Shown one piece after another: positions 1 through 64,000 of a stretch of DNA of 64,000 bases. Position 1 is the first letter of the stretch, and every line of letters begins with the position of its first letter. Under the pieces are notes generated by a model. That model worked only from the letters and a program-made list of their open reading frames with translations, searched no databases and was not told where the DNA came from. The stretch is taken from the NCBI GenBank assembly GCA_032622095.1, contig CP136068.1, positions 159,607,465 through 159,671,464 of the forward strand, read 5' to 3'. The translations under genes were made by a program, and so were the position numbers. The stretch is from Siphonodentalium dalli. Its lineage: Eukaryota > Mollusca > Scaphopoda > Gadilida > Siphonodentaliidae.

Positions 1-318
1 CTGGATGCCAGAAAACGTGCGCGTAATTTTCAGTATACGACTATAACTCCATCACACCCTTCATAAATAATGATATAACGAGATTTCGGCCATGTTATGC
101 TCCCGGAGGCACAACAGCTGGGGGTAAATTGTCCTGGCGTGTGGGTACGTGTCCCCCGCTAAATCCCAGATACTAGAAAACGTGCGAGTAATTTTCAGTA
201 TATGATTATAACTCCCCAAATTTAACCCATCCCCATCCTGCCTATATCACGCTATAATAATAATTCCGGTCACGTTATGACTTCGGAGGAGCAAAACCTA
301 TATATATATATATATATA
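1..318. repeat. Two diverged ~165-bp repeat copies, then (TA)n
   Basis: The motif AGAAAACGTGCG followed by GTAATTTTCAGTATA starts near 10 and again near 175, and a second shared block (TTCCGG/TTCGGCC ... ACGTTATG ... CGGAGG) follows each copy. This is a diverged two-copy repeat. The segment ends in a TA dinucleotide run (about 299-318) that is the target of the next element. No gene is seen. Confidence 0.55.
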
Positions 319-1082
319 TCTCATATATATTTTGAAGACCTCTGTTTGTATGTCTGTCTGTATGTCTGTCTGTCTGTATGTCATTGATACAAATCTACGA
401 TTCTCGACCGATCGAGACGAAACTTGGTACGTGCGTGTAGTTTGACCAGGCGGTGGACGTTGTCCTATTGGCGAGCCCGTGCGGCGCCCGCTTCGCGCAT
501 GCGCAGACGAGATCTCGGAAACGGGTGGAGCTATCGACTTGAAATTTGGTATGTGTCAATGTATATTGCCCCGGATACGAATTATATCGGGTCGCCGAGC
601 CCGTGCGACGCCAGCTTCGCGCATGCGCAGACGAGATCTCGGAAACAGGTGGAGCTATCGACTTGAAATTTGGTATGTGTCAATGTATATTGCCCCGGAT
701 ACGAATTATATCGGGTCGCCGAGCCCGTGCGACGCCAGCTTCGCGCATGCGCAGACGAGATCTCGGAAATGGGTGGAGCTATCGACTTGAAATTTGGTAT
801 GTGAATGTATCTTGCCCCGGATACGAATTTTATCGGGTCGCCGAGCCTGTGCGACGCCAGCTTCGCGCATGTGCAGACGAGATCTCGGAAACGGGTGGAG
901 CTATCGACTTGAAATTTGGTATGTGTCAATGTATATTGCCCCGGATACGAATTATATCGGGTCGCCGAGCCCGTGCGACGCCAGCTTCGCGCATGCGCAG
1001 ACCAGATCTCGGAAACGGGAGGAGCTATCGACTTGAAATTTGGTTTTTGAATAGCCCGGACAACGTCGGGCTCATCGGCTAG
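319..1082 (+). mobile_element. Non-autonomous Helitron-like element A
   Basis: The element starts with TC (TCTCATATATATTTTGAAG) after an A and ends with a 3' hairpin (GCCC-G-GAC, loop AAC, GTC-GGGC, with one bulged G), a short spacer and CTAG at 1079-1082. A 5' TC, a 3' hairpin near CTRR and no target duplication are the known marks of Helitrons. Its middle is the 124-bp tandem array listed separately. It encodes no Rep/helicase, so it would depend on an autonomous partner. The open frames through it read the repeat and are not genes. The same subfamily occurs inverted at 61678-62099. Element B abuts it with no intervening base. Confidence 0.72.
470..1050 (+). repeat. 124-bp tandem repeat, five units, inside Helitron A
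   Basis: GCATGCGCAGACGAGATCTC (one unit reads GCATGTGC) recurs at about 497, 621, 745, 867 and 991, giving spacings of 124, 124, 122 and 124. Each unit also carries the block GAGCTATCGACTTGAAATTTGG. The units are more GC-rich than the surroundings and create overlapping spurious reading frames on both strands. The related element at 61678-62099 has only about one and a half units, so copy number varies between copies. Confidence 0.9.
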
Positions 1083-1717
1083 TCTATTATATATTTTGGG
1101 AAATCTGTGTGTGCGTCTGTCTGTCTGTGTGTTCGCGATGGACTCGAAAACGGCCGAGCCGATTTCGATGAAACTTGGTATGTGGTGAACTTTCGGCCGG
1201 GAAGTGGCATGGGCCTATTAATTTGTCCGTGCGACGTGACCTTGACCCTGAAATCGGGTCATTTCGAGGTCAAACGCCCGAGTATCACGGATTTCGATGA
1301 AAATTAGTGTCTAGTGATACTTTCGTATGGGGAGTGTCGTAAGCCTTATAGTTTGCCCGTGTGACGTGACCTTGACATTGAAATCGGGTCAATTCAAGGT
1401 CAAATTTTTATGGGATTTCGACGAAATTTGATACTTATGGTTACTTTTGTCCACTGAGTGTTTTGGACGGGTCAAATCGTGACCCCGACCAGACTTTGAC
1501 CTTCAAAATGATAAATTCGAGGTCAAATCGGGTAAAACCGGATGGATTTCGACGGGTACTTTTGTCCGGTACTTTTGTCCGGGCAGTGTTTTAGACGGGT
1601 CAAATCGTGACCCCAACTGACCTTGACCTTCAAAATGGACAATTCAAGGTCAAATCGCGCAATTCGCCGAAAAGCAGACGGAAAAACAGTCCGGACGAAG
1701 TCGGGTCCAGCAGCTAG
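1083..1717 (+). mobile_element. Non-autonomous Helitron-like element B, abutting A
   Basis: It begins TCTATTATATATTTTGGGAA immediately after the CTAG of element A. It ends with the hairpin CCGGAC-GAA-GTCGGG, a spacer and CTAG at 1714-1717, followed by T in a TA run. Internally it has a TCTG-rich stretch and repeated blocks such as CGATTTCGATGAAACTTGG and TGACCTTGACCTTCAAAATG. No transposase or helicase frame is present. The minus-strand elements at 60175-60966 and 60967-61677 start with the same terminal sequence. Confidence 0.7.
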
Positions 1718-1997
1718 TATATATATATATATATATATATATTGATATTGCAAAATTATGCCTAACTTCGTTGCACTAACGAAAATAAGCAAAAAGACAG
1801 GAACATTGGGGGACAATATATTTCGTCGTCAGCCAGAGCTCGCAATACTGTCGTATACGTTTGTGAAACGTCCCAGCCAACGCCGAACATTTAGGCATTT
1901 TGCATGCACTTTCAATTGTTCAGCTTATTTTAAAGAATTTAATTTGTAGAAAAGGCATAACGCTCTAGTTTATTCATATGATATACACAATCTTCAA
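1718..1997. other. (TA)n run and unremarkable non-coding DNA
   Basis: A TA run of about 24 bases (1718-1741) receives the tandem Helitron pair. The rest, to the next inverted repeat, holds only a short open frame with no recognisable protein features. No gene is called. Confidence 0.5.
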
Positions 1998-2129
1998 CTC
2001 GTTATGTTGGGATATTAGATTTTATGAAACTCGTTTGATAAATTTCATTCACAAGTCGTCTACGACTCGTTGTGAATCAAATTTATCAAATTAATTTCAT
2101 TAAATCGTATATATCCAAACATAACTCGT
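1998..2129. repeat. Imperfect ~130-bp inverted repeat (MITE-like)
   Basis: The left arm begins CGTTATGTTGG and the right arm ends CCAAACATAACTCG. The arms meet at TTCACAA-GTCGTCTACGACTCG-TTGTGAA near 2050-2075. The arms pair along nearly their whole length with scattered mismatches, as in an aged foldback or MITE. No coding content. Confidence 0.7.
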
Positions 2130-2518
2130 TGGAGAGATCTCTTATGTATTATTCTCAAACACTGTAATCACAGTTTAGTGAGAAACAACGATATTGAACA
2201 TTAAGTCCTGAATGACGTCCCGCTGCACGAACAATGCCCTATCCGTAGACAATTAATGCATTATTAAAACTGATAACACTAATCAATATATAATAACAGC
2301 GACAAATCTGACCAAAATAAAGCCAATCACGGTGTATCGATCAGGCCAACATAAAGCCAACCATGCACGGTGTATCGACGTGAGTTAAACTGTTTAACAA
2401 CCATGGTTAAATCATGAATATCGACATTGTTCAACCAACCTGCCATGACTTGAATTGGCGCACGCGGTTCGTAAGGGGCAATCCACTGAATGATTCAACC
2501 CCGTGCCACAGACCACGG
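2130..2518. other. Non-coding stretch, nothing recognised
   Basis: No open frame with protein-like content, no repeat partner elsewhere in the window that I could see, and no RNA gene. It separates two small inverted-repeat elements. Confidence 0.4.
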
Positions 2519-2632
2519 GCCTTCTAAAAAGTGAGTGATAAATAATTAAAATATAATTTGTTATTAATATATATAGGTAAATATTAATTAAAATTGTATT
2601 TTAATTATATTTATCACTCACTGTCTAGAAGG
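2519..2632. repeat. Small inverted-repeat element (~114 bp)
   Basis: The outer ends CCTTCTAAAAAGTGAGTGAT and ATCACTCACTGTCTAGAAGG are inverted copies. Between them is AT-rich palindromic sequence centred on about 2575. This is the structure of a MITE or hairpin element. It has no coding capacity, and the target duplication could not be resolved. Confidence 0.72.
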
Positions 2633-2806
2633 CATGTGCACAGGCCCATTCGCTTTGTTAACTCTATTTTTCTTTTGGACTTAAACAGTTATTTCTGTTT
2701 GCGGGGATTACAAGCATACTTATGTGAGACCATGAGGTTATCAGCACACACTGTGAGTGCGTTAATTAGTATTAAATAATAGCCAGTCTCTTTGAAAAGC
2801 CACGAT

Positions 2807-2955
2807 AATCCTAACGGATGTACGTCTCTAGGGTGTTCATAATAATCCTAACGGATTTACGCCTCTAGGGTGTCCATTATAATCCTAACGGATGTACGTC
2901 TCTAGGGTGTCCATTATAATCCTAACGGATGTACGTCTCTAGGGTGTCCATAATA
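2807..2955 (+). repeat. 37-bp tandem repeat, four units
   Basis: AATCCTAACGGATGTACGTC recurs at 2807, 2844 (TTTACGCC variant), 2881 and 2918, exactly 37 bp apart, each followed by TCTAGGGTGTCCATWAT. Units 3 and 4 are essentially identical, which indicates recent amplification. Confidence 0.92.
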
Positions 2956-3039
2956 TTTAATTTCTACAACGACGCGGCATTCCCAACATGACGCAATAAA
3001 CCATTTCCAAATATGGAGTGCATTCCTGGCGAAGTAAAT

Positions 3040-3169
3040 ATTTGTGCGAATCGTAGTATTTATAAATAGTTATAAATACAATAAGATGCAAAAGAATAAT
3101 CAGTCACGAATATCGTTGACTGATAACAACTCGAAAATGGTGTCTCATATATTGCGATGAGCAAAATGA

Positions 3170-3174
<5 letters not shown>
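3040..3174. repeat. 135-bp direct repeat, left copy (target-site duplication of LINE A)
   Basis: This stretch, starting ATTTGTGCGAATCGTAGTAT and ending GCAAAATGAATTAT, is identical as far as I can read to 16561-16695. It lies directly outside the (AAT)n tail that closes the minus-strand LINE A, and its twin lies directly outside the 5' end of that LINE. An identical direct repeat at both ends of a retrotransposon is the signature of a target-site duplication, though 135 bp is very long for one. Confidence 0.8.
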
Positions 3175-3200
<26 letters not shown>

Positions 3201-3360
3201 CTTTATTTCATCCAATCATTGAAGATTTCATAAAGTATATAACATTGTTATGCACATCAAAATGAACAGAATGATATTATCAATACATGTTATAGAAGAG
3301 GAATATAAATTAATATGAGGAGCAATACGTATGTACACGTATGTACAATAATGGGTTTGG

Positions 3361-3645
3361 TGACAGTGATGACCATGATGATGATGACGATGATGGTGAT
3401 GCTGCTGATGACGACTATGATGGTACGATGATGCGGTGATGTTGAAAATGGTGACATAGATGACGATGCTGATGATGGTGTTGGTGATGATGATGGTTAC
3501 GCTGATGACCATGATAATGTTGATGGTGATGATGATGATGATGATGTTGAAGATGATGGAGAAGATGGTGATATTGTTGTTTATGATGATGATGATGATG
3601 ACGCTGATGATTATGATTATGGTGATGGTCGTGATAGTGATGTTG
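3361..3645 (+). repeat. GATGAT-type trinucleotide-rich tract
   Basis: Imperfect GAT/GAC/GGT triplets run for about 285 bp inside the 3' part of LINE A. The long histidine-rich (minus) and methionine-rich (plus) frames here are by-products of this simple repeat, not genes. Confidence 0.9.
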
Positions 3646-3729
3646 TAGACCACACATTACATGTAATACGCGTACATCATGCACACATTTTGTTTACAGA
3701 AGTATGCACGCATGATTCTAATAGGGTAT

Positions 3730-5838
3730 GATCACGGCGGTTTCAAGCGCCGCGTTAACTGATTTTGAACATTGGAATGGGTTGTGTTCATTCCGTTCGC
3801 TTGCGAGAGAGCGTTGTACACCAACCACAGTTGTGCAGTAATTCCGACTATGTAGTTAGTAAAACAATCAATATCATCAATAACATGCTGTATGCGATCA
3901 CTGACGTGCGTGAGATGAAGGGATATAATGCCATCGTCATTTAATTCATCAACGGCAATGAAACAAAGTATACCATACCGGTCGATTAAGCCAACAAACA
4001 TGTTGTTTCGTATCAGTGTCAACTCTTTACAGTCAATTAGGATGTGTTTGACTTTGTCGACATACATGCGTTCACAGTTAGGGTATGGCCCTTCATCTCG
4101 GCAATTGGTTGCATTGATATCCAGTGCTGTCGTGATTTAGCATCGTTTGTTTTGTGGAAATTTTCGGCACAAACGCCAGAGTTTGGACATACTGAGCGTA
4201 TGATGAATTCTCAGAAAGCGGGTGAAAGCTATGTCTGACGTCACTCGCATGTTCCATTCTGCCTCATTGACAATTTGTATGTTAGTTTTTACACGAGATT
4301 TCCATATCTGTTTTGATGGAAAGAGACCAGAACATATATACTCATCGACGATATCCATAATGTTATATTTCTCGACAATGGCAACAACATCGCAAATAAA
4401 CGAGCTGTTTGTTGCTGTTGAGTGAACAAAGTGGTGAAGTCTACATTCAAAAATAGCTTTGCACGATATAGGTGCTAAGCGACAGTGAGATCCAAACAAC
4501 GAAAGTTTTCGGGCTTCTATACTTGATTCAAGCGGGCAGGTTCAAGCATGCTTAGCACTGTATCAGTTCTGCAAGCAGTCGGTATACCCTGTATACGCTT
4601 CAAACAAAACCGGTGCATACGTTATATTTTAATCCTGTTTGTCGCAGAAGTGTCAGAGAGAAATTCAGAACCGTAGAGGCCACACGACAATACGATAGAT
4701 TTGTAAATGACCATAGAGCTTTGGTGTGTTATACCGCCTGCATGTATACCAGCATTGGTGAGCATCAAATAGGTAGAACGCAATTTTGAGCATATGCTTT
4801 CGGTGAGTATATTTTGAAAATTTGTTTTATGCAAAGGAATTCCAAGATGCGTTATTGCGTCCGTTTCTAAAATTGGACGGTCGTTAATTAATCAAGTTCG
4901 TGGAGAATGGTAGACTCTGGGCTTCACGTTGAAAACAATTACTTTAGATTTATTTTCATTGTATAAAAAACGCCACTTTCTGCTATAATTGCTGCATATG
5001 TCACAAAGCATTTGTAAGCCAAGAGACGAGAGCGCGAGCAACGTCATGTCATATGCCTGGGTTGGAGAACAACAGTTGATCCCATGCAATCTTAGACCAA
5101 AATTCGACAATTCAAGCTCTTTTAGTAGATCATCTATATACATAGCATCGAATATCGGCGATAAAGTTACTCCTTGTCTGGTACCTTGACTAATTGTTAT
5201 TACCCGAGAACTGCGATTTTCATATCGTACTCTACATGAGACTCCACGGAGAAATTGACTGAATATTTACAAAATTGTCCCATTTGCTCCACGTTCTTGT
5301 AGATTAAACACAAGACCGTTAACCCAGACAGTATCAAACGCGTTGTGAGCGTCAAGAAATCATGAAAAGAGGCGAGAATTATTTTCTAACGCGTATGAAA
5401 TACTTTCCTGGATTATATAAGAGGACATCAAACAGCTTATATTTTTCTGAAAGCCATGATGCAGAGCATTTGTTACGATGAGAGTTGGAACATTTCGTTC
5501 AATACGGTTCAGAAGAGCTCTTTCAAAGAGTTTATAGAACACAGGTAGTAGAGTTATGGCCCTGTAACTGTCGAATTTTGATTTAGGCTTGCCACCCCCT
5601 TGTATAATGAAGCAATGATCCCAAGCTTTGCTTGGGGTGGAATATGTGAATAATCGAGCATTAACGTTATAAGTTTAGCAATATGAGCATGCAGCTGGGT
5701 AACACCATATATAAGATGTTCGTAACATAACATGTCAGATCCAGCTGCCTTACCCTTTTTCACTGACTTCAGAACTGAAGTAACTTCTTCCATTGACACT
5801 GTGTATGTAAGAATATTATCTAGAGCACCATATACCGG
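3730..5838 (-). pseudogene. LINE A reverse transcriptase and C-terminal region, decayed
   Basis: On the minus strand the order is: RT entry (EEVTSVLKSVKKGKAAGSD, near 5760); the fingers/palm segment (FYKLFERALLNRIE, then HHGFQKN, near 5500); an AFDTVW-like motif A near 5335; motif B QGTRQGV near 5180; then a region (CCSPTQAYDMTLLALS, near 5065) where the YADD catalytic box should be. Two residues are missing there, so the box reads AYDM and the enzyme would be dead. Downstream are a thumb-like block (IHAGGI...YKSIVLSCGLYGSE, near 4720) and a C-terminal block (PSKQIWKSRVKTN, near 4310) ending in KVKHILIDC near 4040. Several frameshifts and stops separate these pieces. It is a non-LTR retrotransposon; the clade is not assigned. 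Confidence 0.8.
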
Positions 5839-5874
5839 CCCAGATAGCACACCTATGTTGGGCCAACGTTGGGC

Positions 5875-8354
5875 CAACGTTGTGTTTGGGCATTGACAGG
5901 GACGGATCGAGGCTCCATTCGTAGGGACGATTCCCCTCACACTAGGGCGTCCTTATAAAGTTAACATCCGACGAGATACAACATACCAATAAATTTAAAG
6001 TCCCACATAATGTTTTCAACTTCAAAGTATTATAATTGGAAATAACATTCAAATTCACAAATATAAAACCAGAAGAAAATGAAACATATATAGAACAAAA
6101 GTGTATGCCGATTTAAATAAAGACAATATGACATGTCATTAGTTGTTGATTTTAAGAATCTTGACCATCTACTCACTCTAAAGAAAAATAGTTGTTATTG
6201 GTCTCCTGAATAAAGTTATCGAAAATGCTACATATTTTTGTTAGCTTATATATCCCTTTACCATACAAAAGAAATGTGTTTATTTCAGCTTAATTTGCGA
6301 TTTTGTGCTCTCGATAATGTTGGGAACAAAATATTCAAACATTATGTGGCTTTAAATTTTGATCAGGTTACATCTTCTTCGAACATCATTATTCTGGAGG
6401 GTGATCTGATGTAGATGTGCAAAATTTGAAACGGCTCAAAGTACATATGATTAAATTAAACCTAGTAATTGCTCATTTACGTACCCGTGCTATTACATAG
6501 AGCGAACTCTGTGCATGATGATATAAAATGTCACATAAGAAAAAATATCGCGTTTTTGCAATCCGGTTTAAAATTAGTCCATGATACTGTAGATTCTGAG
6601 TATATAAATTCAATACAATGCATGTACAGCAATTAATTTTATCTGTTGACATATCATGAGCAATTACTAAGCTTATTTGTATATATGCACATATGTATGC
6701 GCTTGTTGCATATGTTGGAATGATTTATCTGGAATAAATTAAACCAATGGATCCATAAAGATTAATTTATGTATACAAAACCCAACATATTATATGAAAT
6801 ATTATATTTCCATCATTCCATGATATGTCATGAACTGGATTCAGTGTACTCATTGTTCATGATCATGCATATATGTATGCAGGAACTTGGCTTGTATGAA
6901 GCAACTGTTTTGTAGGACATTGATTGACAATTCTTCTGAATAAATCATATCGCGAGAGAAACCATTTTATATTCACCTCCTTGAATATCTGGAATTTACC
7001 ATTTTCATAGGTTATCATTACGTTATTAATAACTGATGTATCAGATGTATAACTGCCACAACAAGATGAACACACATCATCCTTTCAGTGCCGATTATCG
7101 ATGCACCGATCAATGCCGAGTTTTTGTTTTGCATCTGATTGAATGCACAACACAGGACAAGTAAGAATTTCCATCCAAGTGAATAACCATAAACTGACGA
7201 ATTCATGTCGTACATGTACATGGTGTTATGTCGCTCGCGCTGGTGTCAGTCGTGCAATAATATTCACAATATAACGATGTGCAACACGATATAGACAATG
7301 CTGAAATACTGGCACATGTAAGTTCATATCCCCAAGCCGTTGATGGTTTCGACAGACGAGTAAACTTTGATCGAATCCACTTGTATAGTACCGTAGCTTA
7401 TACACAAAATATCCAGAAACAGGATAGCAAGTAAATCAATCCTGAAAGAAACAGAGAATAACGTTAGCCCAATGCATTTTCTGTGTGCAGCTTGACATTG
7501 TCACATACTGTACACATCTTGATATATAAGAACCAGACCAATCCGGGAAATTCCTACATGCATTTGCATGCACGAGAGTACTTTAATTAGTTGACCGGTT
7601 GCCAATAATATATATATAAAATATGTATACATAAGGTACTTTAATTATTCGAACGGTTCCCGATAGTATATATAGGTACCATACCTTTGCACGTTGTATG
7701 TAATCGTTACATATACTGGTATCGAGGAATTCGTGAGTTGGAAGGACTTGAGCACGTGCTGATGACACCGAGGCCGGTAGGCGGAGGTGTTATGCGCGCG
7801 CGAAGTTTTTCTCAACTCATGAATATCTCTGAGAACAGCAGGTAATTCTCTTATATACCCAATACCCAGGATCGTCTCAACCAACCAATTGGTCACGGAG
7901 TCTCAAAACTCGCTAAGCCTACGTACTGCTCACTCAAGTCGGTGTCAATTTCTAGAAAAACTATCAATCAGTTCATTAATAAAATTGCACAGATCCCACA
8001 AGAGCCAATGCATGGTAAGTTTCTGCTCATTGGAAATTTTCCCCAGCAAATATGAGACCGAACATATTAGTAAATTCGCAAGATATCGAGTAATTATTTT
8101 AGCAGGTTTTGAATTGTTGCCAGTCGTATCATCAACGATAAAGAGCGTTTGTGTTTTAATGCCCATTTACTAGTACGATGAATATTAAACAGCGTTTTGA
8201 AAACTTGCTTTATAAAAAATCTCAGCATTTGGTGACAAATCGGAATGTATATGCAGAACGGGGTTTGAGAACGTGGGTGGTGTAATATGTCAGGGACTTT
8301 GACAGAAAGCCTTCCTTTGTCGAGGGGTTAAATTGCAACCACCGGTGAACCAAC
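5875..8354. other. AT-rich non-coding interior of the 10-kb element
   Basis: Only short frames are present and none resembles a known family. At 7579-7675 a block GTACTTTAATTA...CGGTT...ATA is repeated about 57 bp apart. The remainder shows no gene or transposase remnant that I can identify. LINE C begins near 8355. Confidence 0.4.
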
Positions 8355-9518
8355 TTGACCAAGTTTCATCTGGTCTCCCATTCGATGCTGAGTTTGAAAT
8401 CCAACACACTAGTGACACTACCATTTAATAGATATAATATAGTCTTTGTAGAAAATAATATAATATACTATAAATATTACATAACTGTTGGGAATCGAAA
8501 CTATCCAGACGATCTCAGAAAGATTTTGCCTGAAATTCAACTTTTGTTATTGAAAATTCCAAATCTGGAAATTAGCTCACCGCATAATAATGATAAATCA
8601 CGAAAGCATTCGGGAGTGAAAAATAAGACTCATTTTTCTAAGTTAAATGTTTTAACCCTAAATGTGTGTGGGTTACGCCGACGGTTACAGTGCCCGGAAT
8701 TCTTTACTATGTGCAATAATTTCGACATATCATGTTTTTCTGAGACAAAAACAGATGATTGCGATGATATAGTTATCCCGGGGTTCACTGTATCATTAAA
8801 AAACCGCAACAAATTTAGAATACGGAAATCAGGCGGAAAAGCTATCGCTTTTAAAACATCATTAGCCAATAGTTCTGAGATAATACAAACTCAAAGTCGA
8901 TATATTCACTGGCTTAAAATTTCAAAAGACTCGCTAGGGTTAAATTCAGATCTGGTAGTAGGGTCGATATACATTCCACCGGAAGGTTCGACATTTGTAA
9001 GCAAGGAAGTCTTTAATGATATCGAATGTGAATACCATAGTATGGCAATTGGTTATCCTACCATTATACTAACAGGAGATCTAACTTCAAGAACTGCTGA
9101 ACTTAATGATTTTTATTCTCTAGGAGACCCCGCGGGCGACGGGGATGTTGACGAAATAAGACCAAATATTGGAATATTAGAAGATATGGGGTTATTGCTG
9201 TCAAGAAAAAGTGAAGATAATATTGTTAACACATTTGGTAGAAGATTGTTAGAGGTGTGTCGAAATAACGAGCTTTTTATCTTAAATGGACGCACCGGTG
9301 CAGATAAAAATATCGGTCAATTGACATGTAAAGATGCCTCAGTCGTAGACTATACCATTTCATCATTGAATTGCCTAAAATTTATAACAAACTTTAATAT
9401 TCTAGAATTGTCACACTTAGTTTCAGATGCCCACAAGGCACTATCCCTGTCCCTTAACTTCAAATCTAAAATGATTACAAAACGAATGATCGAATGCAGT
9501 GATGCTTGTGAACACTAG
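8355..9518 (+). pseudogene. LINE C apurinic-type endonuclease domain, decayed
   Basis: The open frame of about 387 codons carries the LINE endonuclease order: LNVLTLNVCGLR (residue ~97), SETKTDD (~132), VVGSIYIPPEGS (~200), ILTGDLTSRTAELNDF (~240), RKSEDNIVNTFGRRLL (~284), LNGRTG and VVDYTISS (~311-336), and a final SDAHKALSLSL (~362). In active family members the GD motif is normally followed by an Asn, and the last motif is SDH. Here GDLT and SDAH have lost or displaced those residues, so it is probably inactive. This enzyme nicks the target DNA to prime reverse transcription. The first ~90 codons look non-conserved, so the true domain start is uncertain. Confidence 0.8.
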
Positions 9519-10040
9519 TGAATAAATGGGATAAAAACTTGACCTCAAATGTTATAAACAATCTTGACGAAACGTGCATAAACGAAGAAAGCGAAATGTT
9601 TGATCAAATACCAAATGCCCCAAATAAAGATGACATTACACTACCAAGATATCTGATATTTTAATTAATTCCGAAACGAAAACATTTGGTAACAAAATAA
9701 TACGTCCACGAAGCAATGAAGATTCAAGATCGAAGCGAATTAATAAACCATGGTTTAATGAGATCTGTCGAGAATACCGCAAACGAGTTCGTGTGGCTAA
9801 AGGTAAAATGAGCAAACACCAAATAACGAAACAAAACAAGCCTTACGAAGTTCAGAACGCGAATACAAAACGAAAAAATACATGAATTTTCATGGCTTAA
9901 ATCGCTCCGAGCAATTTTAGATAATACTGGTTTATAATATGTATGGTTATACCAAAGAAACGGTTTAGACGATAAACACGTAGAATCCACGTTAAAGCGA
10001 AAGCTGAGCGACCAATTTAGACAAGAATGTTACGCCTCGA
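9519..10040 (+). pseudogene. LINE C linker remnant with the RT domain deleted
   Basis: Out-of-frame pieces still read as the basic linker between endonuclease and RT (for example KRINKPWFNEICREYRKRVRV near 9730-9800). The sequence then passes, around 9920-9970, directly into the C-terminal part of the LINE. The whole reverse transcriptase, normally several hundred codons, is absent. This is an internal deletion, not a second element. Confidence 0.65.
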
Positions 10041-10208
10041 TGGAATCATCGTCAAAGGGTCGTGCCCATAAACTTATAAAAGATAAATTTACAATGGAAA
10101 ATTATCTAGGCTCATTGAACCACAAAGATATTTATACATTAGCAAGGTTTAGAACCGCGAATCATTTCCTGCCAGTGGAAATTGGTCGTTGGAACAACAC
10201 ATCGTATG

Positions 10209-10694
10209 TTAAAGGTACTCAATCCGATCAGAGGGTCCTCATCTCAACAGATTCCAACAACAACAATCCGATCAGAGGGTCCTATATTACTATTTCTTTG
10301 GCTTTTGGGGTAAAAAATATTTGATTCGAGTCGAGGAACCCATCAAACAAAGCTCAGAGTTATTAGATATTGATTTTTGAAATTTGTTATATTCTCGAGA
10401 TGAGTACTAATAATTGCCTTCAACTTCGTAATATGCTCGAGATGTGTACACCAAAAGACTATTCAAACAGACAAGGATGGATAACTCTAAAATCAAGTGT
10501 TAATAATAACGCAATTTTGACTGTGTTCTGGGACAGAAAGTATTCCCGATAATGAAAAATATTAGATTTCTAAAATCGATATCTAAAAAATATAAGCTTT
10601 GATGGGTGGCTTCCTCGACTCGAATCAAATATTTTTGACCCGAAGCCATTGAAATAGTAATTGGGAGGAGTTTTATCGGATTGAGTACCTTTAA
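10209..10694. mobile_element. TTAA-flanked inverted-repeat element 1 (in LINE C)
   Basis: TTAA lies at 10209-10212 and at 10691-10694. The ends just inside are AGGTACTCAATCCGAT and its inverse ATCGGATTGAGTACCT. Further inside, TTTGATTCGAGTCGAGGAA (about 10320) pairs with TTCCTCGACTCGAATCAAA (about 10612). Excision restores the codons ...SYV-NRKC... of LINE C, which confirms insertion into that frame. A diverged relative lies at 23115-23510. It has no coding capacity. The TTAA target fits piggyBac-like or Kolobok-like transposases, and the choice is not decided by the sequence. Confidence 0.85.
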
Positions 10695-10805
10695 TCGGAA
10701 ATGCACTTTTTGTACGAAGAAAGTCACTGGGAATGAATACCATGTTATTTTTGAATGCGAGTTTTTTGCCCGTGAAAGACATCTTTATTTACCAAAATCA
10801 TATGT

Positions 10806-10966
10806 TATTGCTATCAAGAAAAAGTGAAGATAATATTACAGTACGTAAATATTTGTTTTATTGTCTATGTGAAATGTTCATGTATATGTTTCATTTGTGT
10901 TTTATGTTAACCTTCAATGTTGAAGTTGTGACAATAAAATCTTATCTTATCTTATCTTATCTTATG
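10806..10966 (+). mobile_element. Short LINE retrocopy with (TCTTA)n tail, in LINE C
   Basis: It begins TATTGCTATCAAGAAAAAGT, 34 bases that match the LINE C endonuclease region at 9189-9222 with one difference. It then jumps to a 3' UTR ending GTGACAATAAAATCTTATC and four to five TCTTA units. TATGT occurs on both sides (about 10802 and 10962), as for a short target duplication. The LINE C frame continues directly beyond. A 5' piece joined to a 3' end suggests an internally deleted or template-switched retrotransposition product. Confidence 0.65.
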
Positions 10967-11090
10967 TCAGAAATCACAATGAAAAGGAATTCAAAATTCT
11001 GTTAGCTAATAGTAAGACACATATTATGAGAAAGTTATGCAAGTTTAGCCGACTTATTAATGAAACTGCAAACTGCTCTCCTGGATAACT

Positions 11091-12519
11091 TACTCATTGC
11101 ACTCCACGTCACTTTCTTTTCTATTTCAAAACTATTGTTGCGTACTGACCGTTATACTTGTGATTATATATATTCTAATACCATTACATGTATAATGTAT
11201 ATATCACTTATGTATGTACAATGGTGAATGAATACCGACTTACAACTCGACAACAGCATGTTGATAGCAGACCGCCTTTCTGTCACACTGCTCTAAATGT
11301 AGGCATGCTGGTTAGAATAACAAACTATTTCAGTTGGTAGCTTGATGAGCCCCAAGCCAAGTAATTAATTGATATGAATACCTCAGACAAAATATGGGAT
11401 GGGTAATATTTGTTTATTGGTTAAAAATGCCCCATAATTTAGGTATCGCCAACATTATTAAAAATTTCCAAAAATGGTACATGTCGACACCCCCTGCCGC
11501 CACGTCCCACATATCCCCAAATAGTTAAATCACCCGCCCAATAATAACTAATCATGTCTATTATTGGGGGGGGGGTGTTCAAATTTATGTTTTAGGGACA
11601 CGCGGCACTCAATACAGTGACAACGTCCATTATGTAGTCATTGGTCGTTTGTGGGGGATGCATCAATACACAAATTGACCCCAACCAAATACATAAATCC
11701 TAATATTGTATCTCACGTGACTTTGTTATTGAAATCAAGCTTTCCGATTGGTTGGCTACTCGACTCTATTAGTCGTAGTTGTATACTACGCCTTCAAGTC
11801 TCTACCATCGTGCACTATGCATATGTAGTTTTGACTACTAAAAATAGTAACGAACACTACATCAAACTTTGTTCTGAAACTACTTGTAATTTCGCCGCTG
11901 ATCCAAATTAAAGCTTCAGTAAGGCGAACATCAATTGTCTGAACTTAGTAAAAGTTGAAACTAGTAGTTTCCTACTGCTAAATCAAAATTACAAAGGTTT
12001 TCTCTGGAGTCCCGTTGCGTTTCCTAAGTTCGCGATACCCCATTCCTATATCGGTAACACTAAAACGTGTGATCGGTTGCCGTCTCCGAACAACTAATAA
12101 AATGAACCGAGAGTACAATTTGCCGATTACAGCTTGTTTTAGCTGTCTCTTGTAAATAAATAATACCCCTATGCTGTATACTAAGCGTTGAAAAAACACG
12201 ATACTGCAGATTTTCATGGCCCAATAACACCAATCATACGTTCATGTTTCCGGAGTTGGGTACACTTTTTTTTGTAGCCGTAAATTCTTTGCTTCCGATC
12301 AGAGTCACGTGACCGCTCGGTTAGAAAATAATCAATAATTTCGCGGCTCAATTATTCTGATAGTTCCGTGTACAAGAGCGACTTATACTAATAAATGACC
12401 AAATTTAATACATTCTTCGTTCGTCCGGGCACCAATTAAGAGTGGGTAAGTGGTTGAAATGTGTTGACATTGGTCTAAATGTTCTTGAGTTTGGTCACTG
12501 GTCACCACAGGTGCAACAA
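11091..12519. other. Non-coding stretch inside the 10-kb element
   Basis: No recognisable gene. A G-run of ten lies at 11566-11575. CCCCTGCCGCCACGTCCC near 11490 recurs in slightly altered form near 14950, so dispersed repeat pieces are present. The small open frames at 11651-11911 and 11978-12217 show no family features. Confidence 0.4.
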
Positions 12520-12840
12520 AAAAATTAATTTTAAAAAAACAAACAAACCTGAACAAAGGGAATTTAAAAAAAACAAGTTTTTTTAAAACAGGAAAACAAA
12601 CATGAAAAATAAACAAACAATAAATAAACATTTACAACAAATAAAAATAATTAAAAAAAACAACAAAAAATAATGAAAAAAAAACAACAAACAGGCAGCC
12701 AAAGTTTTTTTTAAAACAGGAAAACAAACATTGAAAAAAAAAAAAATACAAAGAATTAATTAAAAAAAAACAAACAAACAAACCTGAACAAAGAGGAATT
12801 TAAATTTTTTCTTTTTTTTTCTTTAAAAAACAATGGTGTT
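12520..12840. repeat. A-rich (AAACA)n low-complexity tract with internal duplication
   Basis: Runs of A with AAACA units fill this stretch. ACAAACCTGAACAAAG followed by GGAATTTAAA occurs near 12543 and again near 12782, and TTTTAAAACAGGAAAACAAAC occurs near 12581 and 12711. It is a duplicated low-complexity segment. Confidence 0.75.
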
Positions 12841-12885
12841 TGCCCACTGGTTTGCCTTTAATTTCTGCATTTGTTCGATACACTA

Positions 12886-13032
12886 TAATAATTAGAGCAT
12901 GACTTGTCGTGAAATACGCCGATATAGTGCATAGTGCGGTTGTGTAGTTCACTCCGCTTCACGTCGTGAACTACACAACCTCACTATGCACTATATCGGC
13001 GTATTTCACTCCAAGCCATGCTCTATTTATTA
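12886..13032. repeat. 147-bp hairpin element
   Basis: The arms TAATAATTAGAGCATGACTT and the inverse reading ...ATGCTCTATTTATTA enclose near-perfect inner arms (AAATACGCCGATATAGTGCA paired with its inverse) around a short loop TCCGCTTCACGTC. The arms are long and well preserved, so this is a relatively young MITE or foldback. Confidence 0.85.
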
Positions 13033-15415
13033 AATATTACTCAACGTTACGACTATAGGCCTACACTACAGCTGAAATAATCATTGTGACAACGTAATAA
13101 CTTCCTTCCAACAGCTCCAATCATGTGAACATTGACACAACGTATCAATATGACGTGCTTCGTTGACGTAAACAATGTAAAATGATACGCACGTAATGTA
13201 AAGTTTGTAAAATGAAATTATTGTTTTGCAACTATGGGTGTATGCCCAGTGCTGGGCATCGGGAGCGCGTTTCAAACCCCTGTGACGTGAGTCATTGTAG
13301 GAAAGAGTTGAAAATTTCATGTCTGACACATCATTACTTGGGAAATTTAAGTACGTGTTTTCATTGTCTAATTTTCCAACAATCAGTAGGAATATTTACA
13401 CCTCCGGTATCTTATTTTTTCAACTTTTAGACTTTAGTAAAAATTGTTGTCTGAAATGAACACCATTGTGGAAATGTTCCAGTCTTATTCAATTTGGAAA
13501 TTGCCAACAGTTGAAAAGCATGGGTGCCGGTTGGAAAGTTTCAATGCAAAACGGGGGGTGGGTGCAAATGGAAACTCGCGATGGAGTTTGGTGTCTGGTT
13601 CAAGAGGAAATTCAACGTTGACACACCATAACAAAGACCATGTAGCCACGTCACTGATTCGGAGACCATAAATAGGTACATGTACATATTTCAGAAACTA
13701 AAAACTTCCCCGGGAATCATACTCGAAAGAGCAGATAGACCCTTTCACACCTCAATATAAGCCCCCCTCAGATTAAGTATGTACTGCATGGTAATCACAC
13801 AAGAATGGCCTGGTTGACAAAATATTGATACATTGGCGCCATATGCTCTTGTGAGTACTTTCCATTGTCATTTTCCAGCTGTTATAAATTTTTCGCACAG
13901 AAGTGAAACGAACGCTCTTTATTTATAACATATATCAGGAATATATAGACTAACACGGAACGCTCCGTGTAAATAGCTGAGTTTTGGTTGGGACCTAAAC
14001 ATCGTGTTCAAACTTGTATTTGTTATGACTCCAATGCATCTTTTTGTGACATGTATTTATCGACCTATTTCGATACGGGAAACAATTCACAAGAGAATAT
14101 TATTAGGTGTATTTTGGAGCGCAAACCGACAAGTGGATTTAAGGTACCGGTTGGAAAATACCGAATTAAGGGGAGGTTGTTCGAACTCCATGCATAAATC
14201 AATCTCCTACATAACAGGGCTTCAGACACCGTAGCGAGGGGACTGAACTCTGGTTTGCAGCTTGAGCATTTTATTCAACGAAAGGGGGTGGTGCAATCGT
14301 AAATTCTGGTAGTACACGTACACCCCCCAACAGCTATAAGCATAATAGCCTATTAGGGGATACAACTGAAAGTGGAACGGTGTCCACTGTCGTAGGCTGA
14401 ACTTAATTATCCATGGAAATCCATGACAGGGACGTGGCTAGATGGGTTTCAGCGTTGGGGAGGGGTGCATCCACCTTGGAATTTTCATCTGCATTTGGGT
14501 TTGATTTCCCCAAAAGTTACTGGCCCCTCACAGCCTGGATGATAGCATTATTCTAAATGGATCAGCAGTATTGTTGCCACAACCAGAAGAGGAACGGAAT
14601 ACACTGAGAACATTTTGAGATCCAAACCTGAAAATAGCAAACTCCTAACTTCTAGACTGGCCTCAATAATTCCAATTGTTGGAAATTTCCAACCTGAGGT
14701 CGTAAAATTTCCAATTGATGCCATTTCAGTCAATTTTTTTTAACAAAAGTAGGACAATGTGCAAATGATGTTCCAAAAACAATTAATAATTGTTGGAAAA
14801 TCAAACTACGAGAACAATCTCAACCTATAATATTGTTGGTGTGACCTGTGCGAAAGTTCCAATTGATGTTGTGTCATGTATGAAATATCCAACTGTTGAC
14901 CATTTTTACCAAAGTTGTGGTGGGGTGGGGATGTGAGACACCCGTGCAACACCCCTGCCGCCATGTCCCTAAATCCATGCATTATCGCACATGGATCGTG
15001 AAATTTAGATAGTAATTAGAGTGACATTTTCTTCCTCATAAAGTCGGATGCCATCACACGAAACAGACATAAATTTATTTGTTTTCGTTTCTGAGAATTG
15101 AAGGGTTAAACTTCAAATTCAAACTTTAAGTTGGTTGTGGAGGAAATGAATCCGACGACTCACGCTTATCGTTGAAATTCCAAGTTATTCGGCATGATAT
15201 TCTCAACTAAAGTACTTACCGGTACTTCTTCGGGTCCCTATAGATGGTGATGGTGTTCCGCGGTGCATTATCCAAATAATAATCCATTACACCGAGAAGC
15301 TCACTCAGAACACAAATGCAAGTTCAGTCAATAAACCAAAGCGTTATTTGAAAAAGAAACACGCGACCAGTTAAGAATGACGTTAAAATGACGCTACGAC
15401 GTAATCGACCGATTT
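13033..15415. other. Non-coding stretch with degenerate short repeats
   Basis: TTCCAATTG/TTGGAAA motifs recur around 13490-13510, 14670-14725 and 14848-14895, suggesting an eroded simple repeat. The block AACGCTCTTTAT...ACATATATCAGGAAT at about 13911-13940 is shared with about 19371-19396. No gene is recognised. Confidence 0.45.
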
Positions 15416-15850
15416 CTCCACACTATGCCCAACGTTGGGCCATCGTTGGTCCAACATCGACATCTAACGCACCTACTAACCTCACATATCGCCTAGTGCG
15501 TTACGTTTTCAACGTCGGGCCAACGTTAAACCAGCGGTAAAACCAACGTTGCCCCAACGTTGGTTGTCCAACGTCGGGCCAACGTAGCCATGTTTGAAAC
15601 GCGCAAAATCTGACGCATGTCGACGTTGTGCCATCGTTGTACCAACCACAAAAGCCGACGTTGCGCCAACGTAATTATTCCAACAAGTCGACGTTGGGCC
15701 ATCGTCGTACCAACCACAAAAGCCGACGTTGGGCCAACTTAATTATTCCAACGCAAGTCGACGTTGGGCCATCGTCGTACCAACCACAAAAGCCGACGTT
15801 GGGCCAACGTAATTATTCCAACGTTGGCCCAACATACGTGTGCTATCTGG
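15416..15850. repeat. GTTGGGCCAACGT-rich terminal array of the 10-kb element
   Basis: AACGTTGGGCC and its inverse occur repeatedly. From 15619 a 68-70 bp unit starting GTCGACGTTGKGCCATCGT, with internal CCAACCACAAAAGCCGACGT, is present three times (15619, 15687, 15757). The array ends in the terminal sequence GTGTGCTATCTGGG. The left end of the element has only the beginning of this array (5855-5885), so the two subterminal arrays are very unequal. Confidence 0.85.
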
Positions 15851-16560
15851 GGGACTATCAAGGAGTTCCTATACTCGATTATTGACATCCACATGGTGTG
15901 TGTTATCTAATGTGTCAGAACTAAGAGGCGAATAAAGGTTTTCATAGTAGTCTGCGAATGCATTCATTATTTCAGTTGGTGTTCTTAAGATATTGCCATT
16001 GACTTCAAATAAATTATTGGTTGTTTCTTTACGTTTCGATCTGATTGAATTGAACTTCCTGAAAAACAATTCCTGATCCATTTCCGCGGCGTGGTCAATA
16101 TTATTATTTTGTGTGGACATGAACTTCAAGTTACATATACGCAATTCTCTCCTAACCCTACATTTTGATGCTTTGTAATTAGCATAGCTCGCATGCGAAT
16201 CACCTCTTGGTCTACATTCGGATAACCAGACATTTCTAGATGAACGCATTTCGCGGTGTAACAATGTCAGCGAAGCATTCCAGTATGGCTTCAAATACGG
16301 TTTGAACGATTTTTTTGGAACGGACGCTTCCGAAGCTGACTGTATAATGGATAATGGTTTTGTTATAACAATGGTCAAGATCGCGTGTATCCGATGCATT
16401 AAGTTCAGGCAAAGAAGACTCGATCGAGGATCGATAATTTGAAACCATCATTTCGTTAGCTAGAAATTTTCTCCAATTCCATGTAGCTTGTGGAGATTTT
16501 CCTTGCGAATGTAATATGTCATATGATATTGTCATGAGAATAGGTATGTGATTTGATGTA
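15851..16560 (-). pseudogene. LINE A 5' half: endonuclease end and linker
   Basis: On the minus strand the segment opens with SHIPILMTI, the place of the endonuclease SDH motif (here KSH), then ATWNWRKF, a basic linker (KKSFKPYLKPYWNASLTLLH, LFFRKFNSIRSKRK) and ADYYENLYSPL, the usual lead-in to RT. A frameshift near 16300 and a stop near 15869 break it. It stops exactly where the 10-kb element enters and continues at 5838. Upstream (above 16560) lies the 135-bp duplication, so the rest of the endonuclease was never copied: a typical 5' truncation. Confidence 0.8.
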
Positions 16561-16695
16561 ATTTGTGCGAATCGTAGTATTTATAAATAGTTATAAATAC
16601 AATAAGATGCAAAAGAATAATCAGTCACGAATATCGTTGACTGATAACAACTCGAAAATGGTGTCTCATATATTGCGATGAGCAAAATGAATTAT
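16561..16695. repeat. 135-bp direct repeat, right copy (target-site duplication of LINE A)
   Basis: Identical to 3040-3174. It begins directly at the 5' end of LINE A and is followed by GGATATATCGCC, which leads into the 3' part of LINE B. The left copy is followed instead by the LINE A (AAT)n tail. The sequence itself has no gene and a small palindrome GTATTTATAAATAGTTATAAATAC-like core. Confidence 0.8.
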
Positions 16696-17637
16696 GGATA
16701 TATCGCCTGTATTCAGTTTTCCAACAATTATTTGAGTTTGACAATGCGTGGGGAAACTTATCAACACGTCATTGACCTCTGATCTGTGAAGTGGTCTGCT
16801 ATGCCATAAATTAATAAAATCACGCGCGCGCTTCGCCGCCACTCTCCAATCTTCTTCTTCGTCTGTGGGGTGCTACGTGTATACACAATATTGCAACTCG
16901 CATGAATAAAGGGTATAAGAGTTCTGAATAAATGCGTTACTTGTAAGAATTTGATTAAGTTTTGAGGCTGGGACCCCATCAATTAATGAGTGAAAAACTA
17001 CCCACTCTGACAAGTTGTTCCTATCTTTAACAGTTCTGGGTATGAAACTGATTTGTAGGTGTCTGGATCTGCTCTGTGTCTGATGAAATGTTTCGAATGC
17101 ATTTTACTTGCAAACCTTTCTGGTAGTTGAAGATGATTTACTGGAATATTTGCCGCACCAGTCAGACCCTTAATGAATAAACATAGGCGCAATATTTTCT
17201 CCTCTCCTACATCGTCTGAAGTTTTAGAGATTCATTTGGTCATAGAATTAGGTGAATAGTCATAATTTTGCACAATAAATCTGCTGCATCGAGTCTGGAC
17301 TTTCAACAGCTTATCTGTTAATGTGATAGTATGATCCCAAATAGAAGAAGAGTATTCCAGAAGAGGTCGGATGAGGCCAGTGTGGGCTTGAAGTCTCGAC
17401 TCAGTTGGGCACATCCTTAAATTTCTGTTAAGAAAACCGATGGTTCTGTTATAATTTTTTGCGTATATAGTCCACGTGCATATCCTTCAGGTGTATAGAT
17501 GATTAGAATGGGTTTCTCAATGCGATACAAGTGCACGATGTTGCATTTTACCTGTTGGAACCGCATTCCCCATTTCCTTGCCCATGCTCCGAGATGGTCG
17601 TTGTCACGTTGTCACTCCACACAGTCACTTTTGGACT

Positions 17638-18240
17638 TTATTTGACGGTAACAAACAAAATCATCTGCGAAGTGTATAATATCGAATGAAATTCCTTGTA
17701 CTGCATGTATATCATTAATATACGCTGGGAATAACAAGGGTCACAGTAATTGACCTCAGAGACTCCAGACACCACACGAGAACAGGAAGACTTACTGCCT
17801 TTCACAAAAACGCACTGATAACATAGGAATGAGTCGACCCGTCGTGTAATGTTGGGGTGAATACCACAGTTATGTAGTTTCGCTTTCAATAGTTCATGGG
17901 GCACTGTATCGAAAGCTTTTTCGAAGTCCAGAATGAAGGTGTCCCGTAGGAAAGCCCAATCGTTGATGACGTGAGCAAGTTGGTTATCACAACTGTGGCT
18001 TTTACGAAAAGCATGTTGTTTATCAGGGATGATCCTCTTCTCATACAAGTGATTCACGATGTTTGAAGACACAATATGGTATAAAAGTTTGTAGTATATT
18101 ATGCAGGTAAGTGAAACCGGACGATAATTCACCGGTTTCCCCCGGTCATCTTTCTTGGAGAAAGGACATATATCAGCCGATTTGCAAACTTCTGGCACAG
18201 TGCCAGATTTGAGATATTGATCTAATATAAAATAATGTCA
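17638..18240 (-). pseudogene. LINE B reverse transcriptase, frameshifted
   Basis: The frame shows the entry motif KPVNYRPVSLTCI, the DKQHAFRKSHSCDNQL fingers motif, and motif A as FILDFEKAFDTVPHELL (aspartates present). After SRVVSGVSE the frame is lost. In another frame the sequence continues as AYINDIHAVQGISFD and then HFADDFVCYRQIKS, so the catalytic FADD box is intact at about 17660-17671 but out of frame. A small deletion of the PQGS motif B region explains this. The copy cannot make active enzyme. Confidence 0.82.
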
Positions 18241-18744
18241 ACATAGGTTACTTGGCAGCTTAGTTCATTCAATACTTTGTGGTGTAGTTCATCTGGACCC
18301 TTAGCCGTGTGGCAGTTTAGTCATAGAAGACGTTTCTGCACACCATTCGAGTTTACCTCTATCTTTTCCATCAGTGGAACATCTGGTTTGGACAATGGGA
18401 CACTGTTGCACTGCGTGTGAGTGTAAATTGTTTCCATTTTTAAGAAGCCGAGAACTGTGCATTTTTTGGCACTGGCATGAGTTTTATTACGCCTCCTTAT
18501 GAGCCGACGAATACTATATGTTACTCATGTTAGCGAAGTCCTTCCTCTTAACATCTGGCTTGGAATGTTTCTCAATCTGAGTAACAATTAGCTTGTGAAA
18601 GACTGACCAATTTCCCCCCACATACCCTGTGTTGACCAGATTAACGAAGTCATTATCCGAGAAATGTTGAACTTACTTCCTCATTTGTTCATAATCTCCT
18701 TTATTATACAACCTTATAGTTCTGGTTGGTTTCATTTTCCTACA

Positions 18745-19170
18745 CTAACGTGTGCAGATTGAACAACTGACAATTTCATGATCACTGAGTTTGTCCATAG
18801 CAATTATTTCCGAAATAGAGTCAGGAGTTGAAGAAATGATAATAGCAATCGTGTTGCGTCCTCTGGTATGAAACTTGACTAGTTGTTCGAGAGTGTGGTA
18901 ATCAATAATGTCCAAAAACAATTGACCCTCGCAAGGTGATAGAATGACTTTGTCCAGGGATGACCAGGAGATGTTAGGGTAGTAAAAGTCACCAAAGATA
19001 TGAATAGACGGTTGTGAGCTGTCTCTGTGCATTTCACATATAGCTTCCAGTTGGGTACTTTCGAGCTGTTAGGTTCCCGATACCAACTTGAAAAGAAGTG
19101 AGTGTGTCCATCACATTTTAGTTTTGCCCCAACTGATTCCGAATCGTTTAAAGGCACGGGAGGCCTTAGT
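18745..19170 (-). pseudogene. LINE B endonuclease, C-terminal part
   Basis: The pieces read KCDGHTHFFSSWYREPNSS, then, after a frameshift, FGDFYYPNISWSS and TRGRNTIAIIISSTPDSISE, and KLSDHEIVSCS. The SDH catalytic triad motif is intact, but the usual GDFN has become GDFY. This domain nicks the genomic target for retrotransposition. Confidence 0.78.
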
Positions 19171-19630
19171 TGTCGAACATATTCACATTTATTCCAATTA
19201 CCGTAAACAGAAAAACATTAAAACGCATACAGTTTCGTTCATATATACCATGACAATCGCGTAAACAGCATGCTATCATAAAGACCTACTATATTTTGCC
19301 TAATAAAGAGCCTGATTATGTTACATAAGACAGCACAGTGTTACTGGCTAATCACACACAAATGATATAAACGCTCTTTATTAGTTACATATCAGGAATT
19401 CAGCAACAAAGAACGCTCTTTATGTTTACCATCATAATATAAACAAACACCAGGAAAGTAACTGTTTATGCTTTTGTTTACATAACAATGGTCGAACATA
19501 TGACCATAACATACTGTTTATGCGATATTTCTTATCTGTATACGGAACAAGTCTGTCTACATTTTAATATTCTTTTTGTTTGTGGCGGTTATTGACCGGT
19601 GGAAATATTTTCACAGCATACCCACCTTTA
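19170..19630. mobile_element. Insertion splitting the LINE B endonuclease
   Basis: LINE B endonuclease sequence ends near 19170 and resumes near 19640, though only a few dozen residues should separate the two parts. The intervening ~460 bp is non-coding and has AACGCTCTTTAT at 19371 and 19418, a block shared with 13911. Exact ends and a target duplication could not be fixed. Confidence 0.45.
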
Positions 19631-19880
19631 AGAGTGTTGTTGCTTGTGTTTGATCAAGGCAACAACTCTCGATCAGTAGCATGTCTCCTCCGCCATGGAT
19701 GTTTCTATCCTTCCAAAATACTGAATAACCTAGATCTTCTGACATGAGTCAATTATATTGAATGTTGGAATCAATTGTTGTTGCCTGTATTGCCACCACA
19801 TCTGGAGAATGTGTCGTTAAAAACACTGGAGGTCAAGTATATACACTGAGACTCTGCTGTTGGAGATTTTCGAAACAGAC
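19630..19880 (-). pseudogene. LINE B endonuclease, N-terminal part
   Basis: One minus-strand frame reads FLTTHSPDVVAIQATTIDSN, a stop, then LMSEDLGYSVFWKDRN and HGGGDMLLI. This matches the start of CR1-type endonucleases, where the IQ-E-TW glutamate is catalytic. Here it is IQAT, so that residue is lost. Confidence 0.7.
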
Positions 19881-20502
19881 GTTTTTTTTATTCCATTTGA
19901 ATGCTGCTCGGTGTTCGTTGACAGAATATCAAATGGGTTGAAGTCTTCGGCCGGGGAAATGTATGATAATACACTAGATGAATAGTTATGATTGTCACAA
20001 CATGGGCATATTCATGTACAGTTTGATGTCTGAATTTGCTGGTATTCCTTGTCATCCAGCAGTTATGGGTCCAAAAGAAGCTGAAATGAAATGGAGGGAA
20101 TCCCATCAATGCAATAACTGAGTATGAATGAGATATCCAGAGACGTAAATATTGTACAATTTTCGTCGGCTTTTAAAAGAGACTATGTAATAACCATTCT
20201 CATTTTTATTCTCCACAAATGTTATGAACATATGCAACTCACGAAATAATTATTGGTTTGCCACAGTGGCAGCTGTGAAGCAGCGTTGCTGGTAAGTTTG
20301 CTGTTCTTTGTTCTGGTGTTATCGTTGTTACAGCGGCCGTCTCACATCACGTCAATACCTCAAGGAAACAGCTTCAATTCATTCAGCGCGGCGGGGCTTT
20401 TTAAAATTATTAAAAAAAAGAAGATCAAAATGATACAAAATGATAAAACATTGCTAAAGAATGTAAGACAAATTTATAACAAATGATAATAAAAATTGTG
20501 AG
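19881..20502. other. Non-coding stretch, nothing recognised
   Basis: Short open frames on both strands lack any family signature. The AT-rich 20400-20480 segment leads into the first 69-bp palindrome. Confidence 0.4.
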
Positions 20503-20570
20503 GCCACTGCATTCTCTTATATATGCGATGCGACCTATGGTGGACTCGCATATATAATATAATGCATTGG
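20503..20570. repeat. 69-bp palindrome family, copy 1
   Basis: The palindrome GCC-ATGCATTCTCTTATATATGCGA ... TCGCATATAT...AATGCATTGG is the diverged first member of a family with about fourteen copies in the window. It stands alone here, without a recognised terminal-repeat frame. Confidence 0.8.
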
Positions 20571-22241
20571 AACAGGGTTTTCGCCAAAACCAATACAAAC
20601 GGTCAAGTGGCCAATTATTAATGGAGATTTCCATGCAAATCTCCGGAGCATACGTTATGCATGAAGAAGTTGTTCGGAAACCAAAGCATGCATATCATTG
20701 AGCGGTCGTAACATATAAGTGGCAGGTGCGCTAGGTAAATTATAGAATTTTGCAATAAATAAACTTTTGATAAAAAAAATTCTGGAATTACATTACATGA
20801 CCTACTTTTGAAACATCAATATAAAATTCAAAAATAAATACACCAACATTATAATGGAACAAGTCACCCTCAGAAGTATGTGCAACTCTGTAACTGTAGC
20901 TCCGCAGATTTGCATGGAAATCCCCATTCAAACTTTGTCTAAATTTAAAATTTGACCTCCCCTTAACCAAAAATTCATGACGACGGGGATTAACAGAATT
21001 CATAATTCAGCTACCAAGCTTACCCAAATTAATGGGGGGGGGTGGGTGTACGACCGACGCGGAACACGTCGCATGGGGGTGGATAGCACAAAATGTGGTG
21101 TCCTCTTTCGAAGGTGGGGGTCCGGAGGACCTCCCATTTGGACATTTTTGGACAAATCGCGATCTCAAAGTGTCTTTCTGGTGCCTTTTCAGCCTATATG
21201 TCAACATTGTTTTCCACAAACGTAATTTTCATAGTTTTGACCATTTGTTCGAGTGTTAATTATAGTGAACTGTCATCTCGTTAACTTATTCCCAGGGGTG
21301 GGTCTGGAAAACATATCTACACACAGGGTTGAACTGTTTTCCCGTCTCCTGACCACCCACCACCCCGTTGCGCATTTTTTGTCCAGTAGGGAAGTAAACT
21401 CCAGTAATTAAATTCCACTAACTGGCGATATTCGTCACCTAATGAATTAGTCCTACAATATGTGTTAACCCATGGTCCTGTTTATATTGGCAAGCGATGG
21501 TTTCTACAGCGATATCTCATTAAAGTAATCACGTCGTTTCTTGTTAACTTACATATAAGGTTCAGTACCAAAATTTATTTTGTAAATTTTATAGGTGGAA
21601 CATTTACCAAGTTAGTTCACCATAATTTCTAATCATAGATAAATTGTTCAGTTAAAGTTTGTTTGACTGATTCTTTAACATGTCATTGCTGTGAACATTT
21701 CACGTATGCTAAGTCTGAGCTAGGGCTTAGAGTCAGTTCCGCAACTGTTCAGCAAATGTGAATTCTGAATGGCGATGTAACGTTTGAGATGAGTTTATGT
21801 GTATATCACATCATGCGAGGGCACCGTACCATATACGAATATTGACGTTGATAACACTTTGTTAACCACAACCTAAGTAATGGGCTCTATAAAGTGGTAT
21901 GTCCCACCGGGATTAACCATACCACCCATGGCATAACAAAAACTGCAAACAAAATTGCCCGATCGGCATCTAAGCCAAGTTTTAAAAACAATTGACCGGA
22001 AAATATTGAAATACAAGTTCGGACAAAGTTTCGAAACATTTTGCCGATTTTCCCAGGGGGAGGGGTCGGAAAAAATGTTCAGGCACGTATGTTGATTTTT
22101 TCCTTTCGACCCTTGTTGGGACCCACCCACCCCCGTGTCCAATGTTTTTTTCCGTTTTCGGCAGTTTTTTCCCGACCATTTTTGGACCCCCACCACCTTT
22201 TAACACTAAAACAGAGATTTGCGGGGGAAATTCACTGTAAA
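20571..22241. other. Non-coding stretch with dispersed C/G-run repeat
   Basis: A diverged repeat (CCCAGGGG-GGG-TC-GGAAAA ... followed by ACCCACCCACCCCC) occurs at about 21288-21375 and 22055-22135. Relatives lie at about 38415-38510 and, inverted, at about 39300-39420. G-runs near 21030 create spurious frames. No gene is recognised. Confidence 0.45.
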
Positions 22242-22480
22242 CATGGTGGGAGCTGTGCTGGTGCAGCATTAAATGTTTTGTGCCAGTGCATTCACTTATA
22301 TATGCGAGTCTCCCATAGGAAGCTTCACATATATACGATAATATATTGTACTAACAATAATTACCATGTAAGCCAATGCATTCTCTTATATATGCGAGGT
22401 TCCCTGTGGGAGACTCGCATATATAAGTGAATGCATTGGCACAATACATGTAATGCTGCACCAGCACAGCTCCCACCATG
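22242..22480. mobile_element. Inverted-repeat element carrying two 69-bp palindromes
   Basis: The ends CATGGTGGGAGCTGTGCTGG and the inverse CCAGCACAGCTCCCACCATG are matched for about 30 bp. Inside lie a diverged palindrome (22282-22350) and a better one (22372-22440). The flanks AAATTCACTGTA (22228) and AAATTCGCTGTA (22481) look like a 12-bp target duplication with one difference. It is a non-coding MITE-like element. Confidence 0.75.
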
Positions 22481-23114
22481 AAATTCGCTGTATTTATGTG
22501 CATACTATTTGTCATGGATGTTAACATTGACATGTATAAATAGGAACGAGTCATTTTAGGGTCATTCGGCCAAAAAAAATGGCTGCCAGCGGCCATCTTG
22601 GATTTCAAAATTCAATCCATTAGCATGGGCTACAGGCTATACTGTTTGTCTGATCATCATTGCAAAAACAGTCAAAAAGACTTGCAGGAAAACAAATTTT
22701 GAGTTGCGGAATTCTTGTTTGTTGGTAACCCCCCCCCCCCTGATTTTCCTGCAAACTTATATATATATATATAGGCGCACCATCACCAAATGAATCAAAT
22801 TGTGTGTTTTAAAGTTCTCAAATGGTGCTGACTAGTTAAAATATTCCACAGTGGCGCCGTCCAGGCCAGGACTATATAGTAGGGGTATAATGAAAGTTAA
22901 TGATACGGCTAACATTTGGCATCGATAAATAACCCGCAAGTTATCAGTCAAATTCTTAGACATATTTGTTAACCGACAGAAGATGTATTTTAAGAAATGG
23001 TTCCTTTTAAGCCGAGCTACCCTGGGCAGCCCTATAAGTGATATATAGTTATTTTTCAGATCAAAACTTTACAAGATATAGCTATTTGTGATGCATTGTG
23101 GGAATATTTGCCAG
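22481..23114. other. Non-coding stretch, nothing recognised
   Basis: A C-run (22731-22741) and a short TA run near 22761 are the only structures. ATGGCTGCCAGCGGCCAT at 22578 recurs near 38823. No gene is recognised. Confidence 0.4.
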
Positions 23115-23510
23115 TTAAAGGTACAAAATCCGATTCGATGGTCCCCATAACATCAGGTTCCAACAACAACAACATTTCTTGAAATACCACTGCCGCGACT
23201 GTTATCAGAATCGACTGCCAAAAAATAATGCTAACCACTGTCAATCTTAGCATAAAATGCCCGAAATGTGTTATATATCAACATTTTATTTAATGCAATC
23301 TGATATCAAGAGTATGTCGGTCGGCATTCGTCGAGTATTTGCCAGGCCGCCAAATATTCGAGGTTGTGATCAATAATATATTTAAAAACGTCGAAATCTG
23401 ATTACTCTGAGCTTTGGGTGGGTTCCTCGACTCGAATCGTATATTTGATTTACACCCGAAGCCGCTGAAACAGTAATTTAGTGTCTTTAAATCGGTTTAT
23501 GCACCTTTAA
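23115..23510. mobile_element. TTAA-flanked inverted-repeat element 2
   Basis: TTAA lies at 23115-23118 and 23507-23510. The ends are AGGTACAAAATCCGAT and ATCGGTTTATGCACCT. TTCCTCGACTCGAATCG near 23430 and CCGAAGCCGCTGAAACAGTA near 23457 match the inner parts of the element at 10209-10694. It is the same family, more diverged, with no coding capacity. Confidence 0.75.
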
Positions 23511-23689
23511 TGTGCAGCGGAGTGGACATACCAGGTCATATCGATTAAGTTGAAGAATGAACGGAAGCCTGTTGACACAGGGTGGATCAATGCACATTGT
23601 ATAGCCATACAAGAATCGTTCAGGACTAGTAGCTGTTTAATATCGACTCGATTCCCCCGCTCAGACGTTTATTATATTAACTTTATTCA

Positions 23690-23975
23690 TTCGGTTTCGT
23701 CTAACCAAAGGTGCATATCTCTATTCATTTGTCGTCGGTCGACCTAAAGGTGCATGCATAAACTTATTCGTTAAGTGTCGTGTGTCTTAAAGGTGCATAA
23801 CTCTATTCATTCGGTGGAGGCCGACCTAAAGGTAGAGAAATTTATTAATCCAATGGCGTTTATTCTAAAAGTGCATAACTATATATATTCATTCGGTGGC
23901 GGCTGGCATAAGCATGCATAAATTTATTCATTCAGTTATTCATTCCGTGGTATGATATATACAGGTTCATAACTA
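23690..23975 (+). repeat. Degenerate minisatellite, AGGTGCATAACTCTATTCATT type
   Basis: The phrase AAAGGTGCATAACTCTATTC followed by ATTCGGTGG recurs in eroded form roughly every 60 bp. The same unit reappears at 24770-24985, after the duplicated segment in between, so one array has probably been split. Confidence 0.7.
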
Positions 23976-23977
23976 TA

Positions 23978-24770
23978 CACCACCTTTTTGAAAGAAATAT
24001 GTTTGTTTAACCTTTGTTTATTTAATGGAAACTTCTTAATTTATTTACCAGCATCGGTATGCTTAAATGACTCCTCGGGGAGCATTTAAATCAGCCCTCA
24101 AGGCAAGCACACAAGGGTGACAAACATTTAATGTCCACCAACTTGAAGGACAGTGAAGGAAAGTTTTTATTTTAAACCTTTCGAACGTCGAATCGGTTTA
24201 AGAGAGATGTCTGACAACGAATTATCCTCATAATATAACGTGTAACTTTTTACAATGTGTCTGTGTTTGGTAGTGTTTGGGCTCGGATTGTCGGTGGCTT
24301 CAAAGCACTCTGTGCATGTAGTTATGGATCAACAGTGGAGAGTGACTTTTGTACTGTGCATATAGCTTATACTGTCAATTAGGATCAAAACAGGAGAAAA
24401 TACTTACCACCTTTTTGAAAGAAATATGTTTGTTTATTTATTTAATGGCAATTTCTTAATTTATTTACCAGCATCGGTGAGCTTAAATGACTCATCAGCG
24501 TAGAATTTCAATCAGCCGTCAAGGCAAGCACGGAGGGGTGACTCACATTTAATGTTCACCAACGTGAAGTACAGTGACAGAAAGAAGTGATTTATTCCAC
24601 TGAGCCGTGCCACATACCTTTAAATATATATTTTCAAGCTTGATTTGGTTTGAGGGACATCTCAATGTACCATTCCGATCGACACATGGCCATTTCGATA
24701 AGAAATGAGAATTTGTTCACACTCACTGAATTAAGCAACTATGAAGCAATGAACACTCACACTGAGTCCG
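23978..24770 (+). repeat. ~430-bp direct duplication
   Basis: CCACCTTTTTGAAAGAAATA starts at about 23980 and again at about 24410. Each is followed by ATTTACCAGCATCGGT, GCTTAAATGACTC, CAAGGCAAGCAC and ATTTAATGT-CACCAAC-TGAA. The two copies have diverged by a moderate number of differences. No coding frame is conserved between them. Confidence 0.8.
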
Positions 24771-24990
24771 TACCTTCATAAGTTCATAACTCTGACATAT
24801 ATCTATTAGGTGGTGCCTTACCAAAAGGTGCATAACTCTATTCACTCGGTGGGTGCCTTACAAACAGATGCATAACTCTATTCATCCGGTGGTGCCTTAC
24901 CAAAAGGCGCATAACTCTTTATTCATTCAGTGGCGTTTAACCAAAAGGTGCATAACTCTATTCATTCAGTTGCGTCTAACTTACGGTTTT
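24770..24990 (+). repeat. Minisatellite, second half
   Basis: Units of about 55-60 bp carry AAGGTGCATAACTCTATTCA and GGTGCCTTACCAAA. They are clearly the same family as 23690-23975, but the units here are better conserved. Confidence 0.75.
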
Positions 24991-24999
24991 TGATGTTCA

Positions 25000-25515
25000 T
25001 ATAAGGATTAACTGTCATGTGGACTGTTTTTATGGAGATGTAACGGTGAGGTAAGTGGACATAACTTGTGTAAAACCCGAAGGGTTTTACATACAAGTTA
25101 TGACCACTTACCTCACCGTTACATCTCCATAAAAATAGTCCACATGACAGTTAATCCTTATATTTATATACATTTAGCGAGAAAGCCACTCTTGTAAATA
25201 TATTTAAATCGAAAAGTGTATCGTGGCAAGATCAGCCCAAAATACCCAATAGCACCCTTGGCAAAAGTTAATAGGAACAATTTCTCTTCACATTGAAACC
25301 CGATGATGTATTAAGTCAATCCTGCGCGAGTTCAAATGCGCCCAAAGCATTACGCGTTCGTCTTTCCAAACCCAATGACGTGTGGATCGTGTTATTAGCT
25401 TGATGTTATGAGGCGTTGCGCATTCACCGAGAAATAACTGCAACTAGCCGCGTGGGCGCCGACCAATCAGAATGCTGGATTTAATGATGACAACACTTAG
25501 TGTGTAAATATATAC
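25000..25515 (+). repeat. Hairpin-plus-tail repeat E, copy 1
   Basis: A 160-bp foldback (arms ATAAGGATTAACTGTCATGT and its inverse at 25141-25161, apex AAAACCCGAAGGGTTTTA) is followed by a ~350-bp tail. The tail contains TTTAGCGAGAAAGCCACT, CGTTCGTCTTTCCAAACCCA and CCAATCAGAATGCTGGATTTA. Copies lie at 43051-43545 (same orientation) and 46440-46820 (inverted). No protein is encoded. The function and mode of spread are unknown. Confidence 0.82.
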
Positions 25516-26751
25516 GTGTATTCAATTCGAGGACACCATCATCCTCAATGGTTTACAGTGGTAAATATCTTAACGCTTTATAATAGTAAAATGGATAATA
25601 GTAACACATTTGATACCATTGGACATTGTACAGGCTGTAGTGAATGTTACAAACACCTAATATATTATTTTCCATATAGGCGACAGTGCTAACTAGAAGT
25701 CCCACCGGCCATGGTTTAAGCCTATTTGAACTTCAAGTGGTCAATTTTCCATTATAACGTCATTCGCTGCAGCAGTCTGTGACAACAAACGCGCCCTTTT
25801 CGGTATTTTTTTTCAAACTATAATCTTGCATTTCCACAACTACCCCATTTACTGCGAAAAATCAGCAGCATAAAAATACCTAGACCCCTTCCATAACTTC
25901 GGGACCCCACCAGACTCTTCCTGGACATCTAAACATACATGATCGCCATATTTACGTAGGCTATGATTTTTGGTTCCCGCTTAGGGATATTTCCCTCAAT
26001 GATTAACAACCAATCAGCAGCCATAATTTTTTTCTATGCTGACCCTACACAAATTCAAGAAGCTGAACTCTATATAATTAGTTGCTTGTTACCTGAACAG
26101 GTTGTCAGAATTGTTTTATTTTTTGTTTCTTAAAACTTATCAATTGTATAATTATGTATTTAGAAAGAAGAGCCGTTCTACTACAGCAAGTCATTCAGCA
26201 AACTAACGTAGATGTCTTCGATTACAAACGACCGACTCTTAAAATATATGTTATAAAATCACAACTTCTCGCCGGATTGAACGCGGCCCAGACCGTACTA
26301 ATTCTGCAATATGCAAGAAAAACTGAGAGCATATCGCGAGGGATTCCCGATCGCATGTGATACGAAATGTTGCGCTAAAATAAACAAATTGTAATATGCT
26401 ATGTATGAAGTCGTTTATTGTCACATTTGAACCACACGCACGTTTACTTAGAAAGTTAAAGGAACCACACGCATCAGCACGCATATTCTTGATTACACAT
26501 GCCATTCCACACTTTTATAGTTAAGGGGAAACAGGACTCGTTGCAATGCTCATTATTGCTGAAATATGTGTAAACATTTTCGGGGTTTCTGAATTCACAC
26601 TCAAATATATCAGTTACCCAGGTGGTAATATATCATTCTGGCCTATTAGATTGACCAATGAGAATGAAGATCTACTGACAAGAGATTGATTGCACCGATC
26701 CCATATTGCAAGCCACAATATTCATATGGGGTCGATATACCATCTTGTTTT
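25516..26751. other. Non-coding stretch, nothing recognised
   Basis: Short frames such as 26154-26360 have no features. No repeat partner was seen except at the right edge, where a repeat shared with 30.1 and 30.7 kb begins. Confidence 0.4.
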
Positions 26752-27015
26752 ATTTCTTGGAACTCTGCCACCTCAGGCATAATATACATTGTATTTAGGC
26801 GCAATGAAAAGGGATATACGTCGCAAATAATTTTCTACGACTTGAAATACATAGTATACCATGTACCAACACATGCATATGAGATATGACGAATTTTAAA
26901 GTCATATAAATTAACTATCAAACACAATTTGTTACCAAACTTCTGATGATTAGCCATAATAATGGACGGAGGGCGTTGATGTTATACGTCCATGGCACGT
27001 CATTGCGACGTTACC
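26752..27015 (+). repeat. Dispersed repeat G, copy 1 (diverged)
   Basis: TTTCTTGGAACTCTGCCACC, TCAGGCATAATATA, TTTTCTACGACTT and CAATTTGT-ACCAAACTTCTG match, in the same order, the better preserved copies at about 30070-30290 and 30700-30925. It is a three-copy dispersed repeat without coding content. Confidence 0.75.
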
Positions 27016-29970
27016 TATTTATTTATTTATTTTTTTATAATTGTTATTGAAACAGTCAGATGATTTTACATACAAAATGAATGGTTGTACATGTTGGATA
27101 CAAAATATAGATAATATTCATCCGATACATAGATTCAGGCATACACTCTTTCACGCACTCGCGTGTGCACTCTTACTCAGTGGCTCTAAACATCGATCGG
27201 GCAATCTTTTTTTATTATACTTCCATGGTTTAGCATGGAAGTATATTGTTTTTGTGATTTTTTCTTTTTCTCTATTATTATTCTTCTTAGCACTTTTATA
27301 ATGAGAATAGCTCAGTAGGTACAAGAGCTATAAAGCTGAAACTTTGTATGTATATATATATGTATACAATCTCTAGTGATTAGGCCTATTGAGAATCGTG
27401 TCCTCACTTGACTTGCAGAGTTACATGTATCTCCCTTTATGTGAAAAATTGGTGTTTTCAGAACTCCGAAAATATATGGAGTACAGTACTGACATTTGGT
27501 TTCCACTGAAGCATGAGCACATCAACAACTTTGTCCGTCTTTCCTCTGCAGAGTTATCTCCCATACATGTATATGAGTCAACATCGAAGTCTTTCAGATC
27601 GCCTGTCCTCACATACCAAGAAAGATAGCTGGATTTAGTTTCTATGGTAGTGCTGGCCGTTGTCAATATACTGCACAAAAATATTTTGGACAGGGTCGGA
27701 CTTACATTTTTTGGTTAGGGTGGGGGCGAAATTTTACCCAAAAAAATATTTCCGTTGATTCACACAAAACTCGATAGGTCGATTCCCTGGATCAAGGCGT
27801 TCGTGCACGTGAACGCATTTTGAAAATCCCTCGAAAAATACCAGAGTTATGGCCCCTCGAAATTCATATTTTTTGGATTAATTGTTTGCAGCCAGATCTC
27901 CTCCGAAACGGTCGTAAATTGAAGCGTATGTCATGCACACTGTTTATTCACACCAAATTCGATACATTCGATAATGCGATATAGCTATTATGTTCACTGA
28001 ATCCGTGTTGCCGTTGTGACTACCCCGTCTCAAACCTAACCCAGTTAACCAACTGTTAACAAAGAAATTGTCTATTCAAAATGTAATACATGAACTTTGA
28101 ACGAATGTTGTACAAACTCACATCTCATTCAACAAACTATCCGTTACTGATTCATTAAATTCATATTATGCTACACGCGAAACGGAGACGACTTTTGGGG
28201 AATCCAGAGTCCAAAAAGGATCCAAATCGACCTGTTCCAGAAAAGTCGTTCATTTTGTTTTCACTTTTTGAAAGAGGCTCCATTATTTCAACCTAAACAT
28301 TTGGAAAAGAGCTCTTCACAAATGTCCGCTTATATATATAATATATATTTATATATACGCGAAATTTTTTTTACCCCCTCCTTCATTCGGCTACTCCATC
28401 TCCCTGCGGATGGAACCTATCTCCGATTCGGACAAACCCGTTTCGCGGGCCAGGCTCATTCCTCTTCCTGGGACCGATAGAATGCCCATCGAATTCCAAC
28501 AATCATTACCGGTATGAGTACACATCGGTTGCAGTTCTCAATTAATTGAAACTATTTTGTATCCGTTCACGTACCCGTAAACCATATTAATATATTCTAT
28601 TTTTAAATTGAATGAACGGGAGTCAGCGTATACCGTCCAACTCCCCATCCTTGCCGCCCCTAAGTCGATGATTTTGGTATCATAATTTCGGAACGGAACT
28701 ATCTACGGTGTTGTATTGGTTTCCCATTTAGTATATAGCATAAGTTCGTTTCTATTATGTTCTATTCAGATCTGACCATTTTAAACTGTCTCCTTATCTG
28801 TATGTGTCACACGTGAAAATGTATGAGTTTATTATTAATTCGTCATATCTGAAATAATGTGGGAACTCTGTGAGTATGTCCCTAAAATATGTATAGCTAC
28901 ATTTGACTATCGTAAAACAATATTTTAACAATTTGCATTGAATACAAGCATTAACGCGAGCTGTTTCTACTAAGGGTGAGGGGTATTATGTTGTTACACC
29001 TTATGAAACCACTATCTATGTCATTTCGGTTGCACCAGCTTGCGGAATATCCGAGACGCATAGCTAAGCACATGCATCTGTTTATAAATTTGTTTTGCTA
29101 GGTGATATGGGACTCAGGTCCATCCAAATATGATATATTCTTCTATTTATGTACAGTTGTCAGGAAAAGGTAACAATGTTGGAATATATTGTTAACTATA
29201 CATTAAAATGGCAAACAATATTAATGTACTATAAAGTATAATCAAATCGTGTTCTTGTATATTTGAATGATTGTTTGTTGGATTGGGTCATCTCTCTTCA
29301 ACCAGATGTATTCATCATCAATAGCCATTACATGTATGTAGCTACATTAGGGAATTGCCAGACATGTTAGTTGCCAGCTTCGATCGATCCATTCGCTCAA
29401 ATAATGTACATACAGTTTTGAACCCATTACCCTAAAACATAATTTATGTTTTTTCGAGTGCTACGAATTTAAGCATAATCAGAGCGCACGACGATCAATC
29501 AATTATTCAACCAATCAATACTTTATTCACTATGTCCATGTATATAACTCATGAGAGGCAGTTATAAACACGCATTGTAAACAACAATTATGCATGCAAG
29601 TGTATATATAACTGAGAGTATTAGTACTACCAACTGACATGATATTAATGTAATGTAACATATATATTTTAATAAATAATACATGGTATATATATATGTA
29701 GCTAACAGTTTAACAACCATTCATTGGGAGTCGATATCTTCCGATTAGGATTTGTGTAAACCAACATACAGGCAGTTGCAACTTGAAATACACTCTACCA
29801 CACAATTCACACACACACACACACACCCGATCCAAAATGACATGGCACCATTTTTATTTAGTTTCCGTACAATATGAACCTATTATATGTTGCCTCATTA
29901 CGCCCTCTATGGTACATACTGCGAGGCTGATCTGGCGATGCCATATGCGCTATATTGCGTACCGGTTAGT
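27016..29970. other. Long non-coding stretch, no gene recognised
   Basis: Structures seen are an ATTT run at 27017, a TA-rich palindromic segment at 28333-28358 and an (AC)n run at 29808-29826. The phrase GCCAGATCTCCTCCGAAACG near 27893 has the look of the repeat phrases in Helitron-like elements, but no ends were found. Short frames have no recognisable domains. Confidence 0.4.
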
Positions 29971-30290
29971 GTCTTCGCGGATCTCTCATTGTTGCAGTAT
30001 GTAACTTTTATGACCGCGTTAATTGCTGTCGATATTTAGGTGTGAACAATGGCTGGGCGACTCTTGAAACTTTTTTCTTGGAACTCTGCCGCCTCAGGCA
30101 TAATATATATATTGTGTTTTTGGCACAATGAAATAGAATATAATTTTCTACGACTTTAAAAACATATTATAACATGTGCCAATACCTGCATCGCCTACAT
30201 TAACTGTCAAACTCAATTTGTCACCAAACTTCTGGAGTACGTTGACGTTCTACGTTCATGGCGCATCACTGTGACGTTATAACGAACCAA
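29971..30290 (+). repeat. Near-identical ~320-bp direct repeat, copy 1
   Basis: GTGTCTTCGCGGATCTCTCA starts here and at about 30597. The two copies stay almost identical through ATGGCTGGGCGACTCTTGAA, the repeat-G core and GACGTTCTACGTTCATGG. They lie 626 bp apart. Few differences imply a recent local duplication. Confidence 0.88.
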
Positions 30291-30415
30291 AGCCGGACGC
30301 TTTGGGTCGTATATAGACTATATCTGATTTTGTGACGTCACCAATTATTACTTAATACGACACTGCTGTTTTGAATTTTTTCAAGCGCTTATGTCGCACA
30401 GTAGATCGGTGGGCC
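30290..30415 (+). repeat. Repeat shared inverted with 59520-59655
   Basis: GGACGCTTTGGGTCGTATAT, AGACTATATCTGATTTTGTG, GTCACCAATTATT and GCACAGTAGATCGGTG are found in the same order, reverse-complemented and diverged, at 59520-59655, upstream of the GPCR gene. Confidence 0.75.
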
Positions 30416-30596
30416 TAAAGCATTAATGTCGTAATCTGAAACAAACGTGTGCGTCTTTCAATGGCAAGCGTTCCAAAATGAGGGGAGTTACTATTGGAAT
30501 TATGCACAGTGAAGTTCATTCGTAATTGCGGTTTACATTTTATTGAGAACATAATTATAACATGTTATGGACTGTCAAATATTTGCATTTGCAATA

Positions 30597-30925
30597 GTGT
30601 CTTCGCGGATCTCTCATTGTTTCAGTATGTAACTTTTGTGACCGCGTTAATTGCTGTCGATATATAGGTGTGAACAATGGCTGGGCGACTCTTGAAACTT
30701 GTTTTTTTCTTGGAACCCTGCCGCCTCAGGCATAATATATATTGTGTTTTTGGAACAATGAAAGGGAATATAATTTTCTACGACTTTAAAAACATATTAT
30801 AACATGTGCCAATACCTGCATTGTCTACATTAACTGTCAAACTCAATTTGTCACCAAACTGGAGTACGTTGACGTTCTACGTTCATGGAGCATCAATGTG
30901 ACGTTATAACGAACTAAAGCCGGAC
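30597..30925 (+). repeat. Near-identical ~320-bp direct repeat, copy 2
   Basis: Second copy of 29971-30290, with small indels (for example, loss of TTCT in ACTTCTGGAGTACG). It is followed directly by the 165-bp repeat that recurs at 33087. Confidence 0.88.
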
Positions 30926-30937
30926 GATTTGGGTAGT

Positions 30938-31102
30938 ATACTTATTCTATATTTATTTTGACATTCAAAATTGTCCGTGTGGCGCTTCGGAATGTGTACC
31001 TAGGTTTGTTACGCACCTTTGTCCATGTTACCGAAGACAGGTTTACCCCTGTACTCTATGGTGTTCCCAGCCCCCCTGGATCTCTATATTGTTACAACAA
31101 AT
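30938..31102 (+). repeat. 165-bp repeat, copy 1 (recurs at 33087-33250)
   Basis: From ATACTTATTCTATATTTATT through GTTACAACAAAT the sequence matches 33087-33250 with a single difference seen (CTCTATGG against ATCTATGG). A short frame spans both but ends differently in each. It has no recognised protein features, so I treat it as a repeat. Confidence 0.88.
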
Positions 31103-33086
31103 GTTGTGTAGGCAGGCATTGTGTTTACAGGAAAACCTTAGTTTCGGCTTTGACATTTGACGATTTCGTTCCACTCTACATTTTATTAATTTCCTTTACA
31201 ATTTATATTTCATGACGGCCTCTCTTTGTTTTGTTTACTTATTTTGCGGCGTACTGGCCTATACTCTCAGCTCAACGTCAATTAACTATACAAACCTAGA
31301 TGTAGAAATTAGATTAATGCTACAATGGATACCTTGTTATATATCTTCGTACCCAATATCCTAGATTTATAAATATTTCCGCCCTATTTGTTAATAGGGC
31401 TATGTCGTTATTATGCCTGCCCGACAGTACAGCCGGGTTTACGTTATATTTACCTGCACTACTGTTCAACACGCGTCCAATGAATTTATTCTATGGATTT
31501 ACTCTTATGCATGGATGTGGTGTAATCTGCCATTTCCCTGGTATGAAAAACAACCTTTTTATAACAACTATATGTCCCCTGATTATAGTGTTCTAGGTAT
31601 GAATTATAACATCAATCGTATTTCGAGTCTGTATAACTTATAAGCTATGAACTTTTCCTTTATCTAGGCCTAATACATTTACATTATTGCGGCGTAAATA
31701 CTGTGCCCTGCTTTAACTTAAGGTGTAAGCAATTTGGCTTATAGAGGGTTAATGTACACCTGGTATGTGACGTCACACGTCACATACGTCATTTCGATAA
31801 CTCTTCGCGTGATTTCCCTAAAACGTCTGCCACTTCAAGGTCCTACTGAACAAGGGCGAGCAGGGTTTCTATGTTGGGTGTACGACCAGGTCGTGTTTTG
31901 TTTCTCTATTTGGTTAATGACTATACCTATGTTTATGTGGTCATTGGAATTCATACAACTATGGGGCTGTGATGATTATTTTAAGGTAACTATATTTCAT
32001 TGTGCTTTCCAACTCGACTTTACATTCGTCGATTTGTCTTTGATAACCTGATCATATTGATCGTACGTGCAGTATTTAGCAGCTATACCATTATAGGGAA
32101 TAATGTATTATATGTATTATATACATGCTAACCTATATATATATATATTATGCACGCGTTCGTTTTACAGCCCCGATGCTGTACGCGATTTTGGTGCACC
32201 TTTCGCGCGCGTTCGGAGTTTGAAAATCTACATTGCTTGATATCAGGATGCATTTTGCCCAATTTTTCAGCATGAAGGTGTGGTTTGGTAATTTAAACTG
32301 CACGGTTCAATCTCTGGTGGCCATAGTAGGTCGGGAGCGTAAGAACCGAAACCTAATAATGAACGTACTGTATGTGAAGTTCGTTAATATACCAGAGACG
32401 CTCGCCTGATGACTTCAATTGCTGGCTATTTATTTCTGATTTCCAACATTTTAAATACCTATTTTCGCGCTTGGTCTTAGTAAACATTTTCCAAAGTATA
32501 TAATTTACGCCTCCTAATGTTATCAAGCTATGCTGACAATCAAACATAAAAAATAAAAAATATTATTGTGTAGACTTTACTGTAGCAGTATAATGTTTGC
32601 AAACTATACTAAAAACACTTATAAAGAGCGTTCCATTTGCATGCATATGCATTTTATATACACTTATCTCTATACAATTCATATTATATTTGGGTCATTT
32701 TTTCAGTTTAATCCCTTCATACACTGCTAATGAACTTCGGGGTCCAGCCCTTTATATGTAACAGTCCTCAATTCATAATGTCGTTACCCCTTATTAATTA
32801 ATTGTAAGTGCGTTACAATTCGTGCAATTATGTACGATATGAACATAGCTGTGTTACAGCACTAAATTTATCATCTGGCAGTACAGCCAATTCATAAGCA
32901 TACACTTTTGTTTACAATTAAGATTTTTTTCCCGATAGTACAATCAGGGAAGTCTATGTGTACGTTTTACAATAATTCGTGTATAGTATCATTTTTGTGG
33001 ATATTGCTTGATGTGTGGCCCTCGTGATATTACTATCCCTATGATTTAAACTAGCTGAACGGTTTGACTGGTACGCTGCCGTTCTA
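31103..33086. other. Non-coding stretch, no gene recognised
   Basis: The largest frame (31734-32051, 105 codons, plus strand) is hydrophobic in parts but has no recognisable motif, no conserved start context and no neighbouring exon. No terminal repeats were found. Confidence 0.4.
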
Positions 33087-33250
33087 TACTTATTCTATAT
33101 TTATTTTGACATTCAAAATTGTCCGTGTGGCGCTTCGGAATGTGTACCTAGGTTTGTTACGCACCTTTGTCCATGTTACCGAAGACAGGTTTACCCCTGT
33201 AATCTATGGTGTTCCCAGCCCCCCTGGATCTCTATATTGTTACAACAAAT
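33087..33250 (+). repeat. 165-bp repeat, copy 2
   Basis: Matches 30938-31102 almost perfectly. The flanks differ, so the repeat moved or was duplicated as a unit of this size. Confidence 0.88.
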
Positions 33251-33939
33251 AATATATGTAGTGCGATATATGGTTATACTGGTTGTATTAGTGGTTTCAA
33301 ATCGACTATAATCTAGATATCTATTCACGTCGCGTAGCAAACACCAGCGAAGCAATTATTAAAATTTTAAAAATATGTATGTTCTTGAATGTTTCGTACA
33401 AATCCAGTCGTAAGTCAGGATTTGTTGTTTACCCTGTGCCAATGCATTCTCTTATATATGCGAGTCGACCATAGGTCGCCTCGCATATATAAGAGGATGC
33501 ATTGGCCTAACAATTTTTTATCATTTTTTTAAATAAATGTTTTACAATTTTTAGGACATAAAATAAAAAAAATATCCATTACCCTGCAGGGAGCTCCACA
33601 CATATATATAAGCATATAGAAGAGTGTCGTCTGCTCATGTTTGCCTGGTGCTCTGTATGGGTGAAATTATAAAAATTTTAAAGAATACAAGAAAAAATTA
33701 TTAAAATTGTAAAAAATTGTTAGGCCAATGCATCTTCTATATCTATATTTGCGAATGTCTGTCTGTCTGTCTGTCTGTCTGTGTTCTATAGAAATTCACA
33801 GGGGACCATCTAGATGATGCCAAAGGGGTCTACTAGGAGTAGCTTTTTACGAGAAAGATAATGGTCGGGTTAGAATTTTCTAAAGTGACGCCGTTGTTGT
33901 CAGGGGCAGAAAAGGGGAGGGGCAGAAAAAATTGTTGTC

Positions 33940-35300
33940 GCCGATTGCCACCAAACTTATATATAATCATCCCCATAATATGAGGAATCTATTGGCGAGG
34001 TTTAAATATGGCAAAAGTCGCGCCGTTCGCGTCAGGGGCGCCCGGAAAGGGGGGGGGGGGGGCAGATTTGTTTTCCTGTCGCCGATTGCCACGAAACTTA
34101 CATATAATCATCCCCGTGATATGAAGAATCCAACGGTGTGGTTTAAATATGTCAAAAGTGGCGTCGTTTGAGTCAGGGATGAACGGAATGGGAGAGGGGC
34201 ACCAAAATTGATAAAACTATTTTTAGCGCCGATTTCCACCAAATTGATATATATTCTTCTTCATGATACAAGGAATCTAATTGTGCGATTTAACAACGCC
34301 AAATTGTTGTTTTTGGATGAGAGATTGGGAGGGGGTGGGCACTAAATTTGATAATAAGTCGCCGATTGCCACCACACTTATACAAACTCATCCCCATGGT
34401 ATGAGGAGTCTAATGATGTGGCTTGTATCTGTCAAATGTGGCCTCATTCGAGTCAGGGTTGCATTGAAAGGGACAGGGGCACCAAAATTGATGCACAATT
34501 TTTTTAGCGCCAATTTCCACCAAATTGATACACGTTCTTATCCATGATACGAGGAATCTAATCGTGATTTAAAGACGCCATAGTGGTGCTGTTTGGGTGA
34601 GAGATGGAGAGGGGGTGGATTGGCACCAAATTTGATAAAAAAAATTGTTTAGTCGCCGATTATCACCAAACTTATAAACAATCATCTCCATGATATCAGG
34701 AGTGTAATCGTGTGGTTTAAGGATGTCACAAGTGGGCCATTCGAGTCAGTGGTGTATAGAGATGAGAGGTACACAACAAATTATATCTATATGTTTAGTG
34801 CCGATTTCCACCAGATTGATACACATTCTTCTCCGTGATACGAGGAATCTTATCGTGTGGTTTATATACACCAAATTGGTGCCCATATGGGTGAGATATA
34901 TGGGGACCTTAAATTTGATATACTCGCCAATTTTCACCAATTTCATATATATGCATCTCTAATCTCTAATGAATCTTAGTGTGTGCAGCTTGAGTCCGAA
35001 ATAGGGACTGGAGGGTCACCAAAACTGATACAAAATATTTTTAGTACCAATTACCATCAAAGTCAGACACGTTCTTCTCAAATGATACAAGAAATAAAAT
35101 CGTGCTGTCTGTCTTTCTGTATGTCTGTGTGCGTTCTATATATATAACTTCACGCGGTACAATCGAGATGGTACCAAGGCGTTCTAAGAGGGGTAACCTT
35201 TTACAAGGAAGATAATGGTGCGGGTTAAAATTTTCTAAAATGACGCTGTTGGTGGGAGGGGAAATTAAAAAAATATGGTGAAATAGTTTTGTCGCTTATT
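33940..35300 (+). repeat. ~140-bp tandem array inside Helitron H
   Basis: GCCGATTGCCACCAAACTTA or its variant GCCGATTTCCACCAAATTGA starts near 33940, 34081, 34228, 34361, 34509, 34655, 34800, 34926 and 35044. The two variants tend to alternate, giving a higher-order dimer of roughly 280 bp. Each unit also has CATGATA-GAGGAATCTAAT and GAGTCAGGG or GTGAGAGAT. Confidence 0.82.
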
Positions 35301-36530
35301 TCCACCAAACGAATACATAATCACCTTCGCAATATGGCGTTGTTCGAGTCAGCGTTGCATCAACAATTGATTTAATAAACCAAATTCCACCAAATTCATA
35401 CACGTTTTTCTCTAATGATATACCATGAATTAAATCACATTTGGTGTCGTTTGCGTCACGGATGACCAGCGGATATGCACTATCATTGATAAGATTGCTA
35501 TTCGCCGATATCCACATATAAGTTATATACAGTCACCAGGCCATCTCCATATCATTTTAAGTAGTTGGGTGTTCACATTTCACAATCCCGACATATGGTG
35601 ACCCACATACGTCACTTGAACAATTATATCTTCTTAACCGTCATATTTATATGGGAATGGCAATCAAGGCATTCACACAATGAGCTAGCAAAAAGAGATA
35701 ACTAGAAGAAGCATTAAACGTATATTTATCATTCTATTGAAGAGATACATATATTCGTGCAAACTGAGAGACCTCGAACCGTCAGAGGATTGCATATATA
35801 TAATAAAAAACATTAGTCTGTTCCATTCAATACAGTTTCCACAAAAAGTTACAATTTGTCAAGAGATATGGAAGGCCTGTTCAAAAATAGTGGTCACAGT
35901 GTGCAGTCAAATATAGCTTCTTCTGATATACAAGGACATGCAGTTAGTAGCACAAGACTTTTCAGGATCCTACCAATACTGACATCTGACAAGGGTTTTA
36001 GAACAGACTCATCGACTGACATAAACAACTCAAAATCTCGCTCTGTGCCTGGCACATGCAGCTGATATATATGCGCAGCAACAGTTCGTTTAAACTAAGA
36101 ATATTTAGCCAATATATAGCACCGTGAACAGAGGAGGACCTGGAAATTTCTTTGAAACATCTGTATCTTCATGGAGATATGATAGCCAGGTGTCCTCGAG
36201 ATCTTAGTCCAACCCACTAGATTGATTGATACATCTCAATATGTAAAACCCAATTTTATCGAACTAATGTGTTTATGATGTTCATGTATCATATTATAAC
36301 GTCTAATGTATACGCAGTTGTAAATAAATAAATACTTCATTATTGGTGGAACGGATTAATCGCGATAAACAGAATGACAATTGGCAAGGTGAGCCGCTAC
36401 TTATATTCATTGACTGTAATAATCATGTTTTGTGATGCTATTTGAATATACAATTTATGAGAAAACGTATAACACTTTAAGCAAGAGCATTCTCTATTCA
36501 CAACAAATATCCACAGCATACATTAACCTG
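35300..36530 (+). other. Unique 3' part of Helitron H
   Basis: After the array the element has about 1.2 kb without tandem structure. It has one small frame (35856-36065, starting MSRDMEGLFK) that is hydrophilic and Ser-rich, with no recognised domain. Such segments in Helitrons may be captured, but no source is visible here. Confidence 0.4.
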
Positions 36531-36657
36531 GGCAACGCCGGGTAACCCTGCTAGTTCTCTTATATATGCGAGGCGAACTATGGTCGACTCGCATATATAA
36601 GAGAATGCATTGGCACAGGGTAAAACAATCTTACGACTGGATTTGATATGGCGGGCC

Positions 36658-39600
36658 ACATATATATTTACATAGCCCGGCTTTATCTCAAATCGCTCAG
36701 AATTAGTCAAACATTGCGAAAATTACAAGTTTATAAAAAATAACGGTACTTTTGTTTTCGTAACGGCACCATTTTCGCCCAGCAGCATCAACGCGATTCG
36801 ACAGGACCCAGCAGCATCACGACATATTAGCATGACCTCTTGCCCAGGGGTGTATATATTCCACAGAGACCCCCAAGTAATGACGGGACGATCGAAATGC
36901 AATGCATTCCCACACATGCAGGAGTTTTGCTACAATGATAACAAAATCCGAGCGATTTTCGACATTTTCCCTTGACAATTTGACCTTAAATTTTATAAGG
37001 GACTAGCTTCATTTAAACCAAATCATATATACATTGTAAGTAATCGGAAAAATGGAATTAATTAAATTGATATCTACACCAAATAACGCTCACGAGGGTT
37101 AGATGTGATTGAATTTGGATTTTGAAGTTAGACGCCTTTACCGCCTTTAACTCGCATGCGGACCATATATGGGCATTTTTCAAAAAATGTGGCCGATTTG
37201 GGTATTCAAGAATCAAAAAATTATTTCAACGAGAAAACATATTTTAGCCGCTTTTCGTGGTTGAGGGTAGATCAGAGGATAGTAAAATGCAACCTTAATC
37301 ACTACTAGATCCTGTCCGAATCAGGTCGAATGACGATGCACACACACCTAGTGTCCCTACTGTTGCCATTATGTTTTTCAATGTAAATATGATTTTGAGT
37401 GATATAGAGGTGGAAAATAACATATGCGCAACATGTGCATTGTGTGGTAATCAGAATTTGCAAAAATAAATACCAAAATATGATGAGTATAACGAGTTAT
37501 GATAATGTATATGTGATATGCATAAATTTCCGATATCCAGGTATCGAGTTTTCTCGACCTGGAATGGTGTGCATTTCTGTTTGATTATGGCCATATTAAG
37601 GTAAATACTCCACAATTCTATCGGGATGAGGGAATCCAATTCAAATTAATCTCGATACGACAGAAAAACTCGACGGTAACAGATGGGACAAGCCAATAAC
37701 AGGAGAGACACTTGACGTAACAGAAGGGACAGTTTTATTATGAACATACTTGTGGAAACAATATTTCCAACAATAAAACAAAATGTCACTTTCCATAAGT
37801 GAACGAGACCCAACTGGACCAAATGCGTACCAGACCTGGAAACAAAATGTATTAAACGATAGCCTGATGTATATTAGCCTATCATTTGGTAACATGAAGG
37901 ACTGATAGTAACAGGAAGGACACATATATACCAAATGTGACCAACAACACAATATAGTATGCGATCCGGCATAGGATAACTAAAAGCTAACGTTCTGATC
38001 GTCAAATATAGGTGCAATTGATGAAATTTATGACATACACGCCGCAATTGGTCTCCGGTAACAGGAATGATATTAGCGTAACTATAGCATATTGGCAATT
38101 CATATTTGTTGTCAGACTGTAACCGTGGATTTATTTTTCGTATGATGTATTATTGCAGAACTGTGTGACAATTTTAACTATAAACAGATATCACATACTG
38201 GTAATGGCATATTGATACAACACAGAGTGACAATAAGCAAAACACACATGAACATTGTGTTTAAATATAGTATTGAAATGATAATACAATAATACATTTC
38301 GCACGATGTTCATTGACACCATGCACAAAATTTGATAAAATTACCTTCGTCCGACGCATACATGCGTACATCTGTTGTATCATGAACAAAATATGTTTTG
38401 TTTGAAATTCCACTAATCAGGGGGAGGGATCTGGACAAAATTTCCGGACGCTATGCGCTTTTTTATTTTACTGCCCTGTTGGTACTCACCACCCCCTAAT
38501 TTTTTTCCCATTCTGTGATCTTATCTGATCAATGTTCCATATAATGATTATAGAAGCATTTCTTCTTTTATTTACCAACAAGACTAATGTTTCAAAACAA
38601 GTCTCCAATAAATGTGGGCTGTAGCCTGTATGGTATGCTGATGGAATGACATTTAAAGTTCAAGATGGCAATGTTTGTTTGAAACAAATTTTTGGGAAAA
38701 CATGGAGGCTCCCTTCTAGAGGTCACTTCGAAGATCCATATGAAGTTTTGGTGACGATTGGATGAGAAATGTAACCTGCAAAGTGCGCTAAAGGATTTGG
38801 TCATACAAAGAGTAAAATCCAAGATGGCTGCCAGCGGCCATATTTTTCATAAAAAAGTCATTCAAATTTGGCAACTCCCATCTAGAGGTGACGCCAGATC
38901 TATATACCGAATATCGTTGAAATCGGTCAAAGTTTGTTCTAACACCTTTGTTTTATTTTATTATGTTTTTTATAATATTCTATTTTTATTTGAAGAGTTC
39001 AGTGAAGAGTTTACATTTTTTTTAAGAATCTATTTTTGTGTTGTTTTCATTTATATCAGGTTGAATAAATCATTTTTATTAGAACTATTTAAATCTGAGC
39101 GTTTCCGTGTCAATGTGCATTGATAGATCCTTGATGAAAACATTTAGCAAGCTGACCTTTTTATTGCCACTTGGTGTCATCCATCATTATTAACTGATGG
39201 TGAACTCAAAACCCCCTACCAAGAGTTAAGTGCATACCTATTATTTACATGTAATAGAAGCATTCTTAAAACCTTATGTCCCATCATTTTGAAGACAATT
39301 GATTCGAGGAAAAAAGTTACAGGGCCAGGACAAAATGTGTCAGTCGGGCTGCTGAAAGATTCACCCACCCACCGCCTAGTGTTCGGAAAAAAATTGCAGA
39401 CCCCCCCCCACCTGCTGTAACTGGCTTTACAATAAATTTTGATTTGGTTACTAGACATGTTTAGATTGAACAACGTCTGACGTCTGCAGCATGGAAGGTG
39501 GTCATGTACAATGGTAGTGCACCTTTTACTACTAGTATGTTGATAGCTAATGTCCAGTTAACACCGTTTGCTCATTGCTATTTGTTTACACACGTGTAGC

Positions 39601-41060
39601 GGTCTCGTTAAATACTGATTATAGTAAACTCTGTATATTTCGTGTATGTCGTAGATGAATAATAGAATCGCTGCGGAATGATGGAGAAACTTTGTTTGGA
39701 ATTAGAATATAGTACCTCACAATTAAATTTCTTTTCACATACATGTACATGTACCTTGTGCATGACCGCAGTAATTCGATTTCGTGAGTTTTTAAAATCA
39801 TAGCATATCAGCAGGTCTACCGCATCATAGCATATTAGCAGGACCACTTGATCAGGTGTGTGTCTATATCTGACAGTTTACACGGGTTTGTGTTGGGCAT
39901 GGGAATTGGCCCTAAGTGAATTTATGTGAAAACTGTTTGATCATTGCAAATGAGCACGTATACTTTCATTTACTGGATCTCAATCAAGTATAATAGAAAA
40001 CATTCTATATCAAAATAAGTGTGTGGAAGACAGAAATGGAAGGCGTTCTGCAAGGAAATACAAATATATGTCAATTCACTGCCAAAAATAACAACTGTGT
40101 AATCTATTGTCACTGCTGTTACCACAATGCCACACATGTTACCACATCCAGCATTATCTGACTGAGACAGGAATGATGAGTAAAATCTGTGAAAATATTG
40201 ATGTTATAAGCCAGGAACCAGAGCATGGTGATGTCAAAATCATTACGACATGCAAACTAATACTCGTGCCATTTTGTTTTTGTCCGTGCTGTTACCAAAG
40301 TGTTCCCTACTGTTACAATTTAAAAGGTAACAGTAGGGACGGTAACAGTAAGGACGTTTCGGGTTTAAACAGGGGATTCCCACCGGTCATCCATTGTTAG
40401 GAAACAAAATGTATGTGTTGCCCCACGGAGATCACATTGGACAAAACTAAGAAGAGAAACATTTGTGTAATAATACACTCACAGACCTGTATCTATCGGT
40501 AACAGTAGTGACACTCTCCCAATGTACTCACCTGTCTGATGAATGATACTGTCAATAACGGGCAAATTAATTGCACCGACCAGCGGATAACAGTTGTTTA
40601 GCCATGTGTATTGATGAGTAGTACTGGAAACCAATTTGCACTTCCTCATTCGCCAATGCCAGGACTGTTGTATTATGTGTTTCTCTCTTGGTAACAGTAG
40701 GGACCACCAATCGTGGGACAGTTTTGTGACCTAAATTATGTTACTTGACTTGGTTAAAATTGTGCATATTTTGTGATTTTATGATCAGACGTGTTACATA
40801 TGATGCAAAGTGTCTAATAAAGTGGTATTTAATGGTCATATTTTATACAAAAATGTCTGTATTTGGGGAGATTTCGGAAAATTGGGACAGGCATAATTGG
40901 CCATTTTGGCCATATTACGAGCCTCTGGATTGTAGAGATATCAAGGAGCGGATGATATAGGGTCTGCAACAAGTCGACCCCATCCCATATTATATCTCAA
41001 AATAAAAAAATGCGATCATTAATAAACTTTTCTAAAAATAAATGGTGACGGACAGACATA
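36658..41060. other. Long non-coding stretch with scattered GTAACAG-AGGGAC motifs
   Basis: The motif GGTAACAGTAGGGAC or a close variant occurs on either strand near 37352, 37672, 37725, 37895, 38055, 40306, 40326, 40495 and 40690, and twice as an inverted pair around 40310-40345. Copies of the C/G-run repeat lie near 38415 and 39300. Small frames (for example 40107-40400) overlap these motifs and have no recognisable domain. Confidence 0.45.
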
Positions 41061-41089
41061 GGCCACTTTTTTGAAAAATGCCCATATAT

Positions 41090-41417
41090 GGTTATTCCCA
41101 CGACAAAACCCACCCGCATGCCATGTCACTGACTGAAAAATATTAACTTTCTTGTGGGCCATATATATGGTTATTCCCACGACAAAACCCACCGCAAGCC
41201 ATGTCACTGACTGAAAAATATTAACTGTCTTGTGGGCTATATATATGGTTATTCCCACGACAAAACTCACCCGCATGCCATGTCACTGACTGAAAAATAT
41301 TAACTGTCTTGTGGGCCATATATATGGTTATTCCCACGACAAAACCCACCGCAAGCCATGTCACTGACTGAAAAATATTAACTGTCTTGTGGGCTATACA
41401 TATGGTTATTCCCACGT
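41090..41417 (-). repeat. 78-79 bp tandem repeat, about 4.2 units
   Basis: GGTTATTCCCACGACAAAAC starts at 41090, 41169, 41247 and 41326, and a partial copy starts at 41404. Two variants alternate (CCCGCATGCCATG and CCGCAAGCCATG), suggesting amplification as a dimer. The minus-strand frames with repeated phrases are produced by this array. Confidence 0.92.
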
Positions 41418-41687
41418 TTGACGCTCAATAGTCGCTGAGTTCGGAGAGTGGCTAAAATGCAAGCTTGGCGCCAAGCTTGGCAGTTTTTAAGGCAGGTGAC
41501 TAAAAGACAAGCTTGGCGTTTTCAAATTTTAAAAAAACCTTTTAAACGCAGTTTTCGGGTGAATTATGCGGGAATAGCACCAGTTAATTACTTATATGGC
41601 CCATTTTCGTAAATTAATCGACAATAGTGGCAGTAATGTCCCCGATTGGTTGGTTAATAGGGGGCGTGGTCACAAAATCAAAACATC

Positions 41688-42660
41688 GTCTTTTTACGCA
41701 GATTTCTTGTCGGTTTTTGGTCGATTTCTCTTTTTAAACATCAGTTGGACTCAGTTTTTTATTCAAAACATGTTGAATGGTTATCATTTATCACTCTCAT
41801 AGTCGAGCTTGGCGGTTTTGAACATTATATGCGAAGAATTTTTGACTTTTAGATGACCGACCACCGAACCGCCAAGCTCGAATAAAAAATATAAATATTA
41901 AGCTGAATTTTCGCCGATTTCTCGTTTCTAAAACACGTTCCATCTAGTTGTTATGTAAAAACGTGTAAAATGATTATCATTTTTCACAAATATAATCGGG
42001 CTTGGCGGTTTTGAACATTATATACGAAGAATTTTTGACTTTTAGATGACCGACCACCGAACCGCCAAGCTCGAATAAAAAATCTAAATATTAAGCTGAA
42101 TTTTCGCCGATTTCTCGTTTCTAAGACACGTTCCATCTAGTTTTTATGTAAAAACGTGTAAAATGATTATCATTCTTCACAAATATAATCGGGCATGGCG
42201 GTTTTGAAAATTATATACGAAGAATTTTTGAATTTTAGATGACCGACCACCGAACCGCCAAGCTCGAATAAAAAATCAAAATATTGAGCTGAATTTCGGC
42301 CGATTTCTCGTTTCTAAAACACGTTCCAACTAGTTTTTATGTAAAAACATGTAAAATGATTATCATTCGTCACAAATATACTCGAGCTTGGCGGTTTTGA
42401 ATATTTTATATTAAGAAGTTTTGACATTTGATGACCGACCACCGAACCGCCAAGCTCGAATTTTAAATCAAAATATGAAGCTGAATTTCCTGAGATTTCT
42501 CGTTTCTAAAACATGTTCCAGCTATTTTTCATGTAAAAACATGTAAAATGATTATCGTTCTTCACATATATACTCGAGCTTGGCGGTTTTTAACATTGAG
42601 TACTTAGAATTTTCGACTTTTATATGACCGCCCACCGAACCGGCCAAGGCAAAATGATAC
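41688..42660 (+). repeat. 193-bp satellite, five units, each with an internal hairpin
   Basis: CGAGCTTGGCGGTTTT (or CGGGCTTGG/CGGGCATGG) starts at 41804, 41997, 42190, 42383 and 42575, spaced 193, 193, 193 and 192. In every unit AACCGCCAAGCTCG, its inverse, follows about 65 bp later, so each unit can fold into a hairpin. A partial unit without the hairpin precedes the array (41688-41803), and GCTTGGCGCCAAGC lies near 41463. The strict spacing close to nucleosome length and the preserved stems are notable. Confidence 0.9.
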
Positions 42661-43050
42661 CCAGACCAAACCGAGGCATATTAGTATTGACACGAAGCTG
42701 GATAAATGCTAATACTAATGGTGGAATAGTTATGTAATACATTCCTTCATCCCCAAATAAATTAATGTACTATTTTGCGATAATATTTCGCTGAGATTTG
42801 GCGTCTTGCGTTACCACTAGAAACGGAAGTGATTTCTTGCGATTTGATTGGTGGACAAAATAAAATTCCGGGTAAATTCGCCTCATGGATATTCGACATG
42901 GTTTGCGAACTTTTAAAAGTATCACTGCCCCCAGTGATGCGGGAAACGACACTTCCCTCGACTGATAGATATTGTCGCTACCAAGCGTATCTAAGGGCCT
43001 TGACCAATCAAATGCACGCACTTTAGTCAAAGCAAAAGTAGTTGTAATTA
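42661..43050. other. Non-coding stretch, nothing recognised
   Basis: Overlapping short frames on both strands (42770-43069) lack motifs and oppose each other. No repeat partner was seen. Confidence 0.4.
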
Positions 43051-43545
43051 TATAAGGATTAACTGTCATGTGGACTGTTTTTTATGGAGATGTAACCGTG
43101 AGGTTCAGGTTTTACATACAAGTTATGACCACTTACATCACCTTTACATCTCCATAAAAACAGTCCAAATGACAGTTAATCCTTATATTTATATACATTT
43201 AGCGAAAAAGCCACTTTTGTAAATGTATTTAAATCGAAAAGTGTATCGTGACAAAACCAGCCCAAAATATCCCATAGCACCCTTGGCAAAAGTTAACAGG
43301 AACAATTGCTCTTTATATTGAAACCCGATGATTTATTAAGTCAATCATGTGCGAGTCCAAATGCGCCCAAACATTACGCGTTCGTCTTTCCAAAACCTAT
43401 GACGCGTCGATGTAATTATGAAGCTGCAGTTATGAGCTGTTGCGCGTTCACCGAGAAATAATTGCAACTAGCCACGTGGGCGCCAACCAATCAGAATGCT
43501 GGATTTAGTGATAATCACACTTAGTATGTAAATATATACATATAT
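43051..43545 (+). repeat. Hairpin-plus-tail repeat E, copy 2
   Basis: It starts TATAAGGATTAACTGTCATG, with the inverse arm ending near 43187. The apex is shortened relative to copy 1. The tail matches 25162-25515 throughout, including GCGTTCGTCTTTCCAAA and CCAATCAGAATGCTGGATTTA. Confidence 0.82.
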
Positions 43546-43919
43546 TGACATGCAGTCGACATGGCGAATACTCGTGTATAGCATACACGTGCATGTTATC
43601 AATTAAATAAATCGCATGCATTTTAATACGATTGATAAATGTATCATCATATGTGTGTCTTTATATAATTCAATTGATTTAAACACAATTTTATATTATA
43701 AAGTTATTATACAATATTGTGTACAGTATGTGTTTTTCTTGTACGAGTGCAGGTTGTGGTGAAAAGTCATATTGGACGAGACACGCAATGTCGAGTCCAA
43801 TATAACTTTTCACCACAACCTGAATGAGTATAAGAAAACACATACAGAACATTGTATTATGCCATTTTTATTATCCATCTGTATGTTTATCCCAATTTTG
43901 GGAAATGAAAAAAGTGTTA

Positions 43920-43989
43920 GTCCAATGCATTCTCTTATATATACGAGGCGACCTATGGTCGATTCGCATATATAAGAGAATGCATTGGC
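43920..43989. repeat. 69-bp palindrome family, isolated copy
   Basis: TCCAATGCATTCTCTTATAT pairs with ATATAAGAGAATGCATTGG. The right flank CACGGGGTCTTTAATGCTGT resembles the inner flank of the element at 22242-22480, so this may be a remnant of that frame. Confidence 0.8.
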
Positions 43990-44235
43990 ACGGGGTCTTT
44001 AATGCTGTACCAGCTACGAACCATAATTAAACTACGTACCACCAATATCGCCCTCGACGTTTTATATCCCAAAATTATTCTGGCCATCAAATCAGTCTGC
44101 TTAACTCGTTATTATATTAAATCAGACCTTGTCCTGCTTTTTACAGCTTTCAAGAATAGCTCTAAATGCGGTGGACTACTTCTTCTACAAGATCAATTTA
44201 TGACGGGGTCGATGGAGATGTGCGGGAGACCATGC

Positions 44236-44351
44236 AGCGAATAACCCGACAGCAGGAAATCAACTTATTCCCGATATAGAATCTTTACGGGAGGCGACTC
44301 TGCAGTGAATAACCCGGCAACATGCAGGGAAATCGACTTACATGTATATCG
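44236..44351 (+). repeat. Short imperfect direct repeat
   Basis: GCGAATAACCCGACAGCAGG and GTGAATAACCCGGCAACATG head two ~75-bp segments, both followed by GGAAATC-ACTTA and ATATCGG-like sequence. Confidence 0.5.
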
Positions 44352-44935
44352 GAGATATACACTATTAGAACAAATGTGTATAAATTATACACAATATGTA
44401 TCAGTTTGATCTTTAACAATTGTGTATAAATGATATATGACATAATTTATGTGTTGGTGAAATTTTCTCAACATTGAAAAATTAGAGTAAATATGTGAGT
44501 ATATTATAGTTAGTAGATGAGATATCGTCTGATTGAGACACACACCTAGCAAAAAGCTACCATATTAAAAATCTGGCAGCAGCTTTAACACTTTGTGCTA
44601 CACAATTATGTGCTGTTCAGTTTTGACACAAACACAGTATGGCTCAACGTTTTTAAGCTGCTACCAGATTGTTAATATGGAAGCTTTTTATGAGGTTTGT
44701 TTCTCAAATAGAGCATATCTCATCTACTAACTATACTATATCCACATATTCACTCACATTCAATGTTGAGAAAATTCCATCAACACATATTACATTATAT
44801 CATTTCTACACAATATTGTTTAAGATCAGAATTAAACATAATATATCATTCTTAACACAAATGTGTATTAATTCTACACCAAATAATGGTGTAGAATTAA
44901 TACACATTTGTTTTAAGAAGGATAGACGAATGTTT
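44352..44935. repeat. ~580-bp foldback element
   Basis: The left arm (44352-44620) and right arm (44645-44935) are inverted copies: ATGAGATATCGTCTGATTGAG pairs with CAAATAGAGCATATCTCAT, and TCTCAACATTGAAAAATTAG pairs with CATTCAATGTTGAGAAAATT. At the right edge a perfect 54-bp palindrome (44858-44911) surrounds AAATAATGG. Arms of about 270 bp with moderate divergence indicate an aged foldback transposon. Confidence 0.75.
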
Positions 44936-45002
44936 ACGGTAGATGATCACCCGACACCATACAGATACGGAGATATGTTTACTCGACACCTTAAACCGAT
45001 AT

Positions 45003-45120
45003 AGGATAGGATAGGATAATTTTATTTAAAATATACACACATGGAAAGTACAATTACAAATACATATCATAGACTATATAATTGTATATTGTTAGGGATG
45101 ATATAACCATGACTGACTAT
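45003..45120 (-). mobile_element. LINE 3' end fragment with (TCCTA)n tail
   Basis: On the minus strand the sequence CATGTGTGTATATTTTAAAT, then AAAATTATCC and TCCTATCCTA repeats, looks like a 3' UTR with an AATAAA signal and a pentanucleotide tail. It is similar in design to the (TCTTA)n-tailed retrocopy near 10966. No coding part remains. Confidence 0.5.
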
Positions 45121-45365
45121 CTTCCTATCACCGACACTATCATCGGCATTTTAATACTGATTTATCGTACTTCACATTTAATGGTTTCATGACATATTTA
45201 TTCTATAAGAACGAAGAATTTATGGATTTGGATGTGCCTTCAATTAATATAATATCCACATACTATTAAGTCTTTGTAAACAAACACTCAGATTAAAATA
45301 GATTTGTTTATAATGTCGATGATAATGTCGGTGATAAGGAGATATTCATGATTATAGCAACCAAC

Positions 45366-45465
45366 AGGGGTGCTTATATATAAGGCAGGTGAATGACGTC
45401 ATATAATAGTAACCACCAAGCTTAAGGGTGCTTATACCTAAGGCAGGTGCATGACGTCATATATT
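45366..45465 (+). repeat. Tandem pair containing TGACGTCA
   Basis: GGGTGCTTATATATAAGGCA followed by GGTGAATGACGTCATATA is repeated about 59 bp on as GGGTGCTTATACCTAAGGCA and GGTGCATGACGTCATATA. TGACGTCA is the consensus CREB/ATF site, but nothing else shows that this is a promoter. Confidence 0.6.
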
Positions 45466-45939
45466 TTTTTCTATATCCATCAGTGATTTTTTGATTTTTC
45501 AAGATCGCGGGTATATATTCTGGAGAAATTGGCACGTGACTTCCGGTTAGAAACCGTGTTGAGTTTGCAAAAAAAAAACGCGGAATTTGAAATGAAGCAT
45601 CGCGATAACAATTTACGAAAAATTCACATGTATGTGATTTAAGTCTATTAATTTCATTTAGACCAGTTTTGTTGGTCAGCTTAATGAAAACGAAAAATGA
45701 AGTCATGACGATTATCCATACAATATTTTACAATCCACGACACGTGTTGTCAATTTGGCATGTCGTCTCCGTCGTGACCACTGTATGATGTTACATAATT
45801 TATTCTTAGCGTTATGTCGCCAAAACAGGCAAATTTGAGGCACATCATGTGTGGTAGCTCCACTACGTGTAATGTACGATTCATATTATATACACTAGAA
45901 TTTGTCACTTCAATCCTAGTTCCCCATATCACAATGTAC

Positions 45940-46300
45940 AGGTGGTTACACACAAATGTAGTTAAAGGTTATCGTTGTCGACTGTACGAGTATGTACACA
46001 CTATTGTAGCTAAAGGTTATCGCTGCGCCCTGGACGAGTAGTTAAAAACAAATGCAGTTATCGGTTATCGTATCCCCTGGACGAGTAATTACACATAAAT
46101 GTAGTTAAATATTATCGCTGTCCGCTGGGCGAGTAGTTACACACAAACGTAGTTAGATGTTATCGTAATCTCTGGATGAGTAGCTACACACATGTAGTTA
46201 TCTGTTATCGTTGTCCGCTGGATGAGTATTTTCACATGAATGTAGTTTAATATTTCCGTTTTTGTCTGCTGGACAAGTAGCTACACACAAATGCGCAGTT
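45940..46300 (+). repeat. 47-48 bp tandem repeat, about eight units
   Basis: Units contain GAGTAGTTACACACAAATGT, AGTTA and GGTTATCGTTGTC-CTGGACG. Anchors fall at 45986, 46034, 46081, 46129, 46176, 46222 and 46273. Units are diverged by several bases each. Confidence 0.85.
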
Positions 46301-46324
46301 AACAAGTTATAATAAAGCATTTAG

Positions 46325-47480
46325 GATTTAATAATAACACGTACATGTAACTATGTAGGATTTAAGGATAACATGTAACTGCTTAGCATTTAAGAATAGC
46401 ATGTAACTGTTTAGGGTTTAGCTCATAGCACCATCGGTAAGTCATTGGGTTTGGAAAGACGAACGCGTACTGTTTTGGGAGCATTTGGACTCGCGCAGGA
46501 TTGACTTAATGCGTCATCGGGTTTCAATATGAAGAGAAATTGTTCCTATTAACTTTTGCCAAGGGTGCTATTGGGTATTTTGGGCTGTTATTGTCACGAT
46601 ACACTTTTCGATTTAAATACATTTACAAAAGTGGCTTTTTCGCTAAATGTATATAAATATAAGGATTAACTGTCATGTGGACTATTTTTATGGAGATGTA
46701 ACCGTGAGGTAAGTGGTCATAACTTGTATGTAAAACCCTTCGGGTTTTATACAAGTTATGTCCACTTACCTCACGGTTACATCTCCATAAAAACAGTCCA
46801 CATGGCAGTTAATCCTTATGTAACTATGTAGGATTCAATGATAACTTGTAACTGTTTAGGATTTAATAATACCATCTAACTGTTTATAATTGAATAATAA
46901 CATGTGAGTGTTTAGGATTTAAGGACAGCATGTAACTATGTAGGATTTAATGATAACATGTAACTATGTAGGATTGAATGATAACATGTAACCATGTAGG
47001 ATTGAATGATAACATGTAACTATGCAGGATTTAATGATAACATGTAACTATGTAGGATTTAATGTTAACATGTAACTATGTAGGATTGAAGGATAGCATG
47101 TAACAGTTTAGGATTGAAGGATAGCATGCAACTGTTTAGGATTTAAGAATAACATGTAGCTGTTTAAGATTTAATAATACCATGTAACTATCTGGGATCT
47201 AATAACAACATGTAACTATTTAGGATTGAAGGATAACAGGTAACTGTTTAGGATTTAATAATACCATGTAACTATTTAAGATTTAATAATAATATGTAAG
47301 TGTTCAGGATTTACGGATAACATGTAACTGTTAAGGAGTTAATGATAGCACATAAGTGTTCAGGGTTTAAGAATAACGTGCAGCTGTTCATTGTTTAAGA
47401 ATAGCATGCAACTATTTGGGATTTAAGATTAACGTGTAACTGTTTAGGATTGAAGGATAACATGCAACTGATTAAGATTT
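46325..47480 (+). repeat. 28-bp tandem array split by repeat E
   Basis: The unit TGTAACTATGTAGGATTTAA-TGATAACA repeats from about 46325 to 46435 and again from about 46818 to 47480. Units differ at a few positions (CTGTTTAGG and CTATGTAGG types). There are no unrelated spacers of constant length, so it is a minisatellite and not a CRISPR array. Confidence 0.9.
46440..46820 (-). repeat. Hairpin-plus-tail repeat E, copy 3, inside the 28-bp array
   Basis: Inverted relative to copies 1 and 2. The tail runs from GTCATTGGGTTTGGAAAGAC to GCTAAATGTATATAAATATA, then the foldback from AAGGATTAACTGTCATG to GGCAGTTAATCCTTAT. The tail lacks its distal ~100 bp. The array resumes at the very end of the foldback arm, so this end of E is a precise terminus. 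Confidence 0.82.
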
Positions 47481-48224
47481 TGATTCCATCAAATTTTACG
47501 CCCAACTGTTGACGTAATTGAAAAGATAAATACCTGTGGAAATTTCCGGATGTCCTATACCCCCTGCTCCTTTATGTAATTCTTTGGATGCTTGTGTGAT
47601 AACGATGTAATTGTGTTGAACAGTTGAAGACACACACACCAACAAAATAAAATACCGGCCGGATTACTTTACTATATTATACCAATAATTGATACAAGCG
47701 CTGTAACTCTATCTTCGTTGTCGGCAACCGGTGCACTTTGGATTTCATTGTTTTCTTTGACATATCGGCGTGAGATTTTGTGTTCGTCTTCTAAGTACAT
47801 CGTAACACGTGGACCAAATTAAATATCAGGTCATTTTAAGAAAAGTTTGTTCAATGTTATAAAGTTCCCCACCAGAACAGGTAGGACTATCAACAAGTTC
47901 CCGGGTTGTGAGCGGGCGAAATATGATATATGCGGGCGTACATTTGTATGTGATAGTTGTATGTACTATCCTATATACTACATGTACATACATGTTCTAT
48001 TACAGCTTATTTACAAATAGCACATTTTGTAATTTTTTGCACAATGCACACCAAGCTGATATAATGTCCATGTATTAGTTGCCAGGATACTTATTACTTG
48101 ACGATAACATTTTAGTCACAGCAAGACAAGACGGCAGTTGTTTTGTAGGCTAGGTGAAAGCCAGTCTAAATACAATTAGACCGTGATGCATTTCAATCCA
48201 ATTACGGTCAAAAGGCTTTCATGG
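47481..48224. other. Non-coding stretch, nothing recognised
   Basis: No frames of note and no repeats with partners in the window. Confidence 0.4.
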
Positions 48225-48623
48225 TTAACCCTTTAACCAACAAAACGGCCAAAACCGGCCAAATAAAGCTTCAACAGCCTAAAATATCTTCGGTCTGTCT
48301 CAATAGAACCATACAAATATGGGTATCATTGGAACCGGCTCCTTGACCACATTGTGATAGTTACAGTTATGCCCTGTGCCAATGCATTCTCTTATATATG
48401 CGAGTCGACCATAGGTCGCCTCGCATATATAAGAGAATGCATTGGCCTAAAAAAAATCTTTTTTTAATACTTTTAACCATTTTTCTTACATTCTTTAACA
48501 ATTTTATAATTTTTAATGTGTTAAGCCAATGCATTCTCTTATATATGCGAGGCGACCTATGGTCGACTCGCATATATAAGAGAATGCATTGGCACAGAGC
48601 CCTTCTGTTGGGTAAAGGGTTAA
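48225..48623 (+). mobile_element. TTAA-flanked piggyBac-like MITE, copy 1
   Basis: TTAA lies at 48225-48228 and 48620-48623. The ends are CCCTTTAACCAACAAAACGG and the inverse of CCCTTTACCCAACAGAA. The TTAA target and a CCCTTT terminus fit the piggyBac superfamily. Inside are CCAAATAAAGCTTCAACAGC and AACCGGCTCCTTGACCACAT, then two 69-bp palindromes (48378-48446 and 48525-48593) with an AT-rich spacer. It is non-coding. Two further copies lie at 51714-52107 and 53028-53410. Confidence 0.88.
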
Positions 48624-48977
48624 CTGGTATTCACCCATTGTGCTAATTCGATAACTGATTCATTAATCAAGAGCTGGGCAAAATCGATAGCATGATTGTT
48701 TCTGTTACTAAATACCATGTATAGATCCCTGCGAATAATTGATGATTATGATAAGAAAGTAATTCAGTTAGTCTAAGGCCGGCGCACACTAGATCCCGAT
48801 TGCTGACGTATCGGTCTCTGATACCGATTGCTCGGGAGTCGCCGTACCGAGCACACTAGCGAGTCATAATGCTCAGCACTTATCGCCATCAAACGTAAGC
48901 ACTTGATTTACTGTCGACAGGTGCTAGCGTGATATACCGGCTTGTTGTTTTGTATACAAAATTGCACGGTTATTTGT
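48624..48977. other. Non-coding stretch, nothing recognised
   Basis: No repeats or frames of note between two palindrome-bearing elements. Confidence 0.4.
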
Positions 48978-49476
48978 GACCCGCCATATCAAATCCAGTC
49001 GTCTGCTCATGTTTGTCTGGGACTCTGTGTGGGTGAAATTATAAAATTGTTAAAGAATACAAGAAAAAATTATAAATTTTGTTTAGGCCAATGCATTCTC
49101 TTATATATGCGAGGCGACATATGGTCGACTCGCATATATAAGAGAATGCATTGGCACAGGGTAAAAAAATCCCGACTTACGACTGGATTTTATATGGCGG
49201 GTCCCACACAGAGCCCCAGACAAACATGAGCAGACGACACTCTTCTATATGCTTCTATATATGTGTGGGGCTCCCTGCAGGGTAATGGATGTTTTTTATT
49301 TTATGTCCTAAAAATTGTAAGAAACATTTATTAAAAAAAAATGATAAAAAATTGTTAGGCCAATGCATTCTCTTATATATGCGAGGCGACATATGGTCGA
49401 CTCGCATATATAAGAGAATGCATTGGCACAGGGTAAACAAAATCCTGACTTACGACTGGATTTGATATGGCGGGTT
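48978..49476. mobile_element. Palindrome-bearing element P2 (rearranged)
   Basis: The outer ends are GACCCGCCATATCAAATCCA and the inverse TGGATTTGATATGGCGGGTT. It holds palindromes at 49087-49155 and 49359-49427, but between them a second right-end sequence (CTTACGACTGGATTTTATAT followed by GGCGGGTC, 49168-49203) abuts CCACACAGAGCCCCAGACAA. This suggests that two copies recombined, or that one inserted in the other. It shares CCCTGCAGGG and the AT-rich spacer with P1. Confidence 0.75.
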
Positions 49477-50718
49477 CAGATCAACCGGACTCGCATAAAA
49501 CGCCGCGCACACCTGTAGCCAAATTTCGCAGAGACCGATAACTGAGCAATCGGGCTCTAATGCGCGCCGGGTTTAAATGTCACCAAACAACGATTGTGTA
49601 CCCATGTTAATATCATTTAGAAGACTGTAAATGTAGGCCTACGTGAGCGGTTATTAAATAAATTAAGATGGCGCAAAATGTTGCAACAATAATTTGGTCA
49701 GGATACTATTAATTTGCTTCATTATTGTTAATAGTGCACCGGTGTGTTCTACCCCACAACCGCATCCCTCCCATCCGCTCCCCTATCGGAACTGATAAAT
49801 AGTTGACTCCGCATTGTTAAATGTACAAGTTACACAATAATTTAGTTGAATGTAATTGTAATATATAAATCCAGGATCTGCCTGACCTGGAGATCGCAAT
49901 GTCCATGTGTCCCGTTCAACTATGGGCATACGACAGGGTAAACCCCGGTAATTATTTTGGCCGATTTGATGCCATTTCTGATTTTTTTTTTTTTTTTTTT
50001 GCCATTTTTCGAAAACTGGCCAAATTGAAAACCAAATGATAGGACCGTGAGAAAACCGATAATAAAAACCAGAGCTAACAAAAACCAAAGCAATATAATA
50101 AAAAACACACACAACATTAAAATAGTTTATTTAATTAATTTTAAAAAATACCAACAAAATGTGCACTGATTAGCTAATTGTACCACAAACCAATACATTA
50201 TTTACAATTAAGACAGAACGCCAAAATAGTACCGAATTATCGCTGTTTAAATAAGTAGGCATGAGCTACTTCTGGTAAATTGATATCCAAACATACTGGG
50301 GCGTGCCACTAAACGTATACCAATTAACAAGTATATGAGGAGTTTAGTGATACCTGGTGGGTTTTTGAGGAAAACGCTTGAAATGTATGGGCCAAAAAGT
50401 TTGGCCAAATGTAATTTTTCAATTTTCGAACAAAATCTGGCCATTGTGGCCAATGTGGACGCTGTGCACACGTATATGGTGAATGTCGAACGTGCGTCAC
50501 CAGTCCGCGGTATGTGTGGTTTTACTCGAAAGTAATTGCAACACAACGTGGTGGGAAATTAGATAAAGGCCCTGTTGTTGGAGGGACGCACGTCAACAAA
50601 GAGTTAAATAGTCTTGGAAAGGTTTTCTTTTTGTAATCTTCAAGCTTGGTATTCACATTGAAGGACTTGTGAAATGGGTGAGGTTTTTTTATAAACATCC
50701 ATGCAAAGCCATAATTTT
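49477..50718. other. Non-coding stretch
   Basis: A T-run of about 20 lies at 49982-50000. Overlapping short frames at 49783-50117 and 50247-50546 run through it and through each other in opposite directions without recognised motifs. Confidence 0.4.
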
Positions 50719-50845
50719 AATATTATACCAAATGTGAGGTAATATTATACCAAATGTGAGGTAATATTATACCAAATGTGAGGTAATATTATACCAAATG
50801 TGAGGTAATATTATACCAAATGTGAGGTAATATTATACCAAAGTT
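50719..50845 (+). repeat. 22-bp tandem repeat, nearly six units
   Basis: AATATTATACCAAATGTGAG recurs every 22 bp from 50719 with no differences in the first five units. It is a very young minisatellite. Confidence 0.95.
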
Positions 50846-51174
50846 GTCGCAAGTTTGTTTCACAAAATTCGCCACAATGCCCTTTACTTGCGTCGAGTTA
50901 ATGTTTAGTTTGTTGTTTATAGATTGTGTATTTATAGATTTCCTCCAGAAAAAAACAATTATTACAATTAGCTCCTGGTTTGCATTATTGTCTCAAATGT
51001 ACTTGGCTGCCCCACCTACGCTGTACAATATGTATCAACCAATACTACCACAATATACATTACGACAACAAGTGTCGACTAAAACATATTTATCACTGCT
51101 GCACTGTATACCGATGTATATACGTGTAAGGATACCGACGAGACACACCACATGACATGTCAATATAAACCACC

Positions 51175-51600
51175 GATACAGGTATCCAATAATCCCCATA
51201 GATACAACACATCATCAATAAATATACATCACAAATACAGGTATCCAGTGATATCCTGATATACAAAAATTACATATAAATATACACCTAAAATACAGGT
51301 ACTCAGTGATTCCCTGAGCTACAACACATCACCTATAAATATACATCACAACTTTTCCAGTGATACCCTGATGTATAACACATCACCTTTAAATATGTAC
51401 CACAAATACAGGTATCAAATGGTACCCCTGAGATGCAAACATCACCTATAAATATACACCTCAATTACTGGTATCCTCCAATGACACCCCTGACATACAA
51501 ACATCGCCTATACATATACACCACCAAACTGGTATCCAATAATACCCCTGAGATATAACACATGGCCTATAAATATGCACCAAAAATACAGGTATCCAAG
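51175..51600 (+). repeat. ~60-bp degenerate tandem array, about seven units
   Basis: ACAGGTATCCAATAATACCC, followed by CTGAGATACAA, CACATCACCTATAAATATAC and ACCACAAAT, recurs with anchors near 51180, 51240, 51296, 51352, 51409, 51470, 51531 and 51591. Units differ at many sites. Confidence 0.8.
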
Positions 51601-51713
51601 TACGAAATTAGTGCTTCTTGTGTGGTGACTTGTGCTGTGTGACAGCCAAACAGTTAGAATGGCATCGTCCGAAGTGTGCATACTGTCGATACTATCGTGG
51701 TCGCAACCCGCCT

Positions 51714-52107
51714 TTAACCCCCTTTACCCAACAGAACGGCCCTGTGCCAATGCATTATCGTATATATGCGAGTCGACCATAGGTCGCCTCGCATATATAA
51801 GAGAATGAATTGGCTTAACACATTAAAAATTATAAAATTGTTAAAGAATGTAAGAAAAAATGGTAAAAAGTGTTAAAAAAGATATTTTTTAGGCCAATGC
51901 ATTCTCTTATATATGCGAGGCGACATATGGTCGACTCGCATATATAAGAGAATATAACTGTAACCATCTTACCATCACAATGTGGTCAATGAGCCGGTTC
52001 CAATGATATCCATATTTGTATGGTTTTATTGAGACAGATCCAAGATAATTTAGGCTGTTGCAGCTTTATTTGGCCGTTTTTGGCCGGTTTGTTGGGTAAA
52101 GGGTTAA
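51714..52107 (-). mobile_element. piggyBac-like MITE, copy 2 (inverted)
   Basis: TTAA lies at 51714-51717 and 52104-52107. It is the reverse orientation of copies 1 and 3, with palindromes at 51746-51814 and 51893-51953. The second palindrome is truncated and runs into ATAACTGTAACC. The long flank with GGAACCGG/CCGGTTCC and GAAGCTTTATTTGG-type sequence corresponds to the left side of copy 1. Confidence 0.85.
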
Positions 52108-53027
52108 GGATCAGGGGACCTAACTTGACCTGATCGGAGCCACATGATTACCATGATAATAGGCAACTTGAAATTATGCTGCAAAATATGTATGTACTAG
52201 TAGAAAATATAATTGCTAGATTTACGTACCAAGTCACCACTCTTATTTGATGAACGGGTAGTTACGTTTATGGAAGAATAGCAAGTTTGATAATTAGTTG
52301 CGAAAGTTAGTCTGAACTCATGTTTACAGTGAATCAGGAAAAAAATTGCAATCTAATTTTCAAGCTTAATTCTTATGTTTTGTTCTACATGCATTGTGCC
52401 GCTTACAATGTATTTACTGCATGTTGTATAGTTTGACCAACATGTGTGAACTTGCTTTATCCTTTCATCTGTTTATCATCTGGTTTTATTATCCGAATAA
52501 CCTCCATATGAATTTTGAACCCTTCTAATATATACTTTTATAACTGAATGGGAGAATCCATTTAGAATAGAAAGAGTTAAGTTCACAGTTGTATTACAAG
52601 TATCAAAGTTCGGGTGACTAAAATATGGAATACAAGTTATGTCTAAGGGTACAAAGTTAAAACTGCTGGAATTTGTAGCTTTCATCTGGGTGTCATCCCT
52701 AAGAATTTTATGGCAAGAGGTCATATGAATGATCTTGCTGTAAAATGTTGATAGGCAGAATAGGTTTCCAGTTGAGGTCCCCCTGACCATTAAAGCACTA
52801 AGTGTTTACCATATTATTTTAAAGTCGCAAAAACGATTGTTCAAAATGATGGTTGGCATCACCGACAATTAACTGTTGACGGTAGAAATGTAATCGATTG
52901 CATAACAGTCCATAAGTGCTACGTTTCCCAAATAAATGTTTCAAATTCCAATATATGAATGAATCCACCGAGAAAATGCTCACGCAACAACATACAATTG
53001 TGTGGCGGCATTAACAGTTCAAATGTA
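52108..53027. other. Non-coding stretch, one unrecognised frame
   Basis: The minus-strand frame 52476-52790 (104 codons, starting MVRGTSTGNLF) has no stop for 315 bp but shows no motif I can place. It could be a LINE C-terminal scrap or chance. Confidence 0.35.
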
Positions 53028-53410
53028 TTAACCCTTTACCCAACAAAACGTCAAAACCGGCCAAATAAAGCTTCAACAGCCTAAAATATCTTCGGTCTGT
53101 CTCAATAGAACCATACAAATATGGATATCATTGGAACCGGCTCCTTGACCACATTGTGATAGTTACAGTTATGCCCTGTGCCAATGCATTCTCTTATATA
53201 TTCGAGTCGACCATATGTCGCCTCGAATATATAAGAGAATACATTGGCATTAACACTTTTTACCATTTTTTCTTACATTCTTTAACAATTTTATAATTTC
53301 TAATGTGTTAAGCCAATGCATTCTCTTATATATGCGAGGCGACCTATGGCCGACTCGCATATATAAGAGAATGCATTGGCACAGGGCCGTTCTGTTGGGT
53401 AAAGGGTTAA
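53028..53410 (+). mobile_element. piggyBac-like MITE, copy 3
   Basis: TTAA lies at 53028-53031 and 53407-53410. The ends are CCCTTTACCCAACAAAACG and its inverse, with palindromes at 53180-53248 and 53312-53380. It is very similar to copy 1, including CTAAAATATCTTCGGTCTGT. Both arms of the first palindrome share the same TATTCGA/TCGAATA change, so pairing is kept. Confidence 0.88.
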
Positions 53411-53614
53411 CATGGGTCACATGTCAAGTGCATTCGATCAGTGATAGTTCAGACTAATTTAGCAAACAACTTAGATGCAGCACTGTTTTAGATCTGTCCA
53501 GTAAAAAGACATGGGAATTGCTGATCCGTTCATATCTCTGGGTGGTATGTACTCGGGGTGTTTGTTGATAGTCACTGTGGCCATCTTTTCGCCGTTGTTT
53601 ACATCGTAATCCAT

Positions 53615-55190
53615 TATGTATTATCAGCTTGTCACCGTGTCTGTCGCGTCGGATGTATTAACAGCTAGTTACTGTGTGGTGTGTTATCAGATAATCGCCG
53701 TGTGGTAAGTTTATCTGCTAGTTACCGCATGGTGTGTTATCAACAAGTCGCCATGGCCATCATGTCGGATGCATTATCACCTATTCCCCGAGTGGTGTAT
53801 TATCAGCTAGTTTACGTGGTCGTTGTGTCGGATGTATTATCCGCAAGTTACTGTGTGGTGTATTAATGGCTAGTCCACGTGTGGTGTATTGACAGCTAGT
53901 CCCCGCGTCCATCGTGTCGGGTGTATTATCAGCTAGTCACCGTGTGGTGTGTTACCAGCTACTCGGCATGGACATCGTGTCAAGCGTATCATCAGCTAGT
54001 TGATGGGTGCTGTATTATCAGCTAGTCACCGTATGGTGTGTTACCAGCGTAACACACCACACGGTGACTAGCTGATAATGCATGGTCATCGTGTCGAGCG
54101 TATCATCAGCTATTTTATGGGTGGTGTATTATCGGCGTGTCACCGTGTGTTCCATTATCAGCTGTTTGCCATGGCCATCTTGCCTGATGTATTATCAGCT
54201 AGTCGCCGTATGGTGTGTTATCAGCTAGTCGCCGTGTGGTGTTTTTTCAGAGATTCACCACGTGGTGTATTATCAGTTAGTTTACGTGGTCGTTATGTCG
54301 GATGTATTATCAGCTAGTCGTTGTGTGGTGTATTAATGGCTAGTTCCCGTGTGGTGTATTGATGGCTAGTACACGTGTGGTGTATTAATAGCTAGTCCCG
54401 TGGTCATCGTGTCGGATGTATTATCAGCTAGTCATCGTGCGTTGTGTTACCAGCTACTCGTCATGGTTATCGTGTCGAGTGTATCATCAGCTATTTGATG
54501 GGTGGTGTATTATCAGCTAGTCACCGTGTGTTCCATTATGAACTATTCACCAAGGCCATCCTGTCCTATTTATTATCAGCTAGTCGCCGTATGGTGTGTT
54601 TTCAGCTAGTCGCCGTGTGGTGTGTTATTAGAGAGTCACCACGCGGTGTGGCCGTTGTGTCGGATGTATTATCAGCTAGTCGTTGTGTGGTGTATTAGTA
54701 GCCAGTCACGATGGGGTGTATTAATAGCTAGTCACCGTGTGGTGTGGCTAGTTACCGTATCAATAATGTCGGATGTATTATCAGCTAGTAGTTATGTGCT
54801 GTATGGTTAGACAGTTGTCACGATCATCGTGTTGGATGTATTATTAGCTAGACGCCATGGCCGTATTGTCATTGTTTGCGTCATTGATGTACGTCATTTA
54901 TGAGCGAGTCACCATGCCCATCTTGTCGGATGCATTATCAACTTGTCACCATGTGATGTATCTTCCGCTAGTCACCGTGTGATGTATCTTTAGCTAGTCA
55001 CCGTGTGATGTATCTTTAGCTAGTCACCGTGTGATGTATCTTTAGCTAGTCACCGTGTGATGTATCTTCCGCTAGTCACCGTGTGATGTATCTTCAGCTA
55101 GTCACCGTGTGATGTATCTTTAGCTAGTCACCGTGTGATGTATCTTCAGCTGGACATCGTGCGATGAATCTTTAGCTAGTCACCGTGACC
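53615..55190. repeat. 26-bp minisatellite running into the GPCR 3' end
   Basis: Units built on GCTAGTCACCGTGTGATGTA plus TCTTTA or TTATCA fill 1.6 kb. The units at 54960-55140 are the most regular (26 bp). Further left, longer composite units add CATCGTGTCGGATGTATTAT. An inverted segment sits at about 54045-54085. The last unit (55171-55187, TTAGCTAGTCACCGTG) overlaps the final codons and stop of the receptor gene. Confidence 0.9.
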
Positions 55191-56099
55191 ATCGTATCGT
55201 CGTTGTCAACGGCGTTTCTTATTCCAAAAAGGCTCCGCACGGCGCGCTTGAAATTTCGGTTTCTCGAAGCAAATATGAAAGGGCAGATGAGACAGTTTCC
55301 CAAGAAAAGGCAATAAAATAGTTGATCTAGAACGATCTGAACGGTCGGATTTGCCAGGTTCTGCACGTTTGTAATAGACTTGAACATGTGTGTCGGGATC
55401 CAACAAATGCACGTACAGAATATAAGCATAAAAATTGTCACCACTCGTTTCATCTCTGACTTCAGTTTATTCGCTTTGTCGAGCGTGCCTACACTTTTCT
55501 GTTGTGCCATGATCAATTTAGCCTGCATTCGTGCTATTACAATGACGTATACGTGGAACAGGAGAGCACCAAGCGTCATAATGATCATTGCAATGTGGTT
55601 AGATAGTTTTTGTCCAAGGGACGGAATTTTTCCGCAGTTGTGCAATATATTCCAGTTTGTCGCCCAATGGTAGCAGACTGGTATGATCCAAGTACAACAT
55701 GTTCCGATGAGAGCAGCCGACATGTATGAAACAAGATGCCTCGTGTCCAGCTTCACGTGGTATTCTGGGTACTTAATGCACATAAATCTTTCGAGGGACA
55801 TTCCGAGATTCAACGCGGCGGCTAAATGAGTGGTGCCGTACTGCACAGTAGCGACAGTGATGCACGCATATTTCGACGTGAACGGCAAACTCGGAATGAA
55901 GAGATACACGGCATAGCTTGGAGTTTGAAGAGCTATCAGAAGGTCAACAGCCGATAGACATATCAACATCTTGTCATGGAATCGGCGAAGGTAGCTCGCC
56001 CTGTAGAACGCCGCGATGATGACGATGTTTGGAATTGTGCTAAAGAAGGCGACCGTCACCATTATATATCCCATGGTCTGCATCAGCCACCAGTAATAC
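55172..56099 (-). CDS. Class A (rhodopsin-like) GPCR, exon 2 with all seven TM helices
   Basis: This orphan membrane receptor would signal through G proteins; the ligand is unknown. With exon 1 the protein has 349 residues. TM1 spans about 46-73 (Asn65). TM2 has LSAVDLL with Asp93. Cys120 (TM3) and Cys196 (loop 2) can form the usual disulfide. TM3 ends in E144-R145-F146, an ERF form of the DRY motif. Trp178 marks TM4. TM6 has CWIP (273-276). TM7 has CPFIF (313-317) where most receptors have NPxxY. Helix 8 is RNFKRAVRSLF. The frame is open up to a Met at 56116, but CTTAATTGCAG there looks like an intron acceptor, so I start the exon at 56099. The last codons (TMVTVTS, stop) reach into the 26-bp minisatellite. 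A minus-strand AATAAA lies at 54574-54569. It resembles peptide or amine receptors, but no subfamily can be named. Confidence 0.9.
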
Positions 56100-58248
56100 C
56101 TGCAATTAAGACACAATATTGTCAGAAAACAACTTGATTAACATAAAGAGAAAAAGAGAAACAGCGAATCCAATATGTCTTTGCCGACGATATGCGTGCC
56201 AGATATCGATGTACAGTCTTTCTAAACTGCCGAATCTCGGACGTGGATATGGCCAACCAAAATGTCTTCAACCTATTGGTCATTATCGCATGATTGGGTT
56301 TACGTATCAGATAATTCAGAATCGTACAGTAAAGTAAATCAGTGCCGTAGACTGTCATATGATGCGAACGAATAATAAGAGCGCATGTACAATCGTATAT
56401 CAGCTTGGTATGTTGTTGAAATGCCCCAAAGCTTAATGTGTGAGAACGAAACGCGCGGCATTCCAACGAATGACCCATAATGGTTGCATCACGAACATAT
56501 TTCCATCGCTATGTGATAGTAAAAAAAATATATCTGGGGTAAGTATAGTGACATTACTCGTTATTGATTTTATCGCAGCCGGCATTGCGCTAATTTAAAA
56601 CTGAGCGAACATAGTACGACTATGAATTAAAAACAAGAGGATTATGTTGATTAGTTACATACATTTCGAAACTTCGGACACCGAATAGGTAATTACGCCT
56701 ATACATGTAGGCCTATATTTACATTCGGTTAACCAATATAAACAAATCAAAACCGTATTCCCCGTATTCACCACCCTGGAATGACACCGTGACCATACAG
56801 ACAGCCAACCAGCAACCAAGTGTTGATTTTTCTGAAGTCATCTGCATTCGCGGTTGTGGTTTTCTGGTTTCGAGTTAATTTCATTGATGTCCAGTCCATC
56901 ACTATTTCAATATCAGAACAATTATTTGGAGCATATAACCACCGCAAGAAAATGATGATGCAATTATGATCTACACGATGTAAATGCGCTATGATCGTGT
57001 TTAGTATACACATGTGTCTTCAGAAAACGACTAAGAACTGTCATCAGATACACTAGTTTTACGAAAATATTGTTGTCAAAACTGAGCGAAAAAGAGTACT
57101 GCGCGAATTTAAATACGTGTAAGTTAGATGGAACAGAATACAGCTTCTGTCACTGGAATATGCTCGTTTGGTAATTATTGTTCATGAACCGGGTTAGAAA
57201 ACGGCTATTTTTAGAACTGAGTAACCAAACTGTTGGGTTCTATGTTGGTATTACGTGGAAACAAAGTTTGCTATTTGTTTTTCTTAGAGTGTGTTGTCAC
57301 TATATAATGTGTCATGAACATATTGTTGGCAACACTTAATGAAAGGTTTTTTTTCAAAAGGAGATTCAAAGAAAGGTTGTTGTTGTTGTTGTTGAAAGTT
57401 ATGCCTGTAGTTAACTCTCATGGCGCCAGCGTCGAGTTTATCTCGTAGTCCAAAGTCATGCCGTTCACGCCGGTGACAAGATATTTTCACTCTATTCCTT
57501 TCCTTCATTTTGAAATAATAATACCGTTATGTTCATCACCTGTCCATGTATTACACGCATTATACAGGTACCCCGTTTCAATGCGTGTGACAATTAATAC
57601 CCTGATGAGCCGGACTCTTGACACTATGGCTAGATACTCTGTTAGTGTGTTAGCAAATTAATTAACTAATTGACTAGGTTGCAACTGGTTTAGTGACATA
57701 TATTAACATACCTTATTTACATTATTTAAATTTTGTACTAAAGTTTACAGGATCACTTATATCAGAAACAATCATATAGTGAACATGATTCTGGTAAATA
57801 TATAACGGTTACGAAGTGCTTTGGATCAATTATCAATTATAGAAATATTGAAACACATACTTGTACTCAATGTACTAGTACGTTTATGCCAGACCAGAGC
57901 GTCAACCAATACGACTGAGGTGTCGGTATTGACATAAAATTAGAATGCTAGGTATACAAGTACCCATTCATGCACGTTCATATTATAGTTGTGTGTTGGC
58001 ATTGTTAAAAACGGCGATCGAGCAACTTACTTCAACTGCATGTACTATTCCATTACCTATGAAAACAACAAGTACGTTCACGGTGAACTTAGAACGCATC
58101 ATACATTAGCCAGATGATGGCTCAAAACTAGTAGCCGATTGATGCTATAATAATATAACGTTATGACGTCGCTCGGGTGGGGACTGGTCCATTAGCACCG
58201 TAATTCGTCGGCGGCTGTACGATGAATGGGTTAATAAACATGTCTTAC
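56100..58248 (-). other. Predicted GPCR intron
   Basis: On the minus strand it starts GTAAGA at 58248 and ends TTAATTGCAG at 56100, a GT-AG intron of 2149 bp. It contains a (GTT)5 run near 57376 and no recognisable exon or transposon. The open frames within it (such as 56122-56478) show no conserved features. Confidence 0.7.
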
Positions 58249-58370
58249 TTCCGTAGTTCCGTTAACGAACTGTCTGGAGATGGAGTTGTTATTGCTTCCC
58301 AAATCGTGGTGTTATAATAAGCATCAACTGAATCAGTAGTAAGCGACAGCGTGTCTAGTGTCGATGCCAT
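58249..58370 (-). CDS. GPCR exon 1 (start codon and extracellular N-terminus)
   Basis: The minus-strand ATG at 58370 sits in GAGATGG, a fair initiation context. Forty codons follow (MASTLDTLSLTTD ... PSPDSSLTELR) plus two bases AA before a GTAAGA donor. Exon 2 begins with G at 56099, completing AAG (Lys41) and leading into YYWWLMQ and TM1. The phases therefore match exactly. The peptide is short, Ser/Thr-rich, lacks a signal peptide and has an N-glycosylation site (Asn20-Thr-Thr), as usual for class A receptor N-termini. Residues 1-16 or so lie inside a repeat unit that is amplified elsewhere upstream. Splicing is predicted, not shown. Confidence 0.75.
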
Positions 58371-58445
58371 CTCGTTATCTATCCTAAAATGATAATAATA
58401 TATGATGTGATAAATCGGATTGGTCTCTTTGTGACTGCGAACAAG
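58325..58445. repeat. Single copy of the 105-122 bp array unit, overlapping exon 1
   Basis: Plus-strand ACTGAATCAGTA, ATGCCATCTCGTTATCTATC followed by CTAAAATGATAATAATATAT, GATGTGAT and TGTGACTGCGA match, in order, the array unit at 63.0-64.0 kb (ACTGACTCGGTA, ATGTAATCTCGTTATCTATC, CTAAACTAATA, GGTGTGAT, TGTGACTGAC). The receptor start codon falls inside this copy. In the array units the corresponding trinucleotide is ATT, not ATG. Confidence 0.75.
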
Positions 58446-59519
58446 TGAGTTTGATCTGGTTTTAGGGAGGGAGTAAAGTTGGATATGTCAAATTGGACAC
58501 CCCGTCAATCCCACAATAGGGACCCTCTGGTCACGCCCCTGAACTAATATGACCACACGCTAGCGTAATTAACGAACCACAGCTAAAACGCATGCATAAG
58601 CTAGGATATATCTGTGTCTTTTTAATCCTAAACATAACTTCAAAGACGCGTATTCCCATCAAATAAGATTAACTTAGGCCTTATATCGTGGTGTGATTAT
58701 GTTATATAACACTCCATACACACACAAGGGTTCATCGACAGAGTGGGTTCAATAGCAATTGCGTGCATAAATTAGGTGAACCATATCATACATCAAGGCA
58801 TGTGAGAAATCAGAGATCACAATGCAAACAGACTACGAACTCACCGACTCAGACTTAAAACCTAAATAAAAAACTTTTAAAAGCCATTACTTTTGAAAAA
58901 ACTATTATAGGTTATAAACCGCCAACATAAAACTGAAAGTATTCAAAAGTCAAGACTGTTGTTGTTGTCTAGAGGGTGTATTTTACTGAAATTAACTATT
59001 ATACCATTGACGCTGCATGTGTGCGCAATCCTGGTGAGATGGAACTCTACTAAGAAGCTTGTCGATTTCATCATGTTCATTTTAACGAAACTCTCAAGGG
59101 CAACGTCATCATGTAGCTTTCACCATCGACCGAATTTGCGATAACCTGAATGTATCTTATGCTTGTTCATAAGTATGCGTTTCTTGTCGATTCATGAACA
59201 TATAAGGATATCTGAGGATTATCAGTATGCACGGTAATAATATAATAATTTAAACGCGATATAATAACGTTTGCCTGCATCACGAATTTCGATTTCGATT
59301 CCAGTATTGTCCCCAGCCCAGCCAGAGTGATTGAGCTTTTCCCATTGCACGCGACATTTATATTTTAGGCCACTCCGTTGCAAATATTTGACAGTCCATA
59401 ATGTTATAATTATGTTCTCTATAAAATGTAAACCGCGGCTACGAATGAACTTTACTATGCATAATTCCGATAGTAACTTCAATTTCAGATTACGACACTA
59501 CAGTAACTGCTTTATACAC
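58446..59519. other. Non-coding stretch upstream of the GPCR
   Basis: No exon, TATA box or repeat could be assigned confidently. The promoter of the receptor gene may lie here or farther right, since 5' untranslated exons cannot be excluded (TTTTAG just upstream of the start codon could be an acceptor). Confidence 0.35.
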
Positions 59520-59655
59520 ACCGATCTACTGTGCGACAAACGCGCTCGCAAAAATTCAAAACAGCAGTGTTGTATTAGATAATAATTGGTGACTTCATAA
59601 AATCAGATTATAGTCTATATACGACCAAAGCGTCCGGCCATTGTTCGTTATAATA
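59520..59655 (-). repeat. Inverted, diverged copy of 30290-30415
   Basis: Reverse-complemented, it gives GGCCGGACGCTTTGGTCGTA, TATAGACTATAATCTGATTT, GTCACCAATTATT and CGCACAGTAGATCGGTG in the same order as at 30.3 kb. No coding content. Confidence 0.75.
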
Positions 59656-59945
59656 AAAATATATGGTGTGATGGACCGGATATGTGACTTTGCGACTTAC
59701 ATCAGTACCACGTGGTAGAGTGTCTCATCCCGATGTAAACGGGTTATCTATTTTAAAACAATAATACTATATGGTGTGATGAACAGGATATGAATATGTG
59801 CGACTGAGTCAGTACCCTGTGATATAATGACTCATGCTGATGTAATCTCGTTATCCATCCTAAAACAATATCAACATATGACGTACTGTGCATGACTGGA
59901 CTATGTGCAACTGAATCAGTATCTGTGGTAGTGCAGCACATCACC
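59656..59945. repeat. Degenerate array of the GPCR start-exon-like unit
   Basis: About two and a half units of roughly 105 bp contain GAGTGTCTCATCCCGATGTA, ATCTCGTTATCCATCC, TAAAACAATA and CTGAGTCAGTACC. They are intermediate in sequence between exon 1 and the array at 63-64 kb. Confidence 0.75.
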
Positions 59946-60174
59946 GAACAAATACGCACATAATCGACCTATAATGTGAATCAGGTACATATTGTGATTA
60001 TTTAATGTCTTTAATGTCTTTAACACATAACACATGAGTACATATAACACATAGATAGTACATTACATAAATATGAGATGTCAATTAAACAGAGAAACAG
60101 GAAATACACATATATAAATGTAGTGTGTATAACACATACAAAGAAGAACCTAGAAATCAGCAGTATATATAATA
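59946..60174. other. AT-rich non-coding stretch
   Basis: ACATAACACAT-type repeats (60015-60050) occur. Nothing else is recognised before the Helitron cluster. Confidence 0.4.
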
Positions 60175-60966
60175 CTAGAAGGTGACCCGACTTCGTCCGG
60201 GCTTTTACCTTGAATTGACCATTGTGAAGGTCAAGGTCAGGTGGGGTCAAACACCAACACCCCAAAAATTGTGGACATCGGCCCAGCGGATACCGGGAAA
60301 TCGGCCCAACGGATACCGAGATACCCTATGCATCAAATTTCGTCCGTAAAAATCCGCCAGTTTAACCCGATTTGATTTCCACTCAAGTATATACACGCGT
60401 CTCATATACACACGCTCATTAATTATCAAGTTTCAACGTAAAGATAAATTACCATCGGTGCCCGAGATATCGCCAAGACGTCTGAAACAGTCAAATGCAT
60501 CGGCCGGTTAAGCGTTAACGTGATCTAAAGTTATGACCTCTAACGACGTCATAGAAGTTACGCATTATTTTTATCCTGATGGAAGATAGTACCACTTCTT
60601 CTTGATAATTGAGGCAGATAACTAAAACGGATACATACGCATTATATATCGTTGGAAAGAGGAAACACGAAAGATTATCACAGTGTCATTATTATGACTG
60701 GCATTTTATTATTCGCGCTGTTTCGAATCGATTTGTAAGCACCGAACTCAAATGAAAGTCCCGTAACACAGCGTAAAAACAGATTTGACCTCGGCACGTG
60801 AAAAGTTGACCTCGGATCTAAAAATTAATATGCCTATGCCACTTCCCGACCGATAGTATCCTCACATACGAAGTTTTATCGAAATCGGCTAGGCCGTTTT
60901 CGAGTCCATCGCGATCACACACACACACAGACACACACACACAGATCTTCCAAAATATATAATAGA
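60175..60966 (-). mobile_element. Non-autonomous Helitron-like element F
   Basis: On the minus strand it begins TCTATTATATATTTTGGAAG at 60966 and ends with the hairpin CCCGGAC-GAA-GTCGGG, TCACCTT and CTAG (60178-60175), followed by T. It has a GT/TCTG-rich start and CGATTTCGATAAAACTTCG-type phrases, and no protein. It abuts element D. Confidence 0.72.
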
Positions 60967-61677
60967 TAAATGGTGACCCGACTTCGTCCGGGCTATTAAA
61001 AAACCAAATTTCAAGTCGATAGCTCCACCCGTTTCCGAGATCTGGTCTGCGCATGCGCGAAGCTGGCGTCGCAGGGCTCGGCGACCCGATAAAATTCGTA
61101 TCCGGGGCAAGATACATTCACATACCAAATTTCAAGTCGATAGCTCCACCCGAGATATATAGCCCAATGTCATTTGCGGATACCTCGGCCGGTGTTGAGT
61201 TAACGCGACATCGGCCGGTTAAGAGTTAACGCGATCACGTCACGATCTGTTGATGGCGTAATATATTTACGCAATGTTTTTCGATGAGCGAAGCATGGTC
61301 CTGCGTTCTTCCCGATAATTAAGGTAGAAACTTTAAACGTACACAGACGTGTGATACATCATTGGAAAGATGAAGCGCCACAGATTCTAACCGTGCAAAT
61401 TATATGACTGGCAATATATTATTCGCGCTATATCGAATCGATTTGTGAGCACCGAACTGAAATATATTAGCGCAAAACGGCGTAAAAACAGATTTGACCT
61501 CGGCACGTGAAAAGTTGAGCTCGGATCTGAAAATTAATAGGCCTATGCCACTTCCCGACAGAAAATACCCCCACATACCAAGTTTCATCGAAATCGGGTC
61601 GGCCGTTATCGAGTCCATCGCGAACACACACACAGACAGACACACACACACACAGATCTTCCAAAATATATAATAGA
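60967..61677 (-). mobile_element. Non-autonomous Helitron-like element D
   Basis: It begins TCTATTATATATTTTGGAAG at 61677, directly after the CTAG of element C, and ends CCCGGACGAAGTCGGG plus TCACCATTTA at 60967, where element F starts. The last four bases are TTTA, not CTAG, so this end is variant or damaged. It carries one and a half of the 124-bp units seen in element A, plus two direct copies of CGGCCGGT-containing sequence near 61190-61220. Confidence 0.65.
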
Positions 61678-62099
61678 CTAGCCGATGAGCCCGACGTTGT
61701 CCGGGCTATTCAAACCCCAAATTTCAAGTCGATAGCTCTACCCAGCCCGACTTTCCAAATTTCAAGTCAATAGCTCCACCCGTTTCCGAGATCTGGTCTG
61801 CGCATGCGCGAAGCTGGCGTCGCACTGGCTCGGCGACCCGATAAAATTCGTATCCGGGGCAAGATACATTCACATAGCAAATTTCAAGTCGATAGCTCCA
61901 CCCGTTTGCGAGATCTCGTCTGCGCATGCGCGAAGCGGGCGCCGCACGGGCTCGCAAATACGACGACGTCCACCGCCTGGTCAAACTACACACACGTACC
62001 AAGTTTCGTCCCGATCGGTCGAGAATCGTAGATTTGTATAAATGACAAACAAACAGACAGACATACAGACATACAGAGGTCTTCAAAATATATATGAGA
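61678..62099 (-). mobile_element. Non-autonomous Helitron-like element C (same subfamily as A)
   Basis: It begins TCTCATATATATTTTGAAGA at 62099 and ends GCCCGGACAACGTCGGGC plus TCATCGG and CTAG (61681-61678). Start, hairpin and terminal spacer are identical to element A at the other end of the window, but it has fewer 124-bp units. A sequence ending in CAACCATTTA precedes it (62100 up), like the end of D, suggesting a fourth tandem neighbour. Confidence 0.75.
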
Positions 62100-62989
62100 T
62101 AAATGGTTGACCCCCGCTGCGCTCTGTGACCAAATCATCCGGTTGCGGCACCTGTGAAGTGGTGTCGTTTTTCACGAGTGAGATGGATATATCTCATTAC
62201 CCGCGGTGTGATGTCATTATCGAATATTCCGACCAGAGTGTTATATAATTGAGTGTCCGGTAATAAGTTAATCGCGGGCGATATGCCCCGTAGATAATAA
62301 AATAATTACACAATATTGGAATTCTGCATTACTCAAAACCAAATCCTATATAGTTGGAAATTGTATTAGACCAAATCCTATATAGTTGGATATTTTATGG
62401 TTTCACACACCCCCAGTTGGAACCCCCTAGCAACGCCCCTTAGAGCACCGTTCTGAAGAATCCGCCGGCTGACTAGCTGACAGCCTTGGGCAATTTGAGA
62501 ACTTTGGGTTAAATAAAGATGGAGATCAAAATGGTCATCTTTGCCTCAAAGAGGTGGTTTCTACTGGAAACAAAGCACAATATCATCGCAGTAGCACAAT
62601 GATTATGTTCCTAGGACTCCTTTGTATTATTTCAACCGAGTTTGTGATGGTGGTATTTCTGTGCACCCCGTAAATTACACGTAAAGCGTTCGTCCGAGAA
62701 CAGGGGGCAGTACAGTACGAAGTGCTGATTCTGAAATAAGCAGATAATGGACTCTCACCTGTTATTTCGATTTATGGCGCGCAACACAAAATGTTAAAGA
62801 GCACACACCTGAAAAGTCGTGAGTTGGCTTATTTGTGCCATTGTCCGCACATAATTCGCTTAAAATCGCATCGATAATGTGACTAAAATGTTCTCATTTT
62901 CAGCACATAATATACAAACTGAGATAACTTTAAGCAGGTTATCTACCTGAAGCATGCTCTATTATAAGCATATAGTGTGCTGGTTTTCG
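62100..62989. other. Non-coding stretch, possible Helitron 3' end at its left edge
   Basis: On the minus strand 62165-62100 reads GAGCGCAGCGGGGGTC then AACCATTTA, which could be the end of another Helitron-like element. CCAAATCCTATATAGTTGGA occurs twice near 62340 and 62372. No gene is recognised. Confidence 0.4.
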
Positions 62990-64000
62990 GGAGAACATGC
63001 TTGGTAGAGTGTCTCATGCTGATGTAATATCGTTGTCCATCCTAAAACAATAATAATATGGTGTGATATATATGGTTTGACTATGTGTGACTGACCCGCT
63101 ACCCGACGACAGAGGGACTCATGCCGATGTAATCTCGTTATATATCCTAAACTAATATAAATAATAATACATGTATATGGTGTGATGTATATGGTTTGAC
63201 TATGTGTGACTGACTCGGTACCCGACGACAGAGGTACTCATGCCGATGTAATCTCGTTATCTATCCTAAACTAATATAAATAATAATACATGTATATGGT
63301 GTGATGTATATGGTTTGACTATGTGTGACTGACTCGGTACCCGACGACAGAGGTACTCATGCCGATGTAATCTCGTTATCTATCCTAAACTAATATAAAT
63401 AATAATAATACATGTATATGGTGTGATGTATATGGTTTGAATATGTGTGACTGACTCGGCTCCCGACGACAACGGGACTCATGCCTATGTAATCTCGTTA
63501 TCTATCCTAAACTAATATAAATAATAATAATACATGTATATGGTGTGATGTATATGGTTTGACTCTGTGTGACTGACTCGGTACCCGACGACAGAGGTAC
63601 TCATGCCGATGTAATCTCGTTATCTATCCTAAACTAATATAAATAATAATAATACATGTATATGGTGTGATGTATATGGTTTGACTATGTGTGACTGACT
63701 CGGTACCCGACGACAGAGGTACTCATGCCGATGTAATCTCGTTATCTATCCTAAACTAATATAAATAATAATACATGTATATGGTGTGATGTATATGGTT
63801 TGACTATGTGTGACTGACTCGGCTCCCGACGACAACGGGACTCATGCCTATGTAATCTCGTTATCTATCCTAAACTAATATAAATAATAATACATGTATA
63901 TGGTGTGATGTATATGGTTTGACTATGTGTGACTGACTCGGCTCCCGACGACAGAGGGACTCATGCCGATGTCATCTCGTTATCTATCCTAAACTAATAC
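62990..64000. repeat. 119-122 bp tandem array, nine units, continuing past the window end
   Basis: CTCGTTATCTATCCTAAACT anchors fall at about 63031, 63136, 63255, 63374, 63496, 63618, 63740, 63859 and 63978. Spacings of 119 and 122 differ by one TAA triplet. Inner units are nearly identical (GACTGACTCGGTACCCGACG, ATGTATATGGTGTGATGTAT). The unit is homologous to the exon 1 region of the GPCR at 58325-58445. Confidence 0.92.

Follow-up and report, generated by a model that had tools for sequence, protein, structure and literature searches.

The stretch of DNA analysed here, which we refer to as the window and which is 64 kb long, would carry a local minisatellite upstream of a minus-strand 7-transmembrane receptor gene, with the edge unit on the gene side overlapping the predicted gene start. 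We hold belief and doubt in this arrangement to be about evenly balanced. An old edge unit would provide the start codon and some 14 codons for the extracellular N-terminus, while the rest of exon 1, donor included, would be single-copy sequence. Unrelated sequence would later have split the inner array, and a single founder unit would have given rise, by unequal exchange or slippage, to the new copies at the array's far end, the edge units decaying in the meantime. Four elements of this scheme are inferred: exon 1 is a true exon, the array once ran without interruption, its far end was re-amplified in the manner given, and the ATG and reading frame arose within the repeat and not the repeat from the exon.

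The receptor is predicted to have two coding exons:

55172 to 56099, minus strand: receptor exon 2, holding nearly the whole 7-transmembrane domain (Pfam 7tm_1), with the stop codon TAA at 55172-55174.
58249 to 58370, minus strand: predicted coding exon 1 of the receptor (ab initio), with its ATG at 58370-58368, 40 codons plus 2 nt, and the donor GTAAGA from 58248.

Exon 2 is predicted to encode a rhodopsin-like 7-transmembrane receptor: its residues 24-276 match Pfam 7tm_1 at 61.8 bits (gathering cut-off 30.5, E 9.3e-17), and its matches to PDB sequences are weak, the best being somatostatin receptor 2 (E 1e-07), with opioid and other receptors also found. Because residue 24 already corresponds to position 2 of the Pfam domain, exon 2 would leave little space for an extracellular N-terminus. 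Its open frame has an upstream limit at 56137, and the acceptor-like site before it at 56100 ranks 13th of 393 AG sites when these are scored with a weight matrix. When the receptor was searched against the 64-kb window with tblastn, its own gene and a single match at chance level (E 0.98) came back, with no paralogue that would confirm the N-terminus, and a single-sequence structure model of exon 2 (mean pLDDT 44.6) was too poor for use.

Exon 1 at 58249-58370, an ab initio prediction, is probably real. Its splice phase fits that of exon 2, giving a joined open frame of 349 aa, and it is one of nine phase-fitting first-exon candidates between 56.1 and 64 kb, which use five distinct donors (candidates had at least 20 codons and a donor of at least 5 bits). 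Its donor has the best score of the nine, 7.01 bits, only just ahead of the next at 6.97 bits; the eight remaining candidates share four other donors, one of which has the latter score. A purine at -3 together with a G at +4 occurs in two of the nine, this candidate and the one with its ATG at 56899. The predicted peptide is S/T-rich with an NxT site, as is common in receptor N-termini. Since the frame stays open for 39 codons upstream of the predicted ATG, there may also be an in-frame extension or an upstream exon beyond it.

These features speak against the first rival explanation, that 58249-58370 is not an exon but a decayed repeat unit with a chance ATG and open frame, the receptor beginning elsewhere, which we consider unlikely though deserving of serious weight. 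The narrowly best donor, the fitting phase, the good bases at both key positions of the start context and the NxT site in an S/T-rich peptide all tell against it, as does the probable near-absence of an extracellular N-terminus from exon 2. On the other side, further phase-fitting candidates exist and codon usage, trained on exon 2, gives exon 1 no support: 35% of 160 non-coding open stretches score equally well, and two of the five other scored candidates (56899-56772 and 63017-62947) score higher. GC3 is 0.35 in exon 1 against 0.565 in exon 2, and within exon 1 the repeat-derived part outscores the remainder on codon usage. In shuffles of 56.1-64 kb, a candidate of at least 40 codons with a donor of at least 7 bits and a strong start context arose in 5 of 200, rising to 46 of 200 without the demand on start context and to 118 of 200 if 20 codons suffice; shuffles of 56.1-59 kb gave 3, 13 and 49 of 200 at the same three settings, all of which were thresholds chosen after the case had been seen.

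The repeat enters this exon from its upstream side:

58327 to 58437, plus strand: a solitary decayed unit of a family with units of about 105-122 bp (nhmmer and shuffles; 66-72% identity with fully covering units).

An nhmmer profile of the family that drew on seven distal units and two from the middle block, with the exon unit left out, matched 58327-58426 in the 64-kb window at E 1.5e-13, and pairwise alignment extends the match to 58437. Under each of two scoring schemes, 58240-58460 scored higher against the unit than any of 1000 dinucleotide shuffles. The original prediction, that the gene start lies within one member of the repeat family, is borne out to this extent, exon 1 itself being predicted. 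It had also claimed that exon 1 aligns along its length, which does not hold: the decayed unit extends over 67 nt upstream and only 44 nt of predicted exon 1, whose length is 122 nt, and the overlap with the coding sequence is 58327-58370, the start codon and about 14 codons. When 58327-58369 was compared with 11 units, the score against nine was reached by 0 of 1000 shuffles, that against one by 1 of 1000 and that against the diverged unit at anchor 63028 by 101 of 1000; the distal units being almost the same sequence, the tests against them are not independent. The remaining 78 bases of the exon (58249-58326), which include the donor end, have no similarity to the 11 units, with shuffles matching the score in 578-965 of 1000, and 58284-58326 likewise behaves as shuffled sequence does. 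The similarity stops sharply at 58327, inside exon 1. Taken alone, 58249-58370 is indistinguishable from shuffled sequence with BLAST-type scoring (equalled by 403 of 1000 shuffles) but stands apart from it with 1/-1 scoring (9 of 1000).

Within the exon unit, 26-29 of the 44 coding positions are identical to the fully covering units, compared with 40-46 of 56-58 in the upstream part; the coding part is the less alike of the two and bears no sign of constraint. The exon unit is one repeat length plus about 4 bp long, and it diverges from the others about as much as the whole middle units do from the rest.

Those other units form two further blocks:

59650 to 59945, plus strand: the middle block (TRF), two whole units (59690-59797 and 59798-59904) between two decayed partial ones.
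62997 to 64000, plus strand: the distal block (TRF, identity matrix and tree), a diverged edge unit followed by eight units and running off the end of the window.

The searches with TRF, blastn and the profile place members of the family on the plus strand in three intervals, 58327-58437, 59650-59945 and 62997-64000. The units at 59.65-59.94 kb and 63.0-64.0 kb, with a spacing of 105-122 bp, are indeed present. Both whole middle units match the profile (nhmmer E 1e-22 and 1e-24), though both were part of it, and the partial ones fall below threshold in the profile's register (E 0.049 and 9.9). The distal block had been described as nine near-identical units. This is true of eight, seven whole and one cut by the window end, which are 90-100% identical, while the ninth, the edge unit at 62997-63084, is 72-80% identical to them. 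Within 63085-64000 the variants at 63445 and 63808 are 99% alike and those at 63204, 63567 and 63689 are identical except for a 3-base gap; such recurrence of unit variants suggests higher-order exchange.

We read the repeat family as local within the 64-kb window, because nhmmer at E<=0.01 found no copy in it outside 58.3-64 kb and all matches above the inclusion threshold lie on one strand. A dispersed element is disfavoured as the source as far as this window goes, with zero copies elsewhere in it. Dispersed sequence of another kind does lie between the blocks, where 1.2 kb separates the exon unit from the remaining units:

59379 to 59653, plus strand: a dispersed-repeat fragment matching only as far as the left boundary of the middle block, with an inverted copy at 30277-30587 (78.5%).

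Another dispersed family, at 60498-62104 and 314-1224 and 80-97% alike between these two ends of the window, occupies a large part of the interval from the middle block to the distal one. That a once-continuous array running from exon 1 was split by insertions is only partly supported: the fragment lies directly against the middle block and much of 60.5-62.1 kb consists of dispersed copies, but the block ends, when joined, are out of register, as judged by eye from the unit positions. Elsewhere in the window, 29967-30332 and 30595-30960 form a direct duplication about 630 bp apart (92% identical), part of which recurs at 59379-59653.

The history of the array may be read from a tree of 12 rows, unrooted, in which the eight distal units form one clade (support 100/98) and the exon unit groups weakly with the middle unit 59690 (73/78). 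Neither the tree nor the codon counts that follow include the partial unit M59905p, because of its poor alignment and its gap at the start codon. The units come in two lengths: the exon unit, like those of the middle block and the distal edge unit, is of a short form; the eight distal units, where complete, are 12-17 bp longer. Because the distal clade is 90-100% identical and of the longer form while the other units are of the shorter one, amplification was probably recent at the far end, as had been proposed for the distal units, and the gene-side unit would be an old, decayed member.

The codons themselves bear on the direction of change. At the fifth codon of the exon, where the exon reads CTA, all 11 comparable units have TGA, including three diverged units outside the young clade, and the exon ATG is absent from 10 of the 11, being present at the same place in the truncated last unit at 63927. 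None of these other units is able to encode predicted exon 1, and the array is for this reason not made of working first exons. Amplification of a whole first exon was rejected as well, the donor end at 58249-58326 matching none of the 11 units; the proposal that the array arose by amplifying a first exon together with its promoter is weakened by these codon states and by the mere 44 nt shared, donor end excluded. Since the TGA and the lack of an ATG also occur in diverged units that do not belong to the young clade, it would be simpler, on a tree that is unrooted, to suppose that the exon unit acquired its ATG and frame. Recruitment of the repeat into the exon, rather than the reverse, is favoured, and the exonisation put forward in the original prediction fits better than exon amplification, qualified by the weak placement of the exon unit and by the predicted status of exon 1.

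The reverse course, which we regard as improbable, is that a tandem duplication took in the 5' end of exon 1 together with the flank upstream of it, that the duplicates outside the gene lost the ATG and frame, and that a later descendant was amplified. The length of the exon unit, one repeat plus about 4 bp, is what an unduplicated source copy would have, and the geometry, with a unit over an exon edge and the array beside the exon, is as in published mirages (PMC3087553, PMC3902484). The codon states of the 11 units, including the three diverged ones, count against such a history, as does the 1.2 kb that keeps the exon unit from being contiguous with the others. That the units are amplified regulatory or splice-site modules under selection for receptor expression is very improbable, for while the exon unit and seven distal units agree in all 19 bases of the stretch 58370-58388, at the ATG and immediately upstream of it, and 10 units retain a TTTAG|GAT that could be scored and resembles an acceptor on the minus strand, that stretch differs by 1 to 5 bases in both middle units, the distal edge unit and the next unit, and the 10 acceptor-like sites rank 21st-76th of the 393 AG sites, with one unit lacking the AG and the window-end unit unscored.

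The rest of the window is rich in repeats. TRF reports 63 rows in the 64 kb, many overlapping, and further tandem arrays lie at 34078-34857 (unit 280 bp) and 41756-42648 (unit 193 bp). A near-palindromic element with CCAATGCATTCTCTTATATATGCGAG recurs by eye within 48380-53380, often paired, at about 48.4, 48.5, 49.1, 49.4, 51.75, 51.9, 53.2 and 53.3 kb, and looks like a miniature inverted-repeat element. Of the 67 open frames that reach 90 aa, 20 were scanned against Pfam, which found only the receptor and two reverse-transcriptase fragments on the minus strand (RVT_1), at 17641-18237 (E 3.3e-10) and 4895-5266 (E 6.1e-06, below the gathering score), and an Rfam scan of the window gave no structured-RNA match at gathering score.

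The other end of the receptor gene runs into a different array:

53757 to 55199, no strand assigned: an unrelated 26-bp-based array downstream of the gene (TRF rows 53757-55187; self-matches reaching 55187-55199).

Its gene-side end holds the stop codon and the last 4-8 codons, the translation ending ...MVTVTS*, in agreement with the earlier claim that the stop lies inside a different array. That both ends of one gene lie in different arrays is notable, but arrays are common throughout this window. It is tempting, if doubtful, to suppose that both ends of the receptor protein were made from unrelated minisatellites, the start and 14 codons from the 105-122 bp unit (approximate size) and the last codons and stop from the 26-bp-based one. 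If true, the edge units of gene-flanking arrays would be a source of new protein termini, and start and stop positions would be governed by repeat turnover.

The closest known systems are in the lancelet, where tandem repeats lie over exon edges in Adh3, TnC, globins and PGBD5, with units of 150-160 bp in BflGb6, 157 bp in BflGb9 and 60 and 108 bp in PGBD5 (PMC3087553, PMC3902484); tandem duplication of exon edges has been proposed as the origin of these mirages. The array described here resembles them in its tandem minisatellite-size units of comparable size, one of which overlaps an exon edge, here that of a predicted exon. In the BflGb6 mirage the inner units are homogenised and the edge units excluded (PMC3087553), and here too homogenised units accompany an excluded, decayed edge. 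Here, unlike in the mirages, the exon edge in question is a start codon of an exon that is only predicted, rather than a proven splice boundary, and the array lies in three blocks over 5.7 kb. Around the predicted junctions at 56099 and 58249, a self-comparison showed nothing off the diagonal at E<=1e-3.

Short tandem repeats have been tied to the selection of translation starts in vertebrates, with non-homologous N-termini, in a study of microsatellites compared genome-wide (PMC6206671). The likeness lies in a repeat sequence beside a start codon; here, however, there is one minisatellite at one locus. In the literature on minisatellites, mirages, exonization and start codons, no start codon inside a minisatellite unit appeared among the matches listed, as judged by titles and abstract openings. 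Human TYMS has a polymorphic 5'UTR repeat just upstream of the ATG, the function of which has been studied. That repeat is likewise of minisatellite type and sits at a translation start; it stays within the UTR, whereas the repeat considered here enters predicted coding sequence.

If exon 1 is real, the exon-edge minisatellites of the lancelet type would be extended from splice junctions to the translation start, and the locus would offer a testable case of a repeat unit supplying the N-terminus of a protein. In that case, individuals whose arrays differed in length would also differ in the sequence that lies upstream of a receptor gene.
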